From Ecdyonurus torrentis (lineage: Eukaryota; Arthropoda; Insecta; Ephemeroptera; Heptageniidae), in assembly GCA_949318235.1 (NCBI GenBank), contig OX439132.1, forward strand, positions 42,860,331 through 42,924,330: 64,000 nt of DNA. The letters run 5' to 3'. The notes under the pieces are model-generated. The model was not told where the DNA came from. It made no database searches and saw only the letters and a list, made by a program, of their open reading frames with translations. Of this stretch, positions 1-64,000 are shown one piece after another (position 1 is the first letter of the stretch; every line of letters starts with the position of its first letter). A program made the translations under genes and the position numbers.

Positions 1-3000
1 CAACAAGATAAAGTTCTCACTGGTATGATTAGTGATCATCAAATCTTAGTGTTACATAGAACATCTCAGAATTTCTAATCATAAAAAAAGAAAGAAAAAA
101 AATATAGGTTTAAAAAAAAAATATATACCCTGAAATATTCTATATAGCAACAAGATAATGCTCTCACTGGTATGATTAGTGATCATCAAATCTTAGTGTT
201 ACATAGAACATCTCAGAATTTCTAACCATAAAAAAAGAGAGAAAAAAATGTAGGTTTAAATAAAAAAATTATATACCCTGAAATATTCAATATAGCAACA
301 AGATTAAGTTCTCACTGGTATGATTAGTGATCATCAAATCTTAGAGTTACATAGAACATCTCAGAATTTCTAACCATAAAAAAAGAATGAAAAAAAATGT
401 AGCTTTAAAGAAAAAAATTATACCCTGAAATATTCAATATAGCAACAAGATAAAGTTCTCACTGGTATGATTAGTGATCATCAAATCTTAGTGTTACATA
501 GAACATCTCAGAATTTCTAACCATAAAAAAAGAAAGAAAAAAAATGTAGGTTTACTTAAAAAAAAATTATACCCTGAAATATTCTATATAGCAACAAGAT
601 AATGCTCTCACTGGTATGATTAGTGATCATCAAATCTTAGTGTTACATAGAAAATCTTAGAATTTCTAACCATAAAAAAAGAAAGAAAAAAAATATAGGT
701 TTACTTAAAAAAAATTATACCCTGAAATATTCTATATAGCAACAAGATAATGCTCTCACTGGTATGATTAGTGATCATCAAATCTTAGTGTTACATAGAA
801 CATCTCAGAATTTCTAACCATAAAAAAAGAGAGAAATAAAATGTAGGTTTAAATAAAAAAATTTTATACCCTGAAATATTCAATATAGCAACAAGATAAA
901 GTTCTCACTGGTATGATTAGTGATCATCAAATCTTAGTGTTACATAGAACATCTCAGAATTTCTAACCATAAAAAAAGAAAGAAAAAAAATATAGGTTGA
1001 AAAAAAATATATTATACCCTGAAATATTCTATATAGCAACAAGATAATGCTCTCACTGGTATGATTAGTAATCACCAAATCTTAGTGTTACATTGAACAT
1101 CTCAGAATTTCTAACCATAAAAAAAGAGAGAAAAAAATGTAGGTTTAAATAAAAAAATTATATACCCTGAAATATACAATATAGCAACAAGATTAAGTTC
1201 TCACTGGTATGATTAGTGATCATCAAATCTTAGTGTTACATAGAACATCTCAGAATTTCTAACCATAAAAAAAGAAAGAAAAAAAATGTAGCTTTAAAAA
1301 AAAAAATTATACCCTGAAATATTCAATATAGCAACAAGATAAAGTTCTCACTGGTATGATTAGTGATCATCAAATCTTAGTGTTACATAGAACATTTCAA
1401 AATTTCTAACCATAAAAAAAAGAGAGAAAAAAATGTAAGTTTAAATAAAAAAAATATACCCTGAAATATTCAATATAGCAACAAGATAAAGTTCTCACTG
1501 GTATGATTAGTGATCATCAAATCTTAGTGTTACATAGAACATCTCAGAATTTCTAACCATAAAAAAAGAAAGGAAAAAATGTAGGTTTACTTAAAAAAAA
1601 ATTATACCCTGAAATATTCTATGTAGCATCAAGATAATGCTCTCACTGGTATGATTAGTGATTATCAAATCTTAGTGCTACATAGAACATCTCAGAATTT
1701 CTAACCATAAAAAAAGAGAGAAAAAAAATGTAGGTTTAAATAATAAAATTTTATACCCTGAAATATTCAATATAGCAACAAGATAAAGTTCTCACTGGTA
1801 TGATTAGTGATCATCAAGTCTTAGTGTTACATAGAACATCTCAGAATTTCTAACCATAAAAAAAGAAAGAAAAAAAATATAGCTTAAAAAAAAAAAATAT
1901 TATACCCTGAAATATTCTATATAGCAACAAGATAATGCTCTCACTGGTATGATTAGTGATGATCAAATCTTAGTGTTACATAGATCATCTCAGAATTTCT
2001 AACCATAAAAAAAGAAAGGAAAAAAATGTAGCTTTAAAAAAAAAATTATACCCTGAAATATTCAATATAGCAACAAGATAAAGTTCTCACTGGTATGATT
2101 AGTGATCATCAAATCTTAGTGTTACATAGAACATCTCAGAATTTCTAACCATAAAAAAAGAGAGATAAAAATGTAGGTTTAAATAAAAAAAAGTATACCC
2201 TGAAATATTCAATATAGCAACAAGATAAAGTTCTCACTGGTATGATTTGTGATCATCAAATCCTAGTGTTACATAGAACATCTCAGAATTTCTAACCATA
2301 AAAAAAGAAAGAAAAAAAAAATATAGGTTTACTTAAAAAAAAATTATACCCTGAAATATTCTATATAGCAACAAGATAATGCTCTCACTGGTATGATTAG
2401 TGATCATCAAATCTTGGTGTTACATAGAACATCTCAGAATTTCTAACCATAAAAAAAGAAAGAAAGAAAATGTAGGTTTAAAAAAAAAAATTATACCCTG
2501 AAATATTCAATATAGCAACAAGATAAAGTTCTCACTGGTATGATTAGTGATCATCAAATCTTAGTGTTACATAGAACATTTCAGAATTTCTAACCATAAA
2601 AAAAAGAAAGAAAAAAATGTAGGTTAAAATAAAAAAAAAGTATACACTGAAATATTCAATATAGCAACAAGATAAAGTTCTCACTGGTATGATTAGTGAT
2701 CATCAAATCTTAGTGTTACATAGAACATCTCAGAATTCCTAACCATAAAAAAAAGAGAGAAAAAAATATAGGTTTAAATAAAAAAAAAGGATACCCTGAA
2801 ATATTCAATATAGCAACAAGATAAAGTTCTCACTTGAATGATTAGTGATCATCAAATCTTAGTGTTACATAGAACATCTCAGAATTTCTAACCATAAAAA
2901 AAGAAAGAAAAAAATGTAGGTTTACCTAAAAAAAAATTATACCCTGAAATATTCTATATAGCAACAAGATAATGCTCTCACTGTTATGATTAGTGATCAT

Positions 3001-4955
3001 CAAATCTTAGTGCTAAATAGAACATCTCAGAATTTCTAACCATAAAAAAAGAAAGAAAAAAAATGAAGGTTTACTTAAAAAAAAATTATACCCTGAAATA
3101 TTCTATATAGCAACAAGATAATGCTCTCACTGGTATGATTAGTGATCATCAAATCTTAGTGTTACATAGAACATCTCAGAATTTCTAACCATAAAAAAAG
3201 AAAGAAAAAAAATGTTGGTTTAAAAAAAAAAATTATACCCTGAAATACTCAATATAGCAACAAGATAAAGTTCTCACTGGTATGATTAGTGATCATCAAA
3301 TCTTAGTGTTACATAGATCATCTCAGAATTTCTAACCATAAAAAAAGAAAGAAAAAAAATGGAGCTTTAAAAAAAAAATTATACCCTGAAATACTCAATA
3401 TAGCAACAAGATAAAGTTCTCACTGGTATGATTAGTGATCATCAAATCTTAGTGTTACATAGAACATCTCAGAATTTCTAACCATAAAAAAAGAAAGAAA
3501 AAAAATGTAGGTTTAAAAAAAAAATTATACCCTGAAATATTTAAGATATCAACAAGATAAAGTTCTCACTGGTATGATTAGTGATCATCAAATCTTAGTG
3601 TTACATAGAACATTTCAAAATTTCTAACCATAAAAAAAGAAAGAAAAAAAAAATGAAGGTTACTTAAAAAAAAATTATACCCTGAAATATTCTATATAGC
3701 AACAAGATAATGCTCTCACTGGTATGATTAGTGATCATCAAATCTTAGTGTTACATAGAACATCTCAGAATTTCTAACCATAAAAAAAGAAAGAAAAAAA
3801 ATGTAGGTTTAAAAAAAAATTTTACCCTGAAATATTCAATATAGCAACAAGATAAAGTTCTCACTGGTATGATTAGTGATCATCAAATCTTAGTGTTACA
3901 TAGAACATTTCAAAATTTCTAACCATAAAAAAAGAAAGAAAAAAATTTAGGTTTAAATAAAAAAAAAGTATACACTGAAATATTCAATATAGCAACAAGA
4001 TAAAGTTCTCACTGGTATGATTAGTGATCATCAAATCTTAGTGTTACATAGAACATCTCAGAATTTCTAACCATAAAAAAAGAAAGAAAAAAAATGTAGG
4101 TTTACTTAAAAAAAAATATACCCTGAAATATTCTATATAGCAACAAGATAATGCTCTCACTGGTATGATTAGTGATCATCAAATCTTAGTGCTACATAGA
4201 ACATCTCAGAATTTCTAACCATAAAAAAAGAAAGAAAAAAAATGAAGGTTTACTTAAAAAAAATTATACCCTGAAATATTCTATATAGCAACAAGATAAT
4301 GCTCTCACTGGTATGATTAGTGATCATCAAATCTTAGTGTTACATAGAACATCTCAGAATTTCTAACCATTAGAAAAGAAAGAAAAAATAAAAAAATAAA
4401 AAAGTATACCCTGAAATATTTAATGTAGCAACAAGATAAAGTTCTCACTGGTATGATTAGTGATCACCAAATCTTAGTGTTACATAGAACATCTCAGAAT
4501 TTCTAACCATAAAAAAAGAGAGAAAAAAAATGTAGGTTTAAATAAAAAAATTATATACCCTGAAATATTCAATATAGCAACAAGATTAAGTTCTCACTGG
4601 TATGCTTAGTGTTCATCAAAATTTAGTGTTATACATAGAACATCTCAGAATTTCTAACCATAATAAAAGAAAGAAAAAAAATGTAGGTTTAAAAAAAAAA
4701 ATATATACCCTGAAATATTCAATATAGCAACAAGATAAAGTTCTCACTGGTATGATTAGTGATCATCAAATCTTAGTGTTACATAGAACATTTCAAAATT
4801 TCTAACCATAAAAAAAGAGAGAGAAAAATGTAGGTTTAAATAAAAAAAATTATACCCTGAAATATTCAATATAGCAACAAGATAATGCTCTCACTGGTAT
4901 GATTAGTGATCATCAAATCTTAGTGTTACATAGAACATCTCAGAATTTCTTACCA
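1..4955. repeat. Satellite array, unit about 147 bp, about 34 copies
   Basis: A head-to-tail array in which each unit starts near CAACAAGATA and contains TCTCACTGGTATGATTAGTG, followed by an A-rich stretch and TACCCTGAAATATT. Unit starts at 1, 148, 296 and 443 give a period of 147-148 bp. The array is cut by the left window edge and decays after about 4955. Three subtypes differ after CAACAAGAT: AAAGTTCTC, AATGCTCTC (normally preceded by TTCTATATAG) and TAAGTTCTC. The subtypes are interspersed without an obvious fixed higher-order period. No coding potential is evident; the only open frame at the edge (4899-5090) runs out of the array into AT-rich DNA. Confidence 0.95.
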
Positions 4956-6348
4956 AAAAAAATTATTAAATATTATGGTTTAGAGCTTTTTTTTTTCTTT
5001 TTAAATTTATCAACTTGTATTGTAAAATACATAAATGCAATAATTTCTACTTTGTTGGTTTTTGAATTATACAAACATTATATTCTGTGATTATACAAGA
5101 TTCCGGCATACATATATCGTCAAAATGTGTAACTTAGACATACTTACTAAAATAGACTAAACACTTACAATTAGTACGTAAAAAAAAATGGTAAAGCTAT
5201 TTTGTCCCTGTATTACACTTCCATATAACCTGGTTCTTTTCACACAAAAATATCAGAATTTTATATTTTTATTACGAAAAACAAATATATCAAAATTACA
5301 TTATAGTAACATTATAGTGACATTATAGTTTAAAAATCAATGGTCAGGAAGCGCTTACTTCTTATGTTTCATAAACTTATTTATAAGTTCAATTCGATCG
5401 TGTAGAAGATTATTAATTAAATTCTATTTTTCCTAAATTTTGGTCATGCCTGAAAATAAACGACTCCCATAAAGCATCATTTATAAAACATCTTTCAAAT
5501 GATACAATAAGTGTGCCGTTTGTTCTGATTGGTTACAGTAATCGCACTTCAATTTTAGGATATTGCAACCTAAAAGCAACATAAATAATACTCTAAATCA
5601 AGCTATATATAATTTTACTATAAAATAGACAGGATGACAAAATGAAAAATATGCTGTAAAATAATAATAATTAAAAAAAAAATGCTAAAACGCTACTTGT
5701 GCCTAATAATCTACGTATACCTAACAAAGATAATCTATATAATATAATAGCATTCTGCTACAGAAAATAACGCATATGGAATAAGCTATAATTAAAAAAT
5801 ACGATGTGCGCGGGGATTAACATTCATTTATAGTAATTACAATATAACCGAGTTAAATAAAAAATAAAATTTAATATAAAATTGATATCTTAATTTATGT
5901 GCCTAAATTCAATAAACCAAATAAATTATAAGTTTACTAAGAATCTTACAGGCTTTTTAATGCTTATTTCCAATGTTAAAAAAAGAAACAAACAAAACGA
6001 TTGTTATAGGTTTTGTATCTCAAATTTAAATGCTACAACTAACATTCTTAACTAGCTTCACATTTTTTAGAATCTGCAGTCAAAGAAATTAATCATCAAA
6101 TTATTTAAGTATAAATTAATAATTTAATAACGTAATAGTCAAATAATAGAAAAGCTTCAATATACAAAAAAAAAATTGTTTCTCTTTTGTACAATACAAA
6201 TAAAAAGCATTTTTGCCTCTAAATAAATATAGCGCTATAATATACCTAAAATTGTGCGTAGATTAAGCTACCTAAAATGCATTAGTTAAATATATTAAGA
6301 CTATCTAGGTAAATGAAATAAAAACTAAAATCTAAAAATGGCACTTAC
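4956..6348. other. AT-rich intergenic DNA, nothing recognised
   Basis: About 1.4 kb of AT-rich sequence with no convincing open frame, RNA gene or repeat structure that I can support. Confidence 0.6.
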
Positions 6349-6641
6349 CTTTCGATGTCTTCTTTTCTTCAGGGCCCCTAGGTTGGCACCGTTAGGTTTC
6401 TGCAGGGCCCACTGAAGTTCAGCTGCAGTCAAATGGATTCCAGGTCATCATGGTCATCATGGTCATCATGGTCATCATGGTCATCATGGTCATCTGGTCA
6501 TCTGGTCATCATGGTCATCATGGTCATCAATGCGCCAGTCCTCGAGGGCTTCAATGCGTCAGTCCTCGAGGTCATCAATGCGTCGTCAGTCCTCTAAGCT
6601 CCATTTCTCTAAGCTCCACTTCTCTCGAAAATCCACACCAC
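6349..6641 (-). other. Exon-like cassette with GGTCATCAT minisatellite
   Basis: On the minus strand this block starts after an acceptor (GATTTTCAG) and ends at a donor (AAAG|GTAAGTGCC). Its sequence is homologous to the cassettes at 8886-9026 (minus) and 11325-11557 (plus). At 6445-6530 the short motif GGTCATCAT is expanded into about nine tandem copies. No frame stays open across it in a convincing way, so a non-coding transcript exon or an exon of a repeat family is more likely than a protein exon. Confidence 0.4.
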
Positions 6642-8885
6642 CTGAAAATCATAAAATAAAGTCAAGAACCTTCTTTGCAAATGATTGTATTATATATATA
6701 TAAATAATTATATATATGATAATTTTAAACAAATTCATTTTACCCTATTAAATAGGATTTGTCAATAAATAAAAATTACAGTTAACTTAGTATAGCAACA
6801 TAAATAGAAACAAATAAGTAAAAAATTAATAATTAGAAAAAGGTTAATTATAAATAAAATAACTAAGAATAAACTTATTGAAAAATATTTGTCATGCAGA
6901 CCTTATGAAACTATAGCAATATACTAATTGGTGAATGGAATCATAATCTGTATACAATTTGCTCCTATCTGTGAAATATAAATTGATATTTATATGGCCT
7001 ATATATATTCAATTAAAACTAATTAAAATAATTATGATAAATAAAATTGAATTTTATAGTTTAATAATATAAATATTCATAATGGACATCACATATTTAA
7101 AGTCGTAGTAATTAAAAAGTTATTATTGTTTCTCTTAGTCATGGCAAATACCAAATTGTGATGAAATTATGGTGTGATAATGCAATAATGAACAATAATA
7201 ATTTGTTTTTAAATAATAATTTTTTATTTGATATAATTTAATTTTAATTACTTATTAACTAACCAAGATTGATGATAATTGTCGAAAGTTAACTTTGACC
7301 TCCAGTATGCAGTCAAATGGTCAAATGGGACAACTCTGATTCAACAATAATCAACGACTTAAATAATAATAATGCGACAATAAATATGGTTAAATGTGGC
7401 AACAAACTGTTTTATGCAAAGCAAAAATGATTCGTATTTAGTAATAATTTGAAGTTTTATTTTAATTAATGATCAAATGCAATTAAACGTCTTAAATATG
7501 TATAATTATTACGACAGGACGAGCTGATATTTAAAATCAGTGCATCTAATATTATGCCCTATTTGACTGTTTCATTAACCTGTTGAATATGGGCCATCGA
7601 GCCATGAGCAAACAAAGCTTACTTGGAATTTTTTTTTATAATATAATAAGCACTATATTATACTCAACACTAATCGATAATAATTAAAAATTAAACGTAG
7701 TCATCTTAATAAAATAAAAAAAATATATAAAAAAAATAAAAATATTCATGTCATAGAGTTTCGAATTGACTCATGGTTAAATATGGTTAATAAATTTTTT
7801 TTTGGAAAAAAACAACAAAACATCAAAATTATAATTTATAAAACATTATAGAATAGCAGAGGCAGAGAGACACTTACCATAATTTGTAGTAGTTCGTTTC
7901 GATGAACACTCAATAACTAACACGCATAAATAGTAATATAGTTCAATAAGTTTAATGTATCTTATCATTTAATTAAAATATTGTAAGAACTAATTAGGAT
8001 TTAAATTTTAATTAAACACAGAGATGTTACATTGCACGAGCTTGGAACGAGACTGAGCTCCGGTCGCATCACGACTGACGTGCTCCCACCTCTCCCACTT
8101 CTCTGCTCCTTTTGCTCCCCACCTCTCTTCCCCTTCCACTTTGGACTCCTACTTTCCTTCTTCTTCCACTTTTGCTCCCTACCTCTCTTCCCCTTCCACT
8201 TTTGACTCCTACTTTCCTTCTCCTTCTATTTTGCTCCCTTTTTACTCCCTACTCCTACTTTAGGTGAGGGAGCAAAAGCAAGGAGGAGAAACTACGTTAG
8301 TCACGTGATCTCCTACATGTACCTGCGAAATTTTATGAATGTTCGATATTTCTTAAATAATCGTTTATTTAGTCAAAAATTTGCTATTTGAAATGGCCGA
8401 TATTTGTGAGAATCAGCGATACATAAAACAGTATCGATTATATAATTTAATACTCAATACGTCGAGTCGATTACTCGTAAACATGCTAAACCTACACTAG
8501 AAATCACGTAGGGATGTAGGCGATTTATCGATTCCCCCTGGGCAGCCAATAGGCGCTCTATCATTCAAGGTCACTAGGAGGTGGGGTAATGTTAACTAAA
8601 TGGAGAGTTTTTAGGCGTTCTCTCATTGGTCGCATCCTTACGTGGTGCGTACTGAATGCAGGATGCCAATGTAATTCATAATAGTATTTTGGAAATTTAT
8701 CGTATTCTTAAGTATACAATTGCGTAAACACCACAAATTTTATTCGAAAATATAACGCGCCTTGATTGGTATATATATATATATATATTACGTCACCACC
8801 AGTATAAAGCATTGCATTATGCACTCGAACTTTCATAAATTAAACTGCCTAAACTGCGTTAACTAAATATTAAAGTTATACCTAC
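6642..8885. other. AT-rich intergenic DNA with a CT-rich patch
   Basis: Mostly AT-rich with no convincing gene. 8085-8245 is a CT-rich stretch with repeated CTCCCT and CTTCCACTTTTG-like words. A weaker relative lies at 9875-9925. A short TA tract occurs at 8772-8788. Confidence 0.5.
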
Positions 8886-9026
8886 CTGAATGTCTTGTTT
8901 TCTTCCTGGCCCACCGAAGTTTAGCTGCAGTCAAAAAGTATCAAGGTCATCATATATGGGTCCTCATATGGCTTGTCAAGTCACCAATGTGGTAGTCCAC
9001 TAGGTCCTCTGGACGTTGAGTCGCAT
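8886..9026 (-). other. Exon-like cassette, family of 6.3 and 11.3 kb
   Basis: On the minus strand the block is bounded by acceptor GATTTTCAG and donor ATTCAG|GTAGGTATAA. It shares the words GGCCCACCGAAGTT and AGCTGCAGTCAAA with the cassette at 6349-6641, and the same block in inverse orientation at 11325-11557. No open frame of note. Confidence 0.4.
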
Positions 9027-11324
9027 CTGAAAATCATAATAAAATTAGAAACGTTATTTGAAAATGATTGTATAATTATATAAAAATTATCAAATTTTAG
9101 TATTTTATAATTTCATTTTAAATCATTAATAATAAAATTACCAATAAATAAAAATTAAATCGAACTTCATGGATATCAATTAAGATTTAAGATTCATAAA
9201 ATTGCACGTAACAAAATTAAACTATATTTGGTCGAATGGGGCACCATAATGTCTTATATATACACGATGTAAAAATGATACGTATGAAACAATTTAAAAC
9301 TATATCTTATAATATATATATATGATCAAATACAATTATAGGTCCTGAATTATAAATAATTATTATATTACAGAATAAGATTAAAAATATTTAAAATTGG
9401 TAATTAATTGAATGTTAGGCCCTATTTGACTGCGTGAAAAAAATTTCTTTGTGCGAATAAAATCAAGGTCAATGCAGAGAAATAATTATGACGATACCAT
9501 CAAATCTTTAGCACGTGTATAATTTCTTGTAATTTGTAATATATTAAAAAAAAATGTTAAAATATCGATGTTATCGAAAGCGATACTTTTGATTAAATAA
9601 TATCGATACTTTTGATTAGATAATATCGATACTTTTTATTAGTTAGTATCAATCGGGTAGTTTTACTCAGAAAAAGAAAAGAAGAAACATTAACAATTCT
9701 ACAGTATGGCATGTTTATTTGTAGATTTTTTGGAAGTCATTGATATTTTTTGATAATATTATATCAATACGTTTTTCTCGAAATATGTAATTGCCATTAT
9801 TTTTTTTAATCACTCGATATAAAAAGTATCGATACATTTTTATATATCACCAATCCCAACAGTACCGTACTCCCACCCTTCCTTCCACTCTTGCTCCCTA
9901 CTCCTAGGTTGCTCCTATAAGTGAGGAGGGGAAATTACGTCTGGTCCCGTGATATCATCCAAAGTCAATCAGACTTCAATGTTATACCTGCTCGTGCCTT
10001 GATCACTACGTTATATCTTGTGCAAAGTTAACATTTTAATTTGAAATCGTACGTGAACGTGAACACTGTATTGTAGAAGTGAAACTTTAATTTTCAATTT
10101 AATATTTTATACTGAAGAAGTTAATTGAAATTTTTGTTAATTTTAATGTTTTTGGTCGTGGAGATCCTTAATTCCAAGCTAACTTTTAGTGATAAGATAA
10201 TCATATTTCTTTATTGTAAAAAAAAAAAAAAAGTAAGTACTATACAAATTTATTAAAATTGTCGCAATTTTAAATGCATTTTTTAATTTCAAATTTTGAT
10301 GTAACTTATTATGATGTACTTATTATTAAGTATTATTTGTGTATAAATTAAAATATTTAACATTTATAATTGGCTACAAACATTATGCTTAGTTGCGTAA
10401 TTATTACAAACCTTTAATTATCGGTCAATTATGTTCACTGCTGATACTCAAGTTTATTTTTTAAGTCCCTGTTTTAGTTAATTATTCGAGTTTTAAGGAT
10501 AAATATGTTTATGAAGGTTTACATTTGAAGTAACACAATAGCTTTCTTTTGTAAATTTCAATATTACTTTCTTGATTTTTTTTCTTTCATATTATAAACA
10601 ATAGTTTTTTTTTATGAAATTGTAGTAAAAATTTAAGTAACGTAATGCTAAATAATAATTTTTGCTGAAAGCTAGCAAAACTTGATATGACACTTTCGCT
10701 CGCTGTGGCCCATTCAACAGGTTAGCAGTCAACTAGGGCACTTTTTTGTTTTTGCTTTATAGGTTAGGTTTAGCATGAGATAAGCAATTTTAATCGTGAT
10801 TTTAATTGTGAGTTGTACCATTTTAAAGTAAATATTGTTTCAAAGAACATATTTTTACTTTAATAGGCCTATTAAACTGTAATAATTTGTCCATGTAATT
10901 AAGTTACGTATAAATTCTGTGTTCAAATATCCTCTTTTTACTGATGCTATGGGTATCAAAAAAGGTAACTTTTTACATTGTTATTAATTATATTTTCAAG
11001 AATTATAATATTATTGTTATTAATATTTAATATGATAATTAATAAAAACACAATTTTTTTTCTTTTTTTTGCTAATTATATAGTAAACAGTATAAACATC
11101 GTTTTGCTATAATACATTTTGGTGTAGGCCAGGAAGAAATATGGTATAGTTATTTATTTTTATTTAAAGTTATAATTTTAGATCGTTTATATTAAGATGA
11201 TTTAAATGAATGATGAAATAACTGTTTCGAAAATAATAAAATGAAATAATATAAATATACTAAGTTAAATGTAATTGCTTTTGGAAGATTTGTTTCTATT
11301 TCCTAATGTTATTATGTTTTTCAG
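9027..11324. other. AT-rich intergenic DNA
   Basis: No gene recognised. 9560-9660 repeats the word ATATCGATACTTTT about three times, and ATCGAT-containing words recur at 9815-9835. The rest is AT-rich unique-looking sequence. Confidence 0.5.
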
Positions 11325-11557
11325 GTGCGCTATGATATATAAAGGCACTGGGACCCTTAAAACCCCGAGGACTGCAACGTACGTCACTCGGAGGACCCTT
11401 TCTGGCCGGAAGAACCCTTGCGTATCGAAAGGACCTATAACAACTGTTAGGACCCATGATGACCTGGATTTCATTTGACTGCTGCTGACCTTCATTGGAC
11501 CCCACCGAAACCTAACTGTGCCCACCTAGGGGTCCAGAAGAAAAGAAAACATCAAAG
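11325..11557 (+). other. Exon-like cassette with repeated AGGACC words
   Basis: The block is bounded by acceptor TTTTTCAG|GTGCGC and donor ATCAAAG|GTAGGCG. It contains many AGGACC and GGACCC words and is the reverse-complement relative of the cassette at 6349-6641. Overlapping open frames of 67-86 codons on both strands are a by-product of the GC-richer composition and show no recognisable domain. Confidence 0.4.
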
Positions 11558-11938
11558 GTAGGCGTTTTTCTGATGTTTTTAGTATTTTTTATGGTGTTTA
11601 ATTTTAATTATATGTATAGATAGGTAATTTAACTAATGAAGTTTACGTAAAGCCTAATATTATGTGTAATTTTAGGTTTTAGCGATATTATATATATATT
11701 TAGAGGCTATATTCATTGTTCCATACCGTAGGTTTGCATTAAATATCAATTAGTTCACAAATATAACATTTCAATAATTTTAAAAAAATTCTCATGCAGG
11801 ATCGTGAATTAAAAAAAAAGTTAGTGAGTTTTTTTTAATTAATTACTGTCGTTTCATTTGAATTAACCTTCTTTTTAAAGCTTAATATTATCAAGTTTTA
11901 ATACATTTTTTATTTTCTTATTGTGATAAACTTTCATG

Positions 11939-11986
<48 letters not shown>

Positions 11987-12354
11987 TTTAAAGCGCCAGG
12001 TGTATTGGCAACTTCTTAAATTGAGTTGCACAACAAGTTTGCATACCTTTCAATAAGTAAGGGGTTAATTAAAGTCACTATCAGTGAATTGTATCATTAC
12101 AATAACCTTATGGTAAAATTATAATTATATAAACATTTTGTTTTCTTTGATTCTTTGAAAAGAGAAAAAAAATCATAATTTTCGTCACTGTAATTATGAA
12201 TAATAACCTAAAATATGTTGTATTAAACTATGCTTAAAATGAGCAATATTTTTTAATATTGTGAACTAAATTTTCTTCTTTCGTGAAGATTTTTTTTATT
12301 ATTAATTATGCCAGTTAAAATAAATATATATAAATCTAATGTTTTGATTGACAG
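11558..12354. other. AT-rich spacer with GA microsatellite
   Basis: AT-rich DNA with a pure (GA)n run at 11944-11982. No gene recognised. Confidence 0.6.
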
Positions 12355-12825
12355 GTTCTGATGTTGGTGACTGCTGCCTGCTCCATATGCCTCACAACTA
12401 CATTTCTGTTCTGAGCAGATCTGAGACCGTGACTTGTCATTTCAATTTGACGTCAAGTTAGTGATTTACTACATATATCAATTAACTAAACATCAAATAT
12501 AACTAACTGCTTTATATTGATAAGCATGGAGAAAAATTTAAAATGTTTTGCCATTTATGTGCTGTGTATATTAAACTAAATTTGCGAAGTTTATACAAAG
12601 AATATTATTGCATTTAAATAGAATTCGGAATGCCTGTACTGTTATTCTTTCTTTTTTATTTTTAATCTGAGGCCATGGTTTGCACTGACAGTACTGTTCA
12701 CGCTCTCGTGTTCTCGTCACGTTTATGTCGATGCGTATGTAAGTAATGTTGTTCATAAACTTTGTTTTCTTGCATTAAATAATGTGCATGCCATTTGAAT
12801 AACCAATGCTTTTTGTAAGAGACAT

Positions 12826-12830
<5 letters not shown>

Positions 12831-12879
<49 letters not shown>
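12831..12879. repeat. (GA)n microsatellite
   Basis: Pure AG dinucleotide run in the intron-like part of unit 1. A shorter tract sits at the same place in unit 2 (about 16819-16847) and a longer one in unit 4 (40511-40567). Confidence 0.95.
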
Positions 12880-12884
<5 letters not shown>

Positions 12885-15145
12885 TTATATTAACCTGGCT
12901 ATAACTATATAAAATTGTATTTCATATTAAGACACTCGCAAAGTTGCTTACGTTACTTCATGGTGGGGTTTTTATTTTTTTTAAAGAAAAATTTAAACCA
13001 ATCATACGGACAAAGAGAACTGAAGAGTAAATATATATTTTTTTATTTTTAGAATAAATTCGTAAAATATAACAAATTTAAAAGTTGTACTCATCTTTCT
13101 ATTAACCACTGAACAAATAAGGTTTATACCAACAATTTAATGTTTAAAATTTTTAACTAAGTAATTGGGCTTTAATGAAGAGTTTCATATACGTAACTGA
13201 ATAAAATCGTATATTATTATTTTCCGTGCAATTTAAAGTTTTATAAGGCTATTAAAGTAAAAAAATTAATTTTAATGTTTTTTCTCTCTGATTTTTAGGT
13301 AACAAATCAAGCAGCAACGACCGACAATTGTTCACACTCGCCTATCAGCAAGTGTCCCAGGTCACAGCGCCCCTGGCACTCGCGGTGCTGGAACCAAAGG
13401 TTCTTCTGATAGACCACGCTGAGCTGCATGCGGAGTGCAGCAGTTTGAGCGACTGTCCACCATGATGATGTTTGGTCTGCAGACTAAGCCGGACGTCTTG
13501 AGGAGGATATTCTGTGAGTTATCATCAGATATCAGTCAGCAAGGACATGCTTTCCATCACTGGTAACTTTACAGCGTAATCTATTATTAATTTTTTTCCA
13601 CCCAACATTTTTTGCGTTTTACATTAGCTTGTTCTGTAAGCTATTCACAAATATTAAGCAAGCTTGGAAATTGTTTCTTTTTAAAAACATCTGATCATGA
13701 CGTCATTACCTGTATACTACGTTTATATGTATGGTCGATCTTTAATATTTCTTCGTTTAGAAATTTAAACCTGATAAAAATGAACGAAACTTCACATAAA
13801 AAAATTCCATGGTCAACATGCGACTCAATTTCATAGGCTCAAAAATCAAGATCAAGCAATGAATATGCCTTATTTTGTTTGTAAGCTAATTACTGATACT
13901 ATATTTTACAAAAAAAATACTGATTTTGTACTATATATACAGTGAGTCATTCGGCAAAAGCAAAAAGAATTTAATTTTCCCCCAAGGTCCCCAGTGGTCC
14001 TCTCCTTACATCTCAATTGTTACCCTGAATCAAAATCTTACTCAAACATCCCAAGACTGTTGGTTTGTACTGAAGCGTTAAATCTTTTTAACTGAATAAC
14101 ATCGTAAATTATTGTTTTCTTTGTACTTTAAATTTTTAAGCATATAAAAATATACAAACTTAACTATAGTGTCTTATTGAATTACAGATAAACTAAGCAG
14201 CGTCGATCGACACTGGTTCATATCCGCCACTAGAATATGTCTTAGCCCAGAGCAACCCTGGCACACGCAGTTCCCCAGCCAATGGTTCCTCACTGTTAGA
14301 CCGCGCGGAGACACATGTGGAGTGCATAAGGTGCACCTGCCCGCCATGTCACTTTGTCGTCTGTAAACCAAGCTTGCCAGCTTGCATCGAGCCGAACTTG
14401 CATCAGGTTAGTAAAATTATTAAAATATATAATACTGGCAATAAAAGAGAGAGAGAGAAATACTATAGATTTGACTATTTTACATACCCATACTATGGAA
14501 TCATTGGAATTGAAGGATATTGATAATGACACGTAAATATAACGCACGTTGACGCACGTCAATGGATAAACCAAGTTGTGTTTGTTTTGTGCTAGTTATT
14601 AATTACTGTAATATTATGATGATTTCAACTAATATAGTTTTGTTTGATCTATCTACACAAAGTATAATTATTTTTACTTTTCAAAATTTTCACTAACCTG
14701 GTTCTTAATCCCTTTCGTTTATAAATTATGCAGCACCAAACATCAGAGAAGTGAGGACTTGAAGCACTTGACTACCGAGGACTACACGAGGACTTGACGA
14801 CCGTACGTGAGGATCTAAACACGACCTATATTACTTGAGGATTGCTAAGATAAGTGGAAAAGCAACGTTATTTTAGTACCAATTAATATAAGAGTGCATA
14901 TTTTGCCGGCTCTTTTTAGTTCACCTGTTGAGCAGACAAGTGCGGGCACGGAGCTCTTGTCGTGCAACACTGTGACCTTGCATCACAGCGCAGCCTAGCA
15001 GCAGTATGTAGTTCTTAATTACTTGTAATGGTTATGTTTGTTTTAAAATTTAAAACCACTTAACATTTAAAATTAGCATTTCAATTACCAAATATGTCAT
15101 AATACAGAGTTTTATTTAATTTTTTATTTAATAATTTATTTATAT

Positions 15146-15293
<148 letters not shown>

Positions 15294-16250
15294 CAGGTAA
15301 ATACATAAAATTTCAATATAATGATGTATTTGGAAGAAATATAATGTTTATTTAAATCATAAATAGATTTAATCACCAAACACACTTACCATTACAAGTA
15401 AAATTAACCGTTGCTACCTCACTGGTTTCTCAATGCAAGATCAGAGTGTCGCAGGACTAAAGAGCTGCATGACTGTTCTTAGCTAGCAATATTTATGCTA
15501 TATTGACATAAATGCAGCATAAATTACTTATCCCCGTACAAAATTAGCTAATGTATATTTCGCAGGCCTTGGAAAACGATATCGCGCAGTGTTGGACCAA
15601 ATATATCAGACTTGTACAGCGCATGTAATTGACTTGCCCAGGATTCAACAAGAGTTTCTCCCGCTGTTACTGTCTTGCTGCCAGGACGAAAACGGTCAAG
15701 TAAGAGGCGGTGTATGCTTACAACTAAGCAGCAAGGCACGACCTAGGACTTGGGCCAATTCTGGCTAGACCCACCCTCTTGCGGCTCTTACCCTCGCTCG
15801 TGATGATTGTCAGCGATGAGGAGCCGGTGATGTAGCTGAGCGCCGTGCAAGCTGTCTCCCAACTGCTCAACCTGTTGCGACATGGTGAGCAGATTATAAG
15901 TTGAGCACTCGAGATGATCTCTTTTTGAATCAAGTGAGAATTAAGATTTTGATTAGAAACACAAGTGCAGAAATTATTAAGTATTTAATTTACTCTGCAT
16001 ATATGTGTAGCATAAATTTATGCCTAATTATAACACCATAAAAATTATTTTATTTGGACAATATAATAAGTTACGCTCAATAGCTCTGTAATTATAAGGT
16101 ATAACTTAAAATATACTGTATTATACTATGCTAATAATGAGCAATATTTTTTAATATTGTGAACTTAATTGTCATATTTCGTGAGAAAAATTTTTATCGT
16201 GATTTTTGCCAGTTAAAATAAATATATAAATCTGATGTTTTTATTGACAG

Positions 16251-19200
16251 GTTCTGATGTTGGTGACTGCTACCTGCTCCATGCCTCACAACAAAGATTT
16301 TATAACGTTCCATGTCGTTCCATGTAGAACAGAACTATATTTCTGTTCTGAACAGATCCGAGACCGTGACTTGTCATTTCAATTTTACGTCAAGTAAGTG
16401 ATTTACTACATATATCAATTAACTAAACATCAAATATAACTAACTGCATTTACATTGATAAGCATGGAGAAAAATTCAAAATATTTTGCCATTTATGTGC
16501 TGTGTATATTACACTAAGTTAGCAAAATTTATACAGCGAATATTACGGTTTTAAACAGAATTCGGAATGCCTGTACTGTAATTATTTCTATCCTTTCTCT
16601 TCTGAGGCCGTGGTTTGCTCTGACAGTACTGTAAGTTCACGCTCTCGTGTTCTCGTCACGTTGATGTCTATGTGTATCTACTATGTAGATAATGTTGTTC
16701 ATAAACTTTGTTCTCTTGCATCAAATAATGTGCATGTCATTTGAATAACCAATGCTGATTGACATTGTAGCAGCAGAAAACAGCATTTATGAACAGCACT
16801 AGTGTATCACAACTACATTAGTAAAAGAGAAAGAGAGAGAGAGAGAAGATTATATATTCACCTGGCGATAAATACATAAAATTGTATTTAATATTAAGAC
16901 ACTCGCAAAGAGGCCTACGTTACTTCGTGGTGGGTTTTTTATTTTTTTAAGAAAAATTCAAACCAAGCATACGAAAAAAGGTTACTGAAGAGTAATTATA
17001 CTCCTTTTTTAATATTTAGAATAAATTTGTTAAATATAAAAAGTTTATAAGATGTGCACAGCTAACTGTTTACCACTGAAAAAAAAAGGTTTATACCAAC
17101 AAGTCACTGTTTAAACTTTTTTAAATAAGTAATTGGGCTGTAATGAAGAGTTACATAAAAATCCGTAACTGAATAAAATCGTATATTGTTATTTTCCATG
17201 CAATTTAAAGTTTTATAAGCCTATTAAAGTAAAAAATTAATTTTATTATTTTTTCTATCTGATTTTTAGATAAAAAATCAAGCAGCAACGACCGACGCTT
17301 GTTCACACTCGCCTGCCAGCAAGTGTTATATGTCACAGCACCCCTGGCACTCGCAGTGCTGGGACCAATGGTTCCTCTGATAGACCACGCTGAGCTGCAT
17401 GCGGAGTGCAGCAGTTTAAGCGCCTGTGAGCCATGTTGTTGTTCGGTCTGCAAACTAAGCCGGAGGTCTTCAGGAGGATCTTCATTGAGTTATCATCAGG
17501 TATCAGTCAGGATGTGAGGAGAAATGTGGCGGCCAGCTTGCATCAGGTTACTAAAGTATATGATACTAAAAATAATGCTATATTTAAAATACACGCACAG
17601 ATCTTCCTGTGCATTGCTGCCATAAAAAAAAAAAAAACGAAAGCATGAAAGAAACAATAAATTTAAGTTTTTTGCTTCTCAAAATCTTATATTTTGATAG
17701 ATACAGGTACATTGGGTAAATACGCGAAACACGGGCGTCATGGCCAATTTTCCTAGTTTAGCTCGCAGCATTGTTTGTATAAATTTATATCCTTTATGAC
17801 ATACTGCGCACAGGGTAGCATAAGTAATGGCAATACAATTATTGTAATTGAAGAGTTCAAAAAGATGGATAAATGTTTTTGTGTTTGTGTGTGTGTCAAA
17901 TAAGCCAAGCGTAAACTTTTAGAACATCAGGTATATTAAAATATAAAATACTTTAAATTATTGATATCCAGCAGAGTATGCAACTAATATGTCATCTATT
18001 CGTAACTGGTTGCATACTTTCATATCTTGTAGGCGCTATAATAATAACGTTTGCTCTCTTTTTGTTCCAGTGCGTCAATAGTCTTGTGTCTAACAAGTCA
18101 TGCTGAAGTGGACGCAGCACGGACATGCTTTCAATCACTGGTAACTTTACAGCTTAATCTATTAATTTTTTTCCAAAGAACCTTTTTGTGCGTCTTACAT
18201 TAGCTTGTTATGTAAGTTATACACAAATATTGAGCCAGCTTGGAAATTTTCCTTTTTAAAAACATCTTATCATGACGTCATTACCTATATACTACGTTTA
18301 TATGTATGGTCGATCTTTGTTATTTCTTCGTTTAGAACTTTAAACCTGATCAAAATGAACGAAACTTCACATAAAAAAATTCCATGTTCCACATGCGACT
18401 CAATTTCATAGGTTCAAAAATCAAGATCAAGCAATGAATATGTCTTATTTTGTTTGTAAGCTAATCACTGTTACTATATTTTACAAAAAAAGAATTGACT
18501 TTGGACTATATACATCGAGTCATTCGGCAAAAGAAAAAAGAATTTGATTTTTCCCCAAGGTACCTAATTCAAAATCTTACTCGAACACACCAAGACTGTT
18601 GGTTTGTTCTGAAGAGTTAAATCTTTTAAACTGAATAACATCTAAAATTATTGTTTTCTTTGTACTTAAAATTCTTAAGCATATAAAAATATATAGTGTC
18701 TTATTGAATCACAGATAAACTAAGCAGCGTCGATCGACACTGGTTCATACCCGCCACTGGCATTTGTCTTAGCCCAGAGCAACCCTGGAACTCGCAGTTC
18801 TCCAGCCAATGGTTCCTCGCTGTAAGACCGCGCGGAGCTGCATGTGGAGTGCAATAGGTGCGCCTGCCCGCCATGTCCGTTTGTCGTCTGTAAACCAAGC
18901 TTGCCAGCTTGCATCTAGATTGCATCGAGCTTGCATCAGGTTAGTAAAATTAATAAAATATATAATACTGGCAATAAAAGAGAGAAAGAGAGAGAGAGAG
19001 AGAAATACTATAGATTTGACTATTATGCATACCCATACTATGGAATAATTGGAATTGAAGTACATTGATAATGACACGTAAATGTAACGCGCGATGACGC
19101 ACGTCAAAGGATAAACCAAGTTGTGTTGTTTTGTGCTAGTTATTAATTACTGTAATATTGTGATGATTTCAATTAATATAGTTTTGTTTGATCTATCTAC

Positions 19201-19692
19201 ACAATGTATAATTATTTTTACTTTTCAGAAATTTTCCCCAACCTGATTCTGAATCCTTTTTAATCGTTTATAATTCATGCAGCGCCCAACATCAGAGAAG
19301 TGAGGACTTGCCGCACTTGACTACCGAGGACTGCACGAGGACTTGACGACCGTACGTGAGGATCCAAACAGGACCTATATTACTTGAGGATTGCTAAGAT
19401 AAGTGGACGAGCAACGTTATTTTAGTACCAATTAATATAAGAGTGCATAATTTGCCAGCTCTTTTTTGTTCACCTGTCGAGCAGACAAGTGCGGGCATGG
19501 AGCTCTTGGCGTGCAACACTGTGACCTTGCATCACAGCGCAGCCTAGCAGTAGTATCTAGTCAATTAGTTCTTGTAATGATTATGTTGGTTTCAAATTTT
19601 AAACGACTCAAGATTAAAATTAGCATTTCAAATACCAAGTATATCATAATATAGCGTTATATTAATTTTTATTTATTTATAAGATAGGTAGG

Positions 19693-19789
<97 letters not shown>

Positions 19790-20760
19790 GGATATTTAGG
19801 TAGGTACAGGTAAATAAATATAATTTCAATATAATAATGTATTTTGATGTAATGTTTATTTTAAATGTTAAATAGATTTGATCACAATACCACCATTATC
19901 ATTACAAGTAAAATAAACCGTTTTTGCCTTACTGTATTCTCAATGCAAGATCAGAGTGTCGCAGGACTAAAGAGCTGCATGACTATTCTTAGCTAGCAAT
20001 ATTTATGCTATATTGACATAAATGCAGCATAAATTACTTATTCCTGTATAAAATTAACTAATGCATATTTTCCAGGGCTTGGAAAACGATATCGCGCAGT
20101 GTTCGACCAAGATATATCAGACTTGTGCAGTGCATGTAATTGACTTGCCCAGTATTCAACAAGAGTTTCTCCCGCTGTTACTGTCTTGCTGCCAGGACGA
20201 GAACGGTCAAGTAAGAGGCGTTGTATGCTTACAACTAACTAGCCAGGCACGAGCTAGGACTTGGGCCACTTCTGGCTAGACCTGGCCTCTTACGGCTCTC
20301 ACCCTCGCTCGTGATGATTGTCAGCGATGAGGAGCTGGTGATGTAGCTGAGCGCCGTGCAAGATGTCTCCCAACTGCTCAACATGTTGCGACATTGTGAG
20401 CAGATTATAATTTAAGCCCATGAGATGATCTCGTTTTGAATGAAGAGAAAAATATGATTTCGAAAAGAAACACAAGTACAGAAATAATTAAGTATGTAAT
20501 TTATTCTGCATTATATATATCTTTGTAGCATAAATTGATGCTTGATTATAACACTTCAGAAATTATTTTATTTGGATAATTTAATAAGTTACGCTCAATA
20601 GCACTGTAATTATGAATAATAACTTAAAATATGCTGTATTAAATTATGCTTAAAATGAGCAAAATTTTTAAATATTTTGAACTTAATTTTCTTCTTTTGT
20701 GAGATTTGTTTTATTATTAATTATGCCAGTTAAAATAAATATATAAATCTGATGTTTTGA
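16251..20760 (+). pseudogene. Segmental unit 2: the most complete copy of the exon-like module array
   Basis: Repeats unit 1 with the same module order. The modules are the GTTCTGATG module (16251-16395), a short module near 16605-16635, a HEAT-like module at 17270-17550, one at 18071-18141 (GTAACT donor), 18716-18940, 19281-19362, 19483-19560 and 20076-20400. The HEAT-like piece ends in CATCAG|GTTACTAAAG, a plausible donor. In unit 4 the corresponding frame of the 18071 module reads SIVYSVLSHAEVEAAR, which looks like a protein helix. Frame breaks inside the HEAT-like module (compare the frames at 17299 and 17433) indicate decay or mis-set exon borders. Confidence 0.42.
19686..19791. repeat. 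(GATA)n microsatellite of unit 2
   Basis: GATA run with GGTA/GGAT variants at both ends, at the same position within the unit as 15146-15292. Confidence 0.95.
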
Positions 20761-21600
20761 TTGACAGGTTCTGATGTTGGTGACTCCTGCCTGCTCCATG
20801 CCTCACAACTACATTTCTGTTCTGAGCAGATCCGTGAACGTGACTTGTCATTTCAATTTGACGTCAAGTAAGTGATTTACTAAATATATCAATTAACTAA
20901 ACATCAATTATAACTATCTCCTTTTACATTGATAAGCATGGAGTAAAATTCAAAATGTTTTGCCATTTAAGTGCTTTGTATATTACACTAAGTTAGCAAA
21001 GTTTATACAGTGATTATTATTGCATTTAAATAGAATTCGGAATGCCTGTACTGTTATTATTTCTATCCTTTTCCTTCTGAGGCCGTGGTTTGCACTGACA
21101 GCACTTATTTCTGTAAAAAATTAACTAATGTATATTTTTCAGGGCTTGGAAAACGATATCGCGCAGTGTTGGACCAAGATACATCAGACTTGTACAGCGC
21201 ATGTAATAGACTTGCCCAGTATTCAACAAGAGTTTCTCCCGCTGTTACTGTCGTTTTGCCAGGACGAGAACGGTCAAGTAAGAGGCGTTGTATGCTTACA
21301 ACTAACCAGCCAGGCATGAGCTAGGACTTGGGCCACTTCTGGCTAGACCCGCCCTCTTACGGCTCTTACCCTCGCTCGTGGTGATGGTCAGCGATGAGGA
21401 GCCGGTGATGTAGCTGAGCGCCGTGCAAGCTGTCTCCCAACTGCTCAACCTGTTGCGACATGGTGAGCAGATTATAAGTTGAGCACTCGAGACGATCTCA
21501 TTTTGAATCAAGTGAGAAATAGGATTTTAAAAAGAAACAGAAGTGCAGAAATGATTAAGTTTGTAATTCTGCATAATATATATCTTTGTAGCATAAATTT
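20761..21600 (+). pseudogene. Segmental unit 3: internally deleted copy
   Basis: Starts like units 1 and 2 (GTTCTGATG module 20769-20867, short module near 21082). At about 21103 it jumps directly to the module containing GGCTTGGAAAACGATATCGC (21143-21480). About 3 kb present in unit 2 is missing. The junction lies inside GACAGCACTTATTTCTGTAAA. Confidence 0.45.
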
Positions 21601-21607
21601 ATGCTCA

Positions 21608-21873
21608 ATTAGATTACACCATAAAAATTATATTATTTGCACAACATTATAAGTTCTGTGCAAAAGCATAAAAATTATGCCGTATAAATAAAACTTATGC
21701 TGTATTAAGCAATGTTGAAAATAAAGTTCACAATAATAAAAAATATCGCGCGTTTTTAACAGTGCTTAATACAGCATAATTTTAGTTATATGTGCTGCAT
21801 AATTTTTGTGCTATTGCGCAGAACTTGTAATGTTTTTCAATCAAATAAATCATTTTTATGGTGTGATCTAATT
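21608..21873. repeat. Imperfect inverted repeat (hairpin) beside the Polinton
   Basis: The left arm, TTAGATTACACCATAAAAAT at about 21609, reappears in reverse complement as ATTTTTATGGTGTGATCTAA at about 21853-21872. Further matching words lie between them (AAGTTCTG, AAAATTATGC, TGCTGTATTAAGCA). The arms are about 125 bp around a short AT-rich centre. Parts of one arm occur in the other units (16020, 20540, 60070), so it may be an intact MITE of which those are remnants, or a local inverted duplication. Confidence 0.6.
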
Positions 21874-21875
21874 AA

Positions 21876-21881
21876 GCCAGT
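21876..21881. repeat. Polinton target site duplication, left copy
   Basis: GCCAGT immediately outside the left terminal repeat. The identical hexamer lies at 40082-40087 immediately outside the right one. Six bases is the known Polinton duplication length. Confidence 0.95.
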
Positions 21882-22346
21882 AGTAGAATAAGGTGTGCAG
21901 TTTATGGCTCCAACTACGTCACAACCTACCCTGAAAACCCTGAGACATCACTGATAAAATGATCTGACGTCATAGTTTATAGATAAGTAATGTTACGTCA
22001 TTAAAACGTCATAAAACATGTTTTTAAGTTGTTATGACGTAACGGATATGGAATGAGATGGCTCTAATACCTTTTACCTTGTAGATTGGTAGTTAGCCCC
22101 TTCCCTCACCTTTGTTGTGTTTGTCTTTTTTCTTTATTAGCTGCCTCCTTTTTTTGTCCCCCTTTGTCTCTCCCCCTTTACCTCTTCCCCTTTGGCTCTC
22201 CTCCTTTACCTTTGCCTGCTTTTTATTTCCCCCCTTTGGCTTTTAGATTTTGTTTCTTCCCCTTTGCCCCTCTACCTTTGCCTCTCTACCTTTACCTCTC
22301 CCCCTTCTTCTTCTCTGCCCCCCCTTTTTTCTTTGACTCCCTTTTT
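21882..22346 (+). repeat. Polinton left terminal inverted repeat
   Basis: Pairs with 39617-40081. I followed the register (coordinates sum to 61963) from AGTAGAATAAGG to the CTTTGACTCCC word at 22331 without a net indel. Beyond 22346 the two copies diverge within CT-rich low-complexity sequence that continues to about 22480. Inside are five ACGTCA-type words (21915, 21965, 21993, 22005, 22035), one of them the full palindrome TGACGTCA. Confidence 0.95.
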
Positions 22347-22480
22347 CTCTCTCCCCGTTCCTCTCTCTCTCCCTTCTTTTCTCTCTCTCCCTTCCTCTCT
22401 CTCTCCTTACCTCTTTCTCTCCCCTTCCTTTTTCTCTCCCACTCCTTTTCTATTCCCCTACTCTTTCTCTCTCTCTCTTT
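22347..22480. repeat. CT-rich low-complexity tail of the left terminal repeat
   Basis: Runs of CTCTCTC and CCTT. The long Pro/Leu/Ser/Phe frames here (22086-22505 and 22192-22482) are a composition artefact and not annotated as genes. Confidence 0.8.
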
Positions 22481-22624
22481 AATGGAAAGAAAAATGGTGG
22501 TTTGATTATAAGCGAATGTTATCCATCGTAAACTGATGACATTGCTTTACGTTTATTGTTATTTGTAATGTTGGACATAAGAAAGTAAATATTTAATTTA
22601 ATAATCTTTTAAATTAAATATTGC

Positions 22625-22633
22625 TATATTAAG
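22625..22633 (+). promoter_or_regulatory. TATA-like element TATATTAAG
   Basis: Lies 27 bp before the ATG of the 68-aa gene. The same word with the same sense precedes the penton-type gene (27683-27691). Prediction by motif only. Confidence 0.35.
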
Positions 22634-22651
22634 TAAAATGAAACTAGTACA

Positions 22652-22858
22652 ATGGATGCTTCTACGAAGAAATGTGTTCGTTTCAGTGCTCCAGTAATCT
22701 TTTATGTGAATGACTTACCACACGAAATTGAATGTCGCAAAATTTATTGGGAATTCTTTCCCATTGATAGGATGAGGTTTAGAAATAGAATTAATGAAGT
22801 ATCGAAAATTCTTACACCTGTTTTATTAGCAAAAATTAAAAAAAGTTTAAATGAATGA
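22652..22858 (+). CDS. Small PPP1R15 (GADD34/CReP)-like protein, putative PP1 recruiter for eIF2-alpha
   Basis: 68 aa. Seen: an RVxF-type PP1-docking motif K7-C8-V9-R10-F11 followed by S12 and hydrophobics. After a spacer come R29, W33-E34 and the cluster D39-R40-x-R42-F43-x-x-R46-I47, then a short basic tail. Known: this order (RVxF, then an R..WE....DR.RF..RI block) is the core of the PPP1R15 family, in which the first half grips protein phosphatase 1 and the second half engages the actin/eIF2-alpha side, giving dephosphorylation of eIF2-alpha and resumed translation. Several animal DNA viruses carry shortened versions. Inferred: this is a minimal element-borne version that counters stress- or kinase-triggered shut-off of translation. 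It is the first gene inside the left repeat, upstream of the ATPase. There is no signal peptide or membrane segment. The match is by pattern only, so chance resemblance is not excluded. Confidence 0.68.
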   Translation: MDASTKKCVRFSAPVIFYVNDLPHEIECRKIYWEFFPIDRMRFRNRINEVSKILTPVLLAKIKKSLNE

Positions 22859-22859
22859 G

Positions 22860-22868
22860 TATATAAAA
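22860..22868 (+). promoter_or_regulatory. TATA box of the ATPase gene
   Basis: TATATAAAA, 43 bp before the ATG at 22903 and directly after the stop of the preceding gene. Would give a leader of roughly 10-15 nt. Confidence 0.45.
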
Positions 22869-22902
22869 GAAAAAATTTACTTGTATAGATTTATTATAAA
22901 AT

Positions 22903-23601
22903 ATGGAGTTTAAGCAGCAAGATCATAAATTTACTATAGATAATTTGGTGACTGATGGTTTTCAGAAGAAATTACGTGAAAAGAACGGCCCTTTGTTACC
23001 AGAAAATATAAGATGCTTGATTTGTGGGCCTTCTTCATGTGGTAAAACGCAACTTTTATTAAACTTATTAACGAACGAAAATGGTGTTAAGTTTTTCAAT
23101 GTTTACGTTTATTCAAAAACCTTATATCAACCTAAATACAATCTTTTAAAAAATTTACTCTCTGAAATAAAAGAAATAGGGTATTACGCTTTTGATAAAG
23201 GTGAGGAAGTTATTTCACCAGAAAAAGTAAAAGAAAATTCAGTGATGATATTTGATGACATTATCTGTGAGAAACAATCGGCAATGAGAGAATATTTTTG
23301 TCTTGGTCGCCATAAAAATGTGGATGTTTTTTACTTAGCACAGTGTTATTCTAAAATACCTAAAAATCTTATAAGAGAAAATTCTAACCTTTTGGTTATT
23401 TTTAGACAAGATCACATGAATTTAAAACATATATTTGATAATCATGTCATTACTGATATGAGATTTGATGAATTTTTAGAGTTGTGTACTTGTTGCTGGC
23501 AAGAGAACTTTGGATTTTTAGTGATTGACAAAGAGTGTCCGTTAAATGATGGACGATATCGTAAGGGGTTTGACAAGTTTGCCACTATAAAAGAAGTGTA
23601 A
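22903..23601 (+). CDS. FtsK/HerA-type genome packaging ATPase (A32-like)
   Basis: 232 aa, the usual size for Polinton ATPases. Walker A is GPSSCGKT at residues 42-49, and Walker B is the hydrophobic strand ending in D118-D119 (VMIFDD). A conserved block at residues 134-160 (GRHKN....YLAQCYSKIPK.LIREN) contains the Arg and Gln residues typical of the family. Known role: ATP-driven translocation of element DNA into a preformed capsid. It lies in the rightward gene block after the 68-aa gene and before the DUF8207-like gene. All key residues are present. Identification is firm. Confidence 0.93.
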   Translation: MEFKQQDHKFTIDNLVTDGFQKKLREKNGPLLPENIRCLICGPSSCGKTQLLLNLLTNENGVKFFNVYVYSKTLYQPKYNLLKNLLSEIKEIGYYAFDKGEEVISPEKVKENSVMIFDDIICEKQSAMREYFCLGRHKNVDVFYLAQCYSKIPKNLIRENSNLLVIFRQDHMNLKHIFDNHVITDMRFDEFLELCTCCWQENFGFLVIDKECPLNDGRYRKGFDKFATIKEV

Positions 23602-23648
23602 GTTATTACATTTCATGCAGTAGAAGGTATACTCTATTAAAGTGAATA

Positions 23649-24818
23649 ATGAAGGCAAGGAAAGAACATAAGAAAGTTAGTGCAAAAAATAAGAATGTTG
23701 AAAAACATATAAAGCTTAATTGTAATAATACAAAAAAGTATATTCAAAACAAATTAAGAAATAGTATACAATCAATAAGAGCAAAATATAAATTATTATT
23801 GAAAGACAAAGAAAAACATTCAACGGAATTACATGATCGTTTGAAACCGTTAACAGAACGGCTTGATAAATTGGTAGTTAATACATCAAAACAAAAGTAT
23901 TCACCTACTTTAAATGATAGTAACATAAGCATTAAGGACGATGAACTAACATTTTCCGAGCAAGAGGAAGACGAACGTCATTTCACACCTCATCATAAAA
24001 AAGGTGATCGTGAAGAAGGTAATATAAATCAAAAGTCAACGAATGTTTCATTTATGGATCCAGACATTGAAGAAACATACGAATTTGAAGGTAATGATGA
24101 ATTAGAACGAAAAGAAGAAGAAGGGGAAGAAGAAGAAGAAGAAGAAGAAGAAGAAGAAGAAGAAGAAGAAGAAGAAAAAGAAGAAGATGAAGAAGGGTAT
24201 GAGACACCACGAGGAAATAATCGTAGTCCTAAACAAAAGAAAATGACACCAAGGCAGAGTTATTTAAATAAAGTGGGGTTAGATAAAGTAGATGCTGATC
24301 TTGTTCCATATCTTAAAGAATATACAAATTATAAAACACCTAGTGATACAATAGATACAACATACGGCGTGGCAACTTCAGGTCGTTTTTTTTTTCTTGG
24401 AGACAAAAGAATTGAATTTTTGCGTGATGGATTCCAAGTTGGTGGTGTAAAATATAAAGGTTCACCTGGACTATACGAGTTAATATTTTTAAAAAATCCT
24501 GAAAATTATACCAAAAGTGATATTTCTAATTATAAAAAAATATTGGATGCAACAAATGCTCACCGAATTCAATTTTCATCAAAAAGAATGCGACCTTCTA
24601 ATATAAAAAAGTTTATTAACGTGATAAAACCAATGTTTCAAAATAAAGGATATGGCATGGATGTGAGCAAACCTATTTACGAATATTATGATGATGTGAA
24701 TGAAATTGTCGATAGATTAAAACTACTGATAGCATCGGCCAGATCTGGGAATAATTCTCATGATAATGAGATTATTTCAATTGTTGAGGAGTTGCGTAAA
24801 CAAAACGTCGTTTTATAA
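23649..24818 (+). CDS. Acidic coiled-coil protein with DUF8207-like C-terminal domain
   Basis: 389 aa. Residues 1-80 are basic and probably helical, and residues 155-183 are a nearly pure Glu tract encoded by a GAA-type trinucleotide run (about 24110-24190). Residues 235-330 form a compact domain with TTYGV..SGR.FFLG, a G.KYKGSPGLYELIF core and YKKIL.ATNAH. That pattern is common in Polinton-encoded proteins and, as far as I recall, corresponds to Pfam DUF8207; I could not check. Function unknown. Its place among virion genes hints at a structural or DNA-associated role. The Glu tract is likely length-variable. Confidence 0.75.
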   Translation: MKARKEHKKVSAKNKNVEKHIKLNCNNTKKYIQNKLRNSIQSIRAKYKLLLKDKEKHSTELHDRLKPLTERLDKLVVNTSKQKYSPTLNDSNISIKDDELTFSEQEEDERHFTPHHKKGDREEGNINQKSTNVSFMDPDIEETYEFEGNDELERKEEEGEEEEEEEEEEEEEEEEEKEEDEEGYETPRGNNRSPKQKKMTPRQSYLNKVGLDKVDADLVPYLKEYTNYKTPSDTIDTTYGVATSGRFFFLGDKRIEFLRDGFQVGGVKYKGSPGLYELIFLKNPENYTKSDISNYKKILDATNAHRIQFSSKRMRPSNIKKFINVIKPMFQNKGYGMDVSKPIYEYYDDVNEIVDRLKLLIASARSGNNSHDNEIISIVEELRKQNVVL

Positions 24819-24850
24819 TATTAAATTGCGTATCGTGTCACCAGTGTCAG

Positions 24851-24859
24851 TATATAAGG
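24851..24859 (+). promoter_or_regulatory. TATA box TATATAAGG
   Basis: Lies 31 bp before the ATG at 24882. The same nonamer occurs upstream of the polymerase gene at 34617. With usual TATA-to-start spacing transcription would begin almost at the ATG. Confidence 0.5.
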
Positions 24860-24881
24860 TAGAGCCGCGAAGAAAGCAAAC

Positions 24882-25364
24882 ATGGATTTGCATAATATAA
24901 CACCGTACATACAACAACCAGATTTTTATAGCGTTGGTACATATCTTAGTAAAGGTGACACACCAAATGTACGTGATTTAAAGGATTCAGTTCATGAAAT
25001 AAAAGAAGATATTTCCAACATTAAAAGTGAATTACCTTCACATTTAATTTCGAAAATTAATACTTTCTTTCAATATGATTCATACTTTAATGCAAGTGAA
25101 AAAGCAATAAAAAATTTAGGTCGTGGTGATGGTCAACAAGATGCTATTCAAAAAGAATACTTAGATGAAATATGTGAGACGAAGTATAAAAATCTAGAAG
25201 CTGAGAACTTGAATAAAATGGTAGACCTTGCAAATAAAGTACAAGATCAATTTTCCATCTATATAAAAGACGTATATCATCATTTAGAAGACGCTTTAAA
25301 AAAAGAAATCGAGGAACGAATTTCTACCATAGAGGTTAGAATACAAAATCTTGAAAGAAATTAA
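24882..25364 (+). CDS. Coiled-coil protein with fibre-like motif
   Basis: 160 aa, unrecognised by name. Residues 30-60 and 95-160 have heptad-like spacing of Leu/Ile/Val and high charge, typical of coiled coils. Residues 76-97 (IKNLGRG....DAIQKEYLDE) resemble the NLG...DAV.K.YVD motif found repeatedly in trimeric phage tail-fibre and adhesin proteins. A trimeric fibre or spike component is possible and would suit a gene between virion genes, but this rests on one short motif. No signal peptide or membrane segment. Stop at 25364, 11 bp before the integrase ATG. Confidence 0.6.
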   Translation: MDLHNITPYIQQPDFYSVGTYLSKGDTPNVRDLKDSVHEIKEDISNIKSELPSHLISKINTFFQYDSYFNASEKAIKNLGRGDGQQDAIQKEYLDEICETKYKNLEAENLNKMVDLANKVQDQFSIYIKDVYHHLEDALKKEIEERISTIEVRIQNLERN

Positions 25365-25375
25365 GCAATAAAAAT

Positions 25376-26302
25376 ATGATTGTTAAAGAAGATATAGTGA
25401 ATGAGATTCATCGGAGTGCCAGGAAGAATTTTCAAAGAAGAAAAGTTATTGTTAAAGGTGTTGGTGAGACTCTGCAAGCTGATCTTGTTGATATGCAAGA
25501 TTATGCAAAATTTAATAATAATTATAAATATATTTTATTTGTTATTGATATATTTAGTAAATTTGCGTATGGAGAAGCTCTTAAAAGCAAATCAGCAGAG
25601 GAAGTGAGTGCAGCAATGCAAAAAATTTTAAAGAGATGTGTGTATATACCAAAACACATACAAACTGACAAAGGGACAGAATTTTTTAATATTAAGTTCA
25701 AAGCTTTAATGCATAAATACAAAATAAATCATTATTCTACATACAGCGTAATGAAAGCTCAAATTGTCGAGCGCTTCAATAGAACAATTAAAAGTAAAAT
25801 GTGGAAAATGTTTAATTACAAAGGATCATACAAGTGGATATTGTTTTTACAAGATTTAATTGGTGGATATAATAACACATATCATCATACAATAAAGATG
25901 AAACCTGTAGAAGTGACAAAAGACAAAGAAAGTCAATTACTGAAAACGGTATATAATTTTCATCGAGTGAATTCAAAAGAATCTAAAATTAAAGTAGGTG
26001 ACCATGTGCGTATCAGTAAAAGAAGACACGTTTTTGCTAAAAGCTATCTTCCGAATTGGAGCACAGAAATTTTTATTGTAAGAGAAGTTAAAAATACTAT
26101 ACCATTTACATATTTACTGTCTGATTTGAATAGAGAAACAATACTCGGATCTTTTTATGCACAACAACTACAAAAAACTAATTTAATTCACGATTATTTG
26201 ATCGAAAAGGTTATTCGCAAGGATGGTAAAAAAATGTACGTAAAGTGGTTAGGATTTGATGAGAGGCATAACAGCTGGGTGCATATTGAACAATTGAAGT
26301 AA
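25376..26302 (+). CDS. Retroviral-type (rve) integrase with C-terminal chromodomain
   Basis: 308 aa. Catalytic triad D36 (in QADLVDM), D98 (QTDKGTEF) and E132 (IVERFNRT). Residues 200-255 match the SH3-like DNA-binding region and residues 273-308 a chromodomain (VRKDG..MYVKWLGFDE.HNSWV). Known role: integration of element DNA with 6-bp target duplication, the chromodomain steering it to chromatin marks. Only 35 residues precede the first Asp, so the zinc-binding HHCC domain of retroviral integrases is missing in this frame. It may be genuinely absent, or supplied by an unseen upstream exon. No internal stops. Confidence 0.93.
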   Translation: MIVKEDIVNEIHRSARKNFQRRKVIVKGVGETLQADLVDMQDYAKFNNNYKYILFVIDIFSKFAYGEALKSKSAEEVSAAMQKILKRCVYIPKHIQTDKGTEFFNIKFKALMHKYKINHYSTYSVMKAQIVERFNRTIKSKMWKMFNYKGSYKWILFLQDLIGGYNNTYHHTIKMKPVEVTKDKESQLLKTVYNFHRVNSKESKIKVGDHVRISKRRHVFAKSYLPNWSTEIFIVREVKNTIPFTYLLSDLNRETILGSFYAQQLQKTNLIHDYLIEKVIRKDGKKMYVKWLGFDERHNSWVHIEQLK

Positions 26303-26340
26303 ATAAAATAAATCTCATTTTTAAAACTGTATTAGTCGAA

Positions 26341-27309
26341 ATGAAGTGCTTGACTGGATTGCGAGGCAGAGGTTTGATTAACTCTCTCATAAATAATTTA
26401 CCAGTCGAGCTTCACATTCCTGGATATAATTATTGCGGACCTGGCACAAAATTAGAAAAGAGATTGGCTAGAGGTGACCAAGGTGTAAACGAACTAGACG
26501 ATGCGTGTAAAAGGCATGACATTGCTTATTCAAAATCAAAAGATCTGTCAGAAAGACATGTAGCAGATAATGAGCTTGCATCAGTAGCGTCCCGACGTCT
26601 GAAAGCAAAAGACGCTTCTATTGGAGAGAAACTTTCATCACTTATCGTAAAGAAAGGTATGCAAGCTAAAATAGCACTCGGAGCTGGGGTTAAAATGAGA
26701 CATAGAAAAAAACCTATTTCATTGAAATCAAAAGTGAGGAAATCTGGAAAAAGGAAGACTTCTTTCTTGGTAAAAAAACAAATAAACAATAAAAAAAGAA
26801 GTGTTGCTCAACGTAAAAAGATACGTGGGCAAATCAAGAATTCGCGTAAGAAAAAAGGTGGATTGATAAATAAAAAACGAGTAAAATTACCAACAAAAAA
26901 ACTATTTAATTTAGCTGTACGCAATGCAAAGAAAGAAGTAAGAAACACAAAAAATAAAAGCTTGCGAGATGTTGCGCAACAAGCACTACTATCTGCAAGA
27001 AAAACTTTAAAAAATAAAAACTTTGACAAAAATAATTTAAACCTTCGTGTGATCCCAATTCCTAAAAAAATTGGTGGATTCCTCCCAATTATTTTAGCTG
27101 CTCTTGGTGCTCTAGGAGGTTTAGCCGGAGGTGTTTCAGGAGTAGTTAATACTGTGAATAAAATAAAAAATGCTAAGCAACAACTGGAAGAAGCAAAACG
27201 TCACAACGATACAATGGAGGCTATTTCGTTGCAAAAAGGAAAAGGTTTATATTTGGAACCGTACAAGACAGGATATGCACTTCGTTTGCATAAGAATGCA
27301 AAAAACTAA
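26341..27309 (+). CDS. Minor capsid protein: PLA2-like domain plus pVI-like membrane-active tail
   Basis: 322 aa. Residues 25-66 carry a phospholipase A2 signature: calcium loop YCGPG at 31-35 and catalytic H59-D60 with preceding D53-D54, as in parvovirus VP1-unique regions. Residues 100-235 are very rich in Lys/Arg and suit DNA or capsid contact. Residues 243-273 are hydrophobic and Gly/Ala-rich. The end contains GKGLYLEPYKTGY, a form seen in Polinton and adenovirus pVI/pX-type proteins with membrane-lytic roles. Inferred job: endosomal membrane breach during entry. The last sense codons read AAA AAC before TAA and form part of a frameshift heptamer leading into the protease. Confidence 0.8.
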   Translation: MKCLTGLRGRGLINSLINNLPVELHIPGYNYCGPGTKLEKRLARGDQGVNELDDACKRHDIAYSKSKDLSERHVADNELASVASRRLKAKDASIGEKLSSLIVKKGMQAKIALGAGVKMRHRKKPISLKSKVRKSGKRKTSFLVKKQINNKKRSVAQRKKIRGQIKNSRKKKGGLINKKRVKLPTKKLFNLAVRNAKKEVRNTKNKSLRDVAQQALLSARKTLKNKNFDKNNLNLRVIPIPKKIGGFLPIILAALGALGGLAGGVSGVVNTVNKIKNAKQQLEEAKRHNDTMEAISLQKGKGLYLEPYKTGYALRLHKNAKN

Positions 27310-27335
27310 TACGTGGAGTGCCAAGATCAGCACTC
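27300..27335 (+). promoter_or_regulatory. Putative -1 programmed frameshift signal
   Basis: Slippery heptamer A AAA AAC at 27300-27306 in the frame of the upstream gene, immediately before its TAA (27307-27309). A 9-nt spacer follows (27307-27315), then a perfect 6-bp stem GAGTGC (27316-27321) with GCACTC (27330-27335) around an 8-nt loop. Shifting by -1 continues at CTA (27306-27308) into the open protease frame. Heptamer identity, frame phasing, spacer length and stem all fit known eukaryotic -1 signals. Expression evidence is lacking. Confidence 0.62.
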
Positions 27336-27674
27336 AGCAATTTACAGATAAATAATTATGTACGAAAATTAAGTATCCCCAATTTTCGTGGTGTCTTCAT
27401 GAGAAACAATCTTCCTCTAAAACCTTGGAAGTACGAAAGTGGTGTAATTAACATGGACGATAAAGAAAATGTGGGGACACATTGGACAGCTTATGTGAAA
27501 AAAAATAATGACGTGATATTTTTTAATTCTTATGGTAACTTAGCGCCACCTGTAGAGTTTTTGAAATACATGGAAGATGCTAAATCAATTGTATATAATA
27601 GACTGCGATATCAAAGGGACGAAACCTCTGACTGTGGTCGGTTGAGTTTACTGTTTCTTAGTGCTCATACTTAA
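27306..27674 (+). CDS. Adenovirus-type (adenain-like) cysteine protease, entered by frameshift or a non-ATG start
   Basis: The frame is open from 27294. Conserved sequence typical of Polinton proteases (GVPRSALSN, then LSIPNFRGVFMRNNLP) begins at 27315, but there is no ATG before residue 28 counted from GTG 27318. Counted from that GTG, the catalytic residues are H55 (GTHWTAYV), N70 (FFNSYG), Q99 and C106 (DCG). Known role: maturation of capsid proteins. The N-terminal conserved part cannot be reached by an ordinary ATG, which is why I annotate from the frameshift landing codon. A GTG start or a spliced leader are alternatives. It ends soon after the catalytic Cys, as in other compact relatives. 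Confidence 0.82.
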   Translation, partial: LIRGVPRSALSNLQINNYVRKLSIPNFRGVFMRNNLPLKPWKYESGVINMDDKENVGTHWTAYVKKNNDVIFFNSYGNLAPPVEFLKYMEDAKSIVYNRLRYQRDETSDCGRLSLLFLSAHT

Positions 27675-27682
27675 ATTTTTTA

Positions 27683-27691
27683 TATATTAAG
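27683..27691 (+). promoter_or_regulatory. TATA-like element TATATTAAG
   Basis: 18 bp before the ATG at 27701, same word as at 22625. Too close for a conventional leader unless transcription begins inside the gene, so confidence is low. Confidence 0.25.
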
Positions 27692-27700
27692 GACATCAAT

Positions 27701-28438
27701 ATGTCAACTGTGCACGTTATTAGTGGAAACTCAGAGACATTATCTTGTCAAGTGCATCCACCCATACAAGTAGATACATCTAAACAATTTGAAGTTGGTT
27801 TGTTACGTCTCTCCACGTACAATACTATACCTAACATAAAAAAGGAAATCAACGATAAGTTGTATTTTATTATCAAAGGTGAATTAGATTTTATTAGGGT
27901 TCCAGAAGGCACCTATTCAATTCCTATGTTGAATGAAGAAATAAAAAAACTTTTAGTGAAGAAAGAACTGTCTGCCAAGAACTTTAACCTCCGCATTGAT
28001 ATCAAGACACTTAAATGTGTCATTCAAACAAACATGCATTTATCCTTTAAAGGACAACATAGTTTAGGTCACCTAATTGGTTTCGATGGAATGATAGTTT
28101 CACCCTCAACTGCACTTAAGGAATATTACGGAAAAGGAATTGCAAAAATAATGGATGTTAATATAGTGAACGTTGAATTGGGTTTTGCTGATGGTTCATA
28201 TAATAACGGTGTGCGTGGACATTCAATCTATAGTTTTTGTCCACGAGTACCTCCAGGATACAAGATCGATGAAGCTCCCAAAGAAGTATCGTTTTATCCC
28301 GTCAATAGGAGAAGAATTAACAAGATAGATATTACTTTGACGGATCAAGAAGGCAAGCAGATATCCTTAAGAGGTGAGACTGTCACTATTGTTCTTCAGT
28401 TGCGGGTTGTTAACAAGCAGCATGGTGTTTATAATTAA
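27701..28438 (+). CDS. Penton-type minor capsid protein (single jelly roll)
   Basis: 245 aa. Shows the profile of Polinton minor capsid/penton proteins: beta-rich, with FEVGLLRLSTYNTIPNI near residues 30-46, PEGTYSIPMLNEEI near 68-81, GHLIGFD near 127-133 and a final strand region INKIDITLTDQEGKQISLRG followed by a hydrophobic beta strand. Known role: pentamer at the capsid vertices. It follows the protease by 26 bp and precedes the major capsid protein, the usual Polinton order. No breaks seen. Confidence 0.8.
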   Translation: MSTVHVISGNSETLSCQVHPPIQVDTSKQFEVGLLRLSTYNTIPNIKKEINDKLYFIIKGELDFIRVPEGTYSIPMLNEEIKKLLVKKELSAKNFNLRIDIKTLKCVIQTNMHLSFKGQHSLGHLIGFDGMIVSPSTALKEYYGKGIAKIMDVNIVNVELGFADGSYNNGVRGHSIYSFCPRVPPGYKIDEAPKEVSFYPVNRRRINKIDITLTDQEGKQISLRGETVTIVLQLRVVNKQHGVYN

Positions 28439-28463
28439 GAAAACTTACACGCCCTGTGGTGTC

Positions 28464-28625
28464 ATGTATGGGAAAGAAACATATAAATACCCCCATTCAG
28501 AACAAAACGAAATGTATAAAGCTTCAAGTAACGCAAGAGGAAAGGTGTCTCTACCGCTTACTAAAGAAAATAAATTATTTTTAAAATCACTTGGTTTTAA
28601 ATTGATGCAAGATGAATCATATTAA
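28464..28625 (+). CDS. Small conserved Polinton protein between penton and major capsid genes
   Basis: 53 aa from ATG 28464. The C-terminus LTKENKLFLKSLGFKL resembles a short motif I recall next to Polinton capsid genes. The frame is open further upstream (to 28374, overlapping the penton gene), and ATG 28422 is an alternative start. It overlaps the major capsid gene by 14 bp (28612-28625). Function unknown; a minor virion component is possible. Confidence 0.5.
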   Translation: MYGKETYKYPHSEQNEMYKASSNARGKVSLPLTKENKLFLKSLGFKLMQDESY

Positions 28626-29838
28626 TCCATACGATAAGACAATTGAAGATTATTCGATCGAGAAAGATTACTACACAACATACAATCCGCAAGACATAGG
28701 AAAATTCAAGCATAGTGATATTATACGATTTAGGATTATGGACCAAGATGCGATGTTATATCCACATGAAAGTTACATTAGAATTCGTGGTAAAATTCAC
28801 TCCAAGGGTTCTCAACTCGAGCATTCTTATTTAGTGAATAATGCATTTATGTTTCTCTTCGACGAAGCAAGATACCAGATAAATTCGGGGGAGGCCTCTG
28901 TAAATCGGGACGTTGCACATTCAAGTCTTGTTCGCAGCCTCACGACTTTAACTCCCTCGGATCTAAAAGCATACAAAGGCATCGGCTTTATACCTGGAAA
29001 TACGTATAAAGACGGAAAATTACCTCAAGAATTTGAAGTGTCCATTCCCCTAAAATATTTCTTTAGTTTAATTGAAGACGTGAGAAAAATAACTATAAAT
29101 GAACGTATTGTTCTTGAACTGGTCCGATCAAGATCAGATAAAAACTGTTTTGTAGTAAAAGCTGACAAAGCTGCAACCGAAACACCTCAGATCGATATCA
29201 CAGATGTACAGTGGTATATGAAACAAGTTCAATTATCCGAGGAAGCAAAAGAACCGTTATTATTCAACGTTAATAAGAACAGACCGATAAATAAGTATTT
29301 TCGCGAATGGGAAGGGCATGTTTACCCGAACCTGCCTGAATCAACAAACATCACATGGAACGTGAAAGTTACCTCAGAATTAGAGCGACCCAAGTGGGTT
29401 ATAGTTTTCTTTAAAACTCAACGTGACGACAACATTACAAAAGATAATTCTCGATTCGATAATTGCGGTATACGCTCAGTAAGAGTGAATATTAATAATA
29501 ATTTTTATCCCTATGAAGAAATAAATGTTGATTTTGAGAAAAATTATACATCACAACTTTATGAATGCTATGCACAATTTCAATCATCGTATAACATGAA
29601 AAAACCGGAGCCAATTTTCGATACAGAGGAATTCATTAAATATAATCCAATGTTCGTGATTGATTGTTCCAAACACAGTCAACCAATAATTTCTCAGAGT
29701 GGCGCTGTTGACGTAAAGATTATGATTGAAACTAAGAGTAAGAATATGCCAGAAAAAACGTCTGGTTATTGTATTTTAGTATACGAGAAGGGTTTGAAGC
29801 TAGAGCCTCTGACTGGTACGTTGTCTCGCATTGTGTGA
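28612..29838 (+). CDS. Major capsid protein (double jelly roll)
   Basis: 408 aa. Beta-rich with features of Polinton major capsid proteins: N-terminal YY..YNPQDIGKFKHSDIIRF, the stretch LVNNAFMFLFDEARYQINS (residues 74-92), and a second jelly roll from about residue 220 with WVIVFFKTQRD and LYECYAQFQSSYN near 305-320. Known role: hexon-like trimer forming the icosahedral shell. It is somewhat short for the family, whose members often exceed 450 aa, but no truncation point is visible and both barrels appear represented. The start follows from overlap with the preceding small gene. Confidence 0.85.
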   Translation: MNHINPYDKTIEDYSIEKDYYTTYNPQDIGKFKHSDIIRFRIMDQDAMLYPHESYIRIRGKIHSKGSQLEHSYLVNNAFMFLFDEARYQINSGEASVNRDVAHSSLVRSLTTLTPSDLKAYKGIGFIPGNTYKDGKLPQEFEVSIPLKYFFSLIEDVRKITINERIVLELVRSRSDKNCFVVKADKAATETPQIDITDVQWYMKQVQLSEEAKEPLLFNVNKNRPINKYFREWEGHVYPNLPESTNITWNVKVTSELERPKWVIVFFKTQRDDNITKDNSRFDNCGIRSVRVNINNNFYPYEEINVDFEKNYTSQLYECYAQFQSSYNMKKPEPIFDTEEFIKYNPMFVIDCSKHSQPIISQSGAVDVKIMIETKSKNMPEKTSGYCILVYEKGLKLEPLTGTLSRIV

Positions 29839-29844
29839 AAAAAA

Positions 29845-30336
29845 ATGTTTGTTTTTGCAATTATTGACTTTTACTTCGACCGTGACGGTCAATTTGAGTT
29901 ATCAGTCGGCAACTTGATGACCGAAAGTATAAGTCATTGGAACGAAACATTGGAGAAGAAAATAAATTGTGAAAATTGTTTAGGCTCTAAACTTAACACT
30001 GAACTATGCTTTTGTTATATTAGAGATAATGTTAAACATTACTGTCAAAACTTTCATTTATTGTTTGCAAGAAATCGAAGCCAAGCAGATTTTTTAAACA
30101 ATATTATCTTTACTGACGATAAGACGGTTATGGATATACAAGAACTCGGAGGATCTCCTGATGTAACATCTTTGCAACACGTGGAAGGAAGTGAATGCCT
30201 TTGTCACAATGAATTTTTTGATGACAAAACCATATGTTCTAAATCAAATTGTTTCAAGTGTATTCGTTGGTTCGAACAAAACTACCACTACTTTTTTTTT
30301 GTTTATCATAACAGTAAACATTTTAAACCAAGCTAA
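29845..30336 (+). CDS. Cysteine-rich hypothetical protein
   Basis: 163 aa, starting 6 bp after the major capsid gene. Cysteines and histidines cluster at residues 41-68 (CENC, then CFCY and HYC) and 119-139 (CLCH, C, CFKC), which could form zinc knuckles. The C-terminal residues 142-163 are Tyr/Phe/His-rich. No family recognised. Position suggests co-transcription with the capsid block. AATAAA-like words follow the stop at about 30355. Confidence 0.65.
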   Translation: MFVFAIIDFYFDRDGQFELSVGNLMTESISHWNETLEKKINCENCLGSKLNTELCFCYIRDNVKHYCQNFHLLFARNRSQADFLNNIIFTDDKTVMDIQELGGSPDVTSLQHVEGSECLCHNEFFDDKTICSKSNCFKCIRWFEQNYHYFFFVYHNSKHFKPS

Positions 30337-31098
30337 ATGTGTATATAACAAATTAAATAAAATATATTGATGTTTCATATTTTTTAAAAAATATTGGTAA
30401 TATTTTGTTTATATATAGATAGAACTATTTATCTAATAGCTTATACTTTACATTAAGCTTTTTTAATGCTGTATCTATAAGCTTGCATTTTGTAGATTTT
30501 TTATATTAATAAATTGGAATACTTTTTATGGGAAAACTTATTTTTATTTTAAAGTGTACTTCCCCTCTTTTTTCCCCTCTTTCTTAAAAATACTATAAAA
30601 CAAAAACAGTTTATTTATTTATTTATTATTACAATTTATTAGAAGTCTTTGATATATTTATTATGTATTTTCTTTTCTTATTTCATTGAAGTAAAATTGG
30701 TAAAATGTAATTTTGTTTATAAAAAATAAAAAACTAAAAATATGTATATACACATATGTACTTCTTTTAAAAAATATCTAGAACCTTTTAAAAATTACCA
30801 TCTTTAAAATAACTTAATATAAAATTAAAATTTTAATTTATGATATAATTGGAAAAAGGAAGAACAAAAAACAAATTAACATGTAAGTGTAAAATTTTTT
30901 TATTTGGCAAAATATCCATAACAACAAATAAATCTTTACAAAATGAACATAAAAACATATTTAAAAAACCTTAGTATAAAAAAATGCTATATTATATATT
31001 TATTATATATTATATAATATAAAAATTTTAAACCAGAAGAAAAAGTACCCATAAAATAGAACAAAATCGCAAAATTGATTAGAGAGACATTTTTCTGT
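30337..31098. other. AT-rich spacer between convergent Polinton gene blocks
   Basis: Very AT-rich and no open frame. It lies between the rightward block ending at 30336 and the leftward block ending at 31099, so it probably holds the polyadenylation signals of both. AATAAA-type words occur near 30355. Confidence 0.6.
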
Positions 31099-31821
31099 TT
31101 ACAATGCTTTCATAAATACTTGGTTGAGACAATTTTTTAACAATTTAAAGCTGGAAGGTGACATACATATTGCACCATTTAAGAAGGAAGTAACATCATT
31201 TACGCTAAATATTCTCACCCATATTCCATGTTTATCTTTGGCAACCTCTGCAGGAGATTGATTTGACAATGCTATGAATCGATAATTTTTTACATAGTTA
31301 TTTTTTTCAAGTTCAGTAATGTGATATTGCAGTTTTGGTAAATCAATCTCTAAAAAAGATTGTAATTTAAATTCTAATGGTACTTGCATCCAAAGTGATC
31401 CAAGCTCTATAGAATCTAGATTACAATCATTTTTGTGAATTTTAATTGTTAAAAAGTTTGAACCAACAGCTACAGGCCCGTATTTTAGTACATTATCAGA
31501 CACTGTGTTATTTTTTGAATCAGTTTCAAATAATGAACGTGTTATATCATGTTGCTCAACCCTTTCTATATTTTTTTGTGAGTGAAAGCCGGATGCTTCA
31601 TCAATTTTAATCAAATTAATTCTTACTTCGATCACATGATCCGAAGTATTTGGAATTTCAAGAGACATTGTTTCAATCTCCTCACGTAGAGAACAATCGT
31701 ATTCCCACCCAGCACAGCTGAGTAGTTCTCGGGATGTTAAGGTGGTATTTATGAGTTTAGGTTCATTAATGTTTGAGTAACGATCAGCATAAGCAAGCGG
31801 AACGTCTCGGTTCTGTGACAA
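31099..31821 (-). CDS. Unrecognised Polinton protein, probably a 3' exon
   Basis: About 240 codons open. There is no ATG near the 5' end: the frame begins at a TTG directly downstream of a long T run, and TTTTTGTCACAG|AACCGAG is an excellent splice acceptor. I therefore suspect that coding sequence begins at about 31815 as a second exon, with its first exon upstream on the minus strand. The first internal ATG would be near residue 52. The protein is mixed alpha/beta without signal peptide or membrane segment, and no domain is recognised. It lies downstream of the leftward OB-fold-like gene. Confidence 0.55.
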   Translation of the reverse strand: MSQNRDVPLAYADRYSNINEPKLINTTLTSRELLSCAGWEYDCSLREEIETMSLEIPNTSDHVIEVRINLIKIDEASGFHSQKNIERVEQHDITRSLFETDSKNNTVSDNVLKYGPVAVGSNFLTIKIHKNDCNLDSIELGSLWMQVPLEFKLQSFLEIDLPKLQYHITELEKNNYVKNYRFIALSNQSPAEVAKDKHGIWVRIFSVNDVTSFLNGAICMSPSSFKLLKNCLNQVFMKAL

Positions 31822-31987
31822 AAAAAAAAAAAAAAAAAAAAGTATAAAAAGAAAAGAAAAATTTCAACCAATTAAAAAAATAAAAAAAAAAAAAGACTAA
31901 GAGAGAAAAAAAATGATATGTATTTTTTCTAAAAAAGCATGCTAAGAATTAAGCCCTTATCAATGCGTTTTTGAATTCAAGTAAATA

Positions 31988-32656
31988 TTATTTCTGTGGC
32001 AGGTTGAAAACGACAAACTTTAAATCATGACACCTCCCATTAATAAGGCCTCTAAAAACCAAAGCCAATGATTTTTCCCGAAGTGTGTTATAATTAACCA
32101 TCATGGCCTTGCTCAAGTTAATACTTGACGCGATACGTTTGTTCAGATAAACCACAAAGGTATTATTACCTTCTTGTAACGTGGTTTTCAGGCTAAGACC
32201 ATAACTTGTGTTTACCTTTTCAAATCTCAAGATTTGATAAGGTTTATTTATTGTGAGATCAGAAATTTTACGATAAGTTACCGTTTGACAGCATGCGTTG
32301 AGTGCATCCAATAGATCTCGAACTTCTCTCCTTAGTCCTATTTCAGCTATACTTGTTAACACGCCATTCGTGTTAATTGATTTCTCGCCGTTGTCATGTT
32401 CGTTCTCCGATTCCAGAACCTCCACCTCACCATCTTCGACTTCATCTTCATCGTCAATTACGTCTTCTTCTTCGTCTGCAGAATATTCAACCAACTCCTC
32501 TATTTTACGTTTCTTAGGAAGAGGAACAATTTTCTTTGCAGGTTTTTCCTTAGGCTTGCCCTTAACAGATTTTGTAAGTTTACCAGGTGTTACTTCTATG
32601 TCGTCATCATTGTAAGTAAGAGAGCCAGGAGTGGAAGTAGATTCTAACGAAGTCAT
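31988..32656 (-). CDS. Nuclear, possibly OB-fold ssDNA-binding protein
   Basis: 222 aa. Residues 20-54 are basic with an SV40-type nuclear signal PLPKKRKIE at 46-54. Residues 59-90 are strongly acidic. Residues 130-222 alternate beta strands (DLTINKPYQILRFEKVNTSYG, NNTFVVYLNKRI, SLALVFRG, DLKFVVFNL), a pattern typical of small OB-fold DNA-binding proteins in viruses and transposons. Inferred: ssDNA-binding accessory of polymerase B. The ATG follows immediately after a splice acceptor (TTAATAG|ATG), implying a 5'-UTR intron. Confidence 0.55.
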   Translation of the reverse strand: MTSLESTSTPGSLTYNDDDIEVTPGKLTKSVKGKPKEKPAKKIVPLPKKRKIEELVEYSADEEEDVIDDEDEVEDGEVEVLESENEHDNGEKSINTNGVLTSIAEIGLRREVRDLLDALNACCQTVTYRKISDLTINKPYQILRFEKVNTSYGLSLKTTLQEGNNTFVVYLNKRIASSINLSKAMMVNYNTLREKSLALVFRGLINGRCHDLKFVVFNLPQK

Positions 32657-32763
32657 CTATTAACATAAGAAAGAAAAAATATTGTTCATTTAAAAGAGTC
32701 ATTTTTATTTTACTTTTAGACAGTCACACACATATATATATATATATTTTATCTTTACTCACC
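32657..32763 (-). other. Predicted 5'-UTR intron of the leftward gene
   Basis: On the minus strand the donor AAAAAG|GTGAGTAAAG lies at about 32763 and the acceptor TTCTTATGTTAATAG abuts the ATG at 32656. A short untranslated exon would run from about 32850 to 32764. Confidence 0.55.
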
Positions 32764-32875
32764 TTTTTCTTGTCTTTTAAATTCTCGAAGAGTGAGAGAG
32801 AAGAGGGATAATTTCGTATTTTGAGTGGTTAAATAAACAAAATAGAAATGATATAATTGCATGAATGTGTTTGGG

Positions 32876-32884
32876 TTTATATAC
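32876..32884 (-). promoter_or_regulatory. TATA box of the leftward gene
   Basis: TATATAAAC on the minus strand, placing transcription start near 32850, just upstream of the predicted untranslated exon. Confidence 0.5.
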
Positions 32885-33080
32885 CAATTAAAATAAAGTG
32901 GAAGGGAAGGGAAGTGGAAATAATCTTGGAGGGGAATAACTGATTTTTTTAATATATGCTAACGTTTGCTTCTTTCAAAACATCACACTGCTTAAAGATT
33001 TAAAAAAACTTTTATTTATACTTGTACTTGATTGTATGCAATTTATTTAACTATTTTAATTCAATATTTTGCTTTTCAAT

Positions 33081-34100
33081 GCTAGCAATAAACGTTTGAT
33101 AACAATAATTTCATTTAATATCACGATTATCTCATATATAGTTTTAAAAAAAATCTCCACTATGTGTGTAAATAATATAAAAAAAAATTATATATTATTT
33201 ATAGATTTTAACTATTTGTTCAGTTCTAATTGTATAGGATTAAGGCTATATAAAACTATAATTATATTAGACATGTGCTTTACAGTTGTTGGTTTAAAAT
33301 TCTGCTGATTATTGTATACCTTATGCTAGCTCCTAAATGTTTGATAACAATAATTTTTATTTAATATCACGATTATCTCATATTTAGTTTAAAAAAAAAC
33401 TCCACTATGTGTGTAAATAATATAAAAAAAAATTATATATTATTTATAGATTTTAATTATTTGTTCAGTTCTAATTGTATAGGATTAAGGCTATATAAAA
33501 CTATAATTATATTAGACATGTGCTTTACAGTTGTTGGTTTAAAATTCTGCTGATTATTGTATACCTTATGCTAGCTCCTAAACGTTTGATAACAATAATT
33601 TCATTTAATATCACGATTATCTCATATATAGTTTTAAAAAAAAACTACACTATGTATGTAAATAATATAAAAAAATTATATATTATTTATAGATTTTAAT
33701 TATTTGTTCAGTTCTAATTGTATAGGATTAAGGCTATATAAAACTATAATTATATTAGACATGTGCTTTACAGTTGTTGGTTTAAAATTCTGCTGATTAT
33801 TGTATACCTTATGCTAGCTCCTAAACGTTTGATAACAATAATTTCATTTAATATCACGATTATCTCATATACAGTTTTAAAAAAAAACTCCACTATGTGT
33901 GTAAATAATATAAAAAAAAATTATATATTATTTATAGATTTTAATTATTTGTTCAGTTCTAATTGTATAGGATTAAGGCTATATAAAACTATAATATAAT
34001 TAGACATGTGCTTTACAGTTGTTGGTTTAAAATTCTGCTGATTATTGTATACGTTATGCTAGCTCCTAAACGTTTGATAAAAAACTTTCATATATTGTCA
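33081..34100. repeat. Tandem repeat, unit about 244 bp, four copies plus a partial
   Basis: The word GCTAGC followed by TCCTAAACGTTTGATAA starts units at 33081, 33325, 33570, 33813 and 34058. The units are nearly identical in the parts compared, including TGTTCAGTTCTAATTGTATA and TTAGACATGTGCTTTACAG. They lie between the divergent promoters of the leftward gene and the polymerase gene. Open frames here (33069-33308, 33763-33999) simply repeat with the unit and are not annotated. Confidence 0.92.
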
Positions 34101-34616
34101 CGACTTTCTCATAATATGATAATACACTTTAAGCATATGTTCCGTAAAAAACGTTATATATGTATCTATAGGATGTATAATCATGTATTTATAATAAAAG
34201 TATTTATAAAAAATTGAATAAATATAATATAAAAAGGTTAGAACCTCAAACATATAAGACAACAATTTTTTTTTAAAAATAAGCAGAATTATGATGGTAC
34301 AAGGGTAAATGTGGTATGTTTTCAAAAAATGCTTATATGAAATAATTAACGAGCTATACTATCAGTTAACAAGAACTATGACCTCTAAAAATCTGCATAT
34401 TCGATTTTTTTTAAAAGCTGTACTCACAATATAAAATGCATCGCTTGCAATAATTTATATTTTACGCGTTTTAATTTTATGACGTATATTTTTTAAATAA
34501 ACTTTGACCTTATAATTTTACTTCGATGCATGTTTAAGTTTTTCTTGCAACTGTCTTAAAAAAATAAATAAATAAAAAAAAAAAAAAAAAAAAAAAATAT
34601 GGGAGGGAGGTGACGG

Positions 34617-34625
34617 TATATAAGG
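34617..34625 (+). promoter_or_regulatory. TATA box TATATAAGG of the polymerase gene
   Basis: Same nonamer as at 24851. It follows a long A tract (34570-34597) and a G-rich word. Transcription would start near 34648. Confidence 0.6.
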
Positions 34626-34729
34626 CCACGTCTAAAAATTATCGCGTTTGTCTTTCTAAAACACTTTGCTGATCAAAGTAAGAGTTGCTGCAACAAATTT
34701 TGAAGTATATGTGATCGACGTAAGTACAA

Positions 34730-35050
34730 ATGTTATCTGTTTAATATGTATTTTATGTTGTAAATTTTTATCAAAAATATATTATTTTTTTTTTTAATTT
34801 ATAGGTTTTTAAATTGTAATGCAACTTCTACTTCAGTCAGATAATTGAAGTTTTAAAGACCTCTACGTTTCAGCTAATTATGCAGGTTTGTATAAAATAT
34901 TAAAATATAATAATATATGAGAATAATAAAAAAAATTTAATTTTCATATTGATATACATGTCTCATAACATTTAATTTAAATAAACCATTAACGGTTATG
35001 CATTGATATTTTTATTAAAAATTAATTGTTACTTTGTGTTTTTGTTTTAG
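34730..35050 (+). other. Two predicted 5' introns of the polymerase gene
   Basis: The first intron starts at GATCGAC|GTAAGTACAAATG (about 34720) and ends at TTTAATTTATAG (about 34804). The second starts at ATGCAG|GTTTGTATAA (34886) and ends at TTTTGTTTTAG (35050). The second splits the coding sequence two codons after the ATG. Confidence 0.6.
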
Positions 35051-38000
35051 AATCGTCCATCAGTTATAGTACAAAATTCCATCTATAATCCCAATAAAAG
35101 ACGTCGTTTAAGCAGCAGATCTTCTTCTTCTTCGTCTTTATGTTCATCTTCTTCTTCTTGCTTGCAAAGCGTGAATGACGAGTATCAACAAGAACATGGT
35201 GTGGACATCTCTGAACCTGGCACTTCTGCTTCAAACAAGGTTACAAACAATTCAAAATCTAATAGATATAAGAGCGCTTTCAATAAACGGGTTGTGCAGA
35301 TTAAATTTAGAAATACTGAAAAAATACATGATGTTGTTGAATTTTTAAAATGTAAATTATATCCAATTAAGGATTATCTTAGCAATCAGTTAATACAAAA
35401 AAAGGGTATCCGATTTCGACTTGTTCTAAATTGTAAATTAGAGCGACCGAATAGTGATGAAATACTTGATGGTAACTTTAAGACAGCCATGACGCCAATG
35501 TTTTCAAATGAAGACATCGATCTCGAATTGCATGATATGTATGATAAAATTATTACAGAGTTAGCTGATATGCAGGAAAAGGGAAGTGGGTGGAAGGTTG
35601 TTAAAATAAAAAATATTTTATTGCGACTCACAAAATATACACCATTATCAGGTTCTAGCTATATTCCGCTTCCAAAAACATATCTAAACTCTAAAGCTAT
35701 AGTAAATATTAAAAATGATGACGATAAATGTTTTTTATACTCGGTATTATGTCCACAAGTAAAAAAAAATAGGAGTAATTTATTGCGATATAACTCGTTA
35801 ATCAATACATTAAATACAACAGGTCTTTCATGGCCATTACCTTTAAACCAAATTAGTAAGTTTGAAAAAAAAAATAATTGCTATAGTATCAACGTCTTTG
35901 TAATTGATGAAGACTCATTTAAAGATGAAATAAGACCGCTTCGAATATGTAAGTTGGAAAAGGTAAACCATAGAGACCTTTTGTTATTAAAATCAGAAAA
36001 CAGGACTCATTATTGTTGTATTCTTAATGTCGCATCTATCATTAAAAAACAAGTATGTAAAGATAACAGTAACAGAAAATTACATGTCTGCAAAAGGTGT
36101 TTTGCATACTTCAAAAGAAACGGAAAAGAAAAACTTAAAGATCACAAAATTTTATGTGACCAGAATCAAGTGGCTCAAGTTGTTTTACCTTGTAAAGATG
36201 GTGATCAATCTCCAGTATTAGAATTTCAAAATTATTATAAAAAATACAAAGTACCTGTAGTCTTGTTTTCTGATTGTGAATCAATCATCGTAAAATCTAA
36301 AGCAGTAGCGCAAGACAAAACGAAATCTTTCACAAATAAAGTTTCAAAACATGAAGTTATGTCGATTGGTTGCTTTGTTTATTCGCATTTAAATAAAAAA
36401 AGTTTAGGTAATATACCTTTAGGTTACCATAAATTTGAAGGTAATAATTGTGTTAAAAAATATGTTAAATTTCTTGATCACGTAGCTGATGAATATTCTA
36501 AAATTTATAAAAATAGTATTAACGATGAAATACCTGTGTTCAAAAGCTCGCGTGTATTACTTCATATTGAGAGGCTTAAACAAAATCCCAATTGTCATAT
36601 TTGCGGTAAAAAATTCTTAAAAAGTGACGTTCGTGTATTAGATCATGATCACTTGACAAAAGAACTGAGGGGTTTTGCCCATGCAAGTTGTAATTTAAGC
36701 TTTAAAGCTCCGAGACATATTCCAAATTTTTTTCACAATCTCAGTAATTATGATGCACATTTTTTTGTTAAAGCACTATCGTCAAATGTAAATAAAAATC
36801 CTGTTACTGTAATACCTCAATCCTCTGAAAAGTATATTTCATTTTCTAAAAAATACCCTCTGCCTTTCGACGTCGCAACAAAACGTTATCAATTTATTGA
36901 AATTAGATTTCTTGATTCATATAAATTTATGGGTAGATCAATCGATTCGTTAGCTTCCATGTTGCCTAAAGATAAATTATTCATAACAAAAACTCAATTT
37001 AAACCTGAAGATTTAGATTTAGTCTCTCGCAAGGGGATTTTTCCATACGAATTTGTAGATTGTAGAAAAAAATTGAATGAAAGAAGTCTTCCTCCAATCA
37101 ACTCTTTTTATAGCAAACTAAATAAAAAAAATATATCAAATGAGGATTACGAACACGCACAAAACGTATGGACTCATTTCAATATACAGAATCTCAATGA
37201 ATATAGTAACCTATATCTCAAAGTAGACGTTTGTTTACTTTGTGATATATTTCTTAATTTTAGAGAACTCTGTTTTCATCATTTTGAAATCGATCCATGT
37301 AATTATTATACAACTCCGGGAATGAGTTTCGATGCTGCGCTTAAAATAACTGGCGTCCAGTTAGAATTAATAACAGATATAGATCAAATGTTGTTCATAG
37401 AGAGTGGCATACGTGGTGGCAATACACAATGTATCATACGTCATTGCAAAGCAAATATTAAATCAAATCCTGATTTTAATCAATTAGAACCGGAAACACG
37501 TATATTTTACGTCGACAGTAACAACTTATATGGCGCTTCCATGGTAAGCAAAATTCCTACGAGAAATTTTATGTGGGCAGACGTCAGTTTGTTTACAAAA
37601 GAGTTCATATGTAAAATTGAGGACGATTATGAGGACGGATACTTTCTTGAAGTTGATTTAATATGCCCTGATCATCTTCATGATATACACAACGACTTCC
37701 CGTTCTGTCCAGAACTTAAAGCACCCCCTGGGAAAAAAATTAAAAAATTATTATGTACATTAGAACGTAAAACTAAATATATTATTCACCATTTAGCATT
37801 AAAATTAGCATTACAACACGGTCTTGAGTTAGGTAAAGTTCACAGAGTCCTACAATTTAAACAAGAAGCGTGGTTAAAAATATTTGTTGATATATGTACA
37901 GAAATAAGAAAAAATGCTAAAAATAATTTTGAAATTGAATTTCCTAAATTATGTGTTAATTCAACTTATGGTAAATCGTTAGAGAGAGTAAGAGACCGAA

Positions 38001-38722
38001 ATATGTTTTACATGTTGTATACACCTGAGGACTTTCAAATATTTGTAAATAAACATAACTATAAAGACTGTGTAATTTATTCTGAAAATATAGTGGGAGT
38101 TACATTAAATAAATTAAAAGTAAAATTAGATAGGCCTTGCTACTTGGGTATGGCAATATTGGATATTTCTAAATATATAATGTATAAATTTTTATACGAG
38201 GTGCTAAAACCTTTCTGGGGTGAGAATGTAAGGGTCGCTTATAGTGACACTGATTCGTTTGTACTTGTAATTCGTTCCAACACTTTTGAAGAAGATCTCG
38301 CTAAACTGAAAGATCACTTTGATTTTTCAAATTATCCACAAACTCATCCACTTTTTAGTGAGGTTAACAAAAAAGTGTTGGGAAAATTCAAGGATGAAAC
38401 CGCTGGTAAACCAATTCAAGAATTTATTGGATTACGTCCTAAATGTTATGCTCTAAAGTTACATGATTCTAATAAATTAACTTGTAAAGGCGTAAAGTCT
38501 ACAAATCTGAATACTGATATTTTGTTTGAAAATTATAAAGATTGTTTGCTAAATCAGAAATTAATGTACACTTCATTTTACACTATAAGATCATACAAAC
38601 ATGACGTATATACAATACATCAAAACAAGTTGGCACTTTCATGCTTTGATGATAAAAGATATATAATGCCAAATAATGTTGATACACTTGCTTATGGTCA
38701 CAAAGATATTCCTTTTAATTAA
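34880..38722 (+). CDS. Protein-primed family B DNA polymerase, spliced
   Basis: Proposed coding exons 34880-34885 and 35051-38722 give 1225 aa. The frame upstream of TTG 35162 is open back to 35051 without an ATG, so splicing supplies the start and adds a basic, Ser-rich N-terminus. Exonuclease motifs: D410-x-E412, Y569-D570 and D728 (YLKVDVCLL). A zinc/HNH (endonuclease VII-like) insert has C517, C520 and D533-H-D-H536. Polymerase motifs: D824 (DSNNLYG), N972 (NSTYG) and Y1066-S-D-T-D1070. The segment between the exonuclease and palm carries the terminal-protein regions typical of protein-primed enzymes. Role: replication of the linear element from its terminal repeats. All catalytic residues are present. 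Confidence 0.92.
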
Positions 38723-38820
38723 TCTTTTATATATATATATATGTTGCAGAAGCTGTCACGTGAAATATTGATTCTATCTATTTATTAATTTTTCACGGCA
38801 CAAAGGTAATATATAAAAAA

Positions 38821-39276
38821 ATGGTTGAATATAATGTTTCATTTTTAATGAACAAAGAGTTTAATAGCGATGTATTTAGTGACAATGTTAAAATAAATGC
38901 AGGTATTTGTAATGAAGCTATTCCATTCCCATGTGTTACATTACATTTTAAAGGAAATGTTGGATATTTACTTTTGACAAAAGATGAATGGCACAACCTT
39001 GTAAATACGGCAAATGAACTTACACATCTTTTAAGAAACAAAAGTATTGTTTCAGTTCGGTGTAGAGTTCTTCCTCACCTATTCGTTTCCTTATATTACA
39101 AAAAAGGTTTATGTAATATTAAGTTGGAACGATCTCGAAATCCAATTCCACATACAATTAAATATCTTCCTGATAAAATATTTTGTATAAATGATAAAAC
39201 ACTCTTATGTATATGTGATAATGCAATAAGTGTAAATAATTATCTTAATTTATTAAATAACTTTAAATTATATTAA
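38821..39276 (+). CDS. Small protein, possibly PC4-like DNA binding
   Basis: 151 aa, last gene before the right terminal repeat. Residues 43-70 (FKGNVGYLLLTKDEWHNLVN) resemble the strand-plus-helix core of PC4/p15-type single-strand DNA-binding proteins (a short beta strand, then xLTxxEWxxL). The rest is not recognised; several Cys occur near 98 and 136-141. No signal peptide. Assignment is weak. Confidence 0.55.
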   Translation: MVEYNVSFLMNKEFNSDVFSDNVKINAGICNEAIPFPCVTLHFKGNVGYLLLTKDEWHNLVNTANELTHLLRNKSIVSVRCRVLPHLFVSLYYKKGLCNIKLERSRNPIPHTIKYLPDKIFCINDKTLLCICDNAISVNNYLNLLNNFKLY

Positions 39277-39616
39277 ATATTACCTTAAAATTTATGAAGA
39301 GCTATATTTTAGTATATTTGTTGGTTACATTATACAAAGAAAAATAATTATAAAATAAAATATATTTCTAACGTATAATAACGTGTTTTATTTTACTTCC
39401 TTCCATGTTAATTAAAATTAAACTATAATATATATTATGTATAAAATAATCTAATCCTTTTCTAGATTAAACGTATACTTTCTTATATCCACTATTAATA
39501 GTAACAATAAATAACATAAGTTTATAATCATACCAATTTCTTTCTTTCTTTTAAAGAGAGAGAGAGATAAAAGAGATAAGGGCGAAAAAAGGTAGTTAGA
39601 GAGGAAAAGAGAGAGA

Positions 39617-40081
39617 AAAAAGGGAGTCAAAGAAAAAAGGGGGGGCAGAGAAGAAGAAGGGGGAGAGGTAAAGGTAGAGAGGCAAAGGTAGAGGGGCAAA
39701 GGGGAAGAAACAAAATCTAAAAGCCAAAGGGGGGAAATAAAAAGCAGGCAAAGGTAAAGGAGGAGAGCCAAAGGGGAAGAGGTAAAGGGGGAGAGACAAA
39801 GGGGGACAAAAAAAGGAGGCAGCTAATAAAGAAAAAAGACAAACACAACAAAGGTGAGGGAAGGGGCTAACTACCAATCTACAAGGTAAAAGGTATTAGA
39901 GCCATCTCATTCCATATCCGTTACGTCATAACAACTTAAAAACATGTTTTATGACGTTTTAATGACGTAACATTACTTATCTATAAACTATGACGTCAGA
40001 TCATTTTATCAGTGATGTCTCAGGGTTTTCAGGGTAGGTTGTGACGTAGTTGGAGCCATAAACTGCACACCTTATTCTACT
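39617..40081 (-). repeat. Polinton right terminal inverted repeat
   Basis: Reverse complement of 21882-22346, ending ...CTTATTCTACT. A GA-rich tail lies on its inner side (39540-39616). It contains the mirror set of ACGTCA words, including the palindrome TGACGTCA near 39991. Confidence 0.95.
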
Positions 40082-40087
40082 GCCAGT
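40082..40087. repeat. Polinton target site duplication, right copy
   Basis: GCCAGT, identical to 21876-21881. It continues into TAAAATAAATATG, the same context as the host unit copies at 12311, 16211 and 20729 (GCCAGTTAAAATAAATATAT). Confidence 0.95.
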
Positions 40088-40503
40088 TAAAATAAATATG
40101 TTAATCTGATATTTTGATTTACAAGGCTCTGATGTTGGTGACTGCTGCTTGCACTTTATGCTTCAAAACTTCATCCCTATCCTGAGCAGACCTGCGACTG
40201 TGACTTGTCATGTCAATTTGAACTCAAGTAAGTGATTTACTACATATATCAATTAACTTAACATAAAATATAACTAACTGATTGTATAATGCTAAGCATG
40301 GAGTAAATTATTGTGGCATTGATCTGCTGTGTATAATAGCCTTACCAAGTTATCACAGTTAAATCAGCGACTATTATTGCATTTAAATAGATTTCGGAAT
40401 GCTTGTACTGTTATTATTTCTTTCCTTTGTATTCTGAGGCCGTAGTTTATACTGACAGTACTGTAAGTTCACGTTGTCGTGTTCTCGTCACTTTGATGTC
40501 TGA

Positions 40504-40510
<7 letters not shown>

Positions 40511-40567
<57 letters not shown>
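40511..40567. repeat. (GA)n microsatellite of unit 4
   Basis: Pure AG dinucleotide run, in the same place in the unit as 12831-12879. Confidence 0.95.
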
Positions 40568-40570
<3 letters not shown>

Positions 40571-41269
40571 CTGTATTTTCAACTGGCTACAGCTACGTGA
40601 AATTTTATTTAAGATAAAGACTCTCGCAAAGTGGCTTATGTCACGTGGTGGATTTTTTTAGTAAAGAAAAATTTAAACTTAGCGTACGGAAAAAGGTTAC
40701 TGAAGAGTAATAATACTTCTTGTCTTTATTTTTAGAATCAATTTGATAAATATAAAAAGGTTTTAAGATGAGCAGAGCTAACTATTTACCACTGAAAAAA
40801 TAAAGTTTTTACCAACAAGTTACTGTTTTAAATTTTTTAACCAAGTAATTTTTTTCTACTGAATAGTTACATCTCCGTAACTAATTAATAAAATCTTAAA
40901 TTAATATTTTTCATGTATTTTTAAGTTTTTTAAGCCTATTAAAGTGTAAAAATTATTATAATAATATTTTTCTATTGCTTCACAGATAAAATGTGCAGCA
41001 ACGACCGACGCTAGTTCAAACTCGACTACCAGCAAGTGTCCCAGGGCACACCACCTCTGGCACTTGCTGTGCCGGGACCAATTGTTCCTCTGACAGACCA
41101 CGCTGAGCTGCAGGCGGAGTGCAGCAGTTTGAGCGCCTGTCTGCCATGTTGATGTTCGGTCTGCAAACTAAGCCAGAGGTCTTGAGGAGGATCTTCTTTG
41201 AGTTATCATCAGATATCAGTCAGGGTGTGAGGAGGAATGTGGCGGCCAGCTTGCATTAGGTTAGTATAA

Positions 41270-41275
<6 letters not shown>

Positions 41276-41308
<33 letters not shown>
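41276..41308. repeat. (TA)n microsatellite
   Basis: TA run after the HEAT-like module. The inverted copy has its own TA run at 58509-58540. Confidence 0.9.
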
Positions 41309-41314
<6 letters not shown>

Positions 41315-41496
41315 TAAGGGTTGTCTTATAGCACTGATAATAAAGTTAACTATATGATACTAAAAAAAAGGTTTTTTAATATATTTGCAAAGATCTTCCT
41401 GTGCATTGCTACCATAAAAAAATAATAATTAGAGCAGAGAAACAATTTAGAGAAGCGCTTTCCTTTCAAAATTTTATATTTTGTTAGATACAGGTA

Positions 41497-41616
41497 CAGC
41501 TCTGGCGAAAAGTTACCGAACGATTTGTATAGGCAATCCGCAACTACACAATGTTATCTTTATGAGAAAAAGCAGCGGCCGCCGCTGCCCCGTTCGGGAA
41601 CTTTTGGCCAGAGCTG
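41497..41616. mobile_element. 120-bp mariner-like MITE
   Basis: Terminal repeats CAGCTCTGGCGAAAAGTT and its near-complement AACTTTTGGCCAGAGCTG, with CCGAACG/CGTTCGG just inside, flanked by TA (41495-41496 and 41617-41618). The paralogous empty site is in unit 2 near 17702 (ACAGGTACATTGGG), which shows a clean insertion at one TA. The internal GC-rich core (CGGCCGCCG) is unlike the AT-rich surroundings. Confidence 0.88.
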
Positions 41617-42713
41617 TACATTGGGTAGATACGTGAAACACAGTCGTCATGGTCAATTTTCTAATTTAGCACGCAGCAGTATTTGTATATATTTTTTATC
41701 CTTTGTGACGTACTGTGCACAGGGTAGGTTTAGTAATGACAAAACAATAATTTGTTTGTAGCGTTCAAAAAGAAGGACAACTTTTTTCCTTTTATTTTTG
41801 TTTGTGTAAAATAAGCCAAGCGTAAACTTTTAGAACATCAGCTATATTTAAATTAAAATATTCCAACTTATTGATATCCTGCAGAGTATGCAACAAGTGT
41901 GACAGGTATGCGTAACTGGTTGCATACTTTCATATCTTGTAGGCGCTATAATAAAAACGTTTGCCCCCTTTTGTTCCAGTGCGTCAATCGTCTACTCTGT
42001 ACTAAGTCATGCTGAAGTGGAGGCAGCACGGACCAGCTATCTATCACAGGTAATTATACAGCATAATATATTACATATTTTTTTCCCTTTTTTTTTCGCC
42101 GAACATTTTTTGCATCTTACATTAGCTCGTTCTGTAAGCTATACACAAATATTGAGCCAGCTTGGAAATTGTTCCTTTTTAAAAACATCTGATCATGACG
42201 TCATTACCTGTATACTACGTATATATGTATGGTCGATCTTTGTTATTTCTTCGTTTAGAATTTAAACCTGATAAAAATGAACGAAACTTCACATAAAAAA
42301 GTTCCATGTTCAATATGTAAAGCTGTTTTCTTGCAACAAAAAATGCACATTTCATTTCAATAACCATAGTTGATTATCATTTTAGTAACAGAAAACAAGG
42401 GTTACAAAAAGCATTTATAGTGTAAAAACACTTAATACTGGACTTTTTATTTTCAGTATGATAATTTCAAATTTTTATTATTTTTGTTTCAGATGTAGCT
42501 AGCTACGGTACTTGGTGTTAACACCTTCACATAGCGTGGTCTTGTTGAAGAAGAGCTAAACTTACCTTATAAAAGATGTACAAAATACTATAATATTATA
42601 TATCTTTTGTTATGATTATGTTGCTTCCAAAACTAAAACAAGTTAACATTTAAAATATAACATTTAATTCTACTAAATATACCTAGGTATATTAAATTTT
42701 TATTTATTTATGT

Positions 42714-42913
<200 letters not shown>

Positions 42914-43000
42914 CGCATGTAGGTAGATATAGATAAATAGATAGATAGATACTGAGGTATGTAGATAGTTAAATAAATAAAATTTTACTATAACGATATT

Positions 43001-43764
43001 TATTTGGTAGAAATAAAATGTTTACTTTAAGTGTTAAGTTGCTTTGATTAATATATTAAATGCAAAAAAAAAATTGCATTTACATGCTATGTAGTTTAAT
43101 AGCATAATTTCACTAAATTTTAATTAAATTTAGGATTTGAATAATAACTTAATTGCTTTAAAATTAAAAAATAAATTTTTATGTATGCATTGCAAGATTG
43201 TAAAATACAATAACATGATTTTTTGTCTTGATTAAATAATAACTTGTGCCATTTGTGCCTAACTTATTATTATATCAACGACCATTTATATTTTATGTCG
43301 TAAACTCTCAGTTTTGTGTACGTCGTTAAAATCTGTGAGTTTCTCTATTTTGTTGAATGTTCAGTTAGGTCAGCAGCAGACTTCAATATAAACATGCTAA
43401 TGTTAAAGTTTACTATTTTGTAAAAATTCAATTGTGTGAAATGTTCATTTTTTGGGAACCCTTATTTTTTGCAATTTCAAAAACTAGAGAGTTTACTGTA
43501 TATAAATGTATAAATAAAATAAAAAGTTAAATTAGTTTTGCTATTATAAGCTTTGTTTTTGTTTTGTTTTTATCATTTACCCTTTCATACAGCTATTAAA
43601 AAAAGCATTATATTAATTAAATAAAAAATATACCATGACAAAAAAATGGTACAAAATACAAATAAAAAAAACTAACAGCTAAATTTATTCCTCTAATTCA
43701 GACCTAGGCCACCTATAGTTTATATCTATGCTTAAAAAGTTGCATAACTGCAAGGGGCAAATCT
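43001..43764. other. AT-rich spacer
   Basis: No gene recognised. A segment around 43300-43500 recurs in inverted or diverged form near 55075-55255 (words CTTCAATATAAACATGCTAATG and ACTTTAATAAACGGCTATG), so it is probably a dispersed repeat. Confidence 0.4.
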
Positions 43765-44165
43765 TAGTTTGAAAAATCAGTCTTATACCTCCTAGAACTT
43801 GATGTTCTCCGAGTATTAATCTTCTTGACTATGCCAACTTCCGTGGCCTCAGATAAAATTACACAGCTACCTTCTTTTGTATTATGTGCTCCGATTACAA
43901 TATTTTGCGGTTTTAGCTGATTTTTAGCTTGAAAAATGAACCGATTTCCACAAAAATGATATTACGATGACAGACTAGTGCAGGAGGTATATCCCTATCT
44001 ACTTCAAATCCAGGCAACCTATGATATAGTTATGTTTAAGATGTTGCCTAAATTCAAGGGGCTAAATATGCTATATCTGCTACTGTGTTATTTTCTCCTA
44101 ATAACAAAAACCTGGTTTAGACACCACAGAGTGCATCAAGAAGGGATCAGTTTCAGTTTTTTTTA
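43765..44165. repeat. Dispersed repeat, copy 1
   Basis: Shares long stretches with 48716-49125, such as ATACCTCCTAGAACTTGATG and TTGCCTAA.TTCAAGGGGCTA. Direct orientation, diverged. A further partial relative lies at about 46020-46150. Confidence 0.75.
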
Positions 44166-44284
44166 TTATGTTTTTTTTTTATAATTATAAATTATTTTCT
44201 TGTAATAATAAATTTTAAAAATAGTTTCAATTATAACCTTTAAACAATTTCCAAAATTAATAATAATATAATCTTAAAACTTTA

Positions 44285-44360
44285 CTTTGACTCGAACCCA
44301 CACACTTCCAGGTTAAGAGGTTACAAGTCAGCGGCGTTATCCATTAGGACACAAGCGCAT
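44285..44360 (-). ncRNA. tRNA-like segment (degenerate, SINE-type head)
   Basis: On the minus strand it reads GTGTCCTAATGGATAACG, an A-box-like region, and ends with the B-box GTGGGTTCGAGTC. The T-arm 3' half does not pair, so this is a tRNA-derived relic, not a working tRNA gene. A second copy is at 51512-51580 on the plus strand. Confidence 0.45.
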
Positions 44361-44439
44361 TAGGAAGAAAGTGAAAGTAAAACTGCTTGTAGAGTTGCGG
44401 TATTTAAATTCATTTCATAAAAAGTATAGTGAGCTTTAT

Positions 44440-44505
44440 AAGACTTGAACCCACGATCTCAAACTCAAGTGTGTGACCTGAACCATTCGGTCACCACAGC
44501 GTGTT
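44440..44505 (-). ncRNA. Second tRNA-like segment
   Basis: Minus strand reads GTGGTGACCGAATGGTTCAG near an A-box position and GTGGGTTCAAGTC at the B-box. Stems are imperfect. A partial copy is at 51390-51420 (plus strand). Confidence 0.42.
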
Positions 44506-44806
44506 AATATTAGTTGAAGTTAAACTTTTATTTGAGTTTTAGCTTAAAATTTTATATTTTGCCGCCTGTATCGATAGGCAACTGCTGGTGCATACATGTA
44601 TCGCGGGTGTACAACACATGCAGGATACGTAAATTTCACACCACGTTAAAACGTCAGATAAAGGTTGAAATTAAAAACTGACCTCAGATTCAAACTCTAA
44701 TGACCCAAATTAGTAAGAAAACATGTCTAACTCAATTAGATCAAAATTTTACATAAGTAGATTTATGCTAATTCCTCTGAAACAAAAGGGTATATTGAAG
44801 ATTTGA

Positions 44807-45006
44807 GGGCAGTTCTGTAATTAGCAGTTGAAGGGCTTTCTACCGATGTATATGTTATTGGGCTTCTTGACAAAAAAGTTTTCAGCTTGAAAAACAAAGA
44901 AGTGGTTACTCTTGCTTGTTTTTGTGACCTTGACACTTTGGCACGCGAATTGTAATAATTTGCGCATTGTTGGAAAGCCCTTGATGTGCTGATTACAGAA
45001 CTGCCC
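44807..45006. repeat. 200-bp element with GGGCAGTTCTGTAAT terminal repeats
   Basis: Starts GGGCAGTTCTGTAATTAGCA and ends with the reverse complement TGATTACAGAACTGCCC; GGGCTTTC/GAAAGCCC lies just inside. A paralogue with both ends is at 50938-51136. Probably a MITE carried within the inverted repeat. Confidence 0.65.
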
Positions 45007-45672
45007 CGTAAGTTTACAAATTTTAACTGTGAAGAGAGAAAATTGCAAATTTATGTTGCAAAAATTTGACTTAGAAATTTTGCAATTTTTTCCGCAAAAT
45101 ACGAAATTATTGTAATAGGCAAAATAAACATATTTATAATAATAAAACTAAAAATATATGATTTTATTGCTCCTTAAATTAAAAAATTTAATTACGGATT
45201 TGCAAGCATTGAAATTACCTAAACATAACTTGATTTTGAATAATTAAGGCTATTGTGAAGGATAATTCCAATTAAACCTCCCGTATATATAACTTTACGT
45301 GGTTAGTAGACACTTGATAATTTATTTATTTATCCAATTAACGGTATAGTAACACTAGGAAAGGGTAAATTACAAAATTGTTGCAAAGATTATCTTATAA
45401 ACATCCTAAATATCAAAATGAAATATTATATTTTGCAATTATGTAATAAAATATTATATTTTATCGTACTTCACATTGTAGCCACTTTTTCACACAATAA
45501 AAATATTTTTACTGTTTATTACGGCCTGTCTATTTAGCTTTACATGACACAAAAGAGAAAATCAATGGGAAGAAGTGACACAGTTAAAACAAATAGACCT
45601 ATTTGCCTAGATTTCCATCTCTAATTTAATTCTAGAGGCAAGCTGTATTTACTTATTGCTAATTATTCTTAA

Positions 45673-45980
45673 AGGCGTAGAACACGTTGAACAAAAAACA
45701 TGTCTAATATCCTAACATACCTAAATATCAACGTTAATTTTGCCAGACACATTGATTTCTAATTTATTTTCCATTTACGAAATGACAGCTGCGGGTTTAT
45801 GACGTCACAGCTCACTAGTCCACGCAAGCGGAAACAAGCAAGCTGTGACGTCACAAACCCGCAGGTGTTATTTTGTAAATGTAAAATAAATTAGAAATCA
45901 ATGACTCCGGCAAAATTAACTTTGATATTTAGGTATGTTAGGATATTAGGCAAGTTTTTTGTTCCAGTTGTTCTACGCCT
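45673..45980. mobile_element. 308-bp fully palindromic MITE flanked by TTAA
   Basis: Begins AGGCGTAGAACA and ends TGTTCTACGCCT-type complement, with TTAA on both sides (45669-45672, 45981-45984). The arms of about 135 bp pair nearly throughout, including CTAATATCCTAACATACCTA. Each arm has a TGACGTCA palindrome (45801 and 45847). The TTAA flank suggests piggyBac-type mobilisation. Related copies are at about 46755-47005 and 62091-63940. Confidence 0.8.
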
Positions 45981-46019
45981 TTAATTAAAAAGTTGTATTA
46001 TTTCAAAGCGCTAAAGCAA

Positions 46020-46150
46020 GCTATTCTTGCTGCTACCTTATGTTTCTCATATGGTAACAACAGAATGTGTCAAGCAGGGATCTACAGGTAAAAATAATTA
46101 ACAACACCAGTCATATGCTTACAGCAAGTTTTGTTTTATTAAATTACAAA
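46020..46150. repeat. Partial copy of dispersed repeat
   Basis: Shares AAGCAGGGATCTA and AAGTTTTGTTTTATTAAATT words with 49090-49170. Confidence 0.5.
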
Positions 46151-46754
46151 ATATAGTTTATTTATATATTTAAAGAAATCATTACAAATATAAACAGAAG
46201 TGCATGTTCAATTTTTTTATGATTCCAAACATTTTTCATGAATAACAATAAAAAATAATCTACATTTATTTTTTTATCACAGTTTTAAATATTTAAGGGT
46301 TCTCTTCAGTTTGCTTGTATCTCAAAATCTAAAAAGCAAAGTTCCTAATTTTTTGATGCCATCTTAAAGTTAATGGTAACAGCTACCCTTGATAAAAATT
46401 TCAGCACCCGTGACCATCAGATAAGAGAGAAATTAATTCTTGAAATTAACATGGGCCCTTATGGGACTAAAACTTCAAAAAATCGTAATTCAAAATCTAG
46501 CATGGTGACCCCTCCCCCCCCCCCCCCAATTTTTACATTTTTTAAGTTACCTTACCCTAATCTATCACTGTGTTCAATTTCAGATTTTTCCTCCTTTACA
46601 ACTTTCTAGTCAAATCCCGCAGTAGCTGATTTCCCGCCTTAAGCTATATTTTTATTATTTTATGAATTAAAAATTGTTAAATAAAAATATAATGACATAT
46701 ATATTGAAAATATTCACTGTATTATATAAAAAAGTATTATATATCTAATGGTTC

Positions 46755-47005
46755 TGATAATATGTCTAATATCCTAACATACCTAAATATCAACGCTGAT
46801 TTAGCCAGAGTCATTGATTTATATTTTATTTAATATTTACAAAATGCAGATGCGGATTTATGACGTCATAGGTCACTAGTCCACGCATGTGGAAACTGGC
46901 GAGCTATGACGTCTAAAACCTGTATCTGGCATTTCGTGAATAGAAAATAAATTAGATATCAATGACTGTGGCTACATCAACGTTGCTATAAAGGTATTGT
47001 AAGAT
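46755..47005. mobile_element. Diverged copy of the palindromic MITE
   Basis: Contains TGTCTAATATCCTAACATAC at the left and ATGACGTCATAGGTCACTAGTCC in the centre, but has lost the AGGCGTAG termini. Confidence 0.6.
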
Positions 47006-47039
47006 ATATATAAACTTTAAATATAAAAATTTATTATAT

Positions 47040-47265
47040 TCGCTGGTTCATTCACGTTTATGCAAATGTCCCTAGATCGAAGCAACCACTGGCACCCGCA
47101 GGGCCAATGGTTTCTTTGTTAGACTGCGCAGAGCTGCATGTGCAGTGCAGACGTTTATGCGCCTGCCCGCCATTTTGGTGTTTGATCTGCAGACCGAGCC
47201 GCAGTTTTTGAGGAGGCTGTTCTGTGAGTTGTCGTCAGATAAAGTGAAGGCGTGAGGCGCAGTGA
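47040..47265 (+). pseudogene. Isolated degenerate HEAT-like module
   Basis: A plus-strand relative of 17290-17500: GCCAATGGTTTCTTTGTTAG, then GAGCTGCATGTGCAGTGCAG and GATCTGCAGACCGAGCC. Short indels disrupt every frame. No splice donor at the end. Confidence 0.5.
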
Positions 47266-47438
47266 GGCAGCGTATAGAGAGTAAAACTGTCTCTTAATCT
47301 GTTCTTTTATATGCAAATACATCATGAGATTAGGTACTGCGGTAGCCACAGTATTGATAATGGTAGAAAACAGCGGTAAATAAATTATCTTCTAAGTTTT
47401 TTAGTACCATAATTTCAAATTTGTATTTCACTGACAAA

Positions 47439-47473
<35 letters not shown>

Positions 47474-47689
47474 CGCAATAATTATGCTATCTCATTTTTA
47501 GCAGATTATTTTCAATTTCAACATAGCATAATTTTTGCTTTATTGCATGCAGCATAAATAACTTAATAAAATCTTTCTGTGTGAGTAAATTAAAAAGTAA
47601 ATCTATGATGAAAAATAGTAAAAATGTTAACTATATAAAATTAAAAACTTCAATGATTTTATATATCCTATTTTTTTTTTAGGATTTAT

Positions 47690-47942
47690 TCATTCATTCA
47701 TTCATTCATTCATTCATTCATTCATTCATTCATTCATTCATTCATTCATTCATTCATTCATTCATTCATTCATTCATTCATTCATTCATTCATTCATTCA
47801 TTCGATCATTCATTCATTCATTCATTCATTCATTCATTCATTCATTCATTCATTCATTCATTCATTCATTCATTCATTCATTCATTCATTCATTCATTCA
47901 TTCATTCATTCATTCTTTCATTCATTCATTCGTTCATTCATT
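47690..47942. repeat. (ATTC)n microsatellite
   Basis: About 63 tetranucleotide copies with a few single-base variants (CGATC, CTTTC). Confidence 0.97.
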
Positions 47943-48715
47943 TTCTTCAATCAATCAATCTATACTATATTTATTAATAAAAAAAACATTTTCAGCCGCC
48001 TGACACTTATGCTACTCTTTTAGCAGAGCAGCACCCAGTTTTCAAACTTAACACTAGATGTCCGAAGTGAACGGATTTTTTTTTTTTTCATTTTTCAAGT
48101 GACATTTTTTTACTTCACTTCAAAAATTATTACATTGTTATTTTAAATGTAAGAAACTAGAAAAGAATATTTTTAAATCGAATCTATTATTTTTAATTGA
48201 ACGATTTGTCAAAGTTGAAATGCATTGTTATAAATGTTCAAAATATAAAATACAAATCAACACTTAAATTATAATGCTAGAAAAATCTCAATTAAACATG
48301 TTTTTGAAATTAAATATTTAAAATTAAACCAGTTTTTGAAACCGAAATTTGGAATAGTGTGTAAATTTTAACCATCTTGAATATAAAAAAATATTTACAA
48401 ATTATAAAAAAAAACGATCATTCAGCATAAATATGAAAAAATAAGAAAAAAAAAGTTGGCCGCCGCCTGTTGGTTTGCTAGCCGCTCAACAGCTACGCTC
48501 AACAAGTTGCCTATACTTCAAGGCGTGCTTATGTATTAGTCATGCGTATTTTCTTATCAGTTCTAATAGATAATAAATATCACTATTCAATAACATGGCT
48601 TGGTGGGCGCAAGTATGACAATCGTCCCACACGATCACCAAAGGTAAGCAACGTGTGGTCAAGTTTATTCTTGGATCGGTGAACATATTTTTTTCAAATT
48701 TCCGGCAAAGGTAAG
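47943..48715. other. AT-rich spacer, nothing firm
   Basis: An 81-codon minus-strand frame at 48540-48785 (contains CLPLVIVWDDCHTCAHQ) is open but not recognised and overlaps the dispersed repeat. I do not call it a gene. Confidence 0.4.
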
Positions 48716-49125
48716 TTTGAAAAATAAGCTCTATACCTCCTAGAACTTGATGTTCTCCGAGTAATAATTTTCTTGACTTCGTCATCTTACGTATCCTTAG
48801 ATAAAATTACACAGCTACCTTCTTTTGAATTATGTTCTCCGATTACAATATTTTGCATTTTTAGCTGATTTTTAGCTTGAAAAATGAGCTAATTTCCACA
48901 AATATGGTATTATGATGACAGACTAGTATAGGAGGTATATTCCTATCTACTTCAGATTCAGATCCAGGCAACCTACAATATAGTTATGTTTAAGAAGTTG
49001 CCTAAGTTCAAGGGGCTAAATATGCTGTACCTGCTGCTGTGCTATTTTCTCCTAATAACAAAAACCTGGTTTAAACACCACAGAGTGCTTCAAGCAGGGA
49101 TCTATGGCTAAAAATAATTACAAAC
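48716..49125. repeat. Dispersed repeat, copy 2
   Basis: Direct relative of 43765-44165, continuing to about 49170 with words shared with 46100-46150. Confidence 0.75.
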
Positions 49126-50250
49126 GCAACTACATATGATTACAGTAAGGTTTGTTTTATTAAATTACAAAAGTTGGATGGTACATTCAGTCAGTTTTAC
49201 TTTTTTGATCGAAATATCCATTGATAAATATGTTATGTACTGTATTTCATTATTAAGTAGGTTCAGTCTTCTTTTTTATTATTATTAATATTGTGGTTTT
49301 TTTTTACTTGTAAATTATATTCATTATTTTTATAATTTAATATAAATTAAAAACAGTTTCAATTATAATCTGCAAAACATTTTTCACAATAAATAATAAT
49401 ATAATCTAACGATAAATTTTCATTTTTGTTTTGTTTGTTTTATCAGCGAAATATTATATTATTAAGATAATTTTTATAGTGGATTAGTATATTGATTGAT
49501 GCTAACAGCTTCAGTAGCCAGTTCAATGTAATCAGCTTATCAAAATTAAACATTGAACTGGCTATTGGATGCCATTAATATTTTACTTTACATGTTTTCG
49601 ACCCAGTTTGAGAGGCTACAGAAGGGTTGAGTGATTATTATTATTATATATATATATGAATAATAAGAAAGAGAGAGAGAGATAGATAGATAGAGAGAGA
49701 GAGAGAGGAGAACACCGCACAAGTCGCGAGCTTCGTCTCCCTCATTCTGCCATTCGTTCATATACACATTACTCCCCATGTCAAAAACAGCGTTTTTCAA
49801 ACTTTTGGTCTTTTTTAATAATAAAATTATTGTTCCATTAAATTTATCAAGTTTACCTAGCGTAGAAATTCAGGTGAAAACAAAGTAAATTTTATAATCA
49901 ATATTTAAATTTGATTTAATAAGCACATATCAATTATTATTAAATTGTGGATTAAATTATAATTTTTTTACCTTTTTATGAAATAGATTCAAAATAGATT
50001 TTAAAAAATCACTCAAGAGAAAAGTAAGAGGTAATTTTAAAATTAGACAAAAGTCTCAAAATTGCATTATCCACGGCAGCATTAGATATTATACTTTTTT
50101 GTATAATAATATAATAATATAAAAAGTTTTTGGAATCATAGAAAAAAAGAAAGAAAAGGAAAAATATGTCAAACTTCCTGTCAATCAAGTAGTGACCTGT
50201 GAGTAGCGTCGCGGTGCTCAAGCAGTTGCCTAGCAACCAGAATGTTTTGT
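49126..50250. other. AT-rich spacer with GA/GATA patch
   Basis: 49670-49707 holds GA and GATA words. 49507-49571 has an inverted repeat (GCCAGTTCAATGTAATCAGC with GAACTGGCTATTGG). No gene. Confidence 0.5.
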
Positions 50251-50251
50251 T

Positions 50252-50279
50252 CGTCTGTCTGTCTGTCTGTGTGTCTGTG

Positions 50280-50340
<61 letters not shown>

Positions 50341-50400
50341 TTCTGTCTGTCTGTCTGTCTGTCTGTCTCCATGCCTTTCTGTCTGTCTGTCTGTCTGTCC
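50252..50400. repeat. (GTCT)n microsatellite
   Basis: Long run of TGTC tetranucleotides with GTGT and TTCT variants. Open frames on both strands here are repeat artefacts. Confidence 0.97.
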
Positions 50401-50699
50401 GATTGTAATTTTTTTTAACCACATTAGTGTATTTTACAGCAAAATAACTTTGTTAAATGACATAACTATTATGCTGCACAATATATAATATTTATGTTAT
50501 TTTAATGTTTCAATTTAATTAACATTTAGGATGCATATTATACGACATAAACATTGCATAAATGTTGTAATTTATCCTCTCCTTGTGATACTTCCGCTGA
50601 TTGGATGAATTAATTATATATAAAAAGTCTAATAATCACGTTTAGGTTTAAATATGAGAATCTTAATTTAAAATATCCATGGAAATAGCCCTGATTGAA

Positions 50700-51600
50700 A
50701 TAAATCAAAGTTTATTTAGGAAATTTTAATGCTTGCAAATCTGAAATTGCTTTTTAATAAATTAAGGAGCAATGAAACAAAGGAATTTTAATTTTATTAA
50801 AGTAAAGGTATTTTTATGCAGAATACAATAATTTTGTGTAAAATTTTGCCAAAAAAATTGCAAAACTTAACTTTTAAATTTTTGCAACAAAAATTTGTAA
50901 TTTTCACTCTTCACTTTTAAAATTTGTAAACTTACGGGGCAGTTCTGTAATCAGCAGATTAAGGTCTTTCAAATAATGTGCAAATTATTACAATTCGTGG
51001 GCCAAAGTGTCAAGGTCACAAAAACAAGCAAGGCTAACGACTTCTTTGTTTTTCAAGCTGAAAACTCTTTTGTCAAGAAACCCAACAACATGCACATTAG
51101 TTGAAAGCCCTTTAACTGCTGATTACAGAACTGCCCTCAAATCTTCAATATACCCTTTTGTTTAAGAGGATTTAGCTTTAGTTTATTTTTGCAAAATTTT
51201 AACAAAATTGACTTAAACATGTTTTGTTACTAATTTGGGTCCTTAGTCTTTAAATCTGAGATCAGTTTTTCATTTCAACCTTTATATTACGTTTTACTGT
51301 GATGTGAAATTTACGTATCCTGCATGTGTTGTACACCCGCGATACATGTATGCGCGAGCAGTTGCCTATCTATACAGGCGGCAATATATAAGTGACATAC
51401 TTGAGTTCGAGATCGTGGGTTCAAGTCTTATAGCTCACTATAATTTGTATGAAATAAAATTTATTACCACAACTCTACAAGAAGTTTTACTTTCTCTTTC
51501 TTCATGATGCGCTTGTGTCCTAATGGATAACGTCGCTGACTTCTAGCTTTTACACCTAGAAGTATGTGGGTTCGAGTCAGAGTAAGTTGTTGTAAAAATA
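50700..51600. repeat. Right arm of the large inverted repeat
   Basis: Reverse-complement relative of 44280-45260. It contains the 200-bp element (50938-51136) and tRNA-like segments near 51390-51420 and 51512-51580. Confidence 0.8.
51512..51580 (+). ncRNA. tRNA-like segment
   Basis: GTGTCCTAATGGATAACGTC, then GACTTCTAG, and B-box GTGGGTTCGAGTC. The CTTCTAG around an anticodon-like TCT suggests tRNA-Arg ancestry. The T stem does not close, so it is a relic or SINE head. Confidence 0.45.
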
Positions 51601-52359
51601 TTTGATATACTGAAATATTTAGTAAGTTTAAATGTAATAACTTTTTTATACAGAGAGATGAAAAAAAACAACTAAAAGTCACGTAATTTAATCAGTGTGG
51701 TGAATATAATGAAAATTATTTTATTTAAAAATATTAAACGTAAAAACAATGATTTTATATTAGCTTTTTCATATAAATATTTATAATTTCCAAGTATGAA
51801 TTAAAAAAAAGGTGTTGAAATAAGAGATAAACAAATGTAATTTAAAATATAATTTAATTTATTAGTTCTTATCAATCACAACAATGCAGAGATTTTTTAA
51901 CAATTTTTATTATTTATTTTTTGTTCTATTTTTTTTTTTTTTTTTTGCACACGAATTATTTTACTTTATTATTTTACAATATTTCAGGCAATGTAAAGAT
52001 ATTTTGACCAAATAAAAAACAATTTTCATACATATTTATTTACAGATATTACTAACTAAAGTGAATAATATTAAAATTATTCAAGTAAAAACACACAGAA
52101 TAAACATGACAAATTAAAGTTATACTCTGTACTACAGTATGTGTGTGTCAACATCATAGATTATGTTTCATTTTATAGCGGGTGTATCTACATGACGTTA
52201 TTATGTTATTATACTGAATGCGTTTCGACGCCATACTGGTTCAAGGAATAACGTTGCTAAGGACACACTTCTTTTTAGGGATAAATATATAATAATATAA
52301 TTATTATATTATATTATTATTACTATATATTATTATAATTATTTTAAACTATTAATATT

Positions 52360-52360
<1 letters not shown>
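51601..52360. other. AT-rich spacer, nothing recognised
   Basis: No open frame or repeat structure beyond T and AT runs. Confidence 0.5.
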
Positions 52361-52760
<400 letters not shown>

Positions 52761-53159
52761 AATGTTAACTTGTTTTAATTTTAACAGCAACATAATTATA
52801 ATAAGATATTATTATATAATTGTGCATCTTTGCATGTAAGCTTCGCAAAGAGCAAGGGATACGTATTTTTTACTCTTGTAATAGTACTCTATTTTGTAAC
52901 TCTTGCGGGGCTTGCTTTTCCTGAGGACCAGAAAATTTACATAATAATTAAAATTTTAATTAAAATACTAAGTTAACATTGTATAAGCCTCTTGTTAGTG
53001 TGTTTGTGAGAAAATACCGCCCTGAGGTCACAAATATTCTAATATAGATGATACTATAATAGACATTATTGTACAAGGTTTAATTAAGTCAGTTAAATGC
53101 AACCGAATATATCAGTGCAATCGGGCACCTGATGACGTCCAAGTATGTGCAAATATTTT

Positions 53160-53847
53160 TCAAGCGTAGCAGATCGGGGTTTCTCCAGCACAGTTGGCCT
53201 TCTTGGTGAGCTGTGGTGAGCGTACACAGTGGTTTGTATAAGTACTCTGGTCCAACTTTTCTGTTGCACTTGGAGAGAGCTCTGCAAGTAAAAAAACAAT
53301 AATATCAAAACTACACTTTTTATTTTTAAAGACAAGTGTATGGTAATTTCTCTACTATGACGCCCCTTTTAGTTTATGTTTATAGACCAATTTTTCTAAT
53401 CTTTGTGTTTTACCATCAAATCTTTTTGTTATCATACATATGTCGTATTCTATTTTTTATTAATATTTACTTTATTTTAACCAACTTATTTCATTTATTT
53501 TAACTTAAAACGTAACTAAATAGATGTTTTTGTCTCAAACATAAAGTAAAGAACAGTATTTAATTCTTACCGGACTTCTTATCCCGCCCGATTATTTTAT
53601 ACGTTTTAGTATTTTACCCTCTTGTGCAGATTTATTATGGTAAAAAAAATTACCATCAGTTTTAAAGATCTCATTTTGTGATTAATCATTAAAAAGCACA
53701 TCATGTTTTTTCATGTGGTCTATGGCTTTAATATAACAGTAGAAGGTAGAATATCTTACCTGACTGCAGCCATGTGACACTCCACAAGAATGACATTGAA
53801 ATGAGTAACAGTGGAGTAGCCAAGAGTACGACGTTGTTTATGTTCAT
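53160..53847 (-). CDS. Candidate two-exon gene for a small secreted Cys-containing peptide
   Basis: Minus strand. Coding exon 1 is 53847-53760, ending at donor CAG|GTAAGATATTC. Exon 2 is 53281-53160, after acceptor TTTTTTACTTGCAG. The joined frame is 69 codons in phase. The first 29 residues are a start Met, a hydrophobic stretch and a Trp-containing end, which fits a signal peptide or signal anchor. The remaining 40 residues have three Cys. An upstream acceptor (TTTGTTTCAG at 53898) suggests a 5' untranslated exon. No family recognised. Support is splice-site quality and phase agreement only, so a chance model is possible. Confidence 0.35.
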
Positions 53848-53899
53848 CTTCTTCAACAGGACAACGCTTGGTGAAGTGTACCTAAGCTGGCTGACATCT

Positions 53900-54557
53900 G
53901 AAACAAAACAATCAAAAGTTGAAACTATCATTTATCATGTCCAGTATAGTTCAACTAGGATTCTTATATAAGGCAGTAGGGGACCTACTTGGACGCTACC
54001 TCTTATGTACTGGGTAAATTGAGTTAAATTTAGTATAGTTATTGCAATCACAAAAACAATTATAAAATAATAATAATAATGCTTTTATGAAGATTGAACT
54101 TAAGGAGCCAATTTTTGTTTTTCCTGCAAAAATATCATATTAAAGAGGTTAAAAATGTTTAAACTTAATTGGTGAACATAGAAGAATATAAAATGCTTTT
54201 ACACAAATGATTTTCGTAAACCTTGTTTTCTGCTACTTCAAGAAAACTGTGTTTACGGACAAAACTATATTGATTATATTGACATTTTTTCATGCTTTAT
54301 TTGAAAAAATGTTAAAAATACGCATAAAATCGAGACCACGCTCCCTTTAAAAATTTTACTTTGGCGGGACCCCATATCCTATGTTGCATTGCTCTCTCGG
54401 TCAGGGTGTCCTGATTTTGACTCTAGGAAATATGGTAAGCCTACTTACAACTATGGTGTACTACCTAGAAAAGAACGGCTTGTTGCAAACGTAGTAAGTG
54501 ATAATTTGACATCAATATGATGCTTGTACATACTCTAAAAAGGTTCAAATTTCTCAC
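53900..54557. other. AT-rich spacer
   Basis: No gene recognised. Confidence 0.5.
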
Positions 54558-54753
54558 CTATATCCCTCTCTGCAGATGACACACACATAAATCCAGTCTC
54601 TTCTCCTAACTCCTGCAGTTGCTGAAGTAAGTTACTCTAGCTTGATGGCCATCACTTGTACTTTCTCATTGGTACACATGCCTACGGAACGCAGTTGTTC
54701 TTCTGTCATCGCCTTGCAAGACGTTTTTTCTCATCTCTAGTCTGCTGTCATAC
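54558..54753 (-). pseudogene. Decayed exon resembling UBR4 (hemi-RING region)
   Basis: Minus strand, bounded by acceptor TGTTTGTAG and donor GATATAG|GTGAGAAATTTG. Three reading frames in succession give pieces LRSVGMCTNEKVQV, then QQLQELGEETGFMC, then CVICREGYR. In that order they resemble the C-terminal region of the giant E3 ligase UBR4/Poe, where a GM.TNEK.QV helix and a CxxCREGY zinc-binding strand occur. The frame changes and a stop after the first piece mean the exon is broken. Identification is from memory of the family pattern. Confidence 0.5.
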
Positions 54754-55610
54754 CTACAAACATAGAAGCCGCATGATAATTAGAAACATGAATATATAAA
54801 AGCGGCGATGAGAGTCTTCATAGTAGTTTAAAACTAGTAAAAATGTGTCTATATGTAACAATCTCTCACTTAAATATTTCTGGCCTCATGTGCTATAATC
54901 CCCGTTTAAAATTTAAAAATATTTTGTGGATTTTGGTCATTACCTCGAAATAGTTGATAGGAATGTAAGTATATGACTATGTGTAATCCAAAGAGATTTC
55001 CCACTGAAAAGTACCGGTCAGCTAGAGACAAGTTATTGCAGGTCATAATTACTTAGATTAAATGTGCAACAAAAAATTAACAGTCAACTCTCAATTTTGT
55101 TATTTCAATTCTGTGAATTTCTCGATTCTGTAAATAACTCCTTTAGGTCCTCAGCAGACTTTAATAAACGGCTATGTTAAAGCTCACGACTTTGTGAAAT
55201 AGCCATTTTCTGGGTCCCTTGTGATTTCACAAAATCAAGACTATATTGTATAACTTCCAAGAAAAAATTAAGCAAAAAGCTAAAATAATAATAATAATAA
55301 TAATATTTAAATAAAATAACTTTATTTACTTTGGTGAACAACTAAGCCATCTACACATCTTAGATGATAGAATTACCAGTAGAAAAACAGAAAAATTCTA
55401 TTTTTACAAGACTAAATTAGTATTTTTTAACTATTATAAAATATGTGTATATTTCATATTATTGTTACATAAATAAAAAACTATATATAGTGTAAGAGAT
55501 ATGAGAGAGCATTAATTGTGTCATGAAAATTATTGCAATGTAAAATTCTCTAATTTTGATGGTTAGGAGAGAGGGATTACCCATAAAAATTAGAGAATTT
55601 TGCTTATCAC

Positions 55611-56116
55611 CTGGTCATCATTCCTGGTCTCTCAGTATAGCGCCTAGATTCTCATCGTAGCGCCTGGATTCCCTTCATAGCGCCTGGACTCCCATCGTAG
55701 CGCCATGACTCCCATCATAGCAGCTGGAATCCCATCATAGCAGCTGGACTCCCATCATAGTGCCTGGACTCCCATCGTAGCGCCATGACTCCCATCGTAG
55801 CAGCTGGACTCCCATCATAGCGTCTGGACTCCCATCGTAGCAGCTGGACTCCCATCATAGCAGCTGGACTCCCATCATAGCAGCTGGACTTCCATCATAG
55901 CGCCTGGACTCCATCATAGCAGCTGGACTCCCTTCATAGCGCCCGGACTCCCATCATAGCAGCTGGACTCCCATCATAGCGCCTGGACTCCATCATAGCA
56001 GCTGGACTCCCTTCATAGCGCCTGGACTCCCATCATAGCAGCTGGACTCCCATCATAGCGCCAGGACTCCCAGCTCGTCTTCTTCTGATCTTCAGTTTCC
56101 ATCCAGCATTAGTCCC
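55611..56116 (-). other. Exon-like block made of a 20-bp minisatellite
   Basis: About 22 copies of a 20-bp unit (plus strand CTGGACTCCCATCATAGCAG, alternating with CTGGACTCCCATCATAGCGC). The block is bounded on the minus strand by acceptor GATTGCAG and donor GACCAG|GTGATAAGC. The unit length is not a multiple of three and TGA occurs, so it would not encode a repeat protein. Confidence 0.6.
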
Positions 56117-56459
56117 CTGCAATCAATGTCATTATGTATTGTACATTACACAGTTTGGAAAAAAAACTATTATTTTTAATGTATTATTATTATTACAAAT
56201 ATATAGACTATAAATTACGCAAAAAAATTGTCTCTCTCGCTCTCTCTCTCTTTTTTTTTACCTTATGCAGATCTTTTGTCTTGCGACACTCTGATCTTGT
56301 ATTAAAATGCATTGAGGTAGCAAAGGTTTATTTAACTTGTAATGATAATGGTGTTCTGTAATCAAATCATCTGAACACTTAAAATAAACATTATATTTCT
56401 ACCAAATATATCATTATAATAACATTTTATTTATTTACCTGTACCTACCTACCTACATA

Positions 56460-56757
<298 letters not shown>

Positions 56758-58507
56758 ATATACATAAATTAACAAATATAAAAATAAATAAAACTCTGTG
56801 ATATGACATATTTGGTAATTGAAATGCTAATTTTAAATGTTGAGTTGTTTAAAATTTTGAAAAAAACATTATCATTAAAAGTAATTATAGACTAGATACT
56901 ACTGCTAGGCTGCGCTGCATTGTGATGCAAGGTCAGAGTGTCGCACGACAAGATCTCCCTGCCCGCACTTGTCTGCTCGACAGGTGAACAAAAAAAGACA
57001 GAAATCCATGTATATTTATATTAATTGCTACTAAAATTACGTTGTTTGTCAACTTATCTTAACAATCTACAAGTATTGTAATTGTAGGTCCTGTTTGGCT
57101 CCTCACGTACGGCCGTTAAGTTCTCTTAAAGTCCTCGGTAGTCAAGTGCGCCAAGTCCTCGAGTTCCCACGTCTCTGATGTTGGGATGTTGGGCGCTGCA
57201 TGAATTATAAACGAAGGGGATTCAGAAATAGGTTAGTGAAAATTTTGAAAAATAAAAATAATTATACAGTGTGTAGATAGATCAAACAAAACTATATTAG
57301 TTGAAATCATCATAATATTACAGTAATGACTAACTAGCACGAAACACAACTAGGTTAATCCATAGTATTTCTCCCTCCCTCCCTTACAAAGATGTAACTC
57401 TTCAGTACAAACCAACAGTGTTTGAGTAATATTTTCAAACAGAGTAACAATTAAGTTGAAAGGGGAGGACCATTGGGGACCTTGAGGAAAAATCAAATTC
57501 TCTTTGCTTTTGCCGAATGACTCGATGTATATAGTACAAAGTCAATATTTTTTTTTGTAAAATATAGTAACAGTGATAATAGCTTACAAACAAAATAAAA
57601 CATATTTATTGCTTGATCTTGATTTTTGAGCCGATGAAATTGAGTCGCATGTTGAACATGGAATTTTTTTAGTGAAGATTCGTTCATTTTTATCAGGTTT
57701 AAAGTTCTAAACAAATAAATAACAATGTTCTACCATACATATATACGTAGTAAACAGGTAATGACGTCATGATCAGATTTTAATTAAAAAGGAACAATTT
57801 CCAAGCTGGCTCATTATTTGTGTATAGCTTACAGAACGAGCTAATGACGAGAAAACATTTTCAGTGAAAAAAAAAAGATGTAATATATTATGCTGTATAG
57901 TTACGTGTGATAGATAGCTGGTCCGTGCTGCCTCCACTTTAGCATGACTTTGTACACACTACACGATTGACCCTCTGGAACAAAAAGAGAGCAAATGTTT
58001 TTATTATAGCGCCTACAAGATATGAAAATATGCAACCAGTTACGCATAACTGTCATACTTGTTGCATACTCTGCAGGATATCAATAAGTTGGAGTATTTA
58101 AATTCAAATATAGCTAATGTTCTAAAAGTTTACGCTTGGCTTACACACAGAACAGTTATATATCCTTCTTTTTGAACTCTTCAATAAAAAATTGCATTAC
58201 TTATGCTAACCTGTGCGCAGTATTTCATAAAGGATTAAAATTTATACAAACACTGCTGCTTGCTAAGTTATAAAAATTGTTCATGACCCCCGTGTATCAC
58301 ATATCTACCCAATGTACCCGTGTCTAACAAAATATAACATTATGAGAGGAAAAAAACTTCGCTAAATTGATTGTTTTTCTGCCCTTGTTTTTTTTTCTTT
58401 GATGGTAGCAATGCACAAAAAGATCTGTACGTTTTAAACATACCAATATTTTTAGTATCACATAGTTTACTTTATTATAACTGCTATAACACAACCCTTA
58501 GTGTGTG

Positions 58508-58542
<35 letters not shown>

Positions 58543-59240
58543 ATTTACTAACCTGATGGAAACTGGCCGCCACACTCCTCCTCACATCCTGACTGATATC
58601 TCATGATGACTCACAGAAGATCCTCCTTAACACCTCCGGCTTAGTTTGCAGACCAAACACCAACATGGCGGACAGACGCTCAAACTGCTGCACTCCACAT
58701 GCAGCTCAGCGCGATCTATCAGAGGAACCATTAGTCCCAGCACCGTGAGTGCCAGGGTTGCTGTGAGCTGGGACTCTTGTAGGTAGGCTAGTGTGAACAA
58801 GCGTCGATCGTCATTGCTCATTTTATCTGTGAAGCAATAAAAATATATTATTATAATTATTTTTTTACTTTAGTAGGCTAAAAATACTTTAAATTATTAT
58901 GGAAAATATAAATTTACGATGTTACTCAGTTACTTAGATATAACTCTTCATTACAAACCAATTACTTGGTTAAAAAAGTTTAAACAGTAACTTGTTAGTA
59001 TAAAATTTATTTTTTCAGTGGTAAATAGTCAGCTCTGCACATCTAAAAACGTTTTATGTTGAACTAATTAATTCTAAAAATAGAAAAAAAGAGTAAAATT
59101 ACTCTTCAGTTACTTTTTTCCGTATTCTTTATTTGAATTTTACCTATAAAAGAAAAAAAAAAAAAAAAAAACGAAGTGACGTGGGCCACATTGTGGGCGT
59201 CTTTAATACAATTTCAGTTAGCTGCAGCCAGGTAAATATA

Positions 59241-59245
<5 letters not shown>

Positions 59246-59306
<61 letters not shown>

Positions 59307-59332
59307 GTCTCTCAATCTCTCTCTTTCTCTAA
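59246..59332. repeat. (CT)n microsatellite of unit 5
   Basis: CT run, counterpart of the GA runs in forward copies. Confidence 0.95.
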
Positions 59333-60759
59333 CAACTGTAGCTGTGATACACTAGTGCTGTTCATAAATTCTGTTTTCTGCAGCTACAATGTCGATCAGC
59401 ATTGGTTATTCAAATACGGCATGCACATTATTTACTGCAAGAAGAAGTTTACAAACAACATTACTGACATACGCACGGACATCAACGTGACGAGAACACG
59501 ACAACGTGAACTTACAGTACTGTCAGTGCAAACCACGGCCTCAGAAGGAAAAAAGAAATAAATAATAACAGTACAGGCATTCCAGATTCTCTTTAAATGC
59601 AATAATATTTTATGTATAAACTTTGCTAACATAGTGTAATATACACAGCACATAAATAGCAAAATATTTTGATGTTTACTCCTAGCTTAGCAATATAAAA
59701 GCAGTTAGTTATATTCAATGTTTAGTTAATTTATATATGTAGTGAATAACTTACTTGAAGTCAAATTGAAAAAACAAGGCACAGTCTCAGATCTGCTCAG
59801 GGCAGGGATGAAGTTTTGAGGCATGCAGCAGTCACCAACATCAGAGCCTGTCAATCAAAACATCAGACTTACGCATTAATTTTGTCTGGTTAAATAATAA
59901 TAGTAATTATAAAAGTTTTTCCCACGAAAGAAAAAAATAAATTAACAACATAAAAAAAAGCTAATTTTTAATATTTAGTTAATACAGCGTAATGTCAGTT
60001 ATACTGCATAACGACAGTGCAATTGAGCGTAAATTATTACTTACTATGTTGTGCAAATAATATAATTTTTATGGTGTGATCTAATTAAGCATAAATTTAT
60101 GCACCAAAGATATATAATATGCAGTGTAAATCACATACGTTATTAATTCTTCACATGTGTTTCTTTTCAAACTATTATTTCTCACTTGATTAAAATCGAG
60201 ATCATCTCGAGAGCTCAACTTATAATCTGCTCACCATGTCGCAACAGGTTGAGCAGTTGGGAGACAGCTTGCACGGCGCTCAGCTACATCACTCTGGCTC
60301 CTCATCGCTGACCATCTCCACGAGCGAGAGTAAAAGCCGTAAGAGGGCGGGTCTAGCTAGAAGTCGCCCAAGTCCTAGATCGTGCCTGGCTGGTTAGTTG
60401 AAAGCATACAGTGGCCCTCACTTTACTGTTCCCGTCCTGGCAGAAAGATAGTATCAGCGGGAGAAAGTCTTGTTGAATCCTGGGCAAGTCAATTACACGC
60501 GCTGTAGAAGTCTAATATATCTTGGTCCACCACTGTGTGATGTCGTTTTCCAAGCCCTGGTAAATAAACATTAGTTAGATTTGTACAAGAATACGTAATT
60601 TATGCTGCATTTATGTCAATATAGCATACATATTGCTAACTGAGAATAACACAATCTATATTATATTTATATATATGATATACATATATATATATTATTT
60701 ATATTATATATTTATATATATTATATAATATTTACAATCAGATATATGTAAACTATAAA

Positions 60760-61900
<1,141 letters not shown>

Positions 61901-62090
61901 TCTAACATTCGTTGCATAATATTGAAGTTTTATACTTTATTTGAGTACTCTGTTTTGAAAATAATAATAGCAATAATTATTATGTGGCTCAATTAGTTAG
62001 TAGAAAATTTGGTTGGGTTAAAAGAAAGATTCTTGTCAATTATCAGGTAGTATTTAAAACGTAAATACTTTTACATTGTCATTTTACTAA

Positions 62091-63940
62091 AGGCACAGAA
62101 CAACCTAAACAAAAAAGTTTGTATTATTGTAAACCAAACTGAAAATGAACGTTGATTTGACCGTAGTCATTGATTTCTAATTTATTTTCTATTTACAAAA
62201 TGGTGCGAAGAGACATTGACGTTCCAGAGCTTGCTTGGTCCACGCGCGCATAAAACAAGTGGGCTGTGACGTCATTGACTGTTCGTGACATTTTGTAAAT
62301 GGAAAATAAATTAAAAATCAATGACTCCTATGGTTCTCAGGTTTGTTGGGACATTATTCAACTTTTTTGTTTCAGGTGTTCTACGCAGGGTTGGCAAGTG
62401 GTTTCAATGAGCCGGTAATTACCATGGTAATTACCGGTAATTGCCGGCACGGACTTTACCTCATAAATGCCGGTAATTAATACCAGATAAAAAAATTAAA
62501 AATAATGGTTTTTACAATGCAACAAATGAAATGTATGCAATAACAATGTTTATTTTAAGAGTTTAAGTTTAATAGAAGTTACAATATTAAGATAAATAAT
62601 CAATTAAACACAATTTGATTACCTTTTTTTTTATCAATCAAATAAATCCATAAAAAAAGTTTTGTTCAGGACATGTCAGGACAAAGTTAGGGTCATTAGG
62701 TCTCCCACTGGCAAGGGTCAATTATGTTATTCCTGGCTTGGTATAGGGCTTACCATGCTAAATTGAGGTTTTTAAATATTTTAGCTTCAGAATCTTGAAA
62801 ACTTTAAACCGTACATCAACGTATATTAAAAAGCACAGCTCAAAAGTCTTTAGGATGTGAATGAGAACGAGGTAAATAATGTGCACAAAATTGACACCAA
62901 ATTAAGGTCTGGGTTTCACCAGAAATTTCAGTTCCTTATTCTTGACCTTTCAAATATAGTAATGTTTTTTTCATGATTAAAACAAGAAAAAAAAATCAGC
63001 TTTGAGAATTTTAAAGTCAGTTTTCTGTGATTTTCTGCTGAAACTCAACTGAAGTCATTTTTGAACACATTTTTCCCCTTGCTCCTTTGACTGGGGCTTT
63101 TTTCAAGGTCTAAATTTTTTTTAAGTTGTGCTTTTTACTTCATGGTGATGTGTGACTTAATGTGTTTTGAAGTTTCTGAAGCAAGCAATTGAAATTTTAA
63201 AAGCTTCAATTTCACATGGTAAGCCAGACCAAACTTAACATAAAACTATATAAAAAATGAATGGCCCTTGGCAGTGACTTGTCCTGATTATGTAAAGCTG
63301 CCTATTGAAACAAATAAAATTGTTATCGCATTGAAATTTTCAATTATTTTAAGTCATACTAAATACTAAATTGTAAATAATAAATGGGGGATTTTTTTTT
63401 TTTACTTTTTTCATTCTAGGGAAAAGAGGGTGCGAGACAATATTCTAAATTATGTTGAAGACTTTTTTATTTTTTAACTATTATTTTATTTTTTTTTATA
63501 ATAAATTAATGAAATTACTTATTTTATATATTATGGGGCAATGATTTAATTGTTACAAAGCTATAAAAGTTCATCACTTAAAATTAGTTCCCTCCCCTTG
63601 TCTTTAAGCATAAGAAGATCTTTTCATATTCATATCGTTCACCTTTTTTTTTTTTTTTTTTTTTACATATTATTTACCCTGTGATGGAAGCCTCCTCCTC
63701 TCTTTTCCACAAAAATTCCCAACCACCACCCATATAACTCGCCCTCCCAAACTCTCCTTGCACCAAAGAAATAATTTTCTCAAACTTATTTTGACTTAAT
63801 ATTGGTATATGCCACTAAAAGCCAGTAAATGCCAGTAAGTGCCGGTAATTACCAGTAAAAGCCGGTAATTACCAGTAAATGCCACCGGCATGGACTTTAT
63901 CATAAAAGCCGGCTTTTATGCCAACCCTGGTTCTACGCCT
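62091..63940. mobile_element. Palindromic TTAA-type MITE split by a hAT-type element
   Basis: Outer arms AGGCACAGAACA (62091) and GTTCTACGCCT (ending 63940), with inner sequence (TTGATTTCTAATTTATTTTC, TGACGTCA at 62268) matching 45673-45980. The right arm is interrupted at 62386 by the nested element. Confidence 0.75.
62386..63929. mobile_element. Non-autonomous hAT-type element, 1544 bp
   Basis: Terminal repeats CAGGGTTGGCA...TGCCAACCCTG with an 8-bp duplication GTTCTACG (62378-62385 and 63930-63937). Subterminal clusters of GCCGGTAATTACC-like words occur at both ends (62410-62480 and 63815-63915). The interior is AT-rich with no transposase frame. The unoccupied outer arm is visible in the intact MITE at 45969-45980. 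Confidence 0.9.
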
Positions 63941-64000
63941 ATAATTCGAAAAAGCCGCAAGAGTACGACTAAAAATAAAAATTTATGTAAAACGCTAAAG

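Follow-up and report, generated by a model that had tools for sequence, protein, structure and literature searches.

The window, by which we mean the whole stretch of 64,000 nucleotides of Ecdyonurus torrentis DNA that was analysed, carries a Polinton whose first gene is a short ORF resembling PPP1R15 (Table 1). The first-pass annotation had assigned this ORF to a Polinton, and the identity of the element is confirmed by its terminal inverted repeats (TIRs), its 6-bp target-site duplication and its genes for an A32-type ATPase, an rve integrase and a double jelly-roll (DJR) capsid protein, all of which it has in common with Polinton/Maverick elements. At their outer end the TIRs contain an ungapped stretch of 481 nt that is 99% complementary. 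The ORF starts 770 bases inside the element, and the ATPase gene starts 44 bases downstream of it; this ATPase has 305 relatives at E<=1e-5 and, among the 120 of them that were listed, those named by organism belong to the ant Trachymyrmex and the wasp Trichogramma.

Table 1. Features of the Polinton and of the PPP1R15-like ORF (positions in the window)
Feature	Position	Strand	Basis or remark
Polinton, 18,200 bp, ends AGTAGAATAAGG...CCTTATTCTACT	21882..40081	+	computed TIRs and target-site duplication
Left target-site duplication, GCCAGT	21876..21881	.	perfect, 6 bp
Left terminal inverted repeat, 527 bp	21882..22408	.	96.8% to the right one (gapped)
PPP1R15-like ORF, 68 aa	22652..22858	+	ATG to TGA; first gene inside the Polinton
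RVxF-type PP1 docking motif, K7-C-V9-R-F11	22670..22684	+	from sequence; V and F are counterparts of PPP1R15B V641 and F643
Arg and Trp sites, R29...W33	22736..22750	+	spacing equal to PPP1R15B R658...W662
D39-R-x-R42-F43-x-x-R46-I47	22766..22792	+	counterpart of PPP1R15A D588, R591, F592, R595
A32-type packaging ATPase	22903..23601	+	Pfam PF04665, E=9.3e-7
Integrase	25376..26302	+	PF00665 (rve), E=4.2e-12; chromodomain PF00385 at 23.3 bits, below the 25.1 cut-off
Phospholipase A2-like domain protein	26341..27309	+	PF08398, E=5.1e-16
DJR major capsid protein	28612..29838	+	PF21738, E=1.4e-67
1077-aa protein with endonuclease VII domain	35489..38722	+	PF02945, E=1.8e-5
Right terminal inverted repeat	39554..40081	.	
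Right target-site duplication, GCCAGT	40082..40087	.	perfect, 6 bp

The other genes of the element call for brief comment. For the 1077-aa protein Pfam gives the endonuclease VII domain only, with no match to PolB; from motifs recognised by eye, we take it to be a DNA polymerase B. The frame at 27399-27674 has nothing in Pfam and was called an adenain-type protease by eye. In the phospholipase A2-like protein the domain is followed by a lysine/arginine-rich stretch, and the protein might serve as a minor component of the element's virion. Frames without a convincing Pfam match (29845-30336, 38821-39276 and, on the reverse strand, 31099-31668 and 31988-32656) are possible further accessory genes. 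Two long tandem arrays were also seen, one at the start of the window (1-4962; period 148, 33.6 copies) and one within the Polinton (33089-34113; period 245, 4.2 copies).

The 68-aa product contains every residue that the first-pass annotation had named, namely K7-x-V9-R10-F11, R29 (18 residues past F11), W33-E34 and D39-R40-x-R42-F43-x-x-R46-I47. Codon log-likelihood, trained on 12 other genes of the element, is +7.2 in this frame and negative in the other five, and the in-frame reading of the opposite strand of 22652-22858 is interrupted by stops. A single-sequence AlphaFold2 model of the 68 aa (helices at 25-35, 40-50 and 56-67) is of low confidence, with a mean pLDDT of 46.9, and is given no weight here.

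The proposal that these residues follow the layout of PPP1R15 is supported by matches of an element profile to solved PPP1R15 structures and by reciprocal matches with the PPP1R15 exon of the host. Searched with phmmer against 177,635 distinct PDB sequences, the 68 aa have a sole match at E<=10, the viral protein DP71L (E=2.1e-4), in an alignment that spans residues 7-64 of the ORF. In Pfam their sole family at E<=1 is PF10488 (PP1c binding region), at 12 bits and below the curated cut-off of 26.1, which is conventional and not itself a trait of the family; in an alignment of 11 members (A4), the same family is found at E<=10 for six (best 8.8e-9) and not for the other five. A profile built from ten element copies gives six matches in the PDB at E<=10, of which the best five are all PPP1R15 or DP71L: DP71L itself (1.1e-7), PPP1R15B (4v0x, 2.2e-4; 4v0u, 2.8e-4) and PPP1R15A (7nzm, 0.0094; 7nxv, 0.036), the sixth being Ssr1 (0.46). 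The profile comparison with PPP1R15 suggested at the outset therefore did find similarity.

In the host genome (503 Mb in 117 contigs were searched) the PPP1R15 core scores 32.6 bits on PF10488 and lies on an exon at G000:C17:3329911, whose frame meets an AG right before the VHF of the RVxF motif; we read this AG as a putative splice acceptor. When this exon is the sole query, the window ORF comes first of the 940 ORFs of the window (six-frame, stop-to-stop, at least 30 aa) with E=3.5e-5, the next having E=3.5. Conversely, element profiles built without the host sequence recover the exon at 37.6 bits and at 41.7 bits (the latter with a 14-copy profile, the exon being searched alone and the database size fixed at 10,000), and this 14-copy profile, which excludes the window ORF and its three sisters, gives the window ORF 63.3 bits. 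In BLOSUM62 local alignment the ORF scores 74 with the host exon and 83 with the DP71L stretch, and in neither case did any of 20,000 shuffles of the ORF reach the score. Judged by its sequence, the ORF is homologous to the PPP1R15 core, though divergent.

It is also a member of a family, since 41 PPP1R15-like loci are found in this genome besides the host gene (the merged searches minus the host exon, five rows with E>2 and one row with E 3.39). The search with the 68 aa gave 17 matches, comprising the window ORF itself, three copies with 79% amino-acid identity (each adjoining the same type of ATPase as the window ORF), one with 50%, more distant ones and the host exon, and searches with two divergent members gave 43 and 27. 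Sequence was read for 33 of the 41 loci, eight not having been fetched, and 32 were aligned (25 distinct sequences), L009 being left out with its two stops. In the tree of the aligned loci the deepest forks are weak (60/75), and the joining of the host protein with DP71L was flagged as a possible long-branch effect. Of these loci, 17 entered the alignment through a text pattern, [VL][SRT]F with a later RF[KRQ].[RK][IV], which all 17 passed and which did not include R29, W33 or D39.

What do these copies retain? In excerpts from the work on solved complexes, V641 and F643 of PPP1R15B occupy the RVxF pockets and R658 the Arg pocket, with W662 four residues further on (PMC4394352), and in PPP1R15A D588 and R591 touch eIF2alpha, F592 and R595 touch actin, and W582 is important for catalysis (excerpts of PMC8500838). 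The eight contacts that we mapped (V641, F643, R658 and W662; D588, R591, F592 and R595) are all retained in the window ORF, as V9, F11, R29, W33, D39, R42, F43 and R46. Over the 32 aligned loci F11, R29, D39, R42 and F43 do not vary; position 9 is V in 27 loci and L in five, position 46 R in 27 and K in five, position 47 I in 31 and V in one, and position 7 K in 16. As the loci were picked by similarity, this choice accounts in part for the conservation of the residues that match best. At position 33, 19 of the 32 have W, and the others S (5), H (4), F (3) or Y (1). Homologues keeping W33-E34 and the DR.RF block in related Polintons had been asked for, and this is borne out in part: the R, the D and the RF are kept in other elements, all of the same genome, but the W in no more than 19 of 32. 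Since some lineages have lost the W, it should not be assumed that every copy works in the same way. The lineages with S, F or H in place of this Trp, which has been termed invariant in PPP1R15, are L062-L066, L059-L061, L015 and L072-L074.

R587 and R594, which also touch eIF2alpha, are I38 and N45 in the window ORF; these two are not kept by every relative, since DP71L has V at the first site and this host's own protein has A at the second. In the phi-phi region (PPP1R15B Y650 and I652), Y18 lies as far from the V as Y650 does, and the second site is N20 unless the register shifts.

We think it quite probable that the ORF encodes an element-borne mimic of PPP1R15, one that would bring PP1 to phospho-eIF2alpha and undo the shut-off of translation. 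By comparison with the solved PPP1R15 complexes, V9/F11, R29 and W33 would dock the 68-aa protein along host PP1, and a helix starting at about D39 would grip G-actin (through F43 and R46) and the barrel of eIF2alpha (through D39 and R42); the complex would then strip the phosphate from eIF2alpha and reopen translation, which would continue while the element expresses its capsid and replication proteins, countering the response of eIF2alpha kinases. Binding to PP1, actin and eIF2alpha, and a benefit to the element, are what we infer here by analogy; the element would presumably have to overcome an eIF2alpha kinase in an infection-like stage, as the first-pass annotation had reasoned. According to excerpts of PMC4394352, a mammalian PPP1R15 core of about 70 residues is enough by itself to attenuate the stress response in cells.

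The most serious alternative, which we nevertheless consider rather unlikely, is that the protein binds PP1 through its RVxF-phi-phi-R-W string in order to act on some other substrate (for example a protein of the element), in the manner of Phactr or spinophilin. Spinophilin and PNUTS do share the RVxF motif and the Arg site, and Phactr1 makes use of the W pocket as well (excerpts of PMC8500838 and PMC4394352); in addition, 13 of the 32 aligned loci lack the W but retain the F of RVxF and the R. However, the D..RF block, which would provide the contacts with actin and eIF2alpha, is conserved as well as the PP1-binding part, and none of the five best PDB matches of the profile is named as another regulator of PP1.

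Another reading, in which a captured host exon is carried as passenger DNA without function in the element, appears very improbable to us. It would fit the excerpted statement that the animal core lies on a separate exon (PMC4394352), with which the host frame here is consistent, and stops are present in some copies elsewhere in the genome. Against this, the ORF is under constraint between two elements: over 57 codons, the window ORF and its sister L003 differ with dN 0.086 and dS 1.076 (dN/dS 0.080, NG86), that is at 20 of 35 synonymous sites versus 11 of 136 nonsynonymous ones (Fisher p=1.5e-9), and complete ORFs with their own start codon exist in divergent families of the gene. For the neighbouring ATPase the same pair gives a dN/dS of 0.092 (NG86). 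Among other pairs, the NG86 ratios are 0.28 for L011/L015, and 0.70 for L007/L008 and 0.23 for L011/L014, the last two pairs being near-identical with too few differences to tell. The sister copies L004 and L005 match L003 along about 2.6 kb at 99.4% and 99.1% identity, and the flanks of the three differ right up to the end of the element, which indicates separate insertions. Finally, that an unrelated small protein resembles PPP1R15 by chance is hardly credible: the ORF is short and stays below the PF10488 cut-off, but reciprocal matches to the PPP1R15 exon of the host refute the idea, and the DP71L match, the shuffles, the profile matches and the invariant contact residues likewise speak against it.

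DP71L (PDB 9nb9 chain B), a 71-residue chain from a large DNA virus, is, like the ORF, a short PPP1R15 core; we take it to be the protein of African swine fever virus, and thus a gene of a large free virus. The element gene differs from it by its place in an integrated Polinton and by a longer linker between RVxF and R. With animal PPP1R15 proteins (GADD34, CReP) the ORF has in common the order of the core, RVxF - R - W - D..RF..R; yet mammalian PPP1R15 proteins exceed 600 aa, with the core close to the C terminus (excerpts of PMC8500838), whereas the element gene consists of the core alone and is not interrupted at the RVxF, the site at which the host frame runs into the putative splice acceptor. 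PPP1R15 cores are also known in herpes simplex virus and in the insect virus coGV (coGV-gp036), according to excerpts of PMC4394352. These two cores belong to DNA viruses, of different classes, and were likened to the ORF by description only. The virus coGV is presumably a granulovirus.

For a PPP1R15 (GADD34) gene in a Polinton or Maverick, we found no report among the papers listed from the open-licence PMC full texts (outside which most subscription papers and bioRxiv preprints fall). A paper there that mentions GADD34 and Maverick concerns glycosylation and heart disease; those that mention a Polinton and eIF2 do not deal with such a gene, judged by title and opening of the abstract, and those that mention a Polinton and an inhibitor of apoptosis are on a clam genome and on a fungal transposon. 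Outside this genome, single-sequence searches of a protein database and of viral contigs gave no relatives; a search of 5.8 billion proteins with a profile gave 2970 candidates with none at E<=1, small ORFs being often not called in such data; a profile scan of viral contigs returned 38 stretches with none confirmed, and ATPase-based scans of viral contigs gave nothing.

Within the genome, the gene is present in several element lineages. It lies directly upstream of the ATPase for the window ORF and its three sisters, and again in L008, where the ATPase scores just below the PF04665 cut-off and where the surroundings (region L052) also contain PolB and an rve-chromo integrase; for one member of the L062-L066 type (surroundings L077) it lies upstream of an ATPase named by eye. 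A search for the same small gene beside the ATPases of other Polintons had been proposed. When 30 ATPase loci were scanned with the profile, four had the ORF and 26 lacked it, so that we regard it as an accessory gene of some lineages and not of all.

A second companion is a BIR (IAP-like) gene, a kind of gene found in many Polinton-like elements of this genome. In L054-L056 the PPP1R15-like gene is near a BIR protein (L054:4629-5366, L055:4434-5261 and L056:7045-7551), L054 and L055 also having a RING finger, and an adenovirus-type protease was scored in L054 and seen, similar by eye, in L055 and L056. Over the genome, with 150 of 209 BIR candidates scored and distances taken between listed starts, a BIR (IAP) match is found within 2.4 kb of 27 of the 41 PPP1R15-like loci; at 25 loci it is at 2 kb or less, against about 0.05 expected at random, the copies of one element not being independent events. 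Of 59 ATPase matches (which include pieces of one broken gene) the same four lie within 2 kb of a PPP1R15-like locus and 31 lie within 6 kb of a BIR match, and none does both. Around L010 and L006 the genes noted (L053:3644-4678 on the reverse strand and L053:6341-7699; L050:83-1813) comprise 3-BIR IAP genes near both loci and an IS1595/ISXO2-like transposase gene near L010. Among the ORFs that were scanned in a fetched stretch of 10 kb, no Polinton gene was recognised around either; these two loci could be what is left of a different virus, or copies that have been co-opted.

Polintons could be transposons or else integrated viruses that have an infectious stage, a question not yet settled. 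A constrained gene whose known DNA-virus relatives are believed to work against the host's arrest of translation speaks indirectly for a viral stage. We can go one step further, to an idea on which we find ourselves evenly divided: several Polinton-like lineages would carry a counter-defence set, made of a PPP1R15 mimic by which translation is kept going and, in many cases next to it, an IAP that blocks cell death, and the capture of PPP1R15 would be recurrent in animal Polintons. If such a set exists, it would imply a true virus-like stage that damages the cell and triggers eIF2alpha kinases. The pairing of PPP1R15 with IAP points to translation arrest and cell death as the barriers raised by the host, and the divergent copies without Trp are natural variants from which one may learn which contacts of the eIF2alpha phosphatase are needed.
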